Origin: Methylocystis sp. IM3
Lineage (GTDB): Bacteria > Pseudomonadota > Alphaproteobacteria > Rhizobiales > Beijerinckiaceae
NCBI RefSeq assembly: GCF_038070105.1
Contig: NZ_JBBPBZ010000002.1
Location: forward strand, 2,306,001-2,370,000
Length of the DNA stretch: 64,000 nt
Reading direction: 5' to 3'
The notes under the pieces are model-generated. The model had not been told where the DNA came from and did no database searches. It worked only from the letters and a program-made list of their open reading frames with translations. This document shows, one piece after another, positions 1 to 64,000 of the stretch (positions are counted from its first letter, which is position 1; every line of letters begins with the position of its first letter). Made by a program: the position numbers and the translations under genes.

Positions 1-10
1 CAGCCTCGCC

Positions 11-90
11 TCATTGCGGGGAGCGTAAGCGACGAAGCAATCCAGCGCCGCCCCGGCAGCGTCTGGATTGCTTCTCTCCACGCGCAATGA
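11..90. repeat. Interrupted inverted repeat upstream of the HaoB-like gene
   Basis: Two nested complementary pairs are visible: TCATTGCG (11-18) with CGCAATGA (83-90), and GAAGCAATCCAG (34-45) with CTGGATTGCTTC (63-74). The transcript could fold into a long stem with internal loops. This looks like the dispersed extragenic palindromes common in Rhizobiales. It may act as a terminator or mRNA-stability element for whatever gene ends left of the window. Confidence 0.6.
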
Positions 91-105
91 CAATTGGACA
101 GGAAT

Positions 106-1059
106 ATGAAAAACATCGTCGGCGCCGCGCTCGTCGTGGCGGGCCTCGGCCTCATCGGCTGGGCCGGCTACTCGGCCCTCCAGCCCGTTTCCCACTACGC
201 GCTCAGCCTGGCAACGGCTCCCGCCGACGAGGCGAAAGAGGTCGCCAGCCTCGGCCTGCCGCCAGAAGCGTTGCAGCACGTCGAAATCACGAGTCCGGAC
301 GAGCGCCGGCCCATCGCCAACGGCCTTGTGGCGCGGGAAGGCGAACGGCTGGCGCCGATCGTCTGGCGCAACGAGGTCACGGAGCCGATCCTCTTCGCCG
401 ACATCTCGGCGTCGGATGCGGCCAAGGTGCTCGCCGCCATCCGCGAGCACGCGCCCGAAGACGCGGTCATCCTCGCCTGGTGGGATCTCTCGCGGGCCAT
501 TCGCGCCGCCACGAAGAGGAATGCGCCGCTCGACGATCCGCAGGCGCGCGGGCTTCTCATTCCGCCGACATGGACGGAAGCCGGACCCGTCGAGCGCCGG
601 CGCTGGGGCGCGGGCGCAGCGCCGCAGTCGGCGGAGAGCTTCGGCGAATTCATCGATGCGCTTCTTTCCGACGAAGCTACAGGAGCAGCGGCGCTCGCCA
701 GGCTCGCGGGCGGCAAGCGGGCGTTCGTCGCCGTGCATATTTCCGACATATGGAAAGCCGCGGCCGCGCGCCCTGAGCGTCTTTCGATCGGCTACAAGGA
801 CTTCCCCTCCTCGGGCGTGTCGCATGGCGTCATCAAATCGGCGACGCAATGGATGCGCGAGCAGAAGATCGACGGCGGCTTCGCGGTCGAACCGATGGGC
901 GGCGCCACGCGTCTTCATTACTTCCAGCGAAAGGGCGACGAGAGCGCGCTGATCGCGAAGCTCCTGCCCTTCTCCACATCGAACCCGATGCAGCTCGAGA
1001 AGCTGGCGCTCGTCTACCAGCACAAGGGCTGGTGGGTTTACGAGCTGCGCGGCTCTTGA
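106..1059 (+). CDS. HaoB-like exported/anchored protein
   Basis: A 317-residue protein. It has an N-terminal hydrophobic segment (about residues 4-25, after Lys2) and then a soluble, presumably periplasmic domain. The body, including a stretch with AVILAWWDLSRAI and a Trp-rich C-terminus ending WWVYELRGS, resembles my recollection of HaoB, the protein encoded beside hydroxylamine oxidoreductase (haoA) in ammonia oxidisers and many methanotrophs. The role of HaoB is not established; it is thought to assist hydroxylamine oxidation. The ATG at 106 is preferred over an in-frame TTG at 94 because a GGACAGGA ribosome-binding site lies just before it. If the call is right, haoA should lie immediately left of the window. 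The family assignment is from memory, so confidence is moderate. Confidence 0.5.
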   Translation: MKNIVGAALVVAGLGLIGWAGYSALQPVSHYALSLATAPADEAKEVASLGLPPEALQHVEITSPDERRPIANGLVAREGERLAPIVWRNEVTEPILFADISASDAAKVLAAIREHAPEDAVILAWWDLSRAIRAATKRNAPLDDPQARGLLIPPTWTEAGPVERRRWGAGAAPQSAESFGEFIDALLSDEATGAAALARLAGGKRAFVAVHISDIWKAAAARPERLSIGYKDFPSSGVSHGVIKSATQWMREQKIDGGFAVEPMGGATRLHYFQRKGDESALIAKLLPFSTSNPMQLEKLALVYQHKGWWVYELRGS

Positions 1060-1308
1060 CTTGGTAAGGTCTTGGGCGCCCGCCGGAAGGTTGCATCGGG
1101 CTGGCCATTTCGAGCAGATGGTTTGCCCGTCATTGGGGAAGTGTTAAACGCCCGCGCCGAAATCTGGCCCGCATATCGGCGCGCCGCTTCTGCGACTGCA
1201 CAGGCGCCAAGAAGAGGCCATCGATTCTCGCGAGCGGGCGTTTCGATAACGGAACCAGCGCGCCCGCATTCCCGAGCAAAGCAAACCGGTTACAGGGAGA
1301 AGAGTGAG

Positions 1309-1512
1309 ATGATGAAGAAGGTAATGGCGGCTGTTTTCGTGGCGTCTTTCTTCGGCTCGATGCTGCCCGGTTCGGCGCTCGCGCATGCTGTCGGCGGCCG
1401 GTCGCATCATCACTGTCATGCGCCGGGGACCGGCTATCACGCCGGTCTGGACGCCCACAACCATCACCGTCTGCGCTGCCACGATCATCATCACCACGCG
1501 GGCCATCACTGA
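1309..1512 (+). CDS. Small secreted histidine-rich protein
   Basis: A 67-residue product. It starts with a classical signal peptide (Lys-Lys, hydrophobic core, ALA cleavage at about residues 24-26). The mature part is dominated by His (runs such as SHHHCHA and HDHHHHAGHH) with two Cys. This composition suggests periplasmic metal binding (Ni, Cu, Zn or Co), which is inference. Two ATG codons lie in tandem (1309 and 1312) after a GGGAGAAGAG ribosome-binding site. It stands alone, convergent with the following regulator gene. I recognise no named family. Confidence 0.7.
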   Translation: MMKKVMAAVFVASFFGSMLPGSALAHAVGGRSHHHCHAPGTGYHAGLDAHNHHRLRCHDHHHHAGHH

Positions 1513-1570
1513 GAGGACGGATCGCGAGTACACGGCGGCGCTCCTTGCGCCGCCGTTGAGAGACGGTGAC

Positions 1571-3106
1571 TTATCCCTTCAGCGCCTGAGCGAGCCTGGA
1601 GACGCCTTCCTCGATCTCCTTCTCGGAGAGCGCAACGAAGCCGAACATCAGAAGCCGGTCGCCGCCGTCGTTCTTGTCGAAACGCAGGGCCGAGCCGGTC
1701 GCCAGCGAACAGACGCCGACGCCCGCCGCAAGCCCCTTGGCCTCCACTTCTTCGGCGCTCGGAAAGCCCTCCGGCAGCTTCCAAACGAGATGCATGCCGG
1801 CCTGCTCGCCATAGACTTCGCATTCACCGAAATGCTTGTGCAGAGCGCCGAGCAGCGCGTCGCGGCGCTCGCGGTAGAGCTGGCGGATGCGGCGCAAGTG
1901 GCGGCCGAACTCGCCGCTCGCCATGAAATCGGCCATGGCCGCCTGCTCGAGCCAGCTCTGGCCATTGTTCATGAGCATCTTCATGCGCCGGAAGCTGTCC
2001 ACGAGACGGCGCGGCGCCACGACATAGCCGAGCCGAAGCCCCGGTCCCATGCATTTCGAGAAGGTGCCGAGATAGATGACGCGCTCGTTGCGATCGAGGC
2101 CTTTCAGCGCCGTCAGCGGCGAGCCGACGAAGCGGAAGTCGCTGTCGTAATCGTCCTCCATGATATAGGCGTCATATTGCGTCGCCCAGGACAGGAGTTC
2201 GATACGCCTTTGCAGGCTCATGGTGACGCCGACGGGATATTGATGCGACGGCGTGACATAAGCCACGGCGCCCTTCACATGCGGCAATTGGGTGACGTCG
2301 AGCCCGTCCTTGTCGATCGGCACCGGATGGAGCTTGGCGCCGAGACTCTCGAGAACGAAGGCCGCGCCCTGATAGCAGGGCGACTCGACGACGGCCGTGG
2401 AGCCCGGTTTGACGAGCAGTCGCCCGACAAGATTGAAACCGTCCTGGCAGCCGCCGACGATGATGATTTGATCGGGATCGCACACCACCCCGCGCGCGGG
2501 CCCGAGATGTTTGGCGATCGCCTGGCGCAACTCCAGAAGGCCGGCGGGGTCGCTGTAGCTCGTGAGCTTGGAGCCTGCGGACTTGAGCCGAGCCTTGATA
2601 TGCTGCGACCAGGCCTTCATCGGAAAGGTTCGCGCATCTGGCCGGCCGACCCAGAAATCCGCCGCGAGCCGGCGGCGATTCGGGTCTGCGAGGCGATGCG
2701 TGCGCTGAGGGAGCGTCTCCTCCCCGACCCCTGAACCCTGCGCCTCGTCGGTTGCGGCCGGAGCCGCCGGCGTCTCGGCCGCCGAGGACAGGAAAGCTGT
2801 ATCCGGCAGGTCGGGCGAAACGAATGTGCCGACATAAGGCTTGGTCCGGATATAGCCTTCCGCAATCAGCCTTTCATAGGCGAGAACAGCCGTATTGCGC
2901 GAAACGCCAAGCTGCGCGCTCAGTTCTCGCGTCGTCGGCAACGGATCGTCGCCGCGAAGCTGGCCGTTCAGGATCATGGTACGGATCTGGTCGAAGATCT
3001 GGGTTTGAAGCGTCGATTTTTCTGATTCGTTCAGGATGATCGACAGCTGCACATGGCCGCTTCTGACCACTGGAGATGGACGACCGAGAGTGGCGATGCT
3101 CATCAT
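1571..3106 (-). CDS. MocR/PdxR-family GntR-aminotransferase regulator
   Basis: A 511-residue fusion of an N-terminal GntR winged helix (about residues 20-95, with LPTTRELSAQLGVSRNTAVLAYE) to a class I aminotransferase-like domain (about 125-505). The PLP-binding lysine is in TFSKCMGPGLRLGY, and EDDYDSDFR is the usual MocR landmark. Proteins of this type bind PLP, often sensing vitamin B6, GABA or taurine, and control adjacent or distant metabolic genes. No pdxST or gab genes lie nearby, so its target is unknown. The start gives two consecutive Met codons, with a roughly 20-residue N-terminal extension before the HTH. The gene stands alone. Confidence 0.88.
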   Translation of the reverse strand: MMSIATLGRPSPVVRSGHVQLSIILNESEKSTLQTQIFDQIRTMILNGQLRGDDPLPTTRELSAQLGVSRNTAVLAYERLIAEGYIRTKPYVGTFVSPDLPDTAFLSSAAETPAAPAATDEAQGSGVGEETLPQRTHRLADPNRRRLAADFWVGRPDARTFPMKAWSQHIKARLKSAGSKLTSYSDPAGLLELRQAIAKHLGPARGVVCDPDQIIIVGGCQDGFNLVGRLLVKPGSTAVVESPCYQGAAFVLESLGAKLHPVPIDKDGLDVTQLPHVKGAVAYVTPSHQYPVGVTMSLQRRIELLSWATQYDAYIMEDDYDSDFRFVGSPLTALKGLDRNERVIYLGTFSKCMGPGLRLGYVVAPRRLVDSFRRMKMLMNNGQSWLEQAAMADFMASGEFGRHLRRIRQLYRERRDALLGALHKHFGECEVYGEQAGMHLVWKLPEGFPSAEEVEAKGLAAGVGVCSLATGSALRFDKNDGGDRLLMFGFVALSEKEIEEGVSRLAQALKG

Positions 3107-3395
3107 TACGCCTTGTTCTGTCCAAGGTTAACGCATTGCGCGCTGGACTGCCGTGACTGACGAATAAGGCTGCACAACCCAACCGCATAGAGCCACTAAA
3201 TAGGGTTCCGGTGAGGCCAGCCCGGCAAAGGCCGCGACGAAATCGCGCATTCGGGCCGGTCGGGGGCCAAAATTGTCAACAAAGCTTTAAGTGGCGCCAC
3301 TAACAGACGCTCCTCTGGCGCTTTGCAAAGCCGCCCTCCTGCGAAAAGCTGACAGTCAGAAGCAAACCGGAAACAAACGCCGGGGAGGAAGTAAA

Positions 3396-3602
3396 ATGTC
3401 GCTCGAAAAATCAAAAATCGTGCCGACGGCCTTCTGGGTCGGCTTTCTCGCCCTCGGCTTTGTCACGAGTCTGGGCGGCCCCGCCAAGCACCGCGCCGTT
3501 CATGCATCCCGCCCGGCCGCCACCGCCCGCGGGCCCGAGGCCGTCGTGGCGCAGACCGAGAGGCCGGCGCGGCTGGAGGCCAAAGCCGCGGCCCAGGATT
3601 GA
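3396..3602 (+). CDS. Small hypothetical membrane protein
   Basis: A 68-residue product with one hydrophobic segment (about residues 10-26, VPTAFWVGFLALGFVTSLGG) followed by an Ala/Arg-rich, low-complexity tail. The start is supported by a GGGGAGGAAG ribosome-binding site 5 bases upstream. It is followed 40 bases later by another tiny membrane gene, so the two may be cotranscribed. No family recognised. Confidence 0.5.
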   Translation: MSLEKSKIVPTAFWVGFLALGFVTSLGGPAKHRAVHASRPAATARGPEAVVAQTERPARLEAKAAAQD

Positions 3603-3642
3603 GTTCGCTGAAAAAGAAAATCATTCGAAAGGAGCCTTCGCC

Positions 3643-3738
3643 ATGAGCGCGCCGGTCGCGTTTCTCATCTTTCTAGTGATGCAGATCGTCAGCTTTCTCA
3701 CCCTGATGACGGTGACGCAGTTAGACGGCTGGATGTAG
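3643..3738 (+). CDS. 31-residue membrane peptide
   Basis: The product is almost wholly one hydrophobic helix (APVAFLIFLVMQIVSFLTLM) ending in VTQLDGWM. An AAAGGAG ribosome-binding site sits 9 bases before the ATG. It resembles other single-helix microproteins in this window (3879, 5443, 12073, 13736). Function unknown. Confidence 0.5.
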   Translation: MSAPVAFLIFLVMQIVSFLTLMTVTQLDGWM

Positions 3739-3825
3739 GGCGCGCGCGACGGCTTCTTGCCAGCCGGCGGACGCCAACCTATTTTCCCGGAAGAGGCGAT
3801 TGCCGAGGCGTCGCCGAAAAAAGAG

Positions 3826-3859
3826 CGGCCCGAGCGCGGATGGAGCGACGGGCCGTTTT
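3826..3859 (+). terminator. Rho-independent terminator
   Basis: A stem CGGCCCG (3826-3832) / CGGGCCG (3849-3855) is followed by TTTT. It sits about 90 bases after the 31-residue peptide gene and just before the next tiny gene, whose ribosome-binding site lies immediately downstream. Confidence 0.65.
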
Positions 3860-3878
3860 GTTGGGAGGGAGGCGACCG

Positions 3879-3965
3879 ATGCCTGACGGATTGCTCAAAG
3901 TTGTCTTGATCGGGTCGGTTGGCTTTTTCTTAGGCGCGGCCCTTTTCGGCTGGGTCTACGGCTGA
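3879..3965 (+). CDS. 28-residue membrane peptide
   Basis: ATG at 3879 follows a strong GGGAGGGAGG ribosome-binding site. The peptide is a short polar N-terminus (MPDGLLK) followed by one transmembrane helix (VVLIGSVGFFLGAALFGWVYG). It ends 12 bases before the converging hydrolase gene. Because of its size, coding status rests only on the ribosome-binding site and the helix pattern. Confidence 0.45.
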   Translation: MPDGLLKVVLIGSVGFFLGAALFGWVYG

Positions 3966-3977
3966 GGCCGCTGACGG

Positions 3978-5072
3978 TCACCGACCCAGACGCCCGTCGA
4001 AAAATCGGGTGATGTCCTCGAAGATTTCCCGCGACTCGGGCATGTCTGGCCCCGCATATTGCGCGTGGCTCATCCCTTCGTAGACATTGAGGTCCGCGAC
4101 CACGCCGGCGCGCCGCATCTTGCGATGAACGCGGACGGCGTTGGACAGAAACAGATCGCGCGTGCCCGCGGTCAGAATCGTGGGCGGAAAGTTTTTGAAG
4201 TCCCCGTACACGGGCGACAGATACGGATGCTTCAGATCGCGCCCATTGGCGTAGAGCTGCGCCGCAGCGGAGAGCCACCCGTCCCACGTGACCAGCGTGT
4301 TGTCGACGTATTCGTTGGCGTAATAGCTGTCGCCGACCTTGTTGAGATCAGACCAGGGCGTTGACGCAGCCACCGCCGCCGGCAGGGGCAGCCCCTCGTC
4401 CTTGGCGCGCAGAACCATTGCCAGCGCGAGCCCCCCGCCCGCGGACGCTCCGAAGACCGCCATGTTCTGCGGTTTGACCGTCTGGGCAAGAGAGTCCCAG
4501 ACCGCCAGCACGTCGTCGAGCGCCGCCGGGAAAGGCGCCTCAGGCGGCAAGCGATAATCAACCGAGATCACCCGGTAATGGCCGATCCCAGCCATCATGA
4601 TCGCTTCAGAGGTCGCCGCTTCGCCGCCGCCCGCGACATATCCGCCGCCATGGATGTGGAGCAGCAGGCGGTTCCGGTTATTTGCCGGCAGATCGGCGGG
4701 AGTCACCAAATAGGCTTTCACCCCCGCGATCGTCGTCGGCTCGACCCCCACCTTGAGCGATTTGCGCAAGGCGGCGAGCGTTTTCGACCACTCTGAATCG
4801 AATCGCCTGTCGAGCGCCGCCCACTCTTCCTTGGTGCTCGGCGGCGGCGCGAGGACATTGGGCGGGTATGGGGCGCGGATAAGAGCCTGCAATTGCAGGC
4901 TCACATCGCCGGGCACGGGAAGAACGCGGGCCGGAACCCTGCGCGGCCCAGGCACGGCGTTATCCGCCGCGGCGGATTGCGGATCGGCGCAGGAGGGACG
5001 GATTTTGTCCCATGCTGCAGGCGCGGGCGCGACAAGCGCGCAGGACAGAAGGAAAAGACCGAGTTTTCTCAC
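3978..5072 (-). CDS. Exported alpha/beta hydrolase of the HSL (esterase/lipase) family
   Basis: A serine hydrolase of about 364 residues with hormone-sensitive-lipase hallmarks: the oxyanion motif HIHGGGYVAGG, the nucleophile elbow GASAGGG, the acid in GTRDLF and the catalytic His in GMSHAQY. An N-terminal signal peptide (VRKLGLFLLSCALVAPAPAA) suggests a periplasmic or secreted enzyme acting on short acyl esters. I chose the GTG at 5072 because it begins directly at the signal peptide. The frame is open to an ATG at 5162, but that would bury the signal behind 30 residues of unlikely sequence. It is monocistronic, and the substrate cannot be told from sequence. Confidence 0.85.
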   Translation of the reverse strand: MRKLGLFLLSCALVAPAPAAWDKIRPSCADPQSAAADNAVPGPRRVPARVLPVPGDVSLQLQALIRAPYPPNVLAPPPSTKEEWAALDRRFDSEWSKTLAALRKSLKVGVEPTTIAGVKAYLVTPADLPANNRNRLLLHIHGGGYVAGGGEAATSEAIMMAGIGHYRVISVDYRLPPEAPFPAALDDVLAVWDSLAQTVKPQNMAVFGASAGGGLALAMVLRAKDEGLPLPAAVAASTPWSDLNKVGDSYYANEYVDNTLVTWDGWLSAAAQLYANGRDLKHPYLSPVYGDFKNFPPTILTAGTRDLFLSNAVRVHRKMRRAGVVADLNVYEGMSHAQYAGPDMPESREIFEDITRFFDGRLGR

Positions 5073-5442
5073 GCCCCATCCTAACAGCTGGCGTTCACAT
5101 GCGCAGGCGGCGATGGGCTCAATCTCGCCGATCTGGCCCCGCTCGTGGGGCGGGCCGGCCAAAATCGCGGTTCCGGGAGGCTGCCAGGCTCCTAAACCTT
5201 AACGGGCTGTTGACACTTGGTACGCGCAAGGCCCCTCGTTATAGTCAAGTTCAAGCCGCTCGATTCTCTGCCCGTTTCGAGTGGTCAGGTCCGGCGCGTG
5301 GGCCCCCCATGCGCCGGGCCGCGCGTCTTTATCCTGCCATACATCTTCACCCTGTCGCAGAGTCGCCTTTTTGCGCCCAGCCCCTTGCCTGGCGCAGAGG
5401 CGGCGCGCATCCTGTGCTCGCGGCACGGAGGAAGACGGCGTC

Positions 5443-5562
5443 ATGAATTCAGACCCGAGATTTTGGGCCGTCTTCGCGGCGATCTGGCTCGGCCTCGTGC
5501 TGGCTGTGATGAACATCGTCGTGAAGGTCCACATGTTTTTGGACCTGACGAGCGCCGAATAG
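5443..5562 (+). CDS. 39-residue membrane peptide
   Basis: The sequence starts MNSDPRFWAVFAAIWLGLVL, giving one transmembrane helix, then VMNIVVKVHMFLDLTSAE. A purine-rich GGAGGAAG ribosome-binding site lies upstream. It is 71 bases before the bestrophin-like gene on the same strand and could be cotranscribed. No named family. Confidence 0.5.
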   Translation: MNSDPRFWAVFAAIWLGLVLAVMNIVVKVHMFLDLTSAE

Positions 5563-5633
5563 CCCCGCTCCGCTAGGCGGCGGCTGCGGCGCGGCGGTAG
5601 ATTGGCTGCCCATCCGGGACGAGGCAGACAATC

Positions 5634-6428
5634 ATGCTTGATGACACGCCGCTTTGGGCCACCTTTCTCTTGAGCGTCGCGCTCTTTGCCGCCATGTCGG
5701 AAATCGGCCACAAGCTCGGGCTCGAGAACGGCCGGGAAGCGAATGTCACCACTCTGGAGGCGTCTGTCCTCGGACTTCTGGCGCTGATGCTCAGCTTTAC
5801 CTTTGCGATGGCCGTGACGCGGTTCGACGAACGCCGCAGCGCCATGCTGAAGGAAGCCAACGCCATCGGAACAGCAGCGCTTCGCGCGCGGCTGCTGCCG
5901 GCGCCGCAGGGCGCCGCAAGCCTGGACCTGCTGAAAGACTATGTCGCCATCCGGGTCGAGCTCACGCATTCTCAAGCCGCGCTCGCACCGCTGAGCGCCG
6001 CCGTCGCGCGGTCGAATGACCTTCAGGAACGTCTTTGGAGGATTGCGCGGGCCGCAGAGGCGAAGGACAGCGCCATGGTCCCGACTGGTCTTTACATTCA
6101 GGCTCTGAATGACGTCATCGACGCCCAGGAAATCCGCCTCACCGCCTTTCGCCACCGTGTCCCGCGCATCGTGATCTTTGCGCTCTATGGCATTGCCGCC
6201 GTCGGCATCGGTTTTTCGGGATATTCCAGTGGCCTCGAGCGCAGAAGCTGGCGGCTCCCGGTCTATCTCGTCAATATTCTGGTCGCCTCGGTCATTCTGC
6301 TCATTCAGGACATCGACCGGCCGGACTCAGGCTCGGTTCGAGTCAGCGCCGAACCCCTCATGGACACCGCCAATTCCATCGCCGGCTTTTCCGCCGAACG
6401 CGTCCAGCGTCCGGCATTGGCGCGATAA
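5634..6428 (+). CDS. DUF4239/bestrophin-like membrane protein
   Basis: A 264-residue protein. It has two N-terminal transmembrane helices (about 7-25 and 42-62), a long soluble helical middle (about 65-180) and two further helices (about 183-203 and 213-230). It ends with IQDIDRPDSGSVRVSAEPL, the typical tail of the DUF4239 bestrophin-like family. Bestrophin relatives are anion channels, but the function of this subfamily is unproven. ATG at 5634 follows GACGAGGCAG. It appears complete and intact. Confidence 0.7.
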   Translation: MLDDTPLWATFLLSVALFAAMSEIGHKLGLENGREANVTTLEASVLGLLALMLSFTFAMAVTRFDERRSAMLKEANAIGTAALRARLLPAPQGAASLDLLKDYVAIRVELTHSQAALAPLSAAVARSNDLQERLWRIARAAEAKDSAMVPTGLYIQALNDVIDAQEIRLTAFRHRVPRIVIFALYGIAAVGIGFSGYSSGLERRSWRLPVYLVNILVASVILLIQDIDRPDSGSVRVSAEPLMDTANSIAGFSAERVQRPALAR

Positions 6429-6449
6429 GGGCGCCGATGCCGGCAGCGT

Positions 6450-6704
6450 TCAGTGCGGTCGTCTTTCCGTGAGCGGAGGCGCCTCCCACCCCTGTGAGCG
6501 TTCCGACTCATATCGATCGAGCATTCCGTCAAGTTCTTCCAGATGGAGCTTCAACCGGGCGATCGTCACGGCGGTGACGTCCACCCAACCGCGCCCTCGG
6601 TCCTCGGCAAGTCTCGCCCTTCCCGCCTCGAGCGAGACGATCTGCTTGCTGGCCCGCTGCCGCTCCTGCCGACACCATTCCACGATTTCGAGCAACGCGC
6701 TCAT
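6450..6704 (-). CDS. Small coiled-coil hypothetical protein
   Basis: An 84-residue, charged, mostly helical protein (ARLAEDRGRGWVDVTAVTIA, LKLHLEELDGMLDRYESER). The ATG at 6704 is preceded by a CTGGAGAG ribosome-binding site, which decides the start within a longer open frame. It converges with the DUF4239 gene, with stops 21 bases apart. I recognise no family; it could be cytosolic and oligomeric. Confidence 0.6.
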   Translation of the reverse strand: MSALLEIVEWCRQERQRASKQIVSLEAGRARLAEDRGRGWVDVTAVTIARLKLHLEELDGMLDRYESERSQGWEAPPLTERRPH

Positions 6705-6898
6705 GGCTTCTCTCCAGGTTCGAGCCCGAAAGGAGATAGCGCCGCAATCGCGGAGTTCTAACCCTGCTGCGCCGACTCTCTCCCGAGAGAATCCATCAGG
6801 GATCGTTCGATTTTGGCCGCATTGCAGCAAGAAGCCCGCCATGCGTATCGGCTCTAATGGCCCCGTAGCTGGGAAGAGTTCCTTTTCGGAGAGCCATA

Positions 6899-7153
6899 AT
6901 GAAGAAACGAGTGATTTTCGCCTGCGCAACCGTATTGGCGGCTGCGGTTGTGCCGGCGAGCGCCGAGTCGGGCGGCAGTAGCGACGGCGGCAAGCGCACG
7001 CGAGATTTCGTCGCTCAGGGAACGCCGCCCGGCGATTACAGACTCGAGCATGACAGAGACGACCACAAGAAGCCGCCTCACCCCTGCAAGGGCAGAGACC
7101 ATCACCATAACGATCACGATGACGATGACTGCGGGAATCCGGCAAGCCGGTGA
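6899..7153 (+). CDS. Small secreted His/Asp-rich protein
   Basis: An 84-residue product with a signal peptide (MKKRVIFACATVLAAAVVPASA) and an acidic, His-rich C-terminus (CKGRDHHHNDHDDDDCG) flanked by two Cys. The pattern suggests periplasmic metal chelation, parallel to the His-rich protein at 1309..1512; this is inference from composition. A TCGGAGAG ribosome-binding site precedes the ATG, and a terminator follows at 7215. Confidence 0.65.
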   Translation: MKKRVIFACATVLAAAVVPASAESGGSSDGGKRTRDFVAQGTPPGDYRLEHDRDDHKKPPHPCKGRDHHHNDHDDDDCGNPASR

Positions 7154-7214
7154 GCCGGGTCGCGCCCTTTCCGAAAGGAAATGCGCGCGAAGATAAATGA
7201 CGAACCACACACGG

Positions 7215-7252
7215 AACGCCCTGGCTGCCGATGGAGCGCCAGGGCGTTTCTT
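7215..7252 (+). terminator. Rho-independent terminator
   Basis: A perfect 11-bp stem AACGCCCTGGC (7215-7225) / GCCAGGGCGTT (7238-7248) is followed by a short T-rich tail. It closes the His/Asp-rich gene. Confidence 0.75.
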
Positions 7253-7627
7253 TGTGAAGCCGATCCGCGGCAAAAGGCGTAACGACGCAGCAACCGCGCA
7301 GCGTAACCGACCAATCGCCGATCCCGTCGCCGACGGTGCGCTTGCCGATTAAACTTGTGTCGCGCGGAAAGCGTTGTAGCCCGATGGCAGAGGGCTCGAC
7401 GTGGCCGCGCACAGCGCGCGCGTATGTGCGAGCAAACGCGGGAGCGTGTCGCTCCACGTTCCGATCACGCCGCTACGCGCGCACGCGACGCGCTCGAGCC
7501 CGAACACGGTCTGGTTCGTATCCATCTCGGCGATTTCGAGACGCTGGGAGCGCCGCCGTATTCAATCGATACGGTCGCGTAGCCTTTGCCTGTCACCGGA
7601 TCACGGAACCAGCCAAAGTGGTAAACG
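7253..7627. other. Gene-free stretch at the edge of the low-GC island
   Basis: Only short, GC-driven open frames without ribosome-binding sites occur here. It marks the transition from core DNA to the lower-GC acetyltransferase/NRPS pair. I looked for a fragment of the tRNA-Val repeat found at 11420 and saw none. Confidence 0.4.
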
Positions 7628-8431
7628 TCAGCAACTGACGCTACAGCACGCAGGCGACCATTCGTACAACTCTATCGAGCATACCTCCTTGAAGCCGATG
7701 CTTTTCAGAACCGCATGCGACGAACTGCGCGCCGATTGCACAATTGCCTGTTCGACACCCTGTTCCAGGGCAAGCGCCATTCGTTGCAGGGCCAACTCAC
7801 GGTAAATTCCCCTTTTCCGATACTCCGGCAGCACTCCTGAACCTCGCAACAACAATACTCGGCCATTCTCAACCAGAGCTGAAGCGCCGAATCCAACTGG
7901 CGTTTGAGCCGCATCATTGAGACAAGCAACGTACAATTGCCAATCTAAAGCTGGAGGGAGAACCTTGGCGCCCCAGATCCCTTCGACGTCACGAGGATCG
8001 ATTCCGTAGGACCGCGCGATGATGTCCGTGACATTCTCGATCCTGTCGAGTTCGACTGGTTTGAGAATGATGGAATCGCAAGCGCGTCTATGCTGGATTG
8101 TGCAATACATCCCCCCCAGGGAGCAGAAACGGGCAGGTCTCAATCCCTTGGAGAGCAGCTTGGCTCCCAAGCCGGCATTGATCTCTCCGGGTCCAAGCAC
8201 AAGCGTAAAACCCTTGCCGTTAGCTCTGAAAAACTCGATGACTTCAGCAATTTTGCTGTCAGCATCTACTTTATTTTTCAGTCCCACGCGGTTCAGGTAG
8301 GGGGTCGGACGTCCAGAGATCCACCCTCTTACTCCTGAGATGGGCAAGGGGTCGCCGTCTCCTGTCATTCTAGGAAGCAGGAACAGAGATTCCAGAATAA
8401 CTTGCGGTAAATCTTCTTCAGCAAGTCCCAT
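7628..8431 (-). CDS. GNAT-family N-acetyltransferase
   Basis: A 267-residue protein. The C-terminal half (about residues 115-260) is a GNAT fold: VLPEYRKRGIYREL is motif A with the acetyl-CoA pyrophosphate loop (RxxGI), and VLKSIGFKEVCSIELYEW is the terminal motif B strand. The first 110 residues form a less typical N-terminal domain. Its ATG lies 58 bases after the stop of the NRPS-like gene on the same strand, so the two probably form an operon. The enzyme may acetylate the NRPS product or its amino-acid precursor (inference). Base composition is clearly less GC-rich than the flanks, suggesting transfer. Confidence 0.72.
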   Translation of the reverse strand: MGLAEEDLPQVILESLFLLPRMTGDGDPLPISGVRGWISGRPTPYLNRVGLKNKVDADSKIAEVIEFFRANGKGFTLVLGPGEINAGLGAKLLSKGLRPARFCSLGGMYCTIQHRRACDSIILKPVELDRIENVTDIIARSYGIDPRDVEGIWGAKVLPPALDWQLYVACLNDAAQTPVGFGASALVENGRVLLLRGSGVLPEYRKRGIYRELALQRMALALEQGVEQAIVQSARSSSHAVLKSIGFKEVCSIELYEWSPACCSVSC

Positions 8432-8489
8432 CCGCTTTTCTCACTTCGCAATATTCTAAAGAGAAATAGACCACGACATAAAGAGCCGC

Positions 8490-11006
8490 CTAGTCGTCAC
8501 TTTCCAGGAGTCGTTGGATCTCCTCTGAGACTTTCGCAGCGACCGGCATGGAGATAGGGCCCAGATGGTTCCCTTCGAATCTACGGAGTCGCACATTCCC
8601 ACATAGCAAACCATGCCAACCAAGCAGATCATGGCTCACTCGCCACGAAGAACTCTCGCCCGCATACAGGAAATCCACCCGGCCGTGATATTTCAAAGGA
8701 GAGTAAGTCCTGCTGATAAAGCAGTTCAACTTATCCAACTCTTTCGAAGGACTCATCCACCGGCCGAGAAAAAACTGCTTGATGAGGAAGACCATCCGAC
8801 TTCTCAACTGCACCTTTTTGCCCTTCAAAGTTGCAGCAATTCCCTTCAGCCAAACGCTCTTATGATACGCTGAGGGCATATAAGTGTCGATCAATATGAG
8901 ACGCTCCACAGTGTCGCCATCCGCCGCCAGAAGCTGTGCAATGTCGAATGCGACAACACCCCCATTCGAATAGCCGGCCAAAATATAGGGCCCCTGCGGT
9001 TGAACGGCCTTGATGGATTTGACGCAATCCAGAGCGATTGCTCTGATACTTGGTTGCCTGTGCGTCGACTCTGGAGGCGCCAATTCATAGACGGGCTGCT
9101 CAATATCAAGTTTTGAGGTGAGAAGGTAGAAATAACACCCTCCGAGACCCCACTGATCGTAACCATAGGGAGCAAAGAAAATCGGCCTCCTCGTTCCTGA
9201 TTTCAGAGGTATAGGCAGAGGGATCGCCGACCTCTTTTGTCCTAGACGCAGAGCCGAGGTCAGACGCCTGATCGTGAGATCAGAAAGAGCGATGTCAGGA
9301 AAGCCAATCCCGAACTGCCTTTCAAACTCAGATTTCATCAAACTGAATGAAAACGAGTCGCCGCCCAGATCGAAAAAATTGACGTCAGCGTCTCGAATTG
9401 GGTGTTCAATAACCCGCTCCCAAAGGCAAACCACCAATCTTTCAAAAGCATCTGGACTCTGGAAGCTTGTCAATGGACTACTGGAGACAGCGGGGCGTCG
9501 CCTGAGTTCTGATCTGTCAATTTTCCCGTTCGCAGTAAGCGGGAGGTCGGAAACTTCGATGAAGGTGTGTGGAATCATTTCTGGAGGCACAAGCTGCCTC
9601 AGAAACCGTCGCAAATCGTCCGTTCGAAGGTTGCTTTCCGATTTGCGTCCATAGAACCCGACAATTCGTTTTCCATATATCTCGTGCTCGTGATCAACTA
9701 CCGCACAGACGCGGACTCCGGGGTGTTCCAAAATGCGATTTTCAATTTCACTCAAATGAAAACGGTAGCCTCTCACTTTCACCTGGTCGTCTCGACGCCC
9801 AATGATTTGCAGATCTCCTCCCTGCAACCATTTACCGATGTCTCCTGTCCTGAAAAGGCGCTTACCCTTTTTATCCTGATCGAAATATGTGAAAAACTTT
9901 TCGTCGGCGAGCGCTGGATCATCGAGATACCCCTTTGCGATGGAGCCGCCCACGCAAATCTCGCCTTCTTCTCCCATTGGAACGGGACGCATGTTCTCGT
10001 CGAGAATGTGGATTTCGGTAAATTCGGACGGCTTCCCAACCGAAATGACTCCCTGCATGTTGGATTTGAGCGTCAACGACGAAATGCTGGGAGCTTCTGT
10101 GCAACCATATACTATGGTGAGTTCTGCATTTACCTTCTGAAAGAATGCAGAAACCATGGCGCCGGGAACCGTCTCCCCGGAACATATAACGGAACGGAGA
10201 AACTTGCAGGCGCGAAAATTGTCTTGGAGGGTCAATAACTGGAGAAACGTCGGCGTGCTGATCAGATGGGTGATCTCATTTTCGATGAGATATTCCACGA
10301 AGCCCCCAGCGTCGCGCTCCATTCCAAGAGGAGCTATGTAAACAGCGCCGCCAGCCAAAATGGGATGAACGATTTCGGCTCTCGTGAAAGTTGTTCCGGA
10401 GTCTGTTTTCAACACATATCGATGCTGGCCTGATTGTGGGCGATCCCTCACCGGAATCCTCCCGAATGGAATTGGCACGGCTTTCGGTTTTCCCCGGCTT
10501 CCAGAAGTTAAAAACACGCTAGCGACATCGTTTTCGCTCAGTGTCGCACAGGCGGGAGCAGTAAATGAGGACTGGCGTGGAACCGTCTCCCTATCCAATT
10601 CATCCAAGCAGATGACTCTGCAACTGACATTGTGCAGTCGGGGTAAGCAGGAACGAGTTGAAAGAATCAGGCGGGGACGTAGCTGCGCAATCGCATCATC
10701 GGTTCTTTCGGAAGAATCGTCGAACCGGAGAAATGCGCAAGCTCCTCCCGATTTATATATCCCCATGACGGCGAATATGAGCTCGGGACTCCTTGGCATA
10801 TACAGCCCTACGACGACGTTTGGCCCGACGCCTTCACCTGCGAGCATTTGGCCAATATCGTGAGCCTCCCGGTCTAACTGACCGTACGTAATTCGACGGT
10901 CTCGAAAGACGATCGCTATGGATTCCGGCGCCTGCTCGGCATGTTCTTCAAGAAAGACGTGCGGAAAGTAAGGGCGGCTTTTTTTCTCGATTGGCGGTGA
11001 GTGCAT
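8490..11006 (-). CDS. Single-module NRPS-like synthetase (adenylation-carrier-thioesterase)
   Basis: 838 residues in three domains. The adenylation domain (about 15-500) shows TSGSRGKPKAV (A3), YGCTEA (A5), FRTGDIG (A7), GRRDDQVKVRGYRFHLSEIE (A8) and LPLTANGKIDR with the catalytic Lys (A10). The carrier domain (about 515-590) has FFDLGGDSF with the phosphopantetheine Ser551. The type I thioesterase (about 605-835) has GYSNGG with Ser680 and a likely His814. There is no condensation domain. The A4 region reads FTRAEI where amino-acid-activating domains have FDxS, so the Asp that binds the alpha-amino group is missing and the substrate may be a keto, hydroxy or aryl acid. A-T-TE enzymes of known function (RalA; fungal quinone and furanone synthetases) dimerise aryl-pyruvates. 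That is a hypothesis here. The low GC suggests acquisition. Confidence 0.85.
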   Translation of the reverse strand: MHSPPIEKKSRPYFPHVFLEEHAEQAPESIAIVFRDRRITYGQLDREAHDIGQMLAGEGVGPNVVVGLYMPRSPELIFAVMGIYKSGGACAFLRFDDSSERTDDAIAQLRPRLILSTRSCLPRLHNVSCRVICLDELDRETVPRQSSFTAPACATLSENDVASVFLTSGSRGKPKAVPIPFGRIPVRDRPQSGQHRYVLKTDSGTTFTRAEIVHPILAGGAVYIAPLGMERDAGGFVEYLIENEITHLISTPTFLQLLTLQDNFRACKFLRSVICSGETVPGAMVSAFFQKVNAELTIVYGCTEAPSISSLTLKSNMQGVISVGKPSEFTEIHILDENMRPVPMGEEGEICVGGSIAKGYLDDPALADEKFFTYFDQDKKGKRLFRTGDIGKWLQGGDLQIIGRRDDQVKVRGYRFHLSEIENRILEHPGVRVCAVVDHEHEIYGKRIVGFYGRKSESNLRTDDLRRFLRQLVPPEMIPHTFIEVSDLPLTANGKIDRSELRRRPAVSSSPLTSFQSPDAFERLVVCLWERVIEHPIRDADVNFFDLGGDSFSFSLMKSEFERQFGIGFPDIALSDLTIRRLTSALRLGQKRSAIPLPIPLKSGTRRPIFFAPYGYDQWGLGGCYFYLLTSKLDIEQPVYELAPPESTHRQPSIRAIALDCVKSIKAVQPQGPYILAGYSNGGVVAFDIAQLLAADGDTVERLILIDTYMPSAYHKSVWLKGIAATLKGKKVQLRSRMVFLIKQFFLGRWMSPSKELDKLNCFISRTYSPLKYHGRVDFLYAGESSSWRVSHDLLGWHGLLCGNVRLRRFEGNHLGPISMPVAAKVSEEIQRLLESDD

Positions 11007-11419
11007 ATTGGTTACGTGTTCCAGCTATGCGATGAACAAAAAAGAAGATCTGAGCAGTGCAAATGCTTTTACCGCCCATCTATCGGGCGCAGCGGCGGCA
11101 TCGCGGGCGCGCTGGCGGACGCCGGAGTGCGAGGGCATCCCCCGGTGGCGACACGCTCACGCCTCCCAAACCGGCTCTCGCCGGATCATCGACGACCATC
11201 GAGTCTCATGACCGGCGCGCCATCGTTCGCGACGCTGGGGAACGCTACAGGGAGGGCCGGCGCCTCGCAACGCCCATGGCGCCAAGCCGGTGGAAGGCAA
11301 TAACCACAGCTTGGCCAGAAGGGTCGCGGGCGGCGCATGTAATTGGAGCGGGCGTTTCGCTTTTCTGACGCGTCGCCCTTCCGGCTGGCCAGCTGATTTT
11401 TTCGAGGTCTCTGATTTGA
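11007..11419. other. Gene-free stretch between NRPS gene and tRNA-Val copy
   Basis: GC-rich from about 11090 on, with only weak open frames and no ribosome-binding site I trust. It presumably holds the NRPS promoter at its left end, immediately before 11006 on the minus strand. Nothing else recognised. Confidence 0.35.
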
Positions 11420-11563
<144 letters not shown>

Positions 11564-12072
11564 GAGAGAGAGCTACCTTCTAAAGAACACCTGTCTTTCC
11601 AGACTGTTACCCTAAGCCATTGCTTAACTCAAACAGCTTTGCTGACGCAAGCCTTACTGTTGCATAGCTAACCGCCACGCAAGCTCTCAAACAGGGTCGC
11701 CCTACACGAGCTTTACTGTTTCTTGCTTGCCAAACCCCTTTCGGTGTGACGCCAGTGTGACAAATAGGGATCGGTCAAGGCTACGGTCTGTTTTGCCGCC
11801 GAAGCGAGTCGTGGATTTTTCTGCGGACGGTTTTGCCTGATTGTGCGAGCGCAAGCGCCTGCTCGTTTCGCTGTGCGGGTGGGTCGCGCGCATGAGGCCA
11901 TCGCGATCATGCTCCGGCCCCGCCCCCTATGCGCCCCGGCGCTCTTCGCTTGACGGGCTCGCGAACCTTCGGGACGGGTCGCTTTCCGTTCTATTTTTGC
12001 ATCATGGTCGAACGCCGCCGCGCGCCCGCCCCTTCTGGGGATAAGGTGTGGATAACTAGCGCGAGGTTGACC
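11564..12072. other. Gene-free left end of the integrated element
   Basis: No supported gene. It contains the first copy (11855-11957) of an imperfect GC-rich repeat that recurs at about 12242 and 12373. Open frames here are frameshifted versions of the repeat and lack ribosome-binding sites. Confidence 0.4.
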
Positions 12073-12144
12073 ATGGGTCTGCTCTTCAAACTCCTGATAG
12101 GATGGCTGGTTCTGAAGTTTGTCGGAGGCTTGGTCTTCGACTGA
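12073..12144 (+). CDS. 23-residue membrane peptide inside the element
   Basis: MGLLFKLLIGWLVLKFVGGL followed by VFD: one compact hydrophobic helix with two Lys. Immediately after its stop comes a strong hairpin (12151-12186), which makes a short transcription unit plausible. The ribosome-binding site GCGAGGTTGACC is fair. Coding status is uncertain because of size. Small toxic membrane peptides have this shape, but no antitoxin is recognised. Confidence 0.35.
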   Translation: MGLLFKLLIGWLVLKFVGGLVFD

Positions 12145-12150
12145 GCAAAA

Positions 12151-12186
12151 GCCCCACAGGGAGGACAAGTCCAATCTCTGTGGGGC
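12151..12186. terminator. Strong hairpin, probable terminator
   Basis: A perfect 9-bp stem GCCCCACAG (12151-12159) / CTGTGGGGC (12178-12186), preceded by AAAA and without a long T-run on the plus strand. On the minus strand the AAAA becomes a TTTT tail, so it may serve either direction. Confidence 0.6.
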
Positions 12187-12650
12187 CTCCAAGCGTGTTA
12201 ATGGGCCGCCCATTTCAAACAGCCGCTCCTGCGAGGGGTCCTTCAACAATCGTCGCTCATGCCCCGCCCCTCGCCCCCATGCGCCCTCGGCGCGCTTCGC
12301 TTGAAGGCTAAGGTTTGGTTTTCCTGATACGAGCGAGTCCGTCGCTCATGCCCCGGCGCTCGCCTTCCGGCAGCGCCTGCTCGTTTCGCTATGCGGGCGA
12401 GTTTGATCGCGCGTGAGACCGTCGATCATGCCCCCGCCCCTATGCGCTCCGGCGCGATTCGTTTGACGGTTGGGGTTTGGCTTTTGCTGATCGCCGAGCA
12501 GGTCATCTTCGCCAAGCCAAGCGACCGTTCCATAATCTATCATCCGTTTGCCGCGCCGCGTGGTTGTGCGCATGCAGCAGGCGCAAGCGATGTAATATTC
12601 TTCGCGCTCGATAGCCTTCATACTGTGGCAGAACGAGGAATGTAGGGGCT

Positions 12651-12989
12651 TTATGCCTTGTCCCAAAACTTGTCTAATTCCTCTTGAAGCCTCTTTCCAT
12701 GGCTAACATGCATCGTTTGGATTTCTTCGAAAAGGTTCAGCAGATAATGCGCCGCTTGGACATCGTGACCCTCGCGCTCGAGTTCGGCCACCCGCCGTCT
12801 TTGCTCTTCAACGATCCTCTTCCCCAGAGTAGCGTGGCGCTCAGTCTCCTCTAGATGCCTTTGGATCATCCCGAATTTTAAAGCCGTCGCCCAAATTTCC
12901 CCATCCGGCCCTGCTTGTTCCGCCGACAGTGTGGATGAGGGCGCGCTGGGAGATTGGCGATCCACTTTAGCCCCTTGGGTATAGCCCAA
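12651..12989 (-). CDS. Hypothetical helical protein
   Basis: 112 residues. A flexible Ser/Pro/Ala-rich N-terminus (to about residue 28) is followed by a charged amphipathic helical region to the end (for example RHLEETERHATLGKRIVEEQ). No motif or family recognised. It is the first convincing minus-strand gene from the element's left end, and codon bias and helicity look like real protein. Confidence 0.55.
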   Translation of the reverse strand: MGYTQGAKVDRQSPSAPSSTLSAEQAGPDGEIWATALKFGMIQRHLEETERHATLGKRIVEEQRRRVAELEREGHDVQAAHYLLNLFEEIQTMHVSHGKRLQEELDKFWDKA

Positions 12990-13250
12990 CGAAACTTAGT
13001 GGACGGAAGGCGTTTGGAAATGCCGCAAACCTCGGCTGGCTGGCGTCGAGAGGCCGATTTCTAGCCGCCAGCCACCGTCACGGCGAGTCCGGCTATCGCC
13101 GCGAAGACGACGGAGAAGAGCACGGCGTTTGCGATTGGGGCTCGGATAGACATGAGCCAAATCTGGCGTTGTCGTGAGCTTGCCGCAATCGGCATAAACC
13201 GAGCGGTGACTTGTCGCATGGGCTCGGCTAGTTGGGTGATTCGATAAAGC

Positions 13251-13454
13251 TTACCACCACGAAAAGCTGATCAGCGCATCCGCGACATAAAAGGACACAA
13301 CGAAAATCAGGATCGCGAGCAGGCTATACACAAAGGCATTGAAGCGCCGCTTTTTTGCAGGAAGGTCGCTCCTTGACGCCGTCTCGATGGAATAAACGTG
13401 CAGGAGGGCTGCAAGCGACAGCGCAATTCCGAAGGCAATGATGAGTCCGGGCAT
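13251..13454 (-). CDS. Small two-helix membrane protein
   Basis: 67 residues with two transmembrane segments (about 2-22 and 44-63) joined by a basic, cytosolic-looking loop (SRSDLPAKKRR). It resembles a small inner-membrane protein but matches no family I know. Holins have comparable topology, but nothing else supports that. Confidence 0.55.
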   Translation of the reverse strand: MPGLIIAFGIALSLAALLHVYSIETASRSDLPAKKRRFNAFVYSLLAILIFVVSFYVADALISFSWW

Positions 13455-13735
13455 TTTTTCAGTCGCCTACCATCGACAGCTTTCAAGCCCTACTCTGTAA
13501 GTCTGCCTAAAATCGCACTTCTTAGCAATCGTTGAAACAGTGAAGCCATAGCATGTCGGACCGACCCCGGCTCTCGCATCTGCCCCAAGGCCCGGCGCGG
13601 GCGGTGTGGCAGTAGGACCAAGCCACAGAAGATTTTTACTATCGCGTTTATAAAGCGCCCGCCAAGCCGTAACCCTTACAGTAGAAGGGGGAACGTTTAC
13701 CTAGCGCGGCTCGTTTGAGTGGGACGAGGCGTGTG

Positions 13736-13849
13736 ATGCAGTTCCACCACTTTTCCCTATCGCTCCTGTTTGTCGCGCTACTCGCGATTTCGTTCACTAT
13801 CGATTGGGTGGCTCGCTGGCTGTATCTGGCAATTGCAGTCATCGAGTAA
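13736..13849 (+). CDS. 37-residue membrane peptide inside the element
   Basis: MQFHHFSLSLLFVALLAISF begins one long hydrophobic helix, followed by DWVARW and a second short hydrophobic end (LYLAIAVIE). A GACGAGGCG purine-rich site lies 5 bases before the ATG. Too small for certainty. Confidence 0.4.
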   Translation: MQFHHFSLSLLFVALLAISFTIDWVARWLYLAIAVIE

Positions 13850-15078
13850 ACGCTACCGGCCCTCTCCCTCTCCCCTGAGACGCGTTAAGAGCACCGGCCA
13901 AGCCAAGAACAACCGACACAAGCTGCGCCATGATCTGCCCCTGATCATTCGCGCGCCTGTATCCCGGTCCGCCTATCCCGGCCGCCGCCCCCGGTCGTTC
14001 TTGTGCTAACTGACCTTTAACGGATTGAGGCGTCTCTATGTCCCCGCCGTCCATGTTGCCGCAGTTAACGCTTTGGTAAGGGATTGAGCGTCGGATGATC
14101 CCTGCAACGTCGGGCACATTCATCTGCCAGTGTCAGCACCACTCGTGAACCGCTTGGCGTTGCACCGACTGCGGCGCTGGCCCACGCGCAGTTTTTCACT
14201 CCATCCGCCGAGTCGGCGCTCATCGAACTGGCAGCCCGTAGCCAAAGGTTCGCTGCTAGTTCGACTCGTCTGCTTGCGCAGAAGAGGCTGAGCCTAACGG
14301 TCAATAACGCTCACGCAATGGTGGAAAATACGCATTTGCACTGTGGCAGGCGCGGGCTACCGTGGTTGTGTTTTTAAGAGAGAATTTTTAGGGGGCAAAG
14401 CGACGGCTCGCCTGTAGGCCGCCTCCGGGCGGGCCGTCTATTTCGGTTGGTTCAGCCTGTGCGAACCGCCGAAGACCCATCTCGATCATCTACGCCGCGA
14501 CGCCCCTCTCTCGCCGCCAGTTCTTTTAGCAGCACTTGCATTTTGTCGGGCAATGGCTCACGCACAACTTATCCGTAGTGAGATTTAAGCGCGTTGCCAA
14601 TTTCACGTTCAATGAGCGAAGCGTCTTCGCAAGCGATTGAAGTCATGGTCCCTTTCAACACAAGTTATTTGGAGAGTGATCCAGCGGGGCTTTTGGATTT
14701 TTGATTGCGTGCTTGTGAGATGCACGAGCGCCCGACGCATAACGGAACAGGGACACGCATACTCGATTTCTTCACGCTGATCAAGACAGCGAGCCTAAAG
14801 GTTGCGAGGCTACCAAACATCCGTTCTACTAATCGCCTTTGTCATCTGGGGTGTTTCTTAACAACCTCCGCGAGGGCCAGTCACATTAGGAAAAGGGCGA
14901 ATTCGCGCCACGAATAAGTTCCGAGCGGGTTTGAGCAAGAGAAACGAACGAAAGCCGCACCCTCACATGGTCACTGGCAACGCTAGAAATCAAAAACATC
15001 CCTCTACCTAAAGACGCTATCACGGAGGCCTTTGGCTCTCCAATCCCCACGCAAACTCTGCCGAACCAAGGAGCGGGT
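13850..15078. other. 1.2-kb gene-poor stretch of the element
   Basis: Several open frames of 60-95 codons exist on both strands, but none has a ribosome-binding site, recognisable domain or consistent codon bias. A GC-rich imperfect hairpin occurs near 14401-14440. Composition is intermediate, as expected for decayed late-phage genes, though I could not identify any remnant by eye. Confidence 0.35.
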
Positions 15079-15573
15079 ATGATGACGCTCTCAGCCAGCA
15101 TTAATCGGCACTTCGTCGGTGTTTCGGCCTTATTGGCCCTTCTAGCGATCCTAGCCTATACCGCGAACACAGCAACGCCTCGTCGTGTCGCAAGCCTTCC
15201 CGAAGCAGGCTTCGCGATTGCACAGCAAGCGCCAACTGAGACGACGCCATCCAACGACACGAATTTTACACCTCAACTAAGGCAAATCCCGTTAAATGCG
15301 TATGGATCGGCGCGCGGTTCAGAAGAGTCGCTTGGCGAAAAGATAAAGAGTGGCATCAGGGCCGTCGTGCCGTCCATGGGTTCGAATTCGGCCCAAACAG
15401 ACGCTAAAAACTGGAGCGACGAAGAGTGGCAGATTGCTGAGAAGGCTGTAGCCGATAGTCGGTCCAATTCAAACGCGCGGAATAGCACCAACGCAAGCGC
15501 GCGTGCGAATTCAAACACAGTCTGGCAGCCGCCGGAAGAAATCACGGGAAGCCAAGCGAACCCGTCGCGCTAA
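15079..15573 (+). CDS. Exported or anchored hypothetical protein
   Basis: 164 residues. An N-terminal hydrophobic segment (about residues 12-30) could be a signal anchor or signal peptide. The rest is Asn/Ser/Thr-rich and probably disordered, with one more ordered block (DAKNWSDEEWQIAEKAVADS). A GGAGCGGGT site precedes tandem ATG codons. Together with 16670..17035 it is one of only two sizeable plus-strand genes in the element, so both may be cargo rather than phage backbone. Confidence 0.5.
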   Translation: MMTLSASINRHFVGVSALLALLAILAYTANTATPRRVASLPEAGFAIAQQAPTETTPSNDTNFTPQLRQIPLNAYGSARGSEESLGEKIKSGIRAVVPSMGSNSAQTDAKNWSDEEWQIAEKAVADSRSNSNARNSTNASARANSNTVWQPPEEITGSQANPSR

Positions 15574-15675
15574 AACCAATGCACGCAAAGGCCATCGCAT
15601 GACGCTCAAACTAGCCCACCTTCTGGCCAAGGATAGGCGCTTACATTGGGGCCTATAGGGCGGTCTGAGTGACAA

Positions 15676-15706
15676 GCGGCCCGGCTGGGATTTACGGTCG
15701 GGCCGC
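15676..15706. terminator. Hairpin after the exported-protein gene
   Basis: An 8-bp stem GCGGCCCG (15676-15683) / CGGGCCGC (15699-15706), followed by an A-rich then T-rich run (15712-15722). It probably ends the transcript of 15079..15573, which stops about 100 bases earlier. Confidence 0.5.
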
Positions 15707-15719
15707 ACTTATAAAAAAA

Positions 15720-16669
15720 TTTTCCGCGCAACTTCTGGCGCTGTCGAATTCAGGAGTCGGGTCTGTCGTTCGACATGTTTCTGACGAGTTCGGCGAGCGC
15801 CAGCCGCAGCAAGAGAAGAGCGAAATTGCGAGGCAGCGCCGCAACCTGGCACTTGGTAGAGCAGAAGCGCCCCCGCACGCCCCCGCACGCCCCCGCGTTG
15901 GGGCGTGAAGGACTCGCCGCAATGCTCGCACGCGCGATCAGCGCGCGCTTCAAAGCGAGCGTCAAGCGCCGCATACCGATAGCCTCTTCGAGTGGCCGAT
16001 CATATCAAGTAACAATATTGAGTGGTTTACGGGGATCGTAAACCAACTGCTATCGAATGCTAAGATTAAGGTGAAACGATATTGGCTGATCAATCACGCG
16101 TGACTGATCACTTGTTACCGTTACAAGAGAGCCACCCCTCGCGCGCCTTTCGCCGCCTTTACGGGCGACCGTAAGACGCTCCCCGAGTGGCGCGGATTCC
16201 GACTTGCGGGCGCAAGTCTAAGCTGCTTGGCTTCCGTCTTTTGCGGAATCCACAAGAGAGCCTCGCCCATCCGCGCGACCGAGCGGCGGCCGAATATGGC
16301 CCCCGGCCCGGTGTGAAACACCGCTCTACGGGCTTCCTGTCAGCCCCTCAGTGGGGGCGTGGCGCGGACCACGGCGCGGGCGGCGTGACCGGCCCGTCGA
16401 GTCCCTTGCCAAAAGCCCCCGCCTGCCTCTCAGCGCACGGGCTTGGCGGTTTAGCCGCCTAAGAGCCCGCCGAAGTGACCGCGTGCCGTCTAGCTTACCG
16501 AGGCGTTTTCGGTAGAAAGTAGTCGGGGGCTGATGTTCCCTGTAGGCTTACAAGCAAGGACATCAGAGGACGACTGCCCCGCTGCGTTAACGCGCAAGGT
16601 GTCAAGTTACCGGGAGCTTCCACACCTCCCAACCTCTGTCCGATTTGAGACTGCAAGGATAATGGCACC
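15720..16669. other. Gene-poor stretch with tandem repeat and nested hairpin
   Basis: No supported gene. About 15867-15896 holds three tandem copies of GCCCCCGCAC or close variants. At 16194-16250 an outer stem GGATTCC (16194-16200) / GGAATCC (16244-16250) encloses a perfect inner hairpin GACTTGCG/CGCAAGTC (16201-16218). Near 16442-16460 a further stem of about 8 bp, CTTGGCGG/CCGCCTAAG, occurs. These may be structured RNA or DNA sites. Confidence 0.45.
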
Positions 16670-17035
16670 ATGAGAAAACGGTATGCCGTATTTTTGAGTT
16701 TAGCGATTCTAGGCACCCCGGATGCAGAAGCCGAAGAGGATTTTAACTCAGGAAACTCCTACCTCGAACCTTGTAGGAAAGCCGCCCTCGCCGAACACAT
16801 TCGCGCCGACATCTTCGAAGCGATGAAAATCGGCTACTGTATGGGAACAGTCGAGACCATCCTTTCAGTCAGCCCGTCAGTCGGCGTGTGCGCCCCAAAG
16901 GGCGCAACTAACAGCCAAGCTATAAGGGTTGTCACGCGTTACTTGGACCAACACCCCGAGAAGACCAACGAGGATTTTAGGTTCCTTACGCGAGACGCTT
17001 TGACGGAAGCGTGGCCATGTCGCAACCGGCGGTGA
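16670..17035 (+). CDS. Secreted Rap1a/Tai-like small protein
   Basis: 121 residues. It has a signal peptide (MRKRYAVFLSLAILGTPDAEA) followed by a compact domain with the spacing I associate with Rap1a/Tai family proteins: a GYCMGTVE-type helix, CAPKGATNSQ, VVTRYLDQHPEK, and a C-terminal Cys in AWPC. Family members are periplasmic immunity proteins against type VI amidase effectors, but many homologues are orphan. Here no effector gene lies nearby, so it may be cargo. The start has no strong ribosome-binding site, but the signal peptide fixes it. Confidence 0.55.
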   Translation: MRKRYAVFLSLAILGTPDAEAEEDFNSGNSYLEPCRKAALAEHIRADIFEAMKIGYCMGTVETILSVSPSVGVCAPKGATNSQAIRVVTRYLDQHPEKTNEDFRFLTRDALTEAWPCRNRR

Positions 17036-17239
17036 GCCCTTTTTGGCGCAGCTGCCAGTAGCCCCCTCTGTGCAAACCCGCCTTCGCCTCGCGCCGGGTG
17101 GGCAGGGCGCGGGAGGCCGCAAAGCAAGCTCTCGGCCTCCAAGTTTTCTCCCACACTCCGGGACCGCGCCTCGCATTCGGATGCGCAAGGCGGCCAGCTT
17201 CACATGACGCGCGCCGTGAAGGAATCAACAAACGCGGGC

Positions 17240-17458
17240 TTACTCCGGCGCGAGGGTCTCGACATAGGCCGCGAGCGCATCGACCGTCGCCGCCATTGTC
17301 GCCGCAGCCTGCGTGGTCGGGCGCGGGCCGCCATAGAGCGCGCCGCCCGGCGCTTCGCACGCCTCCGGGCCATCGGCGACGGCCGTAGCGAGGGCGGTTT
17401 GCGCCGCCTGTAGATCGGCGACGAGCGCGTCGGCGGTCGGATAGCCGAAGCTGGCCAT
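17240..17458 (-). CDS. Small hypothetical phage-type protein
   Basis: 72 residues, Ala-rich and helical (starts MASFGYPTADALVADLQAAQ). The ATG at 17458 is preferred over an upstream in-frame one because the upstream segment reads unlike protein. It is the last minus-strand gene of the probable terminase operon (22.2 to 17.2 kb). No family recognised. Confidence 0.45.
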   Translation of the reverse strand: MASFGYPTADALVADLQAAQTALATAVADGPEACEAPGGALYGGPRPTTQAAATMAATVDALAAYVETLAPE

Positions 17459-17530
17459 TTCAGGTTCGCCCTTCGCGGTTGGATTCAAACAACGAAAAAT
17501 GATTGCCCCCGGCTGCGTGGCACCCACCCT

Positions 17531-17731
17531 TTATTTCCACCCATTGCGATGTTTGAGTCCTAACAGCTCGGCGCGCGTGCTTTCGATCATGCTGATCGCT
17601 TGTTCGCGCGAGAGACGCAGCACTTCCGCGTCCTTGTGTAGTTCCTCGATTTCCGCTCTGAGCGAAGTGACAAGCTTCTTGGCCTCGGCAAGCTCCCTGC
17701 GAAGTCCTTCTTCAACTGTCTGATTCTTCAT
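17531..17731 (-). CDS. Small coiled-coil protein
   Basis: 66 residues, almost entirely heptad-like (EEGLRRELAEAKKLVTSLRA, then EIEELHKDAEVLRLSREQAI). Start taken at the ATG 17731; an in-frame ATG at 17758 lacks a ribosome-binding site. Part of the leftward run of small genes after the terminase. Confidence 0.5.
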   Translation of the reverse strand: MKNQTVEEGLRRELAEAKKLVTSLRAEIEELHKDAEVLRLSREQAISMIESTRAELLGLKHRNGWK

Positions 17732-17839
17732 CGCCGCATCCGACTGAGCCCCGCACATTATCTAGCGCGCGGGGCATTCCGCGCGGATTTTATTGTCAGG
17801 TATTTGGTTGAAGTTGCCCCTCACGTGAGCAAGACGCCA

Positions 17840-18049
17840 TTATCGCTCCCGCCCCGTTCCACGCCGCGACTTCCTCGGTCCCGTGACCTTGCCGCCATTG
17901 CGCCCGGCGCTTTCTGCGAGCTTGCGATCCATTGAGAAGGATCGCGATTCCTTCGGAACGCTCTTCCCGCCCTTGCTGGCGATGGCGGCGCGTCGCTCGG
18001 GGCTTATGCACGCAAAGCCGCGTCGCTGTTTTGGTTTCTCCGATTCCAT
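17840..18049 (-). CDS. KGG-repeat (stress/con-10-like) protein
   Basis: 69 residues with two copies of the KGG motif: a first block ISPERRAAIASKGGKSV and a second SAGRNGGKV. This matches the family of Gly/Lys-rich hydrophilic proteins typified by GsiB and con-10, which accumulate under stress. The ATG at 18049 has an AGGATC site upstream. It is an unusual gene to find in a phage-like operon. The C-terminus is basic and may bind nucleic acid. Confidence 0.6.
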   Translation of the reverse strand: MESEKPKQRRGFACISPERRAAIASKGGKSVPKESRSFSMDRKLAESAGRNGGKVTGPRKSRRGTGRER

Positions 18050-18083
18050 GTCATTCGATCCTAGAAAGCGCCCTCTCGCGGAT

Positions 18084-18332
18084 TCAACAAACGGCAATCG
18101 TTGCGGGTTCATCGTCGATTGGCGTTTGTTTTGTGGCGCACAGCATTTCGCGAATATCTTGCGTCACTCGTTTTTCGAATCCTTCGGCAGACTCGCCGGG
18201 CCTTCTTCGCCAAGGAACGCCATCATATTCACAGCACGTAAACTGCGAATGGACGAAGCTTCCTTTCAGCACGGCCGAATCCCTTCGTCGGCGAGTTGCC
18301 CAAAGAAGAATGGCGTGAGCGGTTTCATTCAT
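18084..18332 (-). CDS. Hypothetical small protein
   Basis: 82 residues with an ordered-looking middle (FVHSQFTCCEYDGVPWRRRP) and a helical end. It lies 34 bases before the KGG gene on the same strand, consistent with one transcript. No ribosome-binding site stands out and no family is recognised. Confidence 0.4.
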   Translation of the reverse strand: MNETAHAILLWATRRRRDSAVLKGSFVHSQFTCCEYDGVPWRRRPGESAEGFEKRVTQDIREMLCATKQTPIDDEPATIAVC

Positions 18333-18344
18333 TCACCATGGGGC

Positions 18345-18569
18345 GAGCCCGCGCAAGTGGTGTGTGCGATGCGCGTCCCCCTCGCGCGGGCTCAGACAAG
18401 GCGAGGGGAGATAAACCTCGCATTCGAATTGATCGCCGGGGGAGGAGTCGCGATTTCCCCCGGCGCTTTCCGCCATTCGGGGCGATGCAAAGCGCAGGAG
18501 TGCCGCGGATGGCGAAAGGGAATTGAAGGAGTCGCGAGACGCAACGCATCCAAGAGCGCCCGCGACTCC
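18345..18569. other. Cluster of three long-stem hairpins
   Basis: Between 18332 and 18669 there is no gene. Three inverted repeats follow one another: GAGCCCGCGC (18345-18354) / GCGCGGGCTC (18382-18391), CGCCGGGGGA (18434-18443) / TCCCCCGGCG (18456-18465), and GGAGTCGCG (18528-18536) / CGCGACTCC (18561-18569). All stems are 9-10 bp without mismatch. They could be terminators, a structured RNA, or a packaging or replication site. Confidence 0.6.
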
Positions 18570-18668
18570 CGGCTCGAGCCAAGACCAATGAGGGCGCTGT
18601 TGGTTCCCATGGCCGGGCGCGTCCCGCTCGCGGGAAGAAGGGCAAATCGCAAGCGGGGAGCTTGTTCA

Positions 18669-19481
18669 TTATTCGGCCGTCACTTGTTCTAGTGCCGCGT
18701 CGGTGGCGGAAGCGTCAGAGCGAACGCGAGGCGGAAACAATTCGGTTTTCGTTTCCTCCCCCAACGTTGCATTCGGATCATGGCGCAACGCGCTCCACCA
18801 TTGTTGAACGGCGGCGGCGATTGCATCTTTCTTGTGAGGCGTATTGCGCCGGAAGTAACTGCCCATGATATCTTCTGCGGTCGCCTCCGTGACGACTCTT
18901 GGCATTGTGATTGTGGACGTAGCGCCAGTTCCCCCATAGTAAGGGCCGTCATGGTGCTGAATCGTCTCGGGATTTCGCCGCACTGGGCGCACGGACATGA
19001 AGCCCAATTGCAGGCTCATGTGGCGCACCTCTTGGAGGCGTTCATGGAATTCGACCGCAAGGGTTTCCGCCTCTTGGCAAAAAACAGCCGCCCGTGCTTC
19101 GTCCACGCAAAAATCAGCAAGTTCGGCCGCTTTGCGGGCTTCGACCAATTCGGATTGAAGCACGGTGACTGAATCCGTAACCCCAGCAATCTTTAGGTCG
19201 AGATTATCGCGGCTTATCTTCGCCGCCGCAAAGCCGCTCGGTTCCTCGGTTAGCAGATGGGCGTTCTCTTCGCTTTCAAGCGCCTGCTTTAAAAGGTCGG
19301 CGCGCGCCGTGGCGATTTGCGAATTGAGCGAGTCGAAATCCGCTCGTCTCTCACGCAGCGCCCCCAGCATTTCATTGGCGCGGGCGAGCATGTTTTCGGC
19401 GCTGTGCATAGCGGCGAGCGCCTCGGCGTTGGCTTCGATGGCGGCGGCGAGTTGCTGGCGTGGGTTCTGGTTTGTGCCCAT
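18669..19481 (-). CDS. Hypothetical coiled-coil phage protein
   Basis: 270 residues. The first two thirds are strongly helical coiled coil (for example AIEANAEALAAMHSAENMLA). The C-terminal third has a short ordered part (GPYYGGTGATSTITMPRVV, then EDIMGSYFRRNTPHKKDAIA). A CAGGAG ribosome-binding site lies 8 bases before the ATG. It sits directly after the terminase genes, a place where phages often carry scaffold or head-related genes, but I see no portal or capsid signature. Confidence 0.55.
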   Translation of the reverse strand: MGTNQNPRQQLAAAIEANAEALAAMHSAENMLARANEMLGALRERRADFDSLNSQIATARADLLKQALESEENAHLLTEEPSGFAAAKISRDNLDLKIAGVTDSVTVLQSELVEARKAAELADFCVDEARAAVFCQEAETLAVEFHERLQEVRHMSLQLGFMSVRPVRRNPETIQHHDGPYYGGTGATSTITMPRVVTEATAEDIMGSYFRRNTPHKKDAIAAAVQQWWSALRHDPNATLGEETKTELFPPRVRSDASATDAALEQVTAE

Positions 19482-19545
19482 GGGGGCGACTCCTGTGGCG
19501 GAAGCAATGGTAACAGAACTGTTACCATTGCCCCTCCTTCGTCGA

Positions 19546-20103
19546 TTAGCGATGAATCTGCGCGCTGCGCTCTTTCATGGCGGCGAAGATGCGTTCATTG
19601 CGGGCGATAGCGTCGGCGCGATACGCCTTTTCCTTGGCGGCGTTCTCTTTCGCCAGTCGTGCGGCGTCGCCGGTCGGATTCTTGGCGAGTGATTGCGGTT
19701 CGAAGCGCCCCGCCGTCCTATTTCCCGGCTCATACGAATGCGCGGCGGCTTTCTCCCATTCCGTGCCGCCCATTTGCTTATAGCTCTCCGCGCCCTCTTC
19801 CATGATGCGCGTGCTTTCTTCGCGACGCTGTTCGTTCGTCCACGTCGGGAAATCATGTTCGACCGTCACGCCGTTACCGTCCGTTTCTTTCACGGCGCAA
19901 TGCTTGCTCCCGCCGTTCAAATCGACGATTTCCATTTTTCCTTCGCGGCCCCACAAGAGCGCAATTCCCCGTTTATCGCCTCGAGTGATTGCATCGTTCA
20001 CGCGATTGCAGTCACGCGAATATTGACCGCTGGCGCGGAGTTGAGATTCCAGTTCGAGAGAAGCCGCTTGCAAGGCTTCGATATGTTTGAGGGTATTTGA
20101 CAT
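19546..20103 (-). CDS. Hypothetical phage-type protein
   Basis: 185 residues, hydrophilic, with alternating helical and polar segments and a C-terminal charged helix rich in Ala, Arg and Lys. It starts 29 bases after the large terminase stop with a GAAAGGTCC site, so it is cotranscribed. No conserved motif identified. Confidence 0.5.
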   Translation of the reverse strand: MSNTLKHIEALQAASLELESQLRASGQYSRDCNRVNDAITRGDKRGIALLWGREGKMEIVDLNGGSKHCAVKETDGNGVTVEHDFPTWTNEQRREESTRIMEEGAESYKQMGGTEWEKAAAHSYEPGNRTAGRFEPQSLAKNPTGDAARLAKENAAKEKAYRADAIARNERIFAAMKERSAQIHR

Positions 20104-20132
20104 GGTTGCGGACCTTTCTTGGGATGCTGCGT

Positions 20133-21704
20133 TTACAGGTTGAGAAACCGGTTGGCAGATTCGCCAATCGACGAAGGTTGCTCTTTGAGCGTCGGGATGG
20201 ATGCGGCTTCCGCCTGTTCCCTGCGCGCCTTTCGTTCGGCTTCTTCCCGGATTTGACGTTCTTCAAAATGCGTGGGCTTCACGCCCATGGCGCGCAGATA
20301 TGTGTCGAGCAATACGCCGCCAGCGTCCTCGCGAATGACGGACGCAATGCCAGCAATCACATTGGCGCTGTCGTCGTGGTATGGCCCGTCAGGATGATCA
20401 ACCCTATCGCGACCGCCGAAGCCCGTGCGCCTTTCGAGGTTCACAAGCTCCTGAATCATCTTCTTATCGTCGGGCAAGTCGATCATGCCGGAGTTAATGA
20501 CGCCAAGTAGATTGATATAAAGTTGGCTCTTGTTCTCTTTCACTGGCTCATACGTAACGCCGTTTCGGGACCATAGCTCGCGCACAAGGCCGCTCGCAAA
20601 GTTGTCGCCGAATACGGTCGTCACGCCGTAGGAATGGGCAAGCTGCCATAGCTCGGCGACAACTGCATCAGGGGAGAACTTTGGCGGTATGTTGCGTAGG
20701 CAATCGACGATGCATTTTTCGTCCTGCATATGGCCGATGCAGAAGGCGAAACTATCCGTTCCCGTGCCCGTCGCAGCGTCGGCAAAGGCGGTATATTGGA
20801 CCCCGATTTCCGGCGGGATTTCCTGCAAGCCGGGACAGACGCAGCGCATGACGTTTTCAAGAGAGACGAATGCTGCCCGATCAGAACGCGCTTCCGCCAG
20901 CCACTCGGCGGCGGCTGTAACGGGATCGCGCGCCAGCGCCTTATCTATGACGCTTTGCGGGACGGTTGGATTGAATAGGCGCGTTGCGCCCTTCGCCACG
21001 ATGATGCGAGGGTCGCCGTCCGGCTTGTAATATTTGGTCAGTGCATCGTATTGAAAGCCCCTGCGGCTGTAGGGGCTTCCGATTGTGAATAACTGACCTT
21101 TCGTCGTTACCAATGCGGGGCGAATAGCTTCAACGATTTCAAAGTCGGGATTTGCGCTTTGGTCGTTGCGGAGCATCGCAATTTCGTCGATGCAAGCGAG
21201 CACGACCGACATGCCACGAATGGCGCGGAAGTCGGCGCTGTGAACCTCGATTGACGTATTGTTATTCAGAGTCAGGGTTAGGGCAGTCTCGCCCTCGATC
21301 ATCTTTGCGAGCGTGGGCGACTGGTAGAAGCCTGCGGCGATATAGCGAAAGAGAATCTTCGCTTGTCGTTGGTTCTCCGCGACGATCAGAACGACGCCGC
21401 GCTCGCCAACCGTTAAGCAATCGCGATAATCGCATAAGGCGGAAGCCCATATCGCCAGCGCCGCGACGCCCGACGTTTTACCGGAACGCCTGCCGCCAAT
21501 GATATGGCACTCTTCGGCGCGGGAGGATGGCGCTTCTTCGCGTAGGGTTAGCCGGTTCCAATGTTCGTATTCGGAGTCCGTAAGAGGTTCCCCCTGCGAC
21601 GCCAATAGAACCGCGCGCATGGCTTCGCGGCTCTCGCCGCCCATAAGCGGGGCGAGCAAATGTTCGCTTTCGAGCGCGACGCGGAGCGGGATCGGCGGTC
21701 TCAT
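20133..21704 (-). CDS. Phage terminase large subunit
   Basis: 523 residues with a two-domain terminase layout. ATPase: Walker A GGRRSGKT (70-77), Walker B VVLACIDEIA (167-176). RNase H-like nuclease: FADAATG (from 307), GDNFAS (366-371) and a late acidic motif in GPYHDDSAN (440-448). These provide the metal-binding Asp residues. The enzyme would cut concatemeric DNA and drive it into a procapsid. Its ATG overlaps the stop of the preceding gene (ATGA), which supports that gene as the small subunit. The C-terminus is a charged helix. The gene looks intact. Confidence 0.85.
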   Translation of the reverse strand: MRPPIPLRVALESEHLLAPLMGGESREAMRAVLLASQGEPLTDSEYEHWNRLTLREEAPSSRAEECHIIGGRRSGKTSGVAALAIWASALCDYRDCLTVGERGVVLIVAENQRQAKILFRYIAAGFYQSPTLAKMIEGETALTLTLNNNTSIEVHSADFRAIRGMSVVLACIDEIAMLRNDQSANPDFEIVEAIRPALVTTKGQLFTIGSPYSRRGFQYDALTKYYKPDGDPRIIVAKGATRLFNPTVPQSVIDKALARDPVTAAAEWLAEARSDRAAFVSLENVMRCVCPGLQEIPPEIGVQYTAFADAATGTGTDSFAFCIGHMQDEKCIVDCLRNIPPKFSPDAVVAELWQLAHSYGVTTVFGDNFASGLVRELWSRNGVTYEPVKENKSQLYINLLGVINSGMIDLPDDKKMIQELVNLERRTGFGGRDRVDHPDGPYHDDSANVIAGIASVIREDAGGVLLDTYLRAMGVKPTHFEERQIREEAERKARREQAEAASIPTLKEQPSSIGESANRFLNL

Positions 21705-22219
21705 TCCGCCTCCGCATTGGGCTCAGGAGGGCCGTAGAGCGGCGCGGAGGGGTCCGCCTCTAGGATTGTCGCGGCGCGAGCTTTCGGCGTGTCGGCGAGC
21801 CTCCTAGAGGGCGCGGCGTGCTGGGCGACGATATCACTCAGGCTTGGCGTTATGTCTTTTACCGCTCTGTCTAGGCCAATGGTCTCGGCGATGCGCCGGA
21901 TATGCGAGGACAGGCGGGCGAGCAGGTCAACATCGACCTCGCGTCCGCTGGCGAGGTCCACTTCGAGGCGCTCGGCCTCCACGGTCAATGCCGCGACCCT
22001 GCGAATGAGAGACAGGCGGAGTTCGGACAGGGCGTGGACGCCGCCAGCGTCATCGACATAGGCGCAGACAAGATCGCGGTATCGGCGAGCCCATAGGCTT
22101 CTTCCGTCGATTTCCCCGACGAAGAGAGCGCGCGCGTTGATGCGGCCGGATACACGCGCGTTCGTGACGCGCGAGCGCCCCTTCTTCTTCAAACTTTCTA
22201 ATTGTCCAGCTTGCGGCAT
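21701..22219 (-). CDS. Probable terminase small subunit
   Basis: 172 residues. A basic N-terminus (SLKKKGRSRV) is followed by a helical core (about 50-125) and an Ala/Pro-rich tail. Size, position directly upstream and the 4-base overlap with the large subunit are the main evidence; no clear HTH is seen by eye. Small subunits recognise the packaging start site. Moderate confidence. Confidence 0.6.
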   Translation of the reverse strand: MPQAGQLESLKKKGRSRVTNARVSGRINARALFVGEIDGRSLWARRYRDLVCAYVDDAGGVHALSELRLSLIRRVAALTVEAERLEVDLASGREVDVDLLARLSSHIRRIAETIGLDRAVKDITPSLSDIVAQHAAPSRRLADTPKARAATILEADPSAPLYGPPEPNAEAE

Positions 22220-22394
22220 AGGCAGCTGACTACATGAGAACTATACTATACGCAATGTTATAACGTTACAGATAAAGGCAAGGGGGCGTCCAAGCGTAAC
22301 GTGCGCCCGATCAGGCCCCGCGCCCTAAGCCGCGCGACCTGACTCCCCTGCCATTTGGTCCCCGCCTTGCGTGGGCCAAGGCAGAGGCTACCGG

Positions 22395-22715
22395 CTACTG
22401 AGGACGGCGGTGGACATAACCTAGGTAAAAGGACCGCATGAACACTTCGCCCAAGTTCACGGGGCAGGCTTGATCGTCTAGGCCATTCCCGCCGTCCTCG
22501 TTTGCAAGGAACACGAAGTAGCCGGGGGCCTTCTCACAAGGCGCAAAACAGTCGAACTCATAGGCTTCTTGCATATCCCCATTTATCGAGCGAGCCGCAG
22601 CCTTACAGAGTCGCTCTAGCTTATTGCCATTCGGGGGAGCATCGAGGGTCGCCTCAACATCCGCTATATCGCCGCAGATGCGGTCCGTTTGAGCGTCTAC
22701 GACGATGATACGCAT
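22395..22715 (-). CDS. Hypothetical protein
   Basis: 106 residues from the ATG at 22715 (a TTG at 22736 is also in frame). It has a beta-rich start (MRIIVVDAQTDRICGDIADV) and four further Cys-containing segments (LCKAAAR, FDCFAPCEKAPGYFVFLAN, QACPVN). It lies between the recombinase and terminase genes on the same strand. No family recognised. Confidence 0.5.
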   Translation of the reverse strand: MRIIVVDAQTDRICGDIADVEATLDAPPNGNKLERLCKAAARSINGDMQEAYEFDCFAPCEKAPGYFVFLANEDGGNGLDDQACPVNLGEVFMRSFYLGYVHRRPQ

Positions 22716-22772
22716 GGTCAACGCGCGCTCGCACAAGACACGGCTTGGAGTTTGCCAAAGGTTAACAGGTGG

Positions 22773-23378
22773 TTAAAAGTCGTCAATTGTGGTGGTTACG
22801 GAGGGCCGAGACCAACCTCCCTCCTTTAGGCGTTCTTGGCTAAGCACACGGTAGACGCTCGCAACCCCAATTCCGAGCTGATCGGCGATGTCCTGCTTTG
22901 TTAGGCCCTCGGCGGCGAGGCGGCGAATGTCGGCGGCCTTGGCGCGGGCAGTCGGGGCGCGGCCTTTGTAACGCCCCTCGCCCTTCGCCTTGGCAATTCC
23001 TTCGCGCTGGCGTTCGAGCATAATCTCGCGCTCGAACTGCCCGATAGCGCCGACGACTTGGAGCATGAGCCGCCCGGTCGGGGTCGAAGTGTCGATCCCC
23101 ATGCCGAGAATGCGGAGCGAGACTTTCTTCGCGTTGAGCCGCTCGACAATTTCGAGCAAGTGCCGAACGCTGCGCGCCAGCCGGTCAAGGCGCGTGACGA
23201 CGATCGTATCGCCCTCGCGGGCGAAGTCGATTGCAGCCTCTAATTGCGGGCGAGCACCGACGCTGCTCGTTTGCTCGGCGAAGAGCTTGTCCGCCCCGGC
23301 GACGCGAAGGTCCCGTTCCTGCGCTTCGAGCCCGGCGACTTGTTCCACGGTAGAGGTTCGGGCGTATCCGATCAGCAT
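22773..23378 (-). CDS. Serine recombinase (resolvase/invertase family)
   Basis: 201 residues. The N-terminal catalytic domain starts MLIGYARTSTVEQ with the catalytic Ser in ARTST, followed by DTIVVTRLDRLARS and the dimer helix GRLMLQVVGAIGQFEREIM. The C-terminal DNA-binding HTH is KQDIADQLGIGVASVYRVL. Such enzymes resolve dimers or cointegrates or invert DNA. The ATG at 23378 has an AGGAA site 8 bases upstream, and an in-frame upstream ATG is rejected. It flanks the repeat-rich region at 23.9-24.25 kb, which could hold its site. Confidence 0.88.
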   Translation of the reverse strand: MLIGYARTSTVEQVAGLEAQERDLRVAGADKLFAEQTSSVGARPQLEAAIDFAREGDTIVVTRLDRLARSVRHLLEIVERLNAKKVSLRILGMGIDTSTPTGRLMLQVVGAIGQFEREIMLERQREGIAKAKGEGRYKGRAPTARAKAADIRRLAAEGLTKQDIADQLGIGVASVYRVLSQERLKEGGWSRPSVTTTIDDF

Positions 23379-24397
23379 TGCGTTTCCTATCAATAGGAAC
23401 ATGCACACTGCGATAGTTAGCTATCAAAACTTGAAAATCAATGTGTGTGATAGGTTTTTAGGCGCTCTTGCGCCCCTATCGCATGGGCAAGCTCTATTGA
23501 GAGACATGCGGCGCAAAAGAGGCGGCTCGCCGGAGAGCTAGGCCAACGAGCCGCCAACCGAGCGCGGGCAGTCGGCAGACCCGCAACCGCATCGGTTGGC
23601 TCTATAGGCGCAAGGCGACACGGCGACATTGCGGCGGCGGGCGAGCGCCCGGCCGGGCGGCGAGCGTGCCCCGAGAAAAAATAGGAAGCGACGGCGTGTG
23701 TTTATGCTCGGCAAACCGAGCCCCTACAGCGCCTCGCCGATGCGCCAAACTGGTCGAGAGCTGCTTACCCGCCCCGACCGCTAAAACCGCGCCCACGGGG
23801 CACGGGAAAGGCGAGAAATGCCTTGCGCTGGGTCACCCAAAAACTCTCCGAACGTCGGGTTCCCCATGTCCATACAAGCTAGAACTTGAATTTATACAGC
23901 ACACTGTAACAGCCGCGCCCAAGTAACTCACAAAACCTATGTTTTCTGGGCGTTACAGCAAACGCCGAAAAACGCTTCCAACTTCTTTATGGGAAGTGCA
24001 TATAGACATACAGGCATAGGCGTAAGCATAAACATATCCATCGTAAATCCCCTATGCCCTCTTATCCATCTATGCTGTAACTGCTGTAACTGCTGTAATA
24101 AGGATATAAAAATAAGCGAAAATTGGCGGGCAAATCAGGCGCTTCCGCCAGTCACAGCGCCCCTCTCTCTTTGCTGTTTCGCGGACTTGGCGCTGTAACA
24201 GCCAAAATGCCCAGCAGTTCTGGGCGTTTGCGCTTGATACAGCAAATCGCTAGCGCCAAGACAAAGGCCGAAAGGCGAAACACGAGCGCAGCATTTCGCT
24301 ACCACAAGCGCCGCTATTCTCAACATAAGCTACACTGCTTTTTTTGCGGCTTAGCTTCAAAATATGCTGTTTCCGCCGTCGCGGTCGAGCCTCATGT
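23379..24397. other. 1-kb gene-free region with GCTGTAAC iterons (putative replication origin)
   Basis: No supported gene. The motif GCTGTAA(C) or its complement occurs repeatedly: about 23904 (CTGTAACAG), 23951 (CGTTACAGC), three tandem 9-base copies at 24073-24099 (CTGCTGTAA), 24192 (GCTGTAACAGC, palindromic) and 24238 (ATACAGC). The stretch about 23880-24120 is AT-richer than its surroundings. It lies just downstream of the primase/helicase gene and next to the serine recombinase, the usual place for an origin or resolution site in satellites. Confidence 0.5.
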
Positions 24398-27300
24398 CTA
24401 CCCATCAATACCTCCCGGCAGAGCGTCGGAAAGGTAGAAATTCCCTACAGCTTCCGCTGATCGCGGCTTCCAAACGAGAAACTGAGGCTTCACTTGTTCC
24501 ACGCCTTCATCGTCATATGCCCAGAGTTCCCGCTGATCAGCGCGCCGCCAATATCGTTTGAGCGTGCCGCCACGGGATTGAATGCGGAAGGGTTCGTTCT
24601 CCCATCCAAGTCGTCTCAAAAACGGGCCATATTGCTTCCCATAGACGACCTTTCCGAGCCGATCTTTTAGACAATCAAGAATGGATTCCGGCGGCAGGCA
24701 GACGCCCTTGACCGATTCAAACGGCGAGAGGCACGCGTCCAGCATTTCCTGCCAAGGTTCCGTCAGCAGGTTGGCGTCCTGTTGCACGTTGAACTCGCCT
24801 GCCTGTTCCTCTCGCGTCGGCCAGTAGCGTTCCCCGCTGCGGTAGCGATGATAGGCTTCGGCGAACAACTGCTCGCGATCACGTAGCAGCGCCGGAATAT
24901 CGAATCCCTCGCTCTCAAAGACCCAATCGCGCCTATTGCCCGTAACGTCGCGCAAAGGCTCGTTGTCATTGGTCGTGGAGAAAAAGCAGCATTGGCGCGG
25001 CTGATCGACTTCGCCGCGTCCGAATGGGCGCTGATATTTGTCGATCCGGCGCGTGACGAAAGCGCGGTAATCTTCTAACTCCCCGACCGAAGCGCGTTCC
25101 GACAATTCGACAAGCCAGCGGCCCTTTACATGGAGTCCGAGTTTACGAAGCGCGCCAGCCTCATTGCTGATCTTGGGAAGATTATCAGTGAAGTATTTGT
25201 CTCCCACAAGGGCGCGCCCGGCCTTGCTCTTTTCAAAACCTTGCAAACCCTTGACCGTCAGCACGTAATCCGCCTGACAACCCGGCTCGCTAACGCGGGC
25301 GCACATTTGCATAAGGAACCATGCCCCAATCTTGCGGATATAGGCGCGGTCCCTCTCGGCTTGCTCAGGGTCTTTGGAAACCTTCGCGCCCGCGTAAGTG
25401 AAGAGCCAGTCGTCGAGGCGCGCGACGTCATCCCATACGAGCCCCTGCAACCAGTCACGTATGGGATGATAAGCGTCGAGGCGCGCGGCGTCCTCAATCG
25501 CCTTGCGCGTATTGCTGTCAGAAATCGTCGATAGGCCCTGCGCGTCCGCCTGCAACCAACGCATTGTCTGGGTAATGTCATTCTCTTCGAGCGTGCGCGG
25601 ATACTCGCCGTATGCGTCGCAGCCGGGGATATGCCGAGCAACTTCAACCTCTAGCGTCATTTCGTTGAAGCGAAAGACGCCGCGCATGTCCGGCCGATGC
25701 GTCAGAAGATAGAAAGCGTTGTAGACGTTGCTGATCGGTCCATTTTTACCGAAAACCATGCCAGCGCCCTCGCCGGGTTCTGGGTCTGGTTTTGGCTTGG
25801 GCTTAGGATTTTTCCTGTCATAGGCTTCAAGACGCTTTCTAAGCGTCGTGGCGTCCATATTCCATTGATGCCAGAAGAATTTCCTCTCCTTCGGATCGCC
25901 ACGGTAATTGTCGGACGACTTCGAGAATAGCTCGATAGCTTGATCTTTGAGCGCCGCATATTCCGGGCTCAATTTGTCGAAGCTCTCTGTCTCACGATGC
26001 AGTTTCTCGATCCGCTCGCGGATCATCTGATCGTCGAGTGTGTCCTTGTATCCATGCTCACGCGCAGTCGTGAGGATATATCCAACCGTGGTCGGTCCAT
26101 GTGCGCCGCCACGCGTCGCGTCGAAGCTATCCCATTTGGCTTCGAGAGCGGCGGGGTCGTAATTATCGGCGGTCTGAGACCATTCGTCCCAAAGCTCCAA
26201 TCCAAGGTCGGTCGGCTCTTCGGCGTTCTCCAGCGCCCAATGCAGCGCCATACCGACTTTGAGCCATGTTTCGTAAACGTCGGCGTCGGGAACGAACGTC
26301 AGCGCCTCTTGGAGCTTGCGCCAATCGTCAGAGCAAATGACGGTCTCACGGTCGGGACGCGGCTTTGACGGCTTTGCGAGAGCTTCGAACCATTCGACCG
26401 GCGGCGGCGTGACGAACTCAGCACCATCGAGTCTGACGATGCGCCCGCCCGGAAGCGGATCATGCCTCGCGTCCTCAAAGACCGGCGCAGCCGTATAGAC
26501 GACCGCCTGTGGCTGATAGATCGAAAGATCGACCGGAGCCTTCACATTGGCCAGCCACGCTTTTATCTCAGTAGAGGTTAAGGCGCGATCCATCAGGAAG
26601 AACATGCGGAAGCGCAGTTTTGGCTTGATGCAGTGGCCGCTCGTCGCCTGCGCGATGCAGGCGGCGTTACGCAGGGCGCTTGGCAATTGGGCACGGATAT
26701 GCGCCGCCGCCGCGTTCAAATCCTTAGGATCGGCCCCATCGGGGCAATCAAGCGAGTCCACGTCGAGCGGCAATAGACGCCGGGGAACGTCGCGCAGCGT
26801 TGGCGGATGAACCTCGCCAGTCTTCTTATCCTTGTGTTCTAGTTTGATGCGCCGCATTTTGCTGCGGTCGGTTCCCTCGGCGACAGCGCCAGCGACGAAG
26901 CAGCATCGCGGCTCTTTGTCGAGCAGGCGCAATTCAGCTTCGAGCGCGTCGAGGGAGACAACGTCGATGGTCCGCGCGGAGTAAAGGAACGCGCCGGGCC
27001 TGTTGCCCTTGCCGCCGTAGCTGATCCACTGGCGATCTTTGGTGAATTCCTTGGTTAGAAGCGCCGCCGCCGGAAGGACCGCGCGCAGCACTGTGTAAGA
27101 GTGTGGATGTTCGGTCGGAAGGATAGGATGCGGCTTGCCGTTGACGCCAGCGGTTTGCCCGGCGGGGTCGGGACGCGGCTCTTGTGCTTGCTCTCCGCCA
27201 ACCGCGCCGACCCCGTCGCATGTGTAAGGTCGCGGCGGAACCGCCTTCGCAAACTCCCACGCTTCCCGCCCAACGAACCGGAGAATGACAGCGCCGCCCT

Positions 27301-27424
27301 CTTGGGGCGCGCCTTTCACGGCTGCCAAACGGTCCTGAAAAAATGAGGGACGCAAATGCGCTGTAGCGCCTCTATCGAGGGTCGCGCGCATGTTGCTTTT
27401 TCGAGGGGAAAACCTAATATCCAT
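24398..27424 (-). CDS. Primase-helicase: AEP-like primase, PriCT and VapE domains
   Basis: 1008 residues. Middle N-terminal half: a primase-like domain with RRLLPLDVDSL (DxD, about 216-226) and SGHCIKPKLRFRMFF (262-276). Next a PriCT-2-like linker (about 380-460: YETWLKVGMALHWAL, GLELWDEWS, TVGYILTTAREHG). Then a virulence-associated-E helicase domain (about 560-860) with P-loop GLQGFEKS (726-733), a Walker-B-like GRWLVELSE and sensor TTND. Such fusions start replication of plasmids, prophages and satellites. The P-loop is odd: the usual Gly before Lys is Glu. The ATG at 27424 has a GAGG site 13 bases upstream. It is the largest gene of the element. Confidence 0.8.
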   Translation of the reverse strand: MDIRFSPRKSNMRATLDRGATAHLRPSFFQDRLAAVKGAPQEGGAVILRFVGREAWEFAKAVPPRPYTCDGVGAVGGEQAQEPRPDPAGQTAGVNGKPHPILPTEHPHSYTVLRAVLPAAALLTKEFTKDRQWISYGGKGNRPGAFLYSARTIDVVSLDALEAELRLLDKEPRCCFVAGAVAEGTDRSKMRRIKLEHKDKKTGEVHPPTLRDVPRRLLPLDVDSLDCPDGADPKDLNAAAAHIRAQLPSALRNAACIAQATSGHCIKPKLRFRMFFLMDRALTSTEIKAWLANVKAPVDLSIYQPQAVVYTAAPVFEDARHDPLPGGRIVRLDGAEFVTPPPVEWFEALAKPSKPRPDRETVICSDDWRKLQEALTFVPDADVYETWLKVGMALHWALENAEEPTDLGLELWDEWSQTADNYDPAALEAKWDSFDATRGGAHGPTTVGYILTTAREHGYKDTLDDQMIRERIEKLHRETESFDKLSPEYAALKDQAIELFSKSSDNYRGDPKERKFFWHQWNMDATTLRKRLEAYDRKNPKPKPKPDPEPGEGAGMVFGKNGPISNVYNAFYLLTHRPDMRGVFRFNEMTLEVEVARHIPGCDAYGEYPRTLEENDITQTMRWLQADAQGLSTISDSNTRKAIEDAARLDAYHPIRDWLQGLVWDDVARLDDWLFTYAGAKVSKDPEQAERDRAYIRKIGAWFLMQMCARVSEPGCQADYVLTVKGLQGFEKSKAGRALVGDKYFTDNLPKISNEAGALRKLGLHVKGRWLVELSERASVGELEDYRAFVTRRIDKYQRPFGRGEVDQPRQCCFFSTTNDNEPLRDVTGNRRDWVFESEGFDIPALLRDREQLFAEAYHRYRSGERYWPTREEQAGEFNVQQDANLLTEPWQEMLDACLSPFESVKGVCLPPESILDCLKDRLGKVVYGKQYGPFLRRLGWENEPFRIQSRGGTLKRYWRRADQRELWAYDDEGVEQVKPQFLVWKPRSAEAVGNFYLSDALPGGIDG

Positions 27425-27538
27425 CGGTCATAATCCTCTACATCGCTACCGAAGGCGTCTGGCTTCCGACCGGACGCCTTCATTCGTTTGTGGGAGAGCG
27501 TCGGCCGCCGCAGGGTCCGCCGACGCCCGGTGCGCTTA

Positions 27539-27760
27539 TTACGCCGTCGCGGCGATCGGCTCGCGCACGACAGCGGCGAGCTCGGCCCGATGCTCGGGGC
27601 TTCCGAGCACGAGTTTCGCCATGGCCGCGATCAAGTCATTCCGACATAGATCAAGCTCTTGCGCCGCCGCGTCGATACGGTCGGCGTCGGCTGGGAGAAG
27701 ACGGGTCGAAAACGTGATCCGCGCTGGCGCTCGGCGGCGCATCCTCTTGGGCGTTTGCAT
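27539..27760 (-). CDS. Ribbon-helix-helix (CopG-like) protein
   Basis: 73 residues. A basic N-terminus (MQTPKRMRRRAPARI) is followed by ITFSTRLLPADADRIDAAAQ and helix ELDLCRNDLIAAMAKLVL, a beta-alpha-alpha pattern typical of ribbon-helix-helix DNA-binding proteins. Start taken at ATG 27760 after GGGAG; an upstream TTG is in frame. Its place between integrase and primase suggests a repressor or copy-control role for the element (inference). Confidence 0.6.
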   Translation of the reverse strand: MQTPKRMRRRAPARITFSTRLLPADADRIDAAAQELDLCRNDLIAAMAKLVLGSPEHRAELAAVVREPIAATA

Positions 27761-28071
27761 GGAGCGTGGACTCCCTGCGGGGTTATACCTACCCGCCAAT
27801 AGTTCGCGCAGGGTCGCGTCTTCGACAAGCGCAAAAGAACCGCTCAGTATAATAAAATTCAGTTAAGCCAAAGGTATAAAGCCATTATGCTTCTGTTAAA
27901 CGCCGTTAATTGCTTAATTAATTACTCTATTGCATTTAAAACAATGAGTTTTCGCTTAAATTCGATGCGATTGCGTTTGTTACGAATGACTCGATCTCTA
28001 ACTTCTATTCGTGAATTCGTTCGATCGATCGCCGCATGCGAACTACAAGAGAGCGAATAGACAAAAGAAAA
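27761..28071. other. AT-rich regulatory region before the ribbon-helix-helix/primase genes
   Basis: No gene. The stretch 27845-28020 is the most AT-rich of the element (for example TAATTGCTTAATTAATTAC near 27908) and contains a TCGTTCGATCGATCG palindromic patch near 28020. It is the likely promoter/operator region for the leftward genes and could contain binding sites for the ribbon-helix-helix protein. Confidence 0.45.
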
Positions 28072-28099
28072 AAGCCACGCATCCTTCGATACGTGGCTT
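28072..28099 (-). terminator. Rho-independent terminator of the integrase gene
   Basis: Stem AAGCCACG (28072-28079) / CGTGGCTT (28092-28099). On the minus strand the hairpin is followed by TTTTTTCTTTTG, as expected downstream of the integrase stop at 28168. Confidence 0.8.
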
Positions 28100-28167
28100 G
28101 TGATGCTGGAGTTCGTTTAATGAAGTAGCGAGTTCGTGAAGTTTGCTACCGCATTTCGCGGTTTCCG

Positions 28168-29163
28168 TTAGAGCAGCCGCAACTTCTTCGCAACATCAGC
28201 TGATCGCAAATGAGTGTAGCGGAATAGCATCCTCGGGTCGCGATGGCCGCTGATAAGGCCCACCTCTGGGACCGACAGCCCCTGCTCGAAAAAGCGGCTG
28301 ATGGCTTCATGCCTAAGGTCGTGGAAACGAAGGTCCATGACCCCTGCCCTCCTCTTGACGCGTTCCCAAGCCAACCTCAGGCTGTTCGCTGAGATTGGGA
28401 AGATGATGTCTCCTTCCCCTCGCTGGAATTCCAACAGCACAGAAAGAGCCTGTGGAGACAGAGGCACGGAACGAGGATGGCCGTTCTTCGTCATCGGAAG
28501 AAACGCAATCCCCGCCTCAATGTCTACGTTGGCCCACGTCAGCGACAGGACTTCGCCGCGTCGCATCCCCGTGGCGAGCGCAAACAGAAAGGCGGGCTTT
28601 ACCCACGGATTGCGACACTTGCCCAAGGCAGTGCGCAAGGCGGCAAGCTCGTCATCGTTGAGCCTACGCTGTCTTGGTGCTCCCGGAGAAGGCTTCTTTA
28701 TCGGTGTGGGCGCGATGGAGTGACCCCATTCTTCGCGGGCAACTTTCAACGCGTGTTGAACTATGCCAAGCTCACGGTTGACGGTCCCGGACGATACGAC
28801 CCGCAGCCGGTCGTCCCGGTAGCGAGCCAAGGCGACTGAGGTAAACTCTGACAGCGGAGTGTCGGCGATTTCGTGCCTCAGAACGGCCCTTAGGTGGAAG
28901 TCTTCTATAGGCCCCGCCGAGCGTTTGGCGGGCAACACGTCCCGCTGGTAGCGGCCAAGAACATCACTGAGGGTAGGAATGATAGTCCCTGAGGCCACCT
29001 TAGCGTTGCCTGAGCTTATCAGTTCGCCCCGGTCAATGCTTAACTCCCGCTCTCTGGCCCACCTGAGCGCATCCTCTTTTAGGTGGAATGTCTTGGAGAG
29101 GTTGTGTCCTTCGCGCCTTACCTGAACCTGCCATTTTGACCCGCGTTTACGCAAAGTCGCCAT
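28168..29163 (-). CDS. Tyrosine integrase of the element
   Basis: 331 residues. An N-terminal AP2-like/core-binding part (MATLRKRGSKWQVQVRREGH onward) is followed by a catalytic domain with the Arg of ATGMRRGEVLSLTW, HDLRHEAISRF (HxxR), SGHRDPRM (His) and the nucleophile Tyr in MLFRYTHL. It recombines the tRNA-Val site. The ATG at 29163 has a GGAG ribosome-binding site 7 bases upstream and is preferred over one at 29256. The gene points away from the repeat that starts 100 bases upstream. Confidence 0.92.
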   Translation of the reverse strand: MATLRKRGSKWQVQVRREGHNLSKTFHLKEDALRWARERELSIDRGELISSGNAKVASGTIIPTLSDVLGRYQRDVLPAKRSAGPIEDFHLRAVLRHEIADTPLSEFTSVALARYRDDRLRVVSSGTVNRELGIVQHALKVAREEWGHSIAPTPIKKPSPGAPRQRRLNDDELAALRTALGKCRNPWVKPAFLFALATGMRRGEVLSLTWANVDIEAGIAFLPMTKNGHPRSVPLSPQALSVLLEFQRGEGDIIFPISANSLRLAWERVKRRAGVMDLRFHDLRHEAISRFFEQGLSVPEVGLISGHRDPRMLFRYTHLRSADVAKKLRLL

Positions 29164-29264
29164 CTGTCGCTCCGTCGTTGTGACAAGGGCGTGACAGACT
29201 GAAAAGATGGAGGTGTTCTTGCTTCGGTGGCGACTAAGAAACTTTTTCTCGATCAACCACTTAG

Positions 29265-29408
<144 letters not shown>

Positions 29409-29630
29409 AGCGCCTTTGTGACCAAAAAATCATTCGCGCGCCCGAGAGCCGGAAAACCGGCCTTCTCTGCGCCCGCGCCGCGGCGAGATCGGGGAATAGT
29501 GAAGAGCCTTTGGCGCCGCGACGAAAGATTTGTGACAGGCGCGACGATTCGTGCCTTGCAGGCGGCTGAGGATGTGTCATGCTTGGCCGTGCCGCTCCTC
29601 GCAGGAGGGGGGTAACAAAGGAGGTTCCGC

Positions 29631-29810
29631 ATGTCCTTGCAGGGTCATATCGTCGAACTCCAACGCCGCCACGAGGCGCTCGAGAAGGAAATCGAAAAAG
29701 AGCAGCTCCATCCCAACGCCGACGACACAAAGATCATCGAGCTCAAGCGGAAAAAGCTGCAAATCAAGGACGAACTGGCCAAGTTGGCGATAAGCGAAAC
29801 GCGCCATTAA
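29631..29810 (+). CDS. YdcH-like (DUF465) small helical protein
   Basis: 59 residues (MSLQGHIVELQRRHEALEKE, then IEKEQLHPNADDTKIIELKR, KKLQIKDELAKL). This is the DUF465/YdcH pattern: two helices forming an antiparallel hairpin with a KRKKLxLKDE motif. Function unknown. The ribosome-binding site AAAGGAGG is near-perfect, and a strong terminator follows at 29859. A second copy of the family is at 31445. Confidence 0.8.
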   Translation: MSLQGHIVELQRRHEALEKEIEKEQLHPNADDTKIIELKRKKLQIKDELAKLAISETRH

Positions 29811-29858
29811 GCGGCGTTCCTGGTCATCGGGGCTTTCAAGACAAGACGTCTCGATATA

Positions 29859-29886
29859 GGCGGAGGGTTCTCCGCCTTATTTTTTT
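29859..29886 (+). terminator. Rho-independent terminator
   Basis: GGCGGAG (29859-29865) / CTCCGCC (29870-29876) with a tight GGTT loop, then TTATTTTTTTT. It follows the first YdcH-like gene. Confidence 0.9.
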
Positions 29887-29934
29887 GGCGCGCTCCCCGC
29901 CTCAGCCGGCGGAAGCCCGTAGCGAGACTGCTTG

Positions 29935-31362
29935 ATGCCGCTTACCGAAAGCTACTGCCCCGAAACCCTGCACGAGAGCCTGGGCGACCCCTTCTTCGAC
30001 CGGGTCGAAGCCGCCCCCTTCCCCCAGACCATCCTGCGCTACCGGAACCAGCGCTGGGCGGCGCGCGTCGGTCTCGACGGATTGACCGACGCGGAATGGA
30101 TCGCTCATTTTGGACGCTTCGAGCCGCTGCCGGGCAGCCTCCCGCAGCCGCTCGCCCTGCGCTACCACGGCCATCAGTTCCGCGTTTACAATCCAGAACT
30201 GGGCGACGGCCGGGGATTTCTCTTCGCTCAGCTGCGCGACAGGCTGGACGGACGGCTGCTCGATCTTGGCACCAAGGGTAGCGGCCAGACTCCCTGGTCG
30301 CGGCGCGGGGACGGGCGCCTCACGCTCAAAGGCGGCGTGCGGGAAATACTGGCGACGGAAATGCTGGAGGCGCTCGGGGTCGACACCTCCAAGACCTTCA
30401 GCCTGATCGAAACCGGCGAGGCGCTGATTCGCGGCGACGAGCCCTCTCCCACGCGCTCGAGCGTCCTCGTGCGGCTCTCGCATTCGCATATTCGCATCGG
30501 CACGTTCCAGCGCCTCGCCTTCCATGACGACAAGCCGGCGATCGAGCGGCTGCTGGAATATGTCTGCCGCCATTACTTCCCGGCGCTCGCTGCGCTCCCG
30601 CCAGCGGACAAGGCGCGCGCCTTCCTCGATGAAGTCGCGGCGCGCGTGGCTCGGCTCGGAGCCGGCTATATGGCGGCCGGCTTCGTCCACGGCGTGCTGA
30701 ACTCCGACAACATCAACATCACCGGGGAGAGCTTCGACTATGGCCCCTGGCGCTTCGCCCCGACCTATGATCCGCACTTCACCGCAGCATATTTCGACGA
30801 GGTCGGGCTCTATTCCTTCGGCCGCCAGCCGAGCGCGCTGGCGTGGAATCTGGCGCGACTCGCGGAATGCCTGCTGCACCTTACCGGCCTGGAGGCCGCG
30901 CAGGAGATACTCGACGGCTTCGCTCTCGCGATACAAAAGGCGTTCCGCGACGCCCTGCTCCGCCGCCTGGCTTTGACCCCGGCCGGAGAGGACGCCGATG
31001 CGCGCCTCTCCAAGGCGTTCACGGATTTCCTTCTGGCGTCGCGCGCGCCTTTCGAGCAGGCGTTCTTCGACTGGCGCGGCGGGCTGGCCAGCGCCGCGCG
31101 CGCCAAGGCCAGCCCCGCGGCCGACTTTTATGAGGCGCCGGAATTCGGCCCGGTGCGTGACGCCCTCGCCGAGCACGAGACAGCGGCCGACGCGCGGCTG
31201 GATCACCCCTATTTCCGCCGCCCGGCGCCCTGCACCATGCTCATCGACGAGGTCGAAGCCATCTGGAGCCCGATCGCGGAGGCGAACGACTGGTCGGCGC
31301 TCGAGCGAAAGCTTTCGGAGATTGCAGACATGCGCGAAGCCTACGGCTTCGCCTCGACCTGA
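29935..31362 (+). CDS. selO: Protein adenylyltransferase SelO
   Basis: 475 residues. It matches the SelO/YdiU pseudokinase family: YHGHQFRVYNPELGDGRG, DLGTKGSGQTPWSRRGDGRL with the nucleotide-binding Lys, LSHSHIRIGTFQRLA, GFVHGVLNSDNINITGESFD and DYGPWRF. SelO transfers AMP from ATP to Ser/Thr/Tyr of redox proteins and helps oxidative-stress resistance. The enzyme is complete. Start at ATG 29935; a TTG at 29932 is adjacent and equally readable. It may be cotranscribed with the following YdcH-like gene. Confidence 0.93.
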   Translation: MPLTESYCPETLHESLGDPFFDRVEAAPFPQTILRYRNQRWAARVGLDGLTDAEWIAHFGRFEPLPGSLPQPLALRYHGHQFRVYNPELGDGRGFLFAQLRDRLDGRLLDLGTKGSGQTPWSRRGDGRLTLKGGVREILATEMLEALGVDTSKTFSLIETGEALIRGDEPSPTRSSVLVRLSHSHIRIGTFQRLAFHDDKPAIERLLEYVCRHYFPALAALPPADKARAFLDEVAARVARLGAGYMAAGFVHGVLNSDNINITGESFDYGPWRFAPTYDPHFTAAYFDEVGLYSFGRQPSALAWNLARLAECLLHLTGLEAAQEILDGFALAIQKAFRDALLRRLALTPAGEDADARLSKAFTDFLLASRAPFEQAFFDWRGGLASAARAKASPAADFYEAPEFGPVRDALAEHETAADARLDHPYFRRPAPCTMLIDEVEAIWSPIAEANDWSALERKLSEIADMREAYGFAST

Positions 31363-31444
31363 GGCGCTTTCTGCTTGAATGAGCCGTCACGCCCGCGCGA
31401 TAATCCTTGCACCGATTCTCTACGCCTTGGGGCGGTGTTGCGGC

Positions 31445-31663
31445 ATGAATGACAATCCCAGGGAAGCCGATCAGGACGCCATCCGCGCCGAGATGGAGCG
31501 TCTGAGGCTGGAGCATCACGATCTCGAGGCCGCGATCGACGCGCTGATTACCGTCGGCGCGCCGGATCAGCTGCAAATCCAGCGGCTCAAGAAGCGCAAG
31601 CTGGCGCTGCGTGATCGCATCGTCTTCCTCGAGGACCAGATTACCCCCGACATCATCGCCTGA
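31445..31663 (+). CDS. YdcH-like (DUF465) protein, second copy
   Basis: 72 residues, helical hairpin with HHDLEAAIDALI and RLKKRKLALRDRIVFLEDQI, the DUF465 signature. ATG at 31445 was chosen because the family begins here; an in-frame upstream ATG at 31379 would add a 22-residue unrelated leader. It is 82 bases after selO and probably in the same transcript. Confidence 0.75.
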   Translation: MNDNPREADQDAIRAEMERLRLEHHDLEAAIDALITVGAPDQLQIQRLKKRKLALRDRIVFLEDQITPDIIA

Positions 31664-31760
31664 AGGTCGACGCGCGCGCGCGCCGGCCGAGCAGCGGAAG
31701 GAGTTCTCGGCCCACAGGGGCCTGCCGTCGCCGCGGCGCGGCGCTGGCAGCCAGGAAGAT

Positions 31761-32987
31761 TTACCCCTTACCTGACTGATCCCCGGCGGGCATGAAGCCC
31801 AACGCGCGCATCAGCAGCGGCATGGTCAGCCCCTGCACGACGATCGAGAAGGCCACCACCGCAAAGGTCGAGACAACGATCACGTCGCGCTGGGGCAGCG
31901 TCTCGGGCAACGACAGCGCCAGCGCCAGGCCGAGCGCGCCGCGCAGCCCGCCCCACCACAGCACATGCTGCTCGCCGAGGCTGATCCGCCAGCGCGTGGG
32001 CAGGAACAGCGCGCTCAGAGGATAGACGGTGAGCGCGCGGGCGGCGAGCACGATGGCGATCACCGGGAGGATGAGCGACGCGCCGTAATTCTGGAAGGGG
32101 GTCGAGGCGACGTCGACCCCGATCATCAGGAAGACCATGGAGTTGGCGAGGAAGGCCGCGAACTCCCAGAAGCCGTGGACGAATTCGCGACCCTTGTAGG
32201 AGAGATAGCTGCGGCTGTCCTCCCGCAGCAGGCCGAGATTGCCCATCATCAGTCCGGCCGTCACAGTGGCGAGCACGCCCGAGACATGGAACTGCTCGGC
32301 GAGGAAAAACGAGCCGAAAGCGGCGATGGTCGTGAGCGCGGCCTCGATCATATGCTCGGCGGTTCCCATGGCGATCACGATCGCGCCGCCCCCGGTGAGC
32401 GCGCCGACGGCGACGCCGCCGAAGACGATGCGTCCCAGCGTGAGGGCGATCTCGCCGGCGCCCTCGCCGGCGTCGCGGCCCTCGGCCCAGGCGAGCGCCA
32501 TCACGAAGAGCACCGCCGCCGCGCCGTCATTGAGCAGGCTCTCGCTCTCGACGAGGAGCCGCAGACGCCCCTTTACGCCATTGTCCTTGAACATGGCGAT
32601 GATGGCGACGGGATCCGTAGCAGCGATCAGCGCGCCGAAGACAAGGGCCGAGGGCATGGACCAATGCAGGACCTCGACGCAGGCCCAGGCCACGGCGGCG
32701 GCCGAAATCAGCGTGCCGAGGCCGGCAAGCGTCAGCAGCGGAACGGAGTCGCGCAGCAACTCCCGCCAGGATAGCGACAGCGCCGCCTCGAAGAGCAGCG
32801 GCGGCAGGATGAGATCGAAAATGAACTCATGCGTGAGATGCGGTCCGAAATCGGGCTTCGACAGCGTCACGATGGCGCCGACGACGACGAGGCCCACCGT
32901 ATAGGGAAGCCTCGCGCGCCGCGCGGCGATGGCGACGATCATCGCCACCGCCAGCGTGGCGACGGCTTGGGTCAATTGCGCGTCCAT
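31761..32987 (-). CDS. CPA1-family Na+(K+)/H+ antiporter
   Basis: 408 residues with about 12 hydrophobic segments. Family motifs are visible: DLILPPLLFEAALSL, GALIAATDPVAIIAMF (the TDP of the ion-binding site), SESLLNDGAAAVLFV (ND motif) and WWGGLRGALGLALALSLP near the C-terminus. It exchanges Na+ or K+ for H+ in the inner membrane for pH and salt balance. It lacks the long cytosolic tail of some relatives. An NhaR-type regulator lies 2.3 kb away, so regulation by Na+ is possible. Confidence 0.88.
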   Translation of the reverse strand: MDAQLTQAVATLAVAMIVAIAARRARLPYTVGLVVVGAIVTLSKPDFGPHLTHEFIFDLILPPLLFEAALSLSWRELLRDSVPLLTLAGLGTLISAAAVAWACVEVLHWSMPSALVFGALIAATDPVAIIAMFKDNGVKGRLRLLVESESLLNDGAAAVLFVMALAWAEGRDAGEGAGEIALTLGRIVFGGVAVGALTGGGAIVIAMGTAEHMIEAALTTIAAFGSFFLAEQFHVSGVLATVTAGLMMGNLGLLREDSRSYLSYKGREFVHGFWEFAAFLANSMVFLMIGVDVASTPFQNYGASLILPVIAIVLAARALTVYPLSALFLPTRWRISLGEQHVLWWGGLRGALGLALALSLPETLPQRDVIVVSTFAVVAFSIVVQGLTMPLLMRALGFMPAGDQSGKG

Positions 32988-33109
32988 AGGCCCATGAAAT
33001 CTGCTGAAGACGGAGCCTTTCTAGCGCGAGCCGGACGACGTCGCGATGAAAATCGTCGAACGCCAAGAAGGATTCAAAGGTTTACTAACGCCCCTGTCGA
33101 GGCGCGCGA

Positions 33110-33540
33110 ATGTCGCTTGCCACCTGTCTCCTGATCATGCTCGGCGGCGCCGCCGGCACATTGGCGCGCTACGCGCTTTCGCTGTGGAAGCTGCCAGCGA
33201 GCGAGACGCTTCCACTGGGCACGATGCTCGTCAATGTGACGGGCTCTTTCGTCATGGGCTTCTTTGGAACCCTCACCCTGTCGGAGGGGCGCTTTCCCGT
33301 TTCCGAGGACGTCCGCCTCTTCGTCATGATCGGCCTGTGCGGCGGGTTCACCACCTTCTCCTCCTTCAGTCTGCAAACGCTGGATTTCCTGCGCAGCGGG
33401 GCCGTCATTCGGGCAGGATCAATATCGTCGCTTCCGTCGCGCTCTGCGTGGCCGCCGTCGCGGCCGGGCATTACGTCGCCGCCCGCTTCAATGGCGGGGC
33501 CGTGAAGATCGCGCAGCTTCCCATCGAGGAGGAGGGGTAG
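33110..33540 (+). pseudogene. crcB: crcB fluoride channel with a frameshift
   Basis: The first about 100 residues are typical Fluc/Crc[32 protein letters not shown] and [16 protein letters not shown]. After RSGAVIRAG the frame runs into implausible sequence. The missing last helix ([20 protein letters not shown]) continues in the frame one base back and ends at 33540. The switch lies at about 33408-33420, consistent with a single-base deletion. Either the gene is dead or truncated at its fourth helix, or this is a sequencing error. CrcB channels export fluoride as dual-topology dimers and need all four helices. ATG at 33110 has a GAGG site upstream. Confidence 0.8.
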
Positions 33541-33637
33541 GCCAAGGCGGTCCAAAAGGCTTCCAGGCGCGGCTTGCGTCCGGGCGGCCCTTCGTCTATG
33601 CGGCTTGGCTTCCCGCGCTCGAGCCGATGGACATCAA

Positions 33638-34135
33638 GTGGCGAAGCCGAAAATCCCCGTCGCGGTCATCATGGGGTCGCAGTCCGACTGGGCGACCATG
33701 CGTCACGCCGTCGAAACGCTGGCTGCGCTCGAGGTCGCCTGCGCGGCGCGGATCGTCTCCGCCCATCGCACGCCGGACCGTCTCGTCGCCTTCGCCACGG
33801 GGGCCGAGGCCGAGGGCTTCGACGTGATCATCGCGGGCGCTGGCGGGGCGGCGCATCTGCCGGGCATGACGGCCTCAATGACCAATCTGCCCGTGCTCGG
33901 CGTGCCGATCGAATCGGCGGCCCTGAAAGGCATGGACTCGCTTTTGTCCATCGTGCAGATGCCGGGCGGCGTTCCCGTCGGCACGCTCGCCATCGGCAAG
34001 GCGGGGGCCATCAATGCGGCGATCCTGGCCGCGAGCATACTCGCGCGCTCGGACAAGGCGCTCGCGGCGCGGCTCGCCGCCTTCCGCCGGAAACAGACGG
34101 AGAGCGTGGCGGAGACGCCGCGCGACGAGGCGTAA
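33638..34135 (+). CDS. purE: N5-carboxyaminoimidazole ribonucleotide mutase PurE
   Basis: About 165 residues: [14 protein letters not shown] (substrate phosphate loop), [23 protein letters not shown] and [20 protein letters not shown] are the class I PurE signatures. It rearranges N5-CAIR to CAIR in purine synthesis. Start taken at GTG 33638, which places the first strand at residues 6-11 as usual; a TTG at 33605 is also open. It ends 2 bases before purK, so the two form an operon. Confidence 0.92.
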
Positions 34136-34137
34136 CC

Positions 34138-35211
34138 ATGCTCAAACCTGGCGCAACCATCGGCATTCTCGGCGGCGGACAGCTCGCGCGCATGCTGGCG
34201 CTCGCCGGCGCGCGGCTGGGGCTGAAATCGCATGTCTTCTCTCCCGTCCCCGACGATCCGGCCTTCGACGTTTGCGCCGCGCATACGAAAGCCGACTTTC
34301 TCGACGAAGGGGCGCTCGCCGCCTTCGCGGACTCTGTCGACGTCGTCACCTACGAATTCGAGAACGTCCCCGCGCGCACGGCGGAAGTGCTCGAGGCGCA
34401 TTGCCCCGTCCGGCCCAATCCGAAGGTTTTGGCGCTCACGCAGGACCGGCTGGTCGAGAAGCAGTTCGTGCGCGGCCTCGGGATCGCGACGGCCGATTTC
34501 GCCGATGTGACGGACGCCGGGAGCCTCACGGCCGCCGTCGCCCGCCTCGGGCGTCCGTCGATCCTGAAGACACGCCGTTTCGGCTATGACGGCAAGGGCC
34601 AGACGCAGATACGCGAAGGCGTCGATCTCGCGCAGGCCTTCGCGGGGCTTGGCGGCGCGGCCTGCATTCTCGAAGGATTCGTGCCCTTCTCCAAGGAAGT
34701 CTCGGTCGTTGCCGCGCGCGGCCTCGACGGCGAATTCCGCGCCTATGACATCTGCGAGAACGTCCACGAGCATCATATTCTCGCGCAGACAACCGCGCCC
34801 GCGGCCATCAGCGAGACGACGGCGCGCGCCGCCATGGACATGGCCCGCGCCATCGCGGAAGCGGCGGACTATGTCGGCGTCATCGCCGTCGAGATGTTCG
34901 TCGTCTCGGAGGGGTCGGGCGAGCGGCTCGTCGTCAACGAAATTGCGCCGCGCGTTCACAATTCCGGCCACTGGACGCTCGACGGCGCCGTCACCTCGCA
35001 ATTCGAGCAGCACATGCGCGCGGTCGCAGGCATGCCGCTCGGCGCGCCGATGCGCCACGGCCGGCAGGTCGTCATGCGCAACCTCATCGGCGCCGAGGCC
35101 GACAAATGGGCCGAGATTCTCGCGCAGGACGGCGCCTGCCTGCATCTCTACGGCAAGAAGGACTCGCGCCCCGGCCGCAAGATGGGCCATGTCACGCGGG
35201 TGGTCGCTTAG
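34138..35211 (+). CDS. purK: N5-carboxyaminoimidazole ribonucleotide synthase PurK
   Basis: 357 residues, ATP-grasp fold: IGILGGGQLARMLALAGARL at the N-terminus, LKTRRFGYDGKGQ (glycine-rich ATP loop), EGFVPFSKEVSVV, and VNEIAPRVHNSGHWT near the metal site. It makes N5-CAIR from AIR, ATP and bicarbonate for PurE. ATG at 34138 follows the purE stop by 2 bases. Confidence 0.95.
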   Translation: MLKPGATIGILGGGQLARMLALAGARLGLKSHVFSPVPDDPAFDVCAAHTKADFLDEGALAAFADSVDVVTYEFENVPARTAEVLEAHCPVRPNPKVLALTQDRLVEKQFVRGLGIATADFADVTDAGSLTAAVARLGRPSILKTRRFGYDGKGQTQIREGVDLAQAFAGLGGAACILEGFVPFSKEVSVVAARGLDGEFRAYDICENVHEHHILAQTTAPAAISETTARAAMDMARAIAEAADYVGVIAVEMFVVSEGSGERLVVNEIAPRVHNSGHWTLDGAVTSQFEQHMRAVAGMPLGAPMRHGRQVVMRNLIGAEADKWAEILAQDGACLHLYGKKDSRPGRKMGHVTRVVA

Positions 35212-35247
35212 AGCCTTTTCCGATCCGATGGAATCGGATCGAGGCTC
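35211..35247 (+). terminator. Hairpin after purK
   Basis: Outer stem GAGCC/GGCTC (35211-35215 and 35243-35247) and inner stem TCCGAT/ATCGGA (35219-35224 and 35233-35238). It has no T-run and looks like a common extragenic palindrome, but its place directly at the purK stop suggests transcript ending or stabilisation. Confidence 0.5.
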
Positions 35248-35329
35248 CAGCTTATTGTTCCGTCGCGCGTTCTACTGCCGAACCGGTTCCCATCCCGGCG
35301 GAAAGCGCGCTTAGCGTCCGTCGGAAGAC

Positions 35330-36232
35330 TTACGGCGAAGCCAGCCAGTCGCGCGCACCCTGGAGTATTGTGGTGACCGCGGGATGATCGATCTTCCGCC
35401 GAAGCGTGATTGCGTAGAAGCTTTCCGTAACCCCTTCCAGTTCGCCGATATTCACGACGCCATATTGACGCTCGATGGCCTCAGCGACGGCGACGGGCGC
35501 GACGAAGAGCCCGGCGCCTGCGGCGGCGAATGTCTTCAACAGCGCGCTGTCCTCGATTTCGGCGCGAACCGCGGGAGAAATGCGCTTCTGCTCGAACCAT
35601 AGGTCGAGCGACCGGCGCAGCGCCGTCGCCGGAGTCGGAAACAGGAGCGGCGCGCCCTCGAGCGAGTTGGGGAAGTTCTCCACAAACTGGCCCGCGAGTC
35701 CCGGCGCGGCGAAGACAGCGACCCCACATTGCCCGAGCAGGTGGTTATAGACGCGGCCGCCAACGGCTGTCGTCGCCGGCGTATCCGCGATCACGATATC
35801 GACGCCGTGCAGCGTCAGTTCGGCAAGGAGCCGCTCGACCTTGTCCTCGTGGCAGACCACCTGCGTCTGCTGCTCGTGGTTCAGCGCCGGCTCGATCAGA
35901 CGATAGACGATGAGTTTGGGCAGCGCATCCGCGACGCCGACGCTCAGGCGCAGGCCCATGGGGCCGACGCGGCCCTTCAGCGTATTGGTGAGTTCGCGTC
36001 CAAGCGCGAAAATCTCATCAGCATAATGATAAACAGTCCGGCCTTTCTCGGTGAGCATCAGCCTGCGGCCCTCCTTGCGCAAGAGTTGCGCGCCGATCGC
36101 GTCCTCGAAGACCGCCAGTTGGCCGCTGATCGTCGGTTGCGCGAGACGCAGCTTCTCGCTGGCGCGCGTCACGCTGCCTTCGCGCGCCACGTTCCAGAAG
36201 TAGAAGAGATGCTGGTAGTTCAGCCGGTCCAT
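35330..36232 (-). CDS. nhaR: LysR-family regulator, NhaR type
   Basis: 300 residues. The N-terminal winged HTH starts MDRLNYQHLFYFWNVAREGS, with VTRASEKLRLAQPTISGQLA as recognition helix; the order LNYxHLFYFW is typical of NhaR rather than general LysR proteins. The C-terminal effector domain is complete. NhaR activates Na+/H+ antiporter genes in response to Na+. No nhaA is in the window; the nearest antiporter gene is CPA1 at 31761..32987. Monocistronic. Confidence 0.82.
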   Translation of the reverse strand: MDRLNYQHLFYFWNVAREGSVTRASEKLRLAQPTISGQLAVFEDAIGAQLLRKEGRRLMLTEKGRTVYHYADEIFALGRELTNTLKGRVGPMGLRLSVGVADALPKLIVYRLIEPALNHEQQTQVVCHEDKVERLLAELTLHGVDIVIADTPATTAVGGRVYNHLLGQCGVAVFAAPGLAGQFVENFPNSLEGAPLLFPTPATALRRSLDLWFEQKRISPAVRAEIEDSALLKTFAAAGAGLFVAPVAVAEAIERQYGVVNIGELEGVTESFYAITLRRKIDHPAVTTILQGARDWLASP

Positions 36233-36896
36233 CGCAAGGCCATCGGAAATATCTATGGTTCGAACAGAAATATTCTATTTTGGGAATAGCGCAACGGCTC
36301 CGTTGCAGAATCGGGCCGCGCCGCAGTCCGGCGAGGGCCAGGAGAAAGGGCGGGCGACCAAAAGTCTAGCGGAAGCCGCCTGCTCCGGTCGGGTGAGAGT
36401 AACGGAGCTGCGTGGTTATCGAGCCCTTGTGCTTGGCTATTTCGCTCAACCACGCCCGCGCTCTGGCTCCATCGGAAGCTCAATTTTTACAGTTTTATGG
36501 ATAATTTTCATGGAAAAACCGATGGATATTATTTGCTCTTACTATTTTTCATCTGCTCTACTTCCCTCTAAGTTGGCTTCAGTCGTTCTGGCGCATGCGT
36601 CGAGCGGCACGGCATAACCTGGAAGACGCATGGGCCTGACGCCAATACTCGCCATCGACCCTGAAAACCATTGCAAGGTTCGCCTGAAATCGGGGGAGCC
36701 TGGGTTGCTTCACGGTCATTGCACGGCGGCGCGACCGGCCGCGAGCATTGCCGCACAACGGGGTTAAGCTTATGCTTTCGGTCGACGCCGCCTCGCCCCT
36801 TCCCGCAAGGGGCTGCGCACAATCCGCCATCGGGCGCTCGCCTGCCCTCTCCTTCGCCGCTTCGGCCTTTACCGGGCTCGAGGACCGCAACGCGCA
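36233..36896. other. Intergenic region between nhaR and the efflux operon
   Basis: No convincing gene. Near nhaR (36258-36290) is an AT-rich ACAGAAATATTCTATTTTGG patch likely to contain the nhaR promoter. Bases 36480-36580 are strikingly AT-rich for this genome and may hold the efflux operon promoter and operators. One short frame (MEKPMDIICSYYF...) is open there but has no ribosome-binding site. Confidence 0.45.
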
Positions 36897-38495
36897 ATGA
36901 CGGCCTCATTCGACAGGCTGACCGGCGGCAGGCTTCTGCTGCTACTGGTCGCGCTCGGCGTGGGATATGTCGACGTTCTCTCCAACGTGTCCGGCCACAG
37001 CGTGCTCACGCCCTATTCGGCCGGTTCGCTCGAGGGCGTGACGCCGAGTTTCGCCGCCTGGGGAACGACGTTCTATCTCATCGGCGTGGCGCTCGGCGTG
37101 CCGCTGGCGCGCATTCTCACAGGCCGATACGGCGATTATCGCGTTCTGACGCTCGGCTACCTGGGCTATGCGATCGCCTCGATCATCTGCGTCTCGAGCG
37201 CCTCGGTGTTCATGTATGCGCCGACGCGTTTCGTCTTTGGCGTGTTCGGTGGTTTTCTGGCTGTGGTCAGTCAGGCGGCGGCGCTCGGCGAACTGCCGGA
37301 GAAGCAATATCGGATCGGCCTCGGCTACTGGGCGGCGCTCGGCATTCTTCCCTATACGCTCGCCGTCTTCCTCGGCGGCTTCTGGGCCGAATATTTTTCC
37401 TGGCGGTGGCTCTTTTACGCCAACGCCACGCTTGGCTTTCTGATCGCGGCGGCGGTCGGCGCGCTGCTCTATGGACGCAGTTACGAGCGCAAGATCGTCC
37501 GCTTCGACGCGGTCGGCTTCGCGCTGCTCGCCGTCATACTGATCGGCGTGCAAATGATCTTCAGCCTTGGAAACGACTTCGACTGGCTGGACTCCTCGCT
37601 TCTGTCGGCGGATTACATCGTCGTCGTTCTTGCGATCCCCGCCTTCGTCATCTGGGAATGGGGCGAGCGCAATCCGATCGTGGATGTGCGCCTGTTCGCG
37701 CGGTCGAGTTACGCCCTGGGCGTCGCGTGCGGCTTCTTCGGCTTTCTCACCATTCAGGGGCTGATGTCGCTCCTCTCCGTGCAGATGCAGCTCCTGCTCG
37801 GCTACACCTCGTCGATCGCCGGCCATGTCTATCTGGCCATGATGATCGCCGGCCTGCCGCTGGCGTCGGTCATGTACGAAATATCGAAGAAAATCGACGT
37901 GCGGCTCGTCATCTGTCTGATGTGCATATGTTCGTCGGTCGTGCTGACCTGGCTCGGCCTCTTCGACAAGCACGCCTCTTTCGACGCGCTGGTCATCCCG
38001 GTCATTTTCCTGGGCTTCTGCGTCGCGGCGCTCTCGGCGCCGACCTCGACGCTCGCGACCTACGGCCTCAGCGGTAAGACGTACAAGCGCGCGGCCGAGG
38101 AATTCCTGCTGTTTCGTCTCGTCGGCGGCGCCATTGGCATCGCCTTTCAAAGCGTCATTTATTTCCGCCGCACGCCATGGCATCAACTCAATTTGTCTGA
38201 ATATCTCGGCGGACGGCGCTACGCCTCTCTGGACACGCTCTCCGCGCTGACCCAACAATTGCAGGGGCTGGGCCTGTCCGAATCGGTCGCGCGCCGGCAC
38301 ATTGCGAGGCTGATCCGTCAGCAGGCCGGCATTCTCGCCCTCAACGACGCCTTCCTTCTCGGCGCCTGTATCATGTTCCTGCTGGGCGTCCTCGTCTGGT
38401 TCGCCCGACTCAAAAAGGAGCCATCCGCTTATGGCGCGCAGGCGACAGCTACGGCGAAGATCGAGAGCAAAGCAGCCGTGACGGCGGACCACTGA
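36897..38495 (+). CDS. MFS efflux transporter (DHA2/EmrB-like)
   Basis: 532 residues with about 14 transmembrane helices. After helix 2 comes LARILTGRYGDYRV (the MFS loop motif), and after helix 4 FVFGVFGGFLAVVSQAAALG. A long soluble loop carrying a Gln/Leu-rich segment precedes the last helix. Together with the next two genes it forms a tripartite pump exporting drugs, acids or siderophore-like compounds across both membranes. The typical acidic residue of helix 1 is present in YVDVLSN. Its stop shares a base with the next start. Confidence 0.82.
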   Translation: MTASFDRLTGGRLLLLLVALGVGYVDVLSNVSGHSVLTPYSAGSLEGVTPSFAAWGTTFYLIGVALGVPLARILTGRYGDYRVLTLGYLGYAIASIICVSSASVFMYAPTRFVFGVFGGFLAVVSQAAALGELPEKQYRIGLGYWAALGILPYTLAVFLGGFWAEYFSWRWLFYANATLGFLIAAAVGALLYGRSYERKIVRFDAVGFALLAVILIGVQMIFSLGNDFDWLDSSLLSADYIVVVLAIPAFVIWEWGERNPIVDVRLFARSSYALGVACGFFGFLTIQGLMSLLSVQMQLLLGYTSSIAGHVYLAMMIAGLPLASVMYEISKKIDVRLVICLMCICSSVVLTWLGLFDKHASFDALVIPVIFLGFCVAALSAPTSTLATYGLSGKTYKRAAEEFLLFRLVGGAIGIAFQSVIYFRRTPWHQLNLSEYLGGRRYASLDTLSALTQQLQGLGLSESVARRHIARLIRQQAGILALNDAFLLGACIMFLLGVLVWFARLKKEPSAYGAQATATAKIESKAAVTADH

Positions 38496-40081
38496 TGCGC
38501 AAGCGCACGAGACACCACACACCACGCGGCCCGCTCGCGAGGCGCAGAAGCCTTGGCGCGGCGGCCCCCCTTGCGCTGCTGCTGTCGGGCTGCGTGCCGA
38601 CAGCCCAGCAGCAGCGCGCCGACTTCATGGAGCCGCCGCCGATGAGCCGCACCATCGCGGCCTCGGGCGTAAAAAGCGTGAGCGCCAAAGGGTGGCCCAG
38701 CCAACAATGGTGGAAAGCCTTCCGTAGTCCGGAACTCGACCGGATCATGGAAAAGTCGCTAATCGACAACCAGAACCTGCGCAAGGCCGCCGACACGCTG
38801 AAAGAAGCCGAGTCCGCCGTAGACATCGCAAGCTCGCGTCTGACGCCCTATGTTGAGACCGATCTCTCCTACAAGCAAAATCGTTACGCCGAGCGCGGCG
38901 TCGCGGCGGGCCTCAATCCCAAGGTGGGCGGCCTCGAGAAATCCGCGGCCTTCCTCAACCCGATCTCGGCCAAATGGGAGCTGGACTTCTGGGGCCGCAA
39001 CCGCGCCTTGCTCGACGCCGCCATCGGCGACGCGCTGGCCCAGGCCGGCGAACTCGAACAGACCAGGCTGCTGCTGACGACGAGCGTCGCGCGCGCCTAT
39101 CTTCGCGGTTATGTGCTCGCGGAACAATTGAAGCTCGCAAAGGAGCTCACGAGCCTGCGGCGGGAACTGCGGCAGCTTTTCGAAACCCGCTATGCGACCG
39201 GCATCGAGCCGCTCGACTTCGTGCAGATTGCGCGTAGCAACGAGGAGGCCGCCGTGCGGCGCGAGGCGTCGCTGGTCGCTGCGCTTTCAATTCAGGAGAA
39301 CGCCCTCGCCCGGCTGATGGGCGAAGGCCCCGACGTGGCGCGTGGCCTCTTCGAGGGCAAGAAGCAGGTTGCCCCCGTGCAGCCCGGCCTGCCCCAGCGC
39401 CTGCCGATCGAGCTTCTGGCGCATCGCCCGGATCTGATGGCGGCGCTGCGGCGCGCGGAAGCCTGGGCGGATCGCATCCACGCCGCCAAGGCGCTGTTTC
39501 TGCCCTCGATGGACATTTCCGTTTCGGCGGGCCTCGAGGCGTCCGTCACCTCGAGCCAATTCGCAAAGCTCGGCGGCTATCTGTTCAATCCGGGAGCCAT
39601 GGTGTACAGCGTCACGCCCGGTCTGCACTTGCCGATCTTCCAGGGCGGCAAGCTCACGGGCAACCTCGAGATGCAGCGCGCCGATTACGATCAGGCGGTG
39701 GACACGTACAACGAGACGCTGCTGACGGCCGCGCAGCAGGTCGCCGACGCGCTCGCCAATCTCAAGAGATTCAAATCCGAATATGAATCGCAGTCGCGCT
39801 TCGTGCAGGCGCGGCGCGCCGAGGCCGATCTCGCGCGCATTCGCCTGAGCAACGGACTGCGCGACCGGCGCGAATATGTTCAGGAATACGCCGACATGCT
39901 CGACGCTCTCTATATCCAGCGCGGTCTGGAGGGAGACAAGCTCGTCGCCGCCGTGGATCTTTTCCAGGCGCTCGGCGGCGGATTCGACGCAGGGCCGCAG
40001 GCTTACGAGCCCAAGCCGGCGCCGGAGACGGATCCGATCACGCCGGTCGTCGATGCCGTGCAATCCCTCGGGGGAGGCTGA
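38495..40081 (+). CDS. Outer-membrane efflux factor (TolC/NodT family lipoprotein)
   Basis: 528 residues. The signal peptide ends in a lipobox (LLLSGC), so it is a lipoprotein. The body has the duplicated TolC helical-barrel pattern: WWKAFRSPELDRIMEKSLID, the conserved WELDFWGRN in repeat one, ARLMGEGP, LLAHRPDLMAALRRAEAWAD and LPIFQGGKLTGNLE in repeat two. It provides the outer-membrane tunnel for the pump. It starts at ATG 38495, coupled to the transporter stop by one base. Confidence 0.9.
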   Translation: MRKRTRHHTPRGPLARRRSLGAAAPLALLLSGCVPTAQQQRADFMEPPPMSRTIAASGVKSVSAKGWPSQQWWKAFRSPELDRIMEKSLIDNQNLRKAADTLKEAESAVDIASSRLTPYVETDLSYKQNRYAERGVAAGLNPKVGGLEKSAAFLNPISAKWELDFWGRNRALLDAAIGDALAQAGELEQTRLLLTTSVARAYLRGYVLAEQLKLAKELTSLRRELRQLFETRYATGIEPLDFVQIARSNEEAAVRREASLVAALSIQENALARLMGEGPDVARGLFEGKKQVAPVQPGLPQRLPIELLAHRPDLMAALRRAEAWADRIHAAKALFLPSMDISVSAGLEASVTSSQFAKLGGYLFNPGAMVYSVTPGLHLPIFQGGKLTGNLEMQRADYDQAVDTYNETLLTAAQQVADALANLKRFKSEYESQSRFVQARRAEADLARIRLSNGLRDRREYVQEYADMLDALYIQRGLEGDKLVAAVDLFQALGGGFDAGPQAYEPKPAPETDPITPVVDAVQSLGGG

Positions 40082-40084
40082 ATT

Positions 40085-41326
40085 TTGGGTCAGGATCACA
40101 CAGACGCTCCGAGCGCGGCCGGCGGCGCGCCGCCGCTGTCGCGCAAGACAATTCGCGCCCGTCGCGCCTTCCTGCTCAGGGCGCTCGCGGTCGGAGTCGG
40201 GGTCGGGGCGCTGGTCACGGCGTTCCGCTGGTTCACCTATGACCGCGACTGGGTGACGACGGACAACGCCTTCGTCTCGGGCAACATCATTCCCGTGCAG
40301 GCGGACGCCACCGGCGTCGTCGCGAAGGTTCTCGCGGAGGAAACCCAGCTCGTCAAGAAAGGCGACGTGCTGATCCAGCTCGACGCGCAGCGCGCGCGGG
40401 CCGCGCTCGGCCAGGCGGAAGCGGAGCTTGGCCGCGCCGTGCGCAACGTCGGCGCGCTCTACGCCAACCGCCGGCAGATTTGCCAGAAGTTAACATCGCG
40501 CACCGCCGTCCGCGAGCGCACGCGCCACGATCTCGCGCGTTACCGGAAGGCGGCGACGAGCGGCGCGGCGTCGGGGCAAGTCTTGCAGAATACAGAGGAC
40601 ACGCTCGCCGCCCAGGAGGCCGATCTGCGCGAGGCGCGCGCCGAATATCAGGCGATCGAGTCCCGCGTCGGCGGCGTGGAGCTCACGAAGCATCCGGACA
40701 TCGAACTCGCGAAGGCGCGTTTCAACGACGCCTTTATCGAATATCTGCGCCAGAAAATTCGCGCGCCTGCCACGGGCTATGTCGCCAAGCGTCGGGTGCA
40801 GGTCGGCCAGCGCGTGCGTCCCGGCGACCAGGTCATGAACATCGTCCCGCTCGATCACCTTTGGGTCGAGGCCAATCTCTGGGAAAACCGGATGGATCGG
40901 ATTCGCCCCGGACAGCCGGCGGTGATCAAGGTCGATCTCTACGGGTCGAGCGTGCTGTTCCATGGCACGGTCGAGGGTCTCGTGCCGGGCTCCGGCAGCG
41001 TCTTCGCCACCCTGCCGCCCGACAACGCCACAGGCAACTTCATCCGCATCGTCCAGCGCGTGCCCGTGCGAATCGCGATCGATCCGGAAGAGCTGAAGAA
41101 AACGCCCCTGCGCCCCGGCCTCTCGACCGTGACCTCGATCAATGTCGGCGCCGAGGCAAAGCCGGCGAACGACTCCATCGTCAAGACCTCCGCCGGCGAA
41201 TATGCGACCGAGGTCTTCGACAAGGACCTGGAGGAAGCGAGAGCGCGCGCCGAAAAGATCGTGAAGGAAAATCTCGTTGGCGGCGCGACCGCGGGAGACG
41301 GCGCCTGCCCGGCCGTGTCGGAGTGA
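40085..41326 (+). CDS. Membrane-fusion protein (HlyD/EmrA-like) of the efflux operon
   Basis: 413 residues. One N-terminal transmembrane helix (about 29-45) is followed by a biotinyl-lipoyl-like half (NIIPVQADATGVVAKVLAEE, VKKGDVLIQLD), a long coiled coil (about 100-200) and the second half (KIRAPATGYVAKRRVQVGQR, VRPGDQVM), then a beta-barrel and a C-terminal tail. It links the MFS pump to the outer-membrane factor. It starts with TTG at 40085, directed by GGGGGAGG 8 bases upstream. A bidirectional terminator closes the operon. Confidence 0.88.
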   Translation: MGQDHTDAPSAAGGAPPLSRKTIRARRAFLLRALAVGVGVGALVTAFRWFTYDRDWVTTDNAFVSGNIIPVQADATGVVAKVLAEETQLVKKGDVLIQLDAQRARAALGQAEAELGRAVRNVGALYANRRQICQKLTSRTAVRERTRHDLARYRKAATSGAASGQVLQNTEDTLAAQEADLREARAEYQAIESRVGGVELTKHPDIELAKARFNDAFIEYLRQKIRAPATGYVAKRRVQVGQRVRPGDQVMNIVPLDHLWVEANLWENRMDRIRPGQPAVIKVDLYGSSVLFHGTVEGLVPGSGSVFATLPPDNATGNFIRIVQRVPVRIAIDPEELKKTPLRPGLSTVTSINVGAEAKPANDSIVKTSAGEYATEVFDKDLEEARARAEKIVKENLVGGATAGDGACPAVSE

Positions 41327-41456
41327 TCGACGCTCCGCCCCGCGGCGGAGCGGACGACCCGAGCCGCGAGGAGACCGGGGACGGCCCGACACGGGTTCCT
41401 GCGATTTTCCGCCGACCTGGCGCGGATTTGCCGAACTCCTTTCAACAGGCCCAATG

Positions 41457-41490
41457 AAAAACCCCCGCCGAAAGGATCGACGGGGGTTTT
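41457..41490. terminator. Bidirectional rho-independent terminator
   Basis: Stem AAAACCCCCG (41457-41466) / CGGGGGTTTT (41481-41490). It has A-runs on one side and T-runs on the other, between two converging units (the efflux operon and pccA). Confidence 0.9.
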
Positions 41491-41511
41491 CCGTGTGAAA
41501 GACTCACGCCC

Positions 41512-43521
<2,010 letters not shown>

Positions 43522-43611
43522 GCGAGCCCCAATTGCCCTTTTGATCCTCGGACGCCTCGGCGCGGCGGCTTTTCTGATCCGAAAGCCGTTCCGCGCCCCT
43601 CTCCCTGAACT

Positions 43612-44241
43612 TTACTTGGCTTCGGGCTCGTCGGCGCGCTTCTCCTGCACGCTGTCGATGATGCCGAAAGCCTTGGCCTCCTCCGCCGACATGAAATGAT
43701 CGCGGTCGAGCGTGCGCTCGATCGTCTCATAGTCCTTGCCGGTGTGGCGGACGTAAATGTCGTTCAACCGCTTCTTCACCTTGAGGATGTCTTCCGCATG
43801 GCGCTGAATGTCGGACGCCTGCCCCTGGAAGCCGCCAGACGGCTGATGCAGCATGACGCGGGCGTTGGGCAGCGCGAAACGCTGACCCGCCTCGCCGGCG
43901 CAAAGCAGCAGCGAGCCCATCGACGCCGCCTGCCCCACGCAGAGCGTCGAGACCTTCGGCTTGATGAACTGCATCGTGTCGTAGATGGCGAGGCCCGACG
44001 TCACCACGCCGCCGGGCGAGTTGATGTAGAGCGAGATTTCCTTCTTCGGATTTTCCGATTCCAGGAACAAAAGCTGCGCGATGATGACCGACGCCATATG
44101 GTCTTCGACCGGCCCGGTGAGAAAGATGATCCGCTCCCGCAGAAGACGCGAGTAGATGTCGAACCCGCGCTCGCCGCGCGAGGTGTTTTCGATCACCTGG
44201 GGAATGAGATACTGGTTGTAGACCTCGATCGGATCACGCAT
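43612..44241 (-). CDS. clpP: ClpP protease subunit
   Basis: 209 residues. The catalytic triad is visible in [11 protein letters not shown] (Ser), [11 protein letters not shown] (His) and RTLDRDHFM (Asp). The N-terminal loop ([16 protein letters not shown]) and the handle helix ([20 protein letters not shown]) are typical. It forms the tetradecameric chamber used with ClpX or ClpA. It follows tig on the same strand, the usual tig-clpP order; clpX would be expected next but pccA is there instead. Confidence 0.97.
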
Positions 44242-44353
44242 CGCATCGCCTTCCTAAGGCCGGTTGCATGTGGCCTTGCCGGCGGAGGCCGCCCTCCGCC
44301 GCATGCATCATTGTCCCGTCATATGCCGGAGCGAGACAGGACGCAAACGAAGC

Positions 44354-45703
44354 TTAGGCCTCGTCCTCGTCCTTGAAGAGCTCTTCCTTGGTCACGGGTT
44401 TGTCGGCGATCTTGATCAGCTTCGAGATGTGATCGACGACCCGCTCTTCGTAGATCGGCGCGCGCAACTGGGCGAGGGCCTGCTCATTGTTGCGGTAATA
44501 GTCCCAGACCTGCTTTTCCTGACCAGGGAACATGCGGGCGCGCTCGACCAGCGCCTCGGTCAGGTCCTTGTCCTCGACCTTGACGCCGGCGTTCTGCCCG
44601 ATCTCCGCGAGGACGAGGCCCAACCGCACGCGGCGCTCGGCGATCTTGCGGAACTCGGCGCGGGTCTCTTCCTCGGTCTTGCCGTCCTCGGCGAGAGGCT
44701 GGCCCGTCCGCTGGCTCTCGGCCATGTGCTGCTGCCAGATGTTGCCGAACTCCTGCTCGACGAGCGTCTCCGGCAGGTCGAAGGAATAGCGGCTGTCGAG
44801 CGCGTCGAGCAGCGCGCGCTTCAGGCGATCGCGCGAAACCTTGTGGAAGTCCGCCTCCAGATTGCCCTTCACCGCCTCCTTCATGGCGTCGAAATTCTCG
44901 AAGCCATATTTCTTGGCGAGATCCTCGCCGATCTCCATGGCCTTGGGCGCGGCCACGGCCTTCACCGTCACGTCGAATTCGGCGTCCTTGCCGGCGAGAT
45001 TCTTGGCGGAATAGTCCTCCGGGAAGGTGACCTTGACCAGGCGCTGCTCGCCAACGGCCGCGCCTTCGAGCTGATCCTCGAAGCCCGGAATGAACGTGCC
45101 CGAGCCCAGCACGATGTCAATGTCGCCGCCCGTGCCGCCCTCGAAGGGCACGCCGTCGAGCTTGCCCGTGAAGTCGATCGTGAGCTTGTCGCCCTTCTCG
45201 GCCTTGGCGCCCTCGGCGCGCGCCTCGAATTCCTGCACCCGGTCGGCGAGATTCTTGAGGGCGGTGTCGATGTCCGCCTCGCCGACCTCTGCGACCGGAC
45301 GCTCGAGGGAAATGTCGTCGAGGGAGCCGACTTCGAACTTCGGCAGCGTCTCGAATGTCACCGTGAAGGAGAAATCGCCCTCGGCCGCCAGCGCGCGCTC
45401 GACCTCGTCCTGCCCGCCGGGGAAATCGAGCTTGGGCTCGACGGCGATTCGCAGCCCGTTCTCCTCGACGATCTTGCGGTTGGCGTCGTTGACGGCCTCC
45501 TGCAGCACGTCGCCCATGATGCTCTTGCCATAGAGCTTCTTGAGATGGCCGATCGGCGCCTTGCCGGGACGGAAGCCCTTGATCTGGGCCTTGGCCTGCA
45601 TCTCGGCGAGCTGGGCCCCGAGCTTGGCGGCGAGATCGGCCGCCGGCAGCACGACCTTGAATTCCTGCTTCAAACCCTGCGTGGAGGTTTGCGTTACTTG
45701 CAT
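44354..45703 (-). CDS. tig: Trigger factor
   Basis: 449 residues. Ribosome-binding tail signature IKGFRPGKAPIGHLKKLYGK (about 41-60), a PPIase (FKBP-like) domain with GDKLTIDFTGKLDGVPFEGG and IVLGSGTFIPGFEDQLEG (about 165-205), and a helical C-terminal chaperone arm. It binds nascent chains at the tunnel exit. It has a long acidic end (KDEDEA). Confidence 0.97.
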   Translation of the reverse strand: MQVTQTSTQGLKQEFKVVLPAADLAAKLGAQLAEMQAKAQIKGFRPGKAPIGHLKKLYGKSIMGDVLQEAVNDANRKIVEENGLRIAVEPKLDFPGGQDEVERALAAEGDFSFTVTFETLPKFEVGSLDDISLERPVAEVGEADIDTALKNLADRVQEFEARAEGAKAEKGDKLTIDFTGKLDGVPFEGGTGGDIDIVLGSGTFIPGFEDQLEGAAVGEQRLVKVTFPEDYSAKNLAGKDAEFDVTVKAVAAPKAMEIGEDLAKKYGFENFDAMKEAVKGNLEADFHKVSRDRLKRALLDALDSRYSFDLPETLVEQEFGNIWQQHMAESQRTGQPLAEDGKTEEETRAEFRKIAERRVRLGLVLAEIGQNAGVKVEDKDLTEALVERARMFPGQEKQVWDYYRNNEQALAQLRAPIYEERVVDHISKLIKIADKPVTKEELFKDEDEA

Positions 45704-45784
45704 GTCGATCGCCTTCTACAACTTCAAAGCCGCCGGCGCGCGCCCGGGCGGTTGTGTCGATAATTTCCGCGAAACTGCGGCCTT

Positions 45785-45869
45785 TGGTGCGGGCGGAGGG
45801 AGTCGAACCCCCACGACTTTCGTCACCGGAACCTAAATCCGGCGCGTCTACCAGTTCCGCCACGCCCGC
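45785..45869 (-). tRNA. tRNA-Leu (anticodon UAG)
   Basis: On the minus strand: acceptor GCGGGCG/CGCCCGC, D arm with GGCGGAACTGGTAGACGC, anticodon stem CCGGA/TCCGG around TTTAGGT (anticodon TAG), a long class II variable arm (GACGAAAGTC), T arm GGTTCGACTCC and encoded CCA. The long variable arm confirms a Leu-type tRNA. Confidence 0.96.
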
Positions 45870-46050
45870 GAGAGCGGCCCCTTGACGGACCCGCCGCGAA
45901 ACCCGAACGCCCGCGAGCGCGGGCGCCGCTCTATAGCATGGTCGGCGCAGGATGCTCGAAAAAAATACGGGGCCCGGAGGCGACGTTTCGGGGTCGGGGC
46001 GCTAGAGTCTCCGCCCGTCGCCCGGACGGGCGCCAGAGCGGAGAAAACCA

Positions 46051-46662
46051 ATGTTTCGACGGGTCGCCGCGCTCGCCGCGCCGCTTCTTTTTCCGCTCGC
46101 CACCGGGGCGGCGCCGCTCGATTGCGCCAAAGCGACAAACGCCCCCTGGACCGTCATCTGCGCGAATCCAACGCTGAAGGAGCTCGAAAAAGAGGCTTCT
46201 CGGTTGGCTGGGCTCGCGGGCGCCGGCGCGCATGCGACTCCGGCGAGCCGCCGCGAACTCGCGCGAAGCCAGGCGAGCGTTCAGAAGACGCTTGCCGCCT
46301 GCGACGGAGCCGAGCCCTGCCTGCGACGGACGCTGATAGAGCGCGTCCACGGCCTTCGACAGGGCTACGCAGATGCGCGGTCAAGGGATCCGGAGGGAAT
46401 CAGCCGCGGGCCGCGCGTCCTCGCCTGCCCCGGCTTCGACGCCCTGATCGCCGTCACCTTTGTTGGCAGTGACCCCGCCCTCGTCTTTCTGGCCTGGCGC
46501 GACAAGGGGGTCGTACTGATGCAAACGGCGCCGAAATCTGGCGCGCCCTACGCGGGCGCCTTCGGGATGGGCGAGGCGCGCTTGTCGATACAGGACAAAC
46601 AAGCCACGCTCGGTCTGCCGGAAAAGCCCCCGCTCGACTGTGATTTGCAGGAAGGTGGCTGA
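46051..46662 (+). CDS. Secreted LprI/MliC-like protein
   Basis: 203 residues with a signal peptide (FRRVAALAAPLLFPLATGAA). N-terminal half: an LprI/DUF1311-like segment with paired Cys (LDCAKATNAPWTVICANP, later ACDGAEPCLRRTLIER). C-terminal half: a fold resembling the MliC lysozyme-inhibitor domain (RVLACPGFDALIAVTFVG, APKSGAPYAGAFGMGEARLS, final Cys in LDCDL). Such proteins protect periplasmic peptidoglycan against lysozyme; here this is an inference. Monocistronic. Confidence 0.6.
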   Translation: MFRRVAALAAPLLFPLATGAAPLDCAKATNAPWTVICANPTLKELEKEASRLAGLAGAGAHATPASRRELARSQASVQKTLAACDGAEPCLRRTLIERVHGLRQGYADARSRDPEGISRGPRVLACPGFDALIAVTFVGSDPALVFLAWRDKGVVLMQTAPKSGAPYAGAFGMGEARLSIQDKQATLGLPEKPPLDCDLQEGG

Positions 46663-46726
46663 TGGCCGTGTAGTTGCCCGTTCTCTTTAGTCGACGATAG
46701 AGAATTCTTTTCCCAGATCGACACGG

Positions 46727-48073
46727 ATGCGCCCCGCCATGCCCTCGCCCACCCGCCGCGCCTTCCTTTCCGGCGTCGCCGCCAGCATTCTCCCGCTCCC
46801 GGCGCGCGCGGCCGCGCCCGCTGGCCCCCGCCTCATCGAGGCGCGGCCGGGCAAGGCGGCGATCGGTTCTTCCGGAGAGACGGACATTCTCGGGTTCGAC
46901 GGCGTCACGCCCGGCCCCGTTCTCCGCTACAACCAAGGGCAGACGCTGGACGTCCATTTCGTCAACAGGCTCGACCTCCCCGCCTCGATCCATTGGCACG
47001 GGATGCGGGGCGAGAACGCCATGGACGGCGTCGCGCCGCTGACGCAGGCGGCCGTCGCGCCGGGCGCCACTTTCGATTACCGGCGCAAGCTCACGGAGCC
47101 GGGCCTCTTCTGCTATCGGCCCAGCGTCTTCGGCAAAACGCCGGAACTCATGGGCCGAGGGCTGAAGGGCCTGCTCGTCGTCGACGAGGCGGAGCTGCTC
47201 CCGGCTGACCACGATCTCCTGCTCGTCCTCGACGACTGGCGGCTCGACCCGCAGGGACGCATCGACGGCGGCTTCGGCGACCGCGCGGAGGCGCAGGGCG
47301 CCGGTCGCATCGGGCCGCTTCTCGCCGTCAACGGCAAGGCGGCGCCAGCGGCTTACGATTTCCCCGCCAATGCGCGCGTGAGGCTGCGCCTCGCCAATCT
47401 CGCGAACGCACGCATCATGATTCTGACCTTCGACGGCATGCAGCCTTTCGTCGTGGCGATCGACAGCCAACCCTGCGAGGCCTTCGAGCCGGTGCGCCGC
47501 AGCATTCCCGTCGCGCCCGGCGCTCGTTTCGAGCTCATCTTCGACATGCCGCCGACGGAAGGCGCCAAGGCGCGCGTCGTCCTGCGCGACATGGGCGGCG
47601 CCGAGAGCGAGCTGCTCGTCGCCACGGCCAGGGGCGCGAAGGCGGAGCGGCGCGGGCTCATTTATTCCCTGCCGCCGAATTCGTCGCTGCCACCCGAGAT
47701 CAAACTCAACAACGCCAGAAAATACGATCTCGTCATCGAGAGCGGCGCGAACGGCTGGACCATCAACGGCGCCGCGACGAAGGGATATGAGGGACCGCCC
47801 CTGTTCAGGGTGAAGCAAGGGACGCCGATTACGCTCGGATACGTCAACAGATCCAAGGTTCCGCTCGCCATGCATGCGCATGGCCATGCGATGCGGCTGC
47901 TGCACGATCTGGACGACGGCTGGGAGCCATATTGGCGCAACGGCGTCATCATTCCCGCAGGGAAGACGAAACATGTGTCCTTCATCGCCGACGCGGCAGG
48001 CAAATGGGCGATACACGACGACATCCTCGAACATGAAGCGGCCGGGCTCGCAACCTGGTTCGAGGTCGGCTGA
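46727..48073 (+). CDS. Multicopper-oxidase-fold protein lacking most copper ligands
   Basis: 448 residues, with a Tat-type signal (TRRAFLSGVAAS). Three cupredoxin domains are recognisable. The first ligand motif HWHGMR (89-94) is intact. The second is CYRPSV (129-134) where oxidases have YHPH. The third is PLAMHAHGH where HPxHLHGH is expected, so the type-1 His is Leu. The last is IHDDILEHEAAGL (429-441) where HCHILEHEAAGM is expected, so the type-1 Cys is Asp, one His is Asp and the axial Met is Leu. It should not make a working type-1 site or trinuclear cluster. It may be a copper-binding or structural pseudo-enzyme (FtsP-like, inference). A second ATG at 46739 is possible. Confidence 0.85.
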   Translation: MRPAMPSPTRRAFLSGVAASILPLPARAAAPAGPRLIEARPGKAAIGSSGETDILGFDGVTPGPVLRYNQGQTLDVHFVNRLDLPASIHWHGMRGENAMDGVAPLTQAAVAPGATFDYRRKLTEPGLFCYRPSVFGKTPELMGRGLKGLLVVDEAELLPADHDLLLVLDDWRLDPQGRIDGGFGDRAEAQGAGRIGPLLAVNGKAAPAAYDFPANARVRLRLANLANARIMILTFDGMQPFVVAIDSQPCEAFEPVRRSIPVAPGARFELIFDMPPTEGAKARVVLRDMGGAESELLVATARGAKAERRGLIYSLPPNSSLPPEIKLNNARKYDLVIESGANGWTINGAATKGYEGPPLFRVKQGTPITLGYVNRSKVPLAMHAHGHAMRLLHDLDDGWEPYWRNGVIIPAGKTKHVSFIADAAGKWAIHDDILEHEAAGLATWFEVG

Positions 48074-48125
48074 CGCGCGTTTCCGCCTCTGAGCGGCGTC
48101 GAGGCCGCCGGCAGGAGAAACGCGC

Positions 48126-49043
48126 ATGGCCGACATCTTGTTTTCCGGCACCAAGGATCCCGAAGACTTTCCGAACTGGCGCTTCGAGACGCTCGACATC
48201 GAGCACCATCGCGAGACCGCGTCGATCTGGATGAACTACCGCGCCGACGCGCCGCAGTGCTTCACGCCCGTGATGCTCGCCGAACTGCTGCAAATGCGCG
48301 ACTCCCTGCGCGCTTTGTGGCGGTCCGGGCGCGTCGCGGATTTCCCTTTCCGCTATCTCGTCATGGCGGCGAAGCGTCCTGGCGTCTTTTCGCTCGGCGG
48401 CGATCTTTCGACTTTCGCCGGGGCGATCCGGCGCAAGGATCTCGCGACGCTGCGCGCCTATGCGCACGCCTGCGTCGATCTCGTCTACAGCTTTTCGCAA
48501 AGTCTCGATCTGCCGATCGTCACGCTCTGCGCCGTTCACGGCCAGTGTCTCGGCGGCGCGATGGAGGCGGCGCTGGCGTTCGATTTCATCATCGCAGAAG
48601 AGAACGCCCTTTTCGGCCTTCCGGAAGTCGCCTTCAACTCCTTCCCCGGCATGGGCGCCGTCACGACGCTGACGCGCCGCGTCGGCTCCGCGCTGACGGA
48701 GCGCATCGTCATGGGCGGCCAGACCTACACCGGCCGGCAGATGTTCGAGATGGAGGTGATCGATCAGCTTGCGGGCCCGGGCGGGGCGCGGAGAGCCGCG
48801 GCCCTCTGGATGCAGGAGGAAGGCGACGCGAAATGGCGCCGCCGCCGGGCGCTCGCCGAAGCGCGCCGCCGCAGCCATCCGATTACCCATGAAGAGCTGA
48901 CCCGCATCACCGAACTCTGGGCGGAATGTTCGGCGCGGATCGAGGAGCGCGACCTGCGCCACATGGAGCGGCTGGTCCGCGCCCAGCAAAGGCTCGTCGG
49001 CCCGGCGCAAAGAGCGCAGAAGCCCGCCCTCGCGGCGCTGTGA
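48126..49043 (+). CDS. RpfF-like crotonase, probable DSF-type signal synthase
   Basis: 305 residues, crotonase fold. RpfF landmarks are present: FSLGGDLSTFA (oxyanion loop), GQCLGGAMEAALAFDF with Glu147, and FGLPEVAFNSFPGMGA with Glu167. These correspond to the two catalytic glutamates of RpfF (141 and 161). The N-terminal extension before the crotonase core and the RAQQRLV helical end also fit. RpfF enzymes dehydrate 3-hydroxyacyl-ACP and release cis-2-unsaturated fatty acids (DSF) for cell-cell signalling. A GGAG site lies 9 bases before the ATG. The next gene, overlapping through a possible GTG start, encodes a c-di-GMP enzyme, which supports signalling. Confidence 0.78.
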   Translation: MADILFSGTKDPEDFPNWRFETLDIEHHRETASIWMNYRADAPQCFTPVMLAELLQMRDSLRALWRSGRVADFPFRYLVMAAKRPGVFSLGGDLSTFAGAIRRKDLATLRAYAHACVDLVYSFSQSLDLPIVTLCAVHGQCLGGAMEAALAFDFIIAEENALFGLPEVAFNSFPGMGAVTTLTRRVGSALTERIVMGGQTYTGRQMFEMEVIDQLAGPGGARRAAALWMQEEGDAKWRRRRALAEARRRSHPITHEELTRITELWAECSARIEERDLRHMERLVRAQQRLVGPAQRAQKPALAAL

Positions 49044-49078
49044 CCAGCGCCCGCGGCGGCGCCAATGCGGATGTCAGG

Positions 49079-51370
49079 ATGAAATTTTCGAACGCGCCCT
49101 ATACGCCGGCGGAGGCCGAAATCTACGCCGATCTGGTCGAGACCCTGTTCGATACGACGCATACGCTCGTCACCGGCATCCTGTCCGGCCTTCTCGTTCC
49201 GGTCGTCGCCTGGCTTTACACCAGCAATCGCAATTATCTCGTACTCGCCGGGCTCATGGCGGCGCTGGGCGCGGTTCGGCTGAACGTCCTTTGGGCGCAT
49301 CAACGCGCCCCCCTTCACAAGCGCCGCGCCGACGCTGCGATGTGGGAAGCCCGTTACGCGGCCGGGGCGATCGGCTTCATGACGCTTCTGGGCTATGCGG
49401 TGGCGATCCTCTTCAACTTCCACCCCGGAGAGATGATCAGCTACTACAGCGTGATCATCATGACCGGCGTCACGGGCAATCTCGCCAGCCGCAACGCCGC
49501 GCGTCCCTCGATCGTCTTCTGGCAGGTGATGGGCATCTGCATGCCGCTCGCCGCCACGCTGCTCGTCAATTTCCCGGTCTGGTACTGGGGCATTTCCGCC
49601 TTTCTGTTTTTCGGCGCCCTGTCCGTCTTCCGCACCACGCAATTCCTGCATGGCCATCTCGAATCGGCGCTGCGCAGCGGCCGCGACTCCATGCGCCAGC
49701 GTCAGAAGTTCGCCATCGCTCTCAATTCGATGACGCACGGACTCTGCATGGGCGATTCGAGCCTGGCGGTTTCCGTCGTGAACCGGCGCCTCGTCGAATT
49801 CTTCGGCGTCGCGCCGGAGGCGGCGCCCATCGGCCTCGCGGCGCTGGCCGCGGCCATTGGGCGCCGCGCGGGCCTCTCGGCGGAGGATGCGGCGCGCTTC
49901 GCGAAACGCTGGGAGCGCCACGCCGCCCTGCCCCGCGCCAGCGCCTTCATGCATCGCCTGGGCGACCGCTATTTCGACTTTCATTGCGACCGCGCCCGGG
50001 ACGGCGCCTTCGTCACCGTTGTGGAGGACGTGACCGAGAAGGAGAACGCGCGGCGTGAAATCGAGCGCGTCGCGCATTTCGACGACCTCACGGGCCTCCC
50101 CAACCGCTACCAGTTTCAAAAGGCGCTCGACGAGGATTTGAGGCGCCTGACGCAGGAGGGCCTTCAGGCGGCGCTGCTCAGCATCGACCTCGATCGCTTC
50201 AAGGAGATCAACGACACGCTCGGCCACCCCGTCGGCGACGCGCTTCTCAGGGAAGTCGGCGCAAGGCTCGCCGCCACGGCCACGGCGCCCGCGCTCGTCG
50301 CGCGGCTCGGCGGCGACGAATATTGCGTGCTGATGCGCGCCGCAAAGGAAACGCCGCAGGCGGACGCGCTGGCCGAACGCATCGTCGATGAAATGCGGCG
50401 TCCCTTTCTCATCGACGGCCATCGCATCACCATCGCCGCGAGCGTCGGCGTCGCCGTCGCGCCCGGAGACGCCGACACGCCGGGCGGCCTGATGAAATGC
50501 AGCGATCTGGCGCAGTATCGGGCGAAGTCGCGCACATGCGGCGGCGTCGTCCATTACATCCCGCAGATGCAGGCGGAACTCATCGAAAAGCGGCAGATGG
50601 AAGAGGATCTGCGCGAGGCCCTGGCGCGCGACGAGCTGACGGTTTTCTACCAGCCCATCGTCGACTCGCGGCGAGGAGCCATTGTCGCACTGGAGGCGCT
50701 GCTGCGCTGGCGACGCCCCGAGCACGGCATGGTTTCGCCGGGCGTCTTCATACCCATTGCGGAGGAAACCGGGCTTATCGTCGAGATCGGCGCCTGGGTC
50801 TTGCGCCGCGCCTGCCGCGACGCGACCCAGTGGCCGTCGCATGTGCGCGTCGCGGTCAATCTGGCGCCGCGGCAGTTCCAGCAGACCGACATTGTGGAGC
50901 GGATCGCCGAGGCGCTGGCGCAAAGCGGCCTCCCCCCCGAGCGGCTGGAAATCGAAATCACCGAAACCGCCCTCATCTCTCACGCCGCCGATGTCGAGGC
51001 GAAACTGTCGGCCATCGCTGCGGTCGGGACGCGGCTGGCGCTCGACGATTTCGGCACGGGCTACAGCAGCCTGAGCTATCTCAACCGCTTCCCGGTCAAC
51101 AAGGTGAAGATCGATCAGGCCTTCTCGCGCCAGGCGAATGACTCGCCGAAGACGCAGGCGATCATCGGCGCGATCTCCGCGCTCGCCCGCGACCTCGACC
51201 TCGATCTCGTGGCGGAGGGCGTGGAGACGCACGCCCAACTCGCCTTCATGGCGAGCAAGAACATCTTCCTCATTCAGGGCTATCTCTACAGCAAGCCGCG
51301 CCCGATCGAGGAGCTAGCGCCGCTCTTGCACGAGTGGGTCGACGCGCCGCGACTGGAGGGCGCCGCCTGA
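49079..51370 (+). CDS. Membrane GGDEF-EAL c-di-GMP protein
   Basis: 763 residues from ATG 49079. About six transmembrane helices (30-190, MASE-like) are followed by a PAS-like segment (about 205-310), GGDEF domain (about 325-480; the motif reads RLGGDEYC with Tyr in place of Phe, and I see no RxxD inhibitory site before it) and EAL domain (about 500-750; EALLRW, NLAPRQF, EITETAL, DDFGTGYSSL, AEGVET). The EAL side looks complete, so phosphodiesterase activity is likely; cyclase activity is possible. In-frame GTG at 49040 overlaps the rpfF-like stop (GTGA) and could be the true, translationally coupled start. The membrane part may sense the DSF-type signal (inference). Confidence 0.85.
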   Translation: MKFSNAPYTPAEAEIYADLVETLFDTTHTLVTGILSGLLVPVVAWLYTSNRNYLVLAGLMAALGAVRLNVLWAHQRAPLHKRRADAAMWEARYAAGAIGFMTLLGYAVAILFNFHPGEMISYYSVIIMTGVTGNLASRNAARPSIVFWQVMGICMPLAATLLVNFPVWYWGISAFLFFGALSVFRTTQFLHGHLESALRSGRDSMRQRQKFAIALNSMTHGLCMGDSSLAVSVVNRRLVEFFGVAPEAAPIGLAALAAAIGRRAGLSAEDAARFAKRWERHAALPRASAFMHRLGDRYFDFHCDRARDGAFVTVVEDVTEKENARREIERVAHFDDLTGLPNRYQFQKALDEDLRRLTQEGLQAALLSIDLDRFKEINDTLGHPVGDALLREVGARLAATATAPALVARLGGDEYCVLMRAAKETPQADALAERIVDEMRRPFLIDGHRITIAASVGVAVAPGDADTPGGLMKCSDLAQYRAKSRTCGGVVHYIPQMQAELIEKRQMEEDLREALARDELTVFYQPIVDSRRGAIVALEALLRWRRPEHGMVSPGVFIPIAEETGLIVEIGAWVLRRACRDATQWPSHVRVAVNLAPRQFQQTDIVERIAEALAQSGLPPERLEIEITETALISHAADVEAKLSAIAAVGTRLALDDFGTGYSSLSYLNRFPVNKVKIDQAFSRQANDSPKTQAIIGAISALARDLDLDLVAEGVETHAQLAFMASKNIFLIQGYLYSKPRPIEELAPLLHEWVDAPRLEGAA

Positions 51371-51371
51371 C

Positions 51372-52058
51372 CTACCGCCGGCCGGGCGCGTTCACGGGGC
51401 GGCGGTCGATGGGCGGCTCCGCCATCCGCCGGGCGCGAAAGATCGCGTGGGAGGCGTTGTAGCGCCGTTCGAGCTGAGAGAGATAGGCGGCGATCCCGTC
51501 GATCCCCCGCCCTTCCGCCACCACGTCCTTCACGATCATGAGGTCCCGCGCCTCCTGCGGCGCAAGCGCCCGGTCGCTGTCGATGAGCCGCTCGGCTTTC
51601 GCAAAGCCGATTCGACGTCCGAGCGCCGCATAGAGGCCGAGAAGGTCGAAAGGGTCGCCTGCAAAGGAAAAGCGCGCTCTGCTCTCCGCGACGATCGCCG
51701 AGCAATGCATGGCGAAGTCGAAATCGAGCCCCGTCATCGCGCCGCGCGCCCAGGCGAGCGAGATCACCGGCGTATCGATGATGAGTTCCGCGTTGACGGC
51801 GACCATCTCGGCAAATCCATCCGGCGCGCCCGTCGCCTCGCCGTCCCCGCCCGCGAAGTCGAAGACGAGAAACTTGAGCGCGCCTGGCTCGCCGGCGGCG
51901 ATCGACCGCAGAATCGCGCCGATCGCCGCCACGCTGGCGGAGTCGAAGCCGGCGCAGGCCTTGGAGACGACGAGCGCCTCCTGCTCCTCGAGCCAGCTCG
52001 TCGTGACCGTCGAGGTTGGCGTCAATCCTGTGAAAGCGCGGTTCGAAACAAGTCCCAT
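51372..52058 (-). CDS. Degenerate crotonase-fold protein beside the DSF locus
   Basis: 228 residues. The crotonase frame is clear (ALKFLVFDFAGGDGEATGAP, VISLAWARGAMTGLDFDFAM, then SFAGDPFDLLGLYAALGRRI) and the C-terminal helices are conserved. At the positions of the two catalytic glutamates there is no Glu: MTGLDFDFAM replaces LGGGFEAAL and SFAGDPFDL replaces GLPEV. It is probably a pseudo-enzyme. It converges with the GGDEF-EAL gene, with stops 1 base apart. It could modulate the RpfF-like synthase; partner proteins of this kind are inference. Confidence 0.65.
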   Translation of the reverse strand: MGLVSNRAFTGLTPTSTVTTSWLEEQEALVVSKACAGFDSASVAAIGAILRSIAAGEPGALKFLVFDFAGGDGEATGAPDGFAEMVAVNAELIIDTPVISLAWARGAMTGLDFDFAMHCSAIVAESRARFSFAGDPFDLLGLYAALGRRIGFAKAERLIDSDRALAPQEARDLMIVKDVVAEGRGIDGIAAYLSQLERRYNASHAIFRARRMAEPPIDRRPVNAPGRR

Positions 52059-52424
52059 CGCGGCCTCTGGGTATGACGGGCGAAGGCCCGTGGTAAACCA
52101 AAGCTTAACTTGACCTGCGCAATTCTGACAACCGGAACGCGAACCGATGGAGACCTTCGCGCAAGGACATGGTTAACGGAGCGCCGCCCTCTGACTCCTG
52201 AAAACCTTCTGCCCGCCTCTCTGCTTTTCGGGCGCCTTGGCGTGTGGCCGAAGGTCGCAAGACACGGCCCCTTGAATTGATATATGCTAACCACAAGCTG
52301 CTAATAGGCGGCTCTCGGCCCGCCCGGGCTCGGGGTCGCCAGCGGTTCTTTCCATGCGAGGGTCACGGAAGGGGCGCCCGCTCGGCCAAGAAGCGGCAGA
52401 TAATTGCTAAGGGAGAAATCGAAA
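52059..52424. other. Intergenic region before the anchored periplasmic protein
   Basis: No gene. Bases 52271-52300 (TTGAATTGATATATGCTAAC) are AT-rich in a GC-rich background and are the likeliest promoter area for the following gene. The ribosome-binding site AAGGGAG is at 52409-52415. Confidence 0.4.
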
Positions 52425-52994
52425 ATGAAGATGCGCTTTCTCGTCGCCATGACTTTGGCGACGGTCGGTTGGGTGGCTCAGGCGCACGCGCACGGCGACG
52501 TCGGCTCCAACCAGGGGCAATGCCTGATGAAGATCGGGCCGGACACGATGAGCTTCACGGGCTATCAGCCGCTCAAGTCGCGCGAGCAGTTCTGTGACGA
52601 CATCCCGGACGCGGGGCCGACCATCATCACCCTCGACGCGCAGCAGGACGAACTGCGCGACATGAACCTCGAGATGCGCGTCCTCAAGGACGTCGGCCAG
52701 AAGGACGACAACGAGAATCTCGAGGCGAACACCGAATATTATTCGCCGCCGAAGAAGTACAAGACCGGCACGCTGACCTTCGATCACAACTTCGTGAACG
52801 AGGGGAAATATATCGGCATCGTGAAGGCAAAGAGCGACGACGGCTCCAAGGAATATGTCGCCCGCTTCCCCTTCTCGGTCGGTCTGACGGCCACGAAGGA
52901 CCTGACGATTGCTGTCTTCTTCGGCGTGCTGGCGACCGTCGGCTTCGGCCTCTGGTACAAGAAGCAGTTCATCGACAAGAAGAAGGCGGCCTAA
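52425..52994 (+). CDS. C-terminally anchored periplasmic protein (methanotroph/ammonia-oxidiser-type, function unknown)
   Basis: 189 residues. A signal peptide ([22 protein letters not shown]) leads directly into [20 protein letters not shown], then [21 protein letters not shown] and a beta-rich domain ending RFPFSVGL, then one C-terminal transmembrane helix ([20 protein letters not shown]). The immediate His after cleavage, two Cys and Met residues could bind copper. I recall relatives from methanotrophs, ammonia oxidisers and other alphaproteobacteria. It resembles PmoD in layout (periplasmic domain plus C-terminal helix), but I cannot confirm homology. Strong ribosome-binding site. No pmo or amo genes are nearby. 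Confidence 0.65.
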
Positions 52995-53009
52995 AAAGCC
53001 GCCCCTCCA

Positions 53010-53714
53010 TCACGGAAGCTCTTCGATTCGGCCGTCGCGTAGCGTTACGCGGCGGTCCATTTGTTCAGCGAGTTCGAGATTATGCGTCGCGATGAGCGCG
53101 GCGAGCCCGGAGTTGCGGGCGAGCGCCATCAGCGTCGCGAAGACATGCTCCGCCGTGCGCGGATCGAGATTGCCGGTCGGTTCATCAGCCAGAAGAAGAT
53201 GCGGGGCGTTGGCGACCGCGCGGGCGATGGCGACACGCTGCTGCTCGCCGCCAGAGAGCTCCGAGGGCCGATGCGAGGCGCGCGGTCCGAGCTTGAGATA
53301 GTCCAGCAATTGCCGGGCGCGGGCCTCCGCCTCCTTGTGCTCCAGCCCGTTGATCATCTGCGGCAGGACGATGTTTTCCAGCGCCGAGAACTCCGGCAGC
53401 AGATGGTGAAACTGATAGATGAAGCCGATGCAGTCGCGGCGCAGCCGCGTGCGCTCATTGTCGCTCATGCCGGAGGTGGGCCGGGAATTGATCAACGTCT
53501 CGCCGCTGTCCGGCCGCTCGAGCAGGCCGGCGATATGCAGCAGCGTCGATTTGCCGGCGCCGGAGGGCGCGATGAGCGCCACGGTCTCACCGGGATAGAT
53601 GGAGAGATTGGCGTCGACGAGAATGTCGAGCCGCGCCTCGCCTTCGCGATAGTGCCGCGCGATATTGCGCAGTTCCAGAACGGCGTCGCTCATGCCTTGG
53701 CTTTCTGCCCTCAT
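53010..53714 (-). CDS. lolD: Lipoprotein-releasing ABC transporter ATPase LolD
   Basis: 234 residues: Walker [11 protein letters not shown]-loop [10 protein letters not shown] typical of LolD/MacB-type ATPases, signature [14 protein letters not shown], Walker [13 protein letters not shown] and H-loop ATHN. It drives release of lipoproteins from the inner membrane to LolA. Its ATG overlaps the permease stop (ATGA). A second in-frame Met ([10 protein letters not shown]) is an alternative start. Confidence 0.93.
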
Positions 53715-55000
53715 TCGTGCCGGAGAGCTTCGATCGGATCGAGCGAGGCGGCCTTCCAGGCGGGATAGATCGAGGCGAGAACGGCAAGGATCAGCGTCAT
53801 GACGACGATCACGGTCACCTCGCGCATATCGACGATCGCCGGCAGACGCGACAGGAAATAAAATTCCGCCGGGAAGAGATTGGCGTCGAAGGCCTTGTTC
53901 AGCGCCAACCGGATTGTGTCCAGATTCTTGGCGATCAGCAGGCCGAGCAGGAAACCAGCAATTGCGCCGGCGACGCCGATCGACGCCCCGATGATGAGAA
54001 AGACTCGCAGCACCGCGGCGCGCGACGCGCCCATGGTGCGCAGGATGGCGATGTCCTGCGTCTTGTCCTTCACGAGCATGGTGAGGCCCGAAACGATGTT
54101 GAAGGCCGCGACGATGACAATCAGCGTCAGAATGATGAAGAGGATGTTCTTCTCGACCTTGAGCGTATCGAAGAAGGTCTTGTTGCGCTGGCGCCAGTCG
54201 GTGACGATCAACGGCCGCGTCACCGCCTTTTCGAGATTCGTGCGAAAGAGATCCATCTCTTCCGGATCGTCCACGAAGACCTCGACGACCGTCGCCTCCT
54301 TGTCCTTGTTGAAGAAGAGCTGCGCCTCGGCGAGCGGCATGTAGACGAAAACATTGTCGAATTCAGACATGCCGATCGAGAAGATCGCCGCGACCCTGTA
54401 GGCCTTGATGCGCGGGGCGACGCCGAACGGAGTCTGCGCGCCCTTGGCGACGAGCAGGCTCACCTTGTCGCCCACGGAGACGCCGAGCGTCTCGGCGAGC
54501 CGCTGGCCGATGGCGACGGACTCTCCCGTGTCGAAGCCCTTGAGCGCGCCGCTTTTCACATTGTCCGCAATGCCGGGCAGGCGAATGAGATCCTTCTCCC
54601 GCACCCCGCGCACCAGCACGCCCGACTGGCCGAACTGGGTCGATATTCCGGCCGCGCCCTCGACCATGGGAATGGCGAGTTTCACGCCGGGCGTCCGCGA
54701 GGCTTTCGCGGACACGTCGTCCCAGTCAGTGAAGGGGGTCTCGACGGCCTGCAAAAAGGCGTGGCCGTTGACGCCCATGATCTTGTCCATCAGTTCGCGA
54801 TGGAAGCCGTTCATCACCGAGGTGACGACGATGAGCGTCGCCACGCCGAGCATGATGCCGAGAAAGGAGAAGCCGGCGATGACGGAGACGAAGCCATCCG
54901 CGCGTCGCGCCCGCAGATAGCGAAGCGCCACCATCCGTTCGAAAGGCGAAAAGGCTTTGGCTCCGTCCAGCGGCTCCGTGGCCGCCCCCCTCTCGCTCAT
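53711..55000 (-). CDS. lolC: Lipoprotein-releasing ABC permease (LolC/LolE family)
   Basis: 429 residues with the four-helix MacB/LolCE topology: one N-terminal helix (about 38-60), a large periplasmic domain with [20 protein letters not shown], then three helices (about 280-420). The N-terminal EGxxx-type cytosolic part and the end (PIEALRHE) are typical. Only one permease gene is present, as in many alphaproteobacteria, so it probably works as a homodimer with LolD. It overlaps proS by 4 bases. Confidence 0.92.
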
Positions 55001-56340
55001 GCGCCCGCCTGCTTGACCGCCGCGATGACCCTCGCCGCCGCCTCGGCTGGCGATAGCAGCTCACGTTCGCCGGTGCGCCGGCGCTTCACCTCGACCCGGC
55101 CCTCTGCCAGCCCCTTCGGGCCGACGAGAATTTGCCATGGCAAGCCGATCAGATCGAGCGTGGCGAATTTTCCGCCCGGCCGCTCGTCGCGGTCGTCGTG
55201 GAGCACGTCGAGCCCGGCGTTCTCCAGCTGCTCGACCAGTTCGCCGCAGACCTTTCCGGTCGCCGCGTCGCCGGCCTTGAGATCCGCGACGCCGACATGG
55301 AAGGGCGCGACCGTCTCCGGCCAGATGACGCCGGCCTCGTCATGATTCGCCTCGATGAGCGCGGCGACGAGGCGGGAGGGGCCAATGCCATAGGATCCCA
55401 TCTGAACGACGACCTCCTTGCCGTCCGGACCGTTCACTACGGCCTTCATCGGCTCGGAATATTTGGTTCCGAAGTAGAAAATATGGCCAACCTCGATGCC
55501 GCGCGCAGAAAGCTGCGAATCGGCCGGCACGGCCGCGAAGGCCGCCGCGTCGTGCATCTCGCTCGTCGCAGCGTAGCGGCTGGTCCACTGACCGACGATC
55601 CCTTCGAGCGCGGCGGCGTCGTCGAAATCGACAGTGGCGGGCGGCGGCGGGAAGGACAGGAAATCCTTGTGGCAGAACACCTCGCTCTCGCCCGTCTCGG
55701 CCAGAATGATGAATTCATGGCTCAGATTGCCGCCGATCGGCCCGGATTCGGCCGCCATCGGAATGGCGGTCAGCCCCATGCGCGCGAACGTGCGCAGATA
55801 GGCGACGAACATCTTGTTGTAGGAGTGGCGCCCGGCCTCGGGGGTAAGGTCGAAGGAATAGGCGTCCTTCATCAGGAATTCGCGCGAGCGCATGACGCCG
55901 AAGCGCGGGCGCACCTCGTCGCGGAACTTCCACTGGATGTGATAGAGATTGAGCGGCAGATCCTTGTAGGAGCGCACATAGCCGCGGAAGATCTCCGTGA
56001 TCATCTCTTCGTTGGTCGGACCGAAGAGCATTTCACGCTCGTGGCGGTCGGAAATGCGGAGCATCTCCTTGCCATAAGCGTCGTAGCGGCCGGATTCGCG
56101 CCAAAGATCGGCCGACTGGATCGTCGGCATCAGCAGCTCGATGGCGCCGGCCCGGTTCTGCTCCTCACGGATGATGCGATTGATATTGTTCAAAACTTTC
56201 AGGCCCAGCGGCAGCCAGGCGTAAATGCCGGCCGACTCCTGCCGGATCATGCCCGCCCGCAGCATCAGCCGATGCGAGACGATCTCGGCCTCCTTGGGCG
56301 TCTCGCGCAGGATGGGCAGGAAGTAACGGGACAGGCGCAT
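54997..56340 (-). CDS. proS: Prolyl-tRNA synthetase
   Basis: 447 residues, class II synthetase of the short, alphaproteobacterial bacterial-type without the editing insertion. Visible: [20 protein letters not shown], motif 1 [20 protein letters not shown], motif 2 [20 protein letters not shown], motif 3 around [16 protein letters not shown], then an anticodon-binding domain. The ATG at 56340 is where the family begins; an upstream frame open to 56424 adds an unlikely leader. First gene of proS-lolC-lolD. Confidence 0.95.
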
Positions 56341-56498
56341 GGGGGCTTCCACTGACGATTCGGAGATTGGCGAGCATAACGGCGGCTCAGTGGCCGTTGA
56401 AGCGCCTAACCACGCAAAAGGCAAGCGCCCGCCGCGCGAAGCCCGGAGCAGGCGTCAAGCCGGCGCCCCAGCCAGAGCCTTGAGCTGCGCATTGCCTC

Positions 56499-57083
56499 CT
56501 ACGACAAGGCGCCCTCTGCTTCGGGCAGCTTCTCGACGCCGGTTTCATATTTGTCGAACTGATATCCGTCCGGCGCCTTGTCGCCGTGCCGGTTGAAGCA
56601 CCGGCCAGGGAGCGCCCTGACGCATTCCAGCTCGACAGCCGCCTCGTTTCCCAGGGCGTCGGCGAAGGCACCTTCGATCTCTTCCTTTATTTTTTTCGCG
56701 GCGGCGTAACGCTCCCTATATTCCTCGGCGCCGCCGCCTTTTACGAACATAAATCTCGTCGTCTGCATCTCTTTCATGCAAAGAAGATACTCTATGTAGT
56801 TTTCCTTCATGTTCCGGATGGTTTCACGATCGTTCTGATGCTTGAAGCTCAGGTATTTGAACCACGACCGCACCAAATGGAGATAAATGTACAGCTCTTT
56901 CCCGAGGAAGGCCGTGGAATCGTTCTTGCTTTTTTCGATGTGAGTCTGGAATTCGGCGACCGCACGCTCAAAAGGATCTGTTATGAGGGAGGCGTCGACG
57001 GCGCCCGTGTCGGCATTGGCGCCCGTCTGCTTTCTGCCTGGAAGAATAGAGACAAAATAGACGAGCTTGGCCATTGCTGACAT
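56499..57083 (-). CDS. Hypothetical protein
   Basis: 194 residues. A helix-rich cytosolic protein with aromatic-rich middle (KELYIYLHLVRSWFKYLSFK) and an acidic helix (YAAAKKIKEEIEGAFADALG). GC is lower than in neighbouring genes, suggesting acquisition. A second Met (MAKLVYFVS) is a possible start. I recognise no domain. It stands alone between proS and a divergent binding-protein gene. Confidence 0.6.
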   Translation of the reverse strand: MSAMAKLVYFVSILPGRKQTGANADTGAVDASLITDPFERAVAEFQTHIEKSKNDSTAFLGKELYIYLHLVRSWFKYLSFKHQNDRETIRNMKENYIEYLLCMKEMQTTRFMFVKGGGAEEYRERYAAAKKIKEEIEGAFADALGNEAAVELECVRALPGRCFNRHGDKAPDGYQFDKYETGVEKLPEAEGALS

Positions 57084-57278
57084 CTTGCCGTCCTCTCTTA
57101 TGATTTTCGGCGACCCTGGCGCCGATGAAAACCGTCATTTATTAAAATACTTTGAGGCCGCGTTCGCAATCGCGGAACCCTCCCGGCCCGGTCGCCGGTC
57201 GCCAAGTCCTCGGCGGGCGTGATACTCTCCGTTCGTCGTCCAGCGGCGCAAGCCGCCCCTCAAAAGCCCGCCCGCCAC

Positions 57279-58358
57279 ATGAAAAAATTTCTTGCCGCTC
57301 TCGTTTTTGTCCTCGCCTGCGCGCCCGCGCTCGCAGCAGAGCGCGTCGTCAATATTTTCAACTGGAGCGACTATATCGACCCCGCCGTGCTCGAGGACTT
57401 CACCCGCGAGACCGGGATCAAGGTCCTCTATGATACCTACGACTCGAATGAAATGCTCGAGTCACGGCTCCTCGCAGGCTCCACGGGCTACGACATTGTC
57501 GTCCCCTCGGCGACTTTCCTCCAGCGCCAGATCAAGGCGGGGGTCTTGCAGCCCATAGATCGCAAGCGCCTCGCCAACGCCGGCAATATCTGGACCGAGA
57601 TCGACAACCGGCTGGCGCGTTACGATCCCGGCAACGCCCATGCCGTGAATTACATGTGGTACACGACCGGCGTCGCCTATAATGTGGCGAAGATCAAGGA
57701 GCGCCTCGGCAAGCCGATCACCAGCTGGGATCAGGTGCTGCGGCCGGAGGCGTTGAAGAAGCTCTCCGATTGCGGCGTCTATGTGCTCGACAGCCCCGAG
57801 GATATTTTCGCGGTCACGCTCAATTATCTCAAGCTCGATCCCAACTCGAAGCGCGACGCGGACCTCAAGCGCGCAGCTGACCATTTGTCGGGGCTACGCC
57901 GCTACATCAAGAAATTTCACTCCTCGGAATATATCAACGCGCTCGCCAACGGCGACATCTGCCTTGCCGTCGGCTGGGCCGGCGACAGCCTCCAGGCGCG
58001 CAACCGCGCGCGCGAGGCCGGCGCCGATGTCGACATCGCCTATGTCATCCCGGCGGAAGGCGCTCTGATGAGCATGGACAATTTCGCCATTCCCATCGAT
58101 GCGCCGCATCTGAAGGAGGCGTATCAGTTCATCGATTTCATGCTGCGGCCGGATATTGCGGCGCGCAATACGAAGGCGACCAATTTCGCCAATGGCGTGG
58201 GGCCTTCTCGGCCTCTCATCGACAAGTCCATCGCTGACGATCCGGCGGTCTATCCCTCAGAGGCGACCATGCGCCGGCTCTTCACCGTGACGACGCCCAA
58301 CCAGCCCGAACAGAAATATATCACCCGCCTCTGGACGACTGTGAAGACAGGCAAGTAG
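57279..58358 (+). CDS. potF: Periplasmic putrescine/spermidine-binding protein (PotF/PotD-like)
   Basis: 359 residues with a signal peptide (KKFLAALVFVLACAPALAA). The mature protein starts VVNIFNWSDYIDPAVLEDFT, the family hallmark. DSNEMLESRLLAG, TTGVAYNVAKI, DSPEDIFAVTLNYL and DNFAIPIDAPH are characteristic. It binds polyamines for ABC import. No potG, potH or potI lies beside it; dnaA converges downstream, so either the transporter is elsewhere or it acts as a sensor or scavenger. ATG at 57279 has no strong ribosome-binding site. Confidence 0.88.
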   Translation: MKKFLAALVFVLACAPALAAERVVNIFNWSDYIDPAVLEDFTRETGIKVLYDTYDSNEMLESRLLAGSTGYDIVVPSATFLQRQIKAGVLQPIDRKRLANAGNIWTEIDNRLARYDPGNAHAVNYMWYTTGVAYNVAKIKERLGKPITSWDQVLRPEALKKLSDCGVYVLDSPEDIFAVTLNYLKLDPNSKRDADLKRAADHLSGLRRYIKKFHSSEYINALANGDICLAVGWAGDSLQARNRAREAGADVDIAYVIPAEGALMSMDNFAIPIDAPHLKEAYQFIDFMLRPDIAARNTKATNFANGVGPSRPLIDKSIADDPAVYPSEATMRRLFTVTTPNQPEQKYITRLWTTVKTGK

Positions 58359-58425
58359 CGCCGCGCCGTCCCGACGCCAGCATTGGAGACGGCCAATCGA
58401 GGAAGTGCGCGGGGGAACGCCCCCG

Positions 58426-59934
58426 TCACTGCTCGTTCAGGATTCGCTTCAACAGGTCGATGACTTCCGCGAGGCTCTTATCCTTGGAGACGAGCTCCTC
58501 GATCTTGCGGACGGCGTGCAGCACTGTCGTATGATCGCGGCCGCCGAAGCGTCGACCAATCTCGGGCAGCGAGCGTAGCGTCAGCACTTTTGACAGATAC
58601 ATCGCGATCTGGCGCGGACGCACCACATTGGCGGTGCGGCGCGAGGACAGAATGTCGGCGCGCGAGATATTGTAATGGGACGCGACGAGTTTCTGAATGT
58701 CGTCGATCTTGACGCGCTTCGGCTCCTGCGTGCGCACCAGATCGCGGATCGCGGTTTCCGCCGTCTCCACTGTCAGCGGCGCGCCATTGAGCGTCACATG
58801 CGCAAGCAGGCGGTTCACCGCCCCTTCGAGGTCGCGGCCATTGGTGACGATGGTGCGGGCCACATAGGACACAACATCCGGCGGCACGTGGAAGCTCGGA
58901 TTGGAGTCTTGGGCGGCGAGGATGCGCGCCGATAAAATCTTGACGCGGAGCGCCTCGTCGAGCGGTCCGATATCGACGCAAAGGCCGCCCTTGAGACGCG
59001 AAAGAACGCGCTCGTCGAGCGTTTCGAGATCGGATGGCGGACGATCCGCCGCGACCACGACCTGGCGGCCAGAGTCGATGAGCGCATTGAGCGTGTGACA
59101 GAATTCCTGCTGAATCGATTTGCCCTGCAGGAACTGCACGTCGTCGATGATCAACATGTCGATCGCGCGCAGCCGCTCCTTGAAGGCGATCGAAGTCTGG
59201 GTCGTGAGCGACGAGACGAAGCCGCTCATGAAACGTTCCGCCGTCAGATAGACCGCACGGCGGCGATTGTCGTTCGTGGCGTGGGCAAGCGCCTGCAAGA
59301 GATGGGTCTTGCCGAGCCCCACAGCGGCATGAGCGTAAAGCGGATTGAACATCGGCGTATCGCCGGGACGCGCCTCCGCCACGCGGCAGGCGGCGGCATA
59401 AGCGAGCTGGTTCGACGGCCCCACGAGAAACGTGGAAAAGGACAGGCGTCGGTCGAGCGGCGAGCCGAGCAGCGAGTCCCCATCGACGCGGGCTGTCGGG
59501 CGCGGCGCGCGGCGCGGCGAGAGGGGCGCGTCGGATGCGTCGGAGCCGCCGCCGGCGTGCGCGGGCGCAGGCATCTTTTCGATGACGGCCAGAGCCGGAG
59601 CCTCCGCCTCGCGCTCTGCGCCCCCGGCTTCCCGCATTTTCGGTTTGCGCGCGGTCGACCGCACGTCGATCACCACGCGCTCGATCGTCTCGAACTCATT
59701 CGCGGCGCGGGATTTGATGCGCGACGCATAATGCGACTGCACCCAGCTCTTCAGAAACTTGGTCGGCACCGAAAGGTGCAGGGCGCCCTGCTCGACCCGA
59801 TCGAGCTCGAGGCGGGTGAACCAGGAATTATAAACGGCGTCGCCGAGTTCGGCGCGAAGCCGTTGACGCACGCGCTCCCATCGATCCTGATCCTTCGCAG
59901 AAATTTCATCGGCCCGAATTTCTCGGTTTGACAT
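58426..59934 (-). CDS. dnaA: Chromosomal replication initiator DnaA
   Basis: 502 residues. Domain I (about 15-85), a Pro/Ala-rich domain II (about 90-160), AAA+ domain III with Walker [13 protein letters not shown], Walker [11 protein letters not shown], and domain IV with the DnaA-box signature [20 protein letters not shown]. It opens oriC. The ATG at 59934 (GGAAA 7 bases upstream) is preferred to a TTG at 59946. A GC hairpin (58410-58425) abuts the stop. Confidence 0.97.
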
Positions 59935-59946
59935 CGTGATTTCCAA

Positions 59947-60791
59947 AAATTGCGCGCAGCGTCCTGCACCCGCGTCGCAAAAACGCAGGGGCCGCTCATT
60001 ACGAAGTGAGATGTGTCCTTCGCGGCGGAGAACCGCGACTTGAAAAGGCTAGCGCGGCGGACCCACAGCGCACCCAACGCCACTAGCGTCAGGCCTGGAG
60101 TCCGCACTGAAATCAACGCAGGGAACCGAAGCAAGAAAAAGCCGCGCGATTGGATCGCGCTCGGTACGCAGCACGCCAATTGCCTTGGTTCGCCGCAGTT
60201 CCCTCATGTCAAAGCCCCCGGTTCCCGGGATCGAAACGAACCCCGGACTTCTACTTGTTTACACTACAGAGCGAGCACGCGCCCTGAACGCTTACTTTTT
60301 GATTCAGGCCGGACGGGAAGGAAGAGGATCGTACGCCTGAAGCTTTGGCTCGTGGAGGCAGGATATCGACATGGCGTCGCTCCCTTGATGCGCTCAGCCG
60401 AAAGCTGTTCTGGCGGGCGTTGATCTCTTTCGTCCGACACCAAGGAACCTACACGCGCGTCCGCCTTCTCGCAATGAGAACGGCGCCGAGGAGTCGTTCT
60501 TTCGCCATTTCCTCGCCGCCGCCGGCCGCTGGCCTTGGACTAATGTATTTCTAAATTTATGATTCGACGTGCGTACCTAGGAAGCCCGCGTGAGGCGCGC
60601 CGAGCCGGGCGCAAGCGGGCTCGACCTCCGCCATTTGTCGAAGACGCGCTGTCAAGAGGGGCGCCCGGCGCGCCATCCCGGCGACTTGGTTGCAACAGAT
60701 TGAATCGGAGCCTGTTTGGCTGATCACAACTCGAGCGCGAAAAAAATTTAAGCGCTTGTGTCTTTCCTGCGTCAGGCGCGCCGTGACCAAT
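59947..60791. other. Region between rpsT and dnaA with no gene
   Basis: About 840 bases with only weak open frames. It must contain the dnaA promoter. I searched for clustered DnaA boxes (TTATCCACA and close variants) and saw none, so I do not call an origin here. Confidence 0.5.
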
Positions 60792-60820
60792 AAAAAAGCC
60801 CGGCTGAGCCGGGCTTTTTT
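60792..60820. terminator. Bidirectional rho-independent terminator after rpsT
   Basis: AAAAAAGCCCGGC (60792-60804) / GCCGGGCTTTTTT (60808-60820) with a TGA loop: a long perfect stem ending in T-runs in both directions. It lies 56 bases after the rpsT stop on the minus strand. Confidence 0.95.
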
Positions 60821-60876
60821 CTGAGCATGTATTGTCGCTGGCAAGGCGCTCTGCACGCCAGACGTGCAACGACTGC

Positions 60877-61146
60877 TTACTTGCCGGTCAGCGCCTTCAC
60901 GCTGGCGGTGAGGCGGGACACCTTGCGCGACGCCGTGTTCTTGTGAACGACGCCCTTCTGCGCGGCGCGCATCATCTCGGGCACGGCGCTCTGCAGGGCC
61001 GCGGCGGCGACCGACGCGTCACCCGCGGCGATGGCCTCCTCGACCTTGCGAACGAAGGTGCGCATGCGGCTGCGGCGGGCGCGGTTGACGGCCGTGCGGC
61101 GCTCGATCTTGCGAACGGCTTTTTTGGCCGAGGCGGTATTGGCCAT
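60877..61146 (-). CDS. rpsT: 30S ribosomal protein S20
   Basis: 89 residues, basic and helical: [39 protein letters not shown], and [20 protein letters not shown] are the S20 signature. It binds 16S rRNA in the 30S body. Own terminator downstream; the enoyl-CoA hydratase gene is upstream on the same strand. Confidence 0.97.
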
Positions 61147-61281
61147 GGTCTATCTGTCCTCGAAGCTGTTGGGCGGCCGATGGCGGCCAGAAACCGTTGC
61201 GGCCGCGAATTCGCGGCCACGTCGCGCGCCTTATAGGCGGGAGGCCCCGTTTCGTCAATGCTGAGGCCGCCGCCCGTTCTC

Positions 61282-62055
61282 CTATCGGTGGCGAAAGGCG
61301 GCTTTGCGCTTGTCCACGAAAGCGGCCATGCCCTCTTTCTGGTCCTCGGTGGCGAAGAGAGAATAAAAGAGCCGCCGCTCGAATCGCACGCCCTCGGTCA
61401 GGGTGGTCTCAAAGGCGGCGTTGACCGCCTCCTTGGCCATGAGCGCCGCCGGCAGCGACATGGCTGCGATCGCCGCGCCAGCCTTGAGCGCCTCCGGGAC
61501 CAGATCGGCGGCGGGCACGATCCGCGCGACAAGCCCCGCGCGTTCGGCCTCCTCCGCCCCCATCATCCGGCCGGTGAGTATCAGATCCATGGCCTTGGCC
61601 TTGCCGATGGCGCGGGTGAGGCGCTGCGTGCCGCCGGCCCCGGGAATCACGCCGAGCCGGATCTCGGGCTGGCCGAACTGGGCCGTATCGGCCGCCAGGA
61701 TGAAGTCGCACATCATGGCGAGTTCGCAGCCTCCACCCAGAGCGAAGCCCGCCACCGCGGCGATGGTCGGCTTGCGGAACCGCGCGACCGTGTCCCAGCG
61801 GCCGATGAAGTCGCTCAAGAATGCGTCGGCGAAGCTCTTGTCGGCCATTTCCTTGATGTCGGCGCCGGCGGCAAAGGCCTTTTCGGAACCGGTGATGACG
61901 ACGCAGCCCACGCCGTCGTCCTTTTCGAAGCCGGCGAGCGCGCAATCGATCTCGCTGATGAGCAGCGCGTTCAGCGCGTTGAGCGCCTGTGGCCGGTTGA
62001 GCCGCAGCAGGGCGACGCGGCCATGGGTCTCTACTTCGATTGTGTCATAGCTCAT
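61282..62055 (-). CDS. Enoyl-CoA hydratase
   Basis: 257 residues, canonical crotonase: [14 protein letters not shown] (oxyanion loop), [19 protein letters not shown] with catalytic Glu, [20 protein letters not shown] with the second catalytic Glu, and the C-terminal [20 protein letters not shown]. It hydrates enoyl-CoA in fatty-acid beta-oxidation. An AGGAGG ribosome-binding site precedes two tandem ATG codons; the second (62055) has the better spacing. Confidence 0.93.
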
Positions 62056-62087
62056 CATGGCCTCCTGAACGCGCCTCGCGCGGCGCC

Positions 62088-62525
62088 CTAGATCTCGAAA
62101 TCCGTCGTGGGCTGTTTCTCGCCAAATCCTTGCGCGACAGCGCGCGCATAGAGGTCCTCGAGCGTGATCTCGTCGAGCCGGGCCAGCGTCGCCTCCTCGG
62201 CTTCCGCGATCAGAGGCTCGAGAATCGCGACGAGCAGCGCCGGCGCCTGATCGGCCTCCTCCTCCGCCCGCAAAGCGACGCGCACGATCTCGCCGACGCA
62301 AAGGCGGCGCCGCTCGCGCGCGAGCTCATAGCCCCCCGCGGGACCGCGCACGCTTTTCAAAATCCCCGCGCGCACGAGCGTCTGGAGCAGCGTCTCCAGC
62401 CGGCGCGGCGGCAGATCATGACGCGCCGCGAGCTCTTTCGACGACACCGGCCGGCCGCGCGCATGGAGCGCAACGTCGAGCGTCGCCATCAAGGCGAAGC
62501 GCGCGGGCCGTGGCAGAAGCCTCAT
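62088..62525 (-). CDS. Rrf2-family transcriptional regulator
   Basis: 145 residues from ATG 62525. Winged HTH with [60 protein letters not shown]. The three-Cys cluster of IscR/RirA-type members is absent, so it is unlikely to bind an Fe-S cluster. The start overlaps the dut stop (ATGA), placing it in the coaBC-dut operon. Confidence 0.85.
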
Positions 62526-62983
62526 TCGCGGCCTTCTCCGAGCCCGGTCGAGCCGAAACCGCCCGCGCCGCGCGCGGTTTCGTCGAGCTCCTCGCATTCC
62601 AGCAGAGTGGCGTGGGCGACCGGCGACACGACCAGCTGCGCGATGCGCATGCCCCGCGTGATCTCGAAGGGCTGGCCGCCGTGATTGATCAGCAGCGCCT
62701 TCACCTCGCCCCGGTAGTCGCTGTCGATCGTGCCCGGCGCATTGAGCACCGTGACCCCGTATTCGACGGCCAGTCCCGAGCGCGGCCGCAGCTGCGCCTC
62801 ATAGCCTAACGGCAGCGCGATCTGCACGCCCGTCGGAATGAGGTCGCGGGCACCCGGCTCGAGCACGAGCTTCTGTCCGGCAGGCAGAGCCGCATAGAGA
62901 TCGAGGCCGGCGGCGCCGTCGCTGGCATAGGCCGGAAGCGGCAGGCCCTCGCCGTTCGAGAGACGGCGGATGGAAAGCTTCAT
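62522..62983 (-). CDS. dut: dUTP diphosphatase
   Basis: 153 residues, trimeric dUTPase: motif 1 [15 protein letters not shown], motif 2 [12 protein letters not shown], motif 3 [17 protein letters not shown], motif 4 GMRIAQLVV and C-terminal motif 5 GAGGFGSTG. It hydrolyses dUTP to dUMP. The start overlaps the coaBC stop by 4 bases. Confidence 0.97.
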
Positions 62984-64000
62984 GGCGCGGCCTCACTCAA
63001 GATTCGGGCAATTCGGGCGACGAGGCGTTCGGCGACGGCCTCCTTGCTCATGCGCGGCCAGCTCTCGACGCCGCCGCGGGAGACAAGATGCGCTTCGTTG
63101 GCGTCGCCGCCAAAAACCCCCGCGCCTTCGGAGACGTCGTTGGCGACGATGAGGTCGCAGCCCTTGCGATCGAGCTTCTCGCGCGCATGGGCGATCACGT
63201 CCCGCGTTTCCGCGGCGAAACCGACAACGAGACGCGGGCGCGTCGCCGTGCCCGCCTTGGCCACGCTTGCGAGAATGTCCGGATTTTCGACGAGCGAAAA
63301 GCTCGGCGCCGCCACGCCCTGCTCTTTCTTGATCTTTTGCGACGCGGCCTCGACGCGCCAGTCGGCGACGGCAGCGGCGCCGATGAAGACATCGGCGGGC
63401 AAAGCCGCCTCGACGGCGGCGAACATCTGCCGGGCGCTTTCGACGCGCGCCACATCACAACCTTTCGGATCGGGCAGCGACACCGGCCCGGAAACGAGCG
63501 TCACGCGCGCGCCGGCGGCGGCGGCGGCGGCGGCGATGGCGTGGCCCTGCTTGCCCGATGAGCGGTTGGCGATATAGCGCACGGGATCAATGGCCTCGTG
63601 CGTCGGACCGGAGGTCACGATCACATGCCGCCCCGCGAGCGGGCCCTTGCGCTGCGCCGGCAGAGGGAGGCGCGCGTCGGCTCTCAGCGCCGTCTCCACG
63701 GCGGCGACAATGTCGAGCGATTCGCTCATGCGGCCGGGTCCATATTCGCCACAGGCCATATCGCCCTCTTCGGGCCCGACGAAAAGAGCGCCGTCCTGTT
63801 TCAGCGCCGCCACATTGCGTTGCGTTGCGGGCGCGAGCCACATGCGCAGATTCATCGCCGGCGCATAGAGCGCGCGCTTGTCCGTGGCGAGCAGAAGCGT
63901 GGTGGCGAGATCGTCGCAAAGCCCCTGCGCGGCGCGGGCGAGCAGATGCGCCGTCGCCGGCGCGACCACGATCAGATCGGCCGCGCGCGACAGCTGGATG
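62980..64000 (-). CDS. coaBC: Bifunctional CoaBC (phosphopantothenoylcysteine synthase/decarboxylase), partial
   Basis: The 5' end lies beyond 64000. The visible part begins in the CoaC flavoprotein ([20 protein letters not shown] at the window edge, then [20 protein letters not shown] and the active-site Cys region [12 protein letters not shown]), followed by CoaB ([24 protein letters not shown] motif, [35 protein letters not shown]). The enzyme makes 4'-phosphopantetheine from phosphopantothenate and Cys. First gene of coaBC-dut-rrf2. Confidence 0.95.

Follow-up and report, generated by a model that had tools for sequence, protein, structure and literature searches.

The locus examined here lies in a 64,000-nucleotide stretch of Methylocystis sp. 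IM3 DNA (the window) and raises the question of how an integrated element which carries a phage packaging motor, and in which no shell gene is recognised, could be propagated. A reading made earlier from the sequence alone had proposed a phage satellite, and this is supported by the recurrence of the gene set in other genomes, by the finding of no capsid match at any of 17 such loci and by the finding of no full-length prophage with the same ends in five genomes that have an island at this site. We take the element, with a probability of about 0.78, to be a phage satellite that integrates into a Hyphomicrobiales genome, has its own terminase and borrows the proheads and tails of a helper phage.

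The tRNA-Val(GAC) gene holds an exact 17,845-bp insertion, which spans 11420–29408 when both flanking copies of an exact 144-bp direct repeat are included; a same-species genome (G476) shows the empty site with a single 144-bp copy. The integrase, the att repeat and the empty site together represent the integration functions and defined att site of a phage satellite. This precise tRNA-gene insertion encodes functions for integration and replication as well as a terminase, and nothing in it was recognised as a gene for a capsid, portal or tail. The interval 17240–29163 that had been proposed as the element lies inside it, but the true ends are the two tRNA copies, and a further 5.7 kb of gene-poor sequence at the left end therefore belongs to the element. 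This gene-poor end could mean that the element has partly decayed. The tRNA-Thr gene of the same genome holds a second related element. The features are as follows.

11420..11563, distal att copy: complete tRNA-Val(GAC) at 11421–11495, − strand, plus 68 bp upstream of the tRNA
14034..15575, gene-poor distal segment common to other mobile elements, from sequence comparison
15079..15573, +, 164-aa protein, function not assigned, homologues in other mobile elements
16670..17035, +, 121-aa Rap1a-like protein (PF18602, 3e-13)
17240..17527, −, 95-aa ORF, coding-like score
17531..17758, −, 75-aa ORF, coding-like score
17840..18112, −, 90-aa protein with KGG motif (PF10685)
18669..19481, −, 270-aa helical coiled-coil protein, second gene after terL, predicted long helical hairpin
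19546..20103, −, 185-aa protein, first gene after terL, low-confidence structure model
20133..21704, −, terminase large subunit TerL, 523 aa, catalytic residues present (phrog_2, 2.3e-21)
21701..22219, −, presumed terminase small subunit TerS, 172 aa, assigned by position
22773..23408, −, serine recombinase/invertase (PF00239, 2.2e-39)
23900..24200, origin-like cluster of CTGTAAC / CTGTAACAG repeats beside the primase-helicase gene
24398..27424, −, PriCT-2 primase/VapE-like helicase, 1008 aa (Pfam/PHROGs)
27539..27799, −, 86-aa small protein, candidate regulator
28168..29256 (an ATG start would give 29163), −, tyrosine integrase adjoining att (PF00589, 1.9e-26)
29265..29408, integrase-side att copy: complete tRNA-Val(GAC) at 29266–29340, − strand, plus 68 bp upstream

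The family matches bear out the integrase, the large terminase and the primase/VapE helicase (PriCT_2, 3e-15; VapE, 2e-49) of the sequence-only reading. Its origin-like repeats were also found, with five of the eight CTGTAAC copies in the window falling within 23701–24500, a clustering of approximately 2e-8 for a stretch that was picked after viewing and is AT-richer. A replication protein with adjacent origin-like repeats, as in PICIs, is therefore present, the origin role being putative and based on sequence. The named genes were thus partly confirmed, but the earlier list had omitted the serine recombinase. The proposed small DNA-binding regulator at 27539–27799 received no independent confirmation, as this 86-aa protein matched no Pfam family and gave only a 0.03 match to a function-unassigned family in PHROGs. 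It was the candidate in a search for a regulator of the AlpA-like (Gram-negative) or Stl/Rpr-like type in which the small ORFs were partly scanned. Sister element G026 showed a weak, sub-threshold match to HTH_17. Among the small ORFs, that of 95 aa is without a match in the fetched TerL loci and the KGG-motif protein is related to proteins of sister element G021a and of other parts of the host genome.

The distal segment at 14034..15575 is 85.6% identical over 1,565 columns to a further element integrated in the host genome (G000:C2, approximately 2.4085 Mb) and to G476:C73, and parts of it also occur in a G021 sister element at 73–81%. Homologues of its 164-aa protein are found in G021b (65%) and in two further regions of the same genome (79 and 42%). 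A structural module hidden between 11.6 and 17.2 kb was considered and rejected: against the called proteins of the fetched loci, this stretch gave only the 164-aa family and one weak 53-aa match.

The ten main proteins of the element gave no portal, capsid or tail match in Pfam and PHROGs, and a local comparison with 20 query proteins found none in the locus. The set of portal, major capsid and tail genes of a complete temperate phage is therefore not present among the recognised genes, and the virion gene set is incomplete, as in phage satellites. The one 'head and packaging' match other than TerL fell on the serine recombinase and was dismissed as a chance-level helix-turn-helix match (0.032). 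Structure prediction for the proteins at 18669..19481 and 19546..20103 yielded models for which no portal or capsid match scored meaningfully, the model of the 185-aa protein being poor (pTM 0.27).

TerL loci of this kind number 17, that of the window included, and occur in 11 of 150 related genomes, which indicates that the window element did not arise as an isolated deletion. Other genomes of the genus, family and order carry comparable short elements that combine TerS, TerL and small genes, and most of these also have an integrase and a replication gene, an outcome in favour of the earlier reading; among the 17 loci no integrase was recognised at G005 and a weak partial one at G021c. Direct repeats, each overlapping a tRNA gene, bound 11 of the 16 regions scanned (all but G018, on an 11.9-kb contig) with spans of 7,871–20,271 bp. 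No bounding repeats were found in the other five, one of which (G016c) stops at a contig end.

The same 20 query proteins detected a major capsid protein or head protease at none of the 17 loci, and none of the phrog_10 capsid matches listed for 39 genomes of the genus fell inside its 15 loci (the remaining two, G070 and G076, belong to other genera). A portal was recognised at three of the 17 loci, a neck protein at four and a tape measure at two, with none of these at ten; one of the three portal-bearing elements also has a neck gene and none has a capsid match. With the integrase, terminase and recombinase clusters and two clusters of primases set aside, 124 element proteins of at least 100 aa were left, of which 120 were scanned (57 + 63), the PHROG families being the best 25 of 70 and the best 25 of 55, respectively. 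A rare single match could escape such a scan, and the phrog_10 and 20-query comparisons were made to cover that case.

The presumed terS overlaps terL by 4 bp, is kept beside terL in relatives and is 69% identical to the second copy in the same genome; these observations favour the TerS assignment of the earlier reading, but family matching does not, since the protein matched no PHROG or Pfam family. A scan of 14 TerS family members together with 20 other proteins likewise returned no small-terminase family among the best 25 of 33 families. The TerL motifs, which comprise the ATPase motif and the nuclease residues, do not vary among 14 aligned copies (of 18 rows, leaving aside G005, which has a stop, the two halves of the split G010 and the partial G026), and dN/dS is 0.05–0.27 in seven pairs. 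For the family, the substitution pattern indicates purifying selection on TerL in short, mostly tRNA-bounded elements in which no capsid gene is detected. In a tree of 95 TerL sequences longer than 350 aa (one similarity cluster, one per region, leaving out G021a with a short called ORF and the split G010), the window TerL falls in a clade of eight rows with an SH-aLRT of 100. No portal or capsid was detected in any of these rows, two of which are cut by contig ends. The two genes that follow terL also belong to families, of 32 proteins for the 185-aa protein and 17 for the 270-aa protein, each itself counted; compared with G021b, dN/dS is 0.26 (dS 1.4) for the former and 0.12 (dS saturated) for the latter. 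A scaffold-like role for the 270-aa coiled-coil protein is a guess.

These observations bear directly on the main alternative, in which a complete temperate phage has lost its late genes and terS–terL is a functionless remnant. The patchy portal, neck and tape-measure genes of the sister elements might be remnants of deletion, the left end has few genes, and two of the 17 TerLs are damaged (G005 by an internal stop and G010 by a split). Simple late-gene deletion of a prophage is nevertheless unlikely: elements equally short and similarly built are found at many tRNA sites in several genera, the ends are precise and the integrase ORF is full-length. Moreover, TerL is intact with unvarying motifs in the 14 copies aligned, dN/dS is well below 1 in seven pairs, and the TerLs of the window's clade are only about 45–50% identical to the window TerL, yet a capsid or portal is detected beside none of the eight.

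Two further explanations were considered. The DNA might be packaged in particles supplied by resident partial elements or by a GTA-like cluster rather than by an incoming phage. The host genome does contain such a cluster, with its capsid gene at C2:724361 and its TerL at 733991, and a capsid gene without a recognised TerL is present in two further regions. Rhodobacter-type GTA heads hold only about 4 kb of DNA, far less than 17.8 kb, and a limited scan of the partial elements recognised no portal; we consider this source of particles very improbable. Just as improbable, in our estimation, is that TerS–TerL serves as a decoy which blocks the packaging of an invading phage, while the element is chiefly a defence island and spreads by another route. 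Sister elements do carry defence genes, the distal cargo of two of them comprising a Gabija pair (GajA, 5e-275; GajB, 3e-251) and an OLD/AriA-like ATPase. Defence cargo of this kind is reported for known satellites, and it counts for the satellite reading as well. Interference with the helper phage is also listed as a PICI feature in the available part of one account (PMC6092414). Against the decoy stand the integrase and replication module of the element and the joint conservation of the TerL ATPase motif and nuclease residues, which is more than a decoy needs.

If the element is a satellite, as we prefer, its life cycle might proceed as follows. Growth of a helper phage in the cell would lead the integrase to excise the element, which the primase-helicase would copy from the CTGTAAC repeats. 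Its own TerS would recognise its own packaging site, and its TerL would dock on the portal of a helper prohead and fill it with satellite DNA, with prohead, tail and lysis coming from the helper. The two genes after terL may, as a guess, adapt the prohead or the contact between portal and motor.

A full-length prophage with the same ends would have favoured deletion, and none was seen, because the islands at the same tRNA-Val site in five other genomes (12.0–15.2 kb between tRNA copies, each with an integrase) gave no match to 20 virion-protein queries (E ≤ 1e-4) or to a TerL query; occupation of the site elsewhere by a full prophage was rejected on the same data. The island in G016 has a close relative of the window integrase (1.2e-122) beside the same tRNA and no TerL, and integration and terminase are therefore not strictly linked. 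A search for a helper by TerL gave a best-ranked match only 24% identical among 50,697 phage records, and beyond the two elements the phrog_2 TerLs of the host genome are the GTA-like one and one weak match. No packaging site was identified in the element.

The closest known satellites each share part of its build. According to the available text of PMC6092414, PICIs and SaPIs have int at one end, a specific att and a primase-type replication module followed by an origin, with a small terminase in some. The window element shares the end-placed int, the specific att and the primase module with origin-like repeats; it differs in its alphaproteobacterial host, in having no recognised AlpA-like or Stl-like regulator and in its complete large terminase, which sets it apart from these elements as the sequence-only reading had remarked. 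Like cf-PICIs, as far as the available parts of PMC10690885 and PMC10803314 describe them, it carries terL (assigned by family) and a putative terS (assigned by position) and would need helper tails; unlike them, it has no recognised major capsid, head protease, portal or connector gene. The Streptomyces satellites MulchRoom and MiniFlayer also have their own small and large terminases but, in the portion of PMC10690885 at hand, encode portal, capsid and scaffold and no primase, the reverse of the window element. Pseudomonas AH14b is similar in build, being an integrated element of 16.8 kb that has int and a primase and relies on the capsids of another phage, but has no recognised terminase gene in the accessible text of PMC4936722. 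PICMI is likewise a small integrative satellite of reduced gene content, but it differs in having AlpA and Fis and in its link to the fis gene in the part of PMC10803314 available; the main text of that paper never uses the word 'terminase'. VEIMEs and tycheposons are grouped with PICMI among the closest systems by name only.

In the sources as available to us, P4 and PICIs borrow the helper motor and themselves have no more than a small terminase, while cf-PICIs and the Streptomyces satellites bring both motor and shell. If the present family brings a whole motor without a shell, the motor can be swapped against a foreign portal, and the rules of motor–portal matching would therefore be testable. 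The satellite reading would also add satellites to methanotrophs and Hyphomicrobiales, where we noticed none in the literature searched. The scattered occurrence of portal, neck and tape-measure genes suggests states intermediate between terminase-only and capsid-forming satellites. More tentatively, and with less than even confidence, Alphaproteobacteria may host a large and old group of satellites, each with a different incomplete piece of the head-and-tail set, the pieces being swapped. Terminase-bearing and capsid-bearing elements would be complementary in one genome and could therefore be co-mobilised, or each might override one helper step. The sets of pieces in such a group would run from terminase only (the window element), through addition of a portal, of a neck or tape measure, or of protease and capsid, to capsid and tape measure without terminase.

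Among IMG/VR contigs, for which 80 of 89 confirmed relatives were covered, two of 9.4–9.8 kb (L058 and L059) have int, TerS and TerL and exact terminal repeats of 114 and 60 bp, respectively. In assembled contigs, such repeats show circular or redundant DNA and not packaging. Neither portal nor capsid was detected in either contig, and L058 also carries an O-like replication gene, a neck gene and a tape-measure-like ORF.

The window element is bounded by an exact direct repeat of 144 bp, the copies of which are 17,845 bp apart and hold both tRNA-Val(GAC) genes:

11421-11495, - strand, tRNA-Val(GAC)
29266-29340, - strand, tRNA-Val(GAC)
11420-11563 and 29265-29408, copies of the att repeat, 144 bp

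Alignment with a same-species genome (G476) gave two flanking matches, window positions 1-11563 at 99.6% and 29265-39051 at 99.4% identity. Because these overlap in G476 by exactly the 144 bp, this genome holds a clean empty site of the element. The sequence-only reading had placed the element at 17240-29163, which holds for the gene-rich part, but the true element is longer, with its ends set by the empty site. The left 5.7 kb is gene-poor. The att repeat comprises the whole tRNA and 68 bp upstream, and far exceeds in length the repeats (36-54 bp) of the ten other repeat-bearing TerL elements.

Read from right to left, the genes on the - strand start with the integrase, a protein of 86 aa and the PriCT-2/VapE protein of 1008 aa. 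Beyond the repeats follow a serine recombinase, an ORF of 113 aa, the presumed TerS, TerL, a 185-aa protein, a 270-aa protein and small ORFs, one of the latter, left of the 270-aa gene, having a KGG motif. Two proteins are encoded on the + strand, one of them Rap1a-like and the other 164 aa long. TerL matches phrog_2 (2.3e-21, PHROG), with a Pfam match below the cut-off only, and the presumed TerS had no family match in PHROG and Pfam scans. The families of the 270-aa and 185-aa proteins comprise 17 and 32 members, respectively, including the window's own, all of which are unnamed or hypothetical save one labelled chromosome segregation ATPase. AlphaFold predicts a long helical hairpin for the 270-aa protein (pLDDT 76) and gives a low-confidence model for the 185-aa protein (pLDDT 71, pTM 0.27); no informative structural match was found for either model, that of the 185-aa protein being of low confidence. 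From position and shape, a role for these two proteins as scaffold or adaptor would be a guess.

As a query, the window TerL matched 17 loci (18 rows, one gene being split) in 11 of 150 related genomes, the window included; the second copy in the window's own genome is 48% identical to it. With the 14-row TerL alignment as query, matches at E<=1e-30 were found in 11 of the 397 genomes of the order, covering 8 of 141 genera, own genus included, and IMG/VR yielded 89 confirmed relatives, of which 80 were kept. Most TerL neighbourhoods share a common build (int, replication genes, TerS, TerL, small genes); no integrase was recognised at the G005 locus, and the integrase match at G021c is weak and partial only. 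The order terS-terL-185-270 is common to the window and two loci of G021, the 185-aa and 270-aa proteins having identities of 34 and 54%, 47 and 58% to those loci. Direct repeats were found in 11 of the 16 TerL regions scanned, with repeat-to-repeat spans of 7,871 to 20,271 bp, and in every case they overlap the gene of a tRNA for Val, Glu, Thr, Asn, Arg, Lys or Gln; in the remaining five regions, one of which is cut by a contig end, the scan detected none. We note that the G010 TerL is split by an insert with a gene of 270 aa that runs on the other strand (L051:432-1244).

Searches with 20 virion proteins known from this data set as queries matched neither a major capsid protein nor a head protease in the 17 TerL loci. 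Portal was matched in three (G021c, G026, G031), neck protein in four (G000b, G076, G010, G026) and tape measure in two (G016a, G076), while ten loci had no match to any of the five, two of these (G016c, G018) being cut by contig ends. A PHROG scan of 120 other element proteins listed portal phrog_145, neck and tape-measure families among its matches and no capsid family among the best 25 families of each list. The phrog_10 capsid family is present in 31 of 39 genomes of the genus, and none of the matches listed falls inside the genus's 15 TerL loci. Among short relatives in IMG/VR, L060 and L064 carry a head protease, L068 and L072 protease plus capsid, L105 (and, by similarity, L077) a portal, and L055 a tail chaperone and tape measure. 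The partial head and tail gene sets of L060, L064, L068, L072 and L105 suggest a mosaic satellite group. From this patchy distribution of portal, neck, tape-measure, protease and capsid genes among related short elements, the TerL element family appears to be a mosaic with the window's branch as its terminase-only end. In G016a and G019b, the second genes downstream of terL share 86% identity and the TerLs 50%; these elements apparently exchange gene pieces. Two sister elements carry further genes: a Gabija defence pair (GajA, GajB) and a third gene at the distal end in G016 (L027:11609-16932), and an OLD/AriA-like ATPase in L037.

Of the 80 contigs checked, three have the same bases at start and end: L058 (9,819 bp; 114 bases), L059 (9,398 bp; 60) and L068 (9,545 bp; 123). 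Such repeats are the product expected from assembling circular or concatemeric DNA. In L058 and L059, int, TerS and TerL are joined by a gene of 132 aa (with a neck family match in L058), and no portal or capsid was detected in either; L068 holds TerL, tape measure, capsid and protease.

An element of this composition could also have arisen by recent late-gene deletion from a prophage. Against this origin stand the conserved TerL residues, low dN/dS and a supported clade with no capsid detected. The invariant columns in 14 aligned TerLs include G71, R72, R73, G75 and K76 (Walker A), D173 and E174 (Walker B), and D309, D367, D444 and D445 (nuclease). In seven TerL pairs, dN/dS was 0.12, 0.27, 0.19, 0.08, 0.05, 0.17 and 0.21, with four of the underlying dS estimates above 1 and hence rough; the terminase is under purifying selection. 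In a 95-row tree the window TerL, on a long end branch (1.14), falls inside an eight-row clade (SH-aLRT 100) with portal or capsid detected in none of its rows, two of which (G018 and G016c) are cut by contig ends. This is nested in a 20-row clade (SH-aLRT 99), of which 18 rows had neither detected. Recent deletion does not explain these observations. Judged by its sequence, the window element is a member of the TerL family, for which a single deletion would not account.

The same tRNA-Val holds islands of 12.0-15.2 kb in G031, G010, G005, G006 and G016 (L205, L206, L207, L208, L211), each with an integrase match; at E<=1e-4 none of them matched any of the 20 virion proteins. The G016 island has two full tRNA copies (77-78 bp), an integrase closely related to the window's (1.2e-122) and a related recombinase. 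Because all five have an integrase without the window's TerL, integration at this site is not tied to the terminase.

In the text available of the sources, some PICIs encode a homologue of TerS (PMC6092414); in cf-PICIs the two terminase subunits are accompanied by genes for capsid, protease, portal and connectors (PMC10690885); the gene content of PICMIs is reduced (PMC10803314); and in AH14b a terminase is not recognised (PMC4936722). No capsid-less satellite with both subunits was found in the literature searched, most subscription papers lying outside its reach. Its precise integration and gene set are established. As a probable phage satellite, the element would excise, replicate from its repeats and have its DNA packed by its own TerS-TerL into helper proheads, with the helper supplying tail and lysis.

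The window's own genome has further elements and regions of this sort, listed here by position on contig C2:

2,398,596-2,421,703 (L242/L243), element in tRNA-Glu, 23.1 kb, 46-bp repeat
about 1,890,630-1,906,922 (L237/L238), likely element at tRNA-Pro, 16.3 kb, with a 15-bp repeat where the tRNA gene ends
531000-554000 (L235/L236), capsid-bearing region that also encodes an integrase, a primase, KGG proteins and a member of the 164-aa family
711000-735000 (L240/L241), GTA-like gene cluster with capsid, protease-like, 1294-aa protein and TerL

The tRNA-Glu element has no TerL of the window family. It encodes a 1002-aa protein partly similar to the VapE protein of the window element, and its integrase shares 87% identity with the G021b one. 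In common with the window element it has distal DNA (85.6% over 1,565 columns) and, at 79%, the 164-aa protein; the shared DNA is conserved and gene-poor. The likely tRNA-Pro element has an integrase, a primase-like gene, a major capsid gene and a tape measure, with no terminase recognised, and would thus complement the window element within one genome. No att repeat was found for the capsid-bearing region. No complete prophage was seen in this genome within the capsid and terminase types searched, and beyond the two TerL elements its phrog_2 TerLs are that of the GTA-like cluster and one weak match only. The capsid family of that cluster occurs in 31 of 39 genus genomes, where not every match need be GTA. 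A fourth phrog_10 capsid match (C2 2160969-2162243) lies past the tRNA-Thr of the second TerL element, some 16 kb away from that element.
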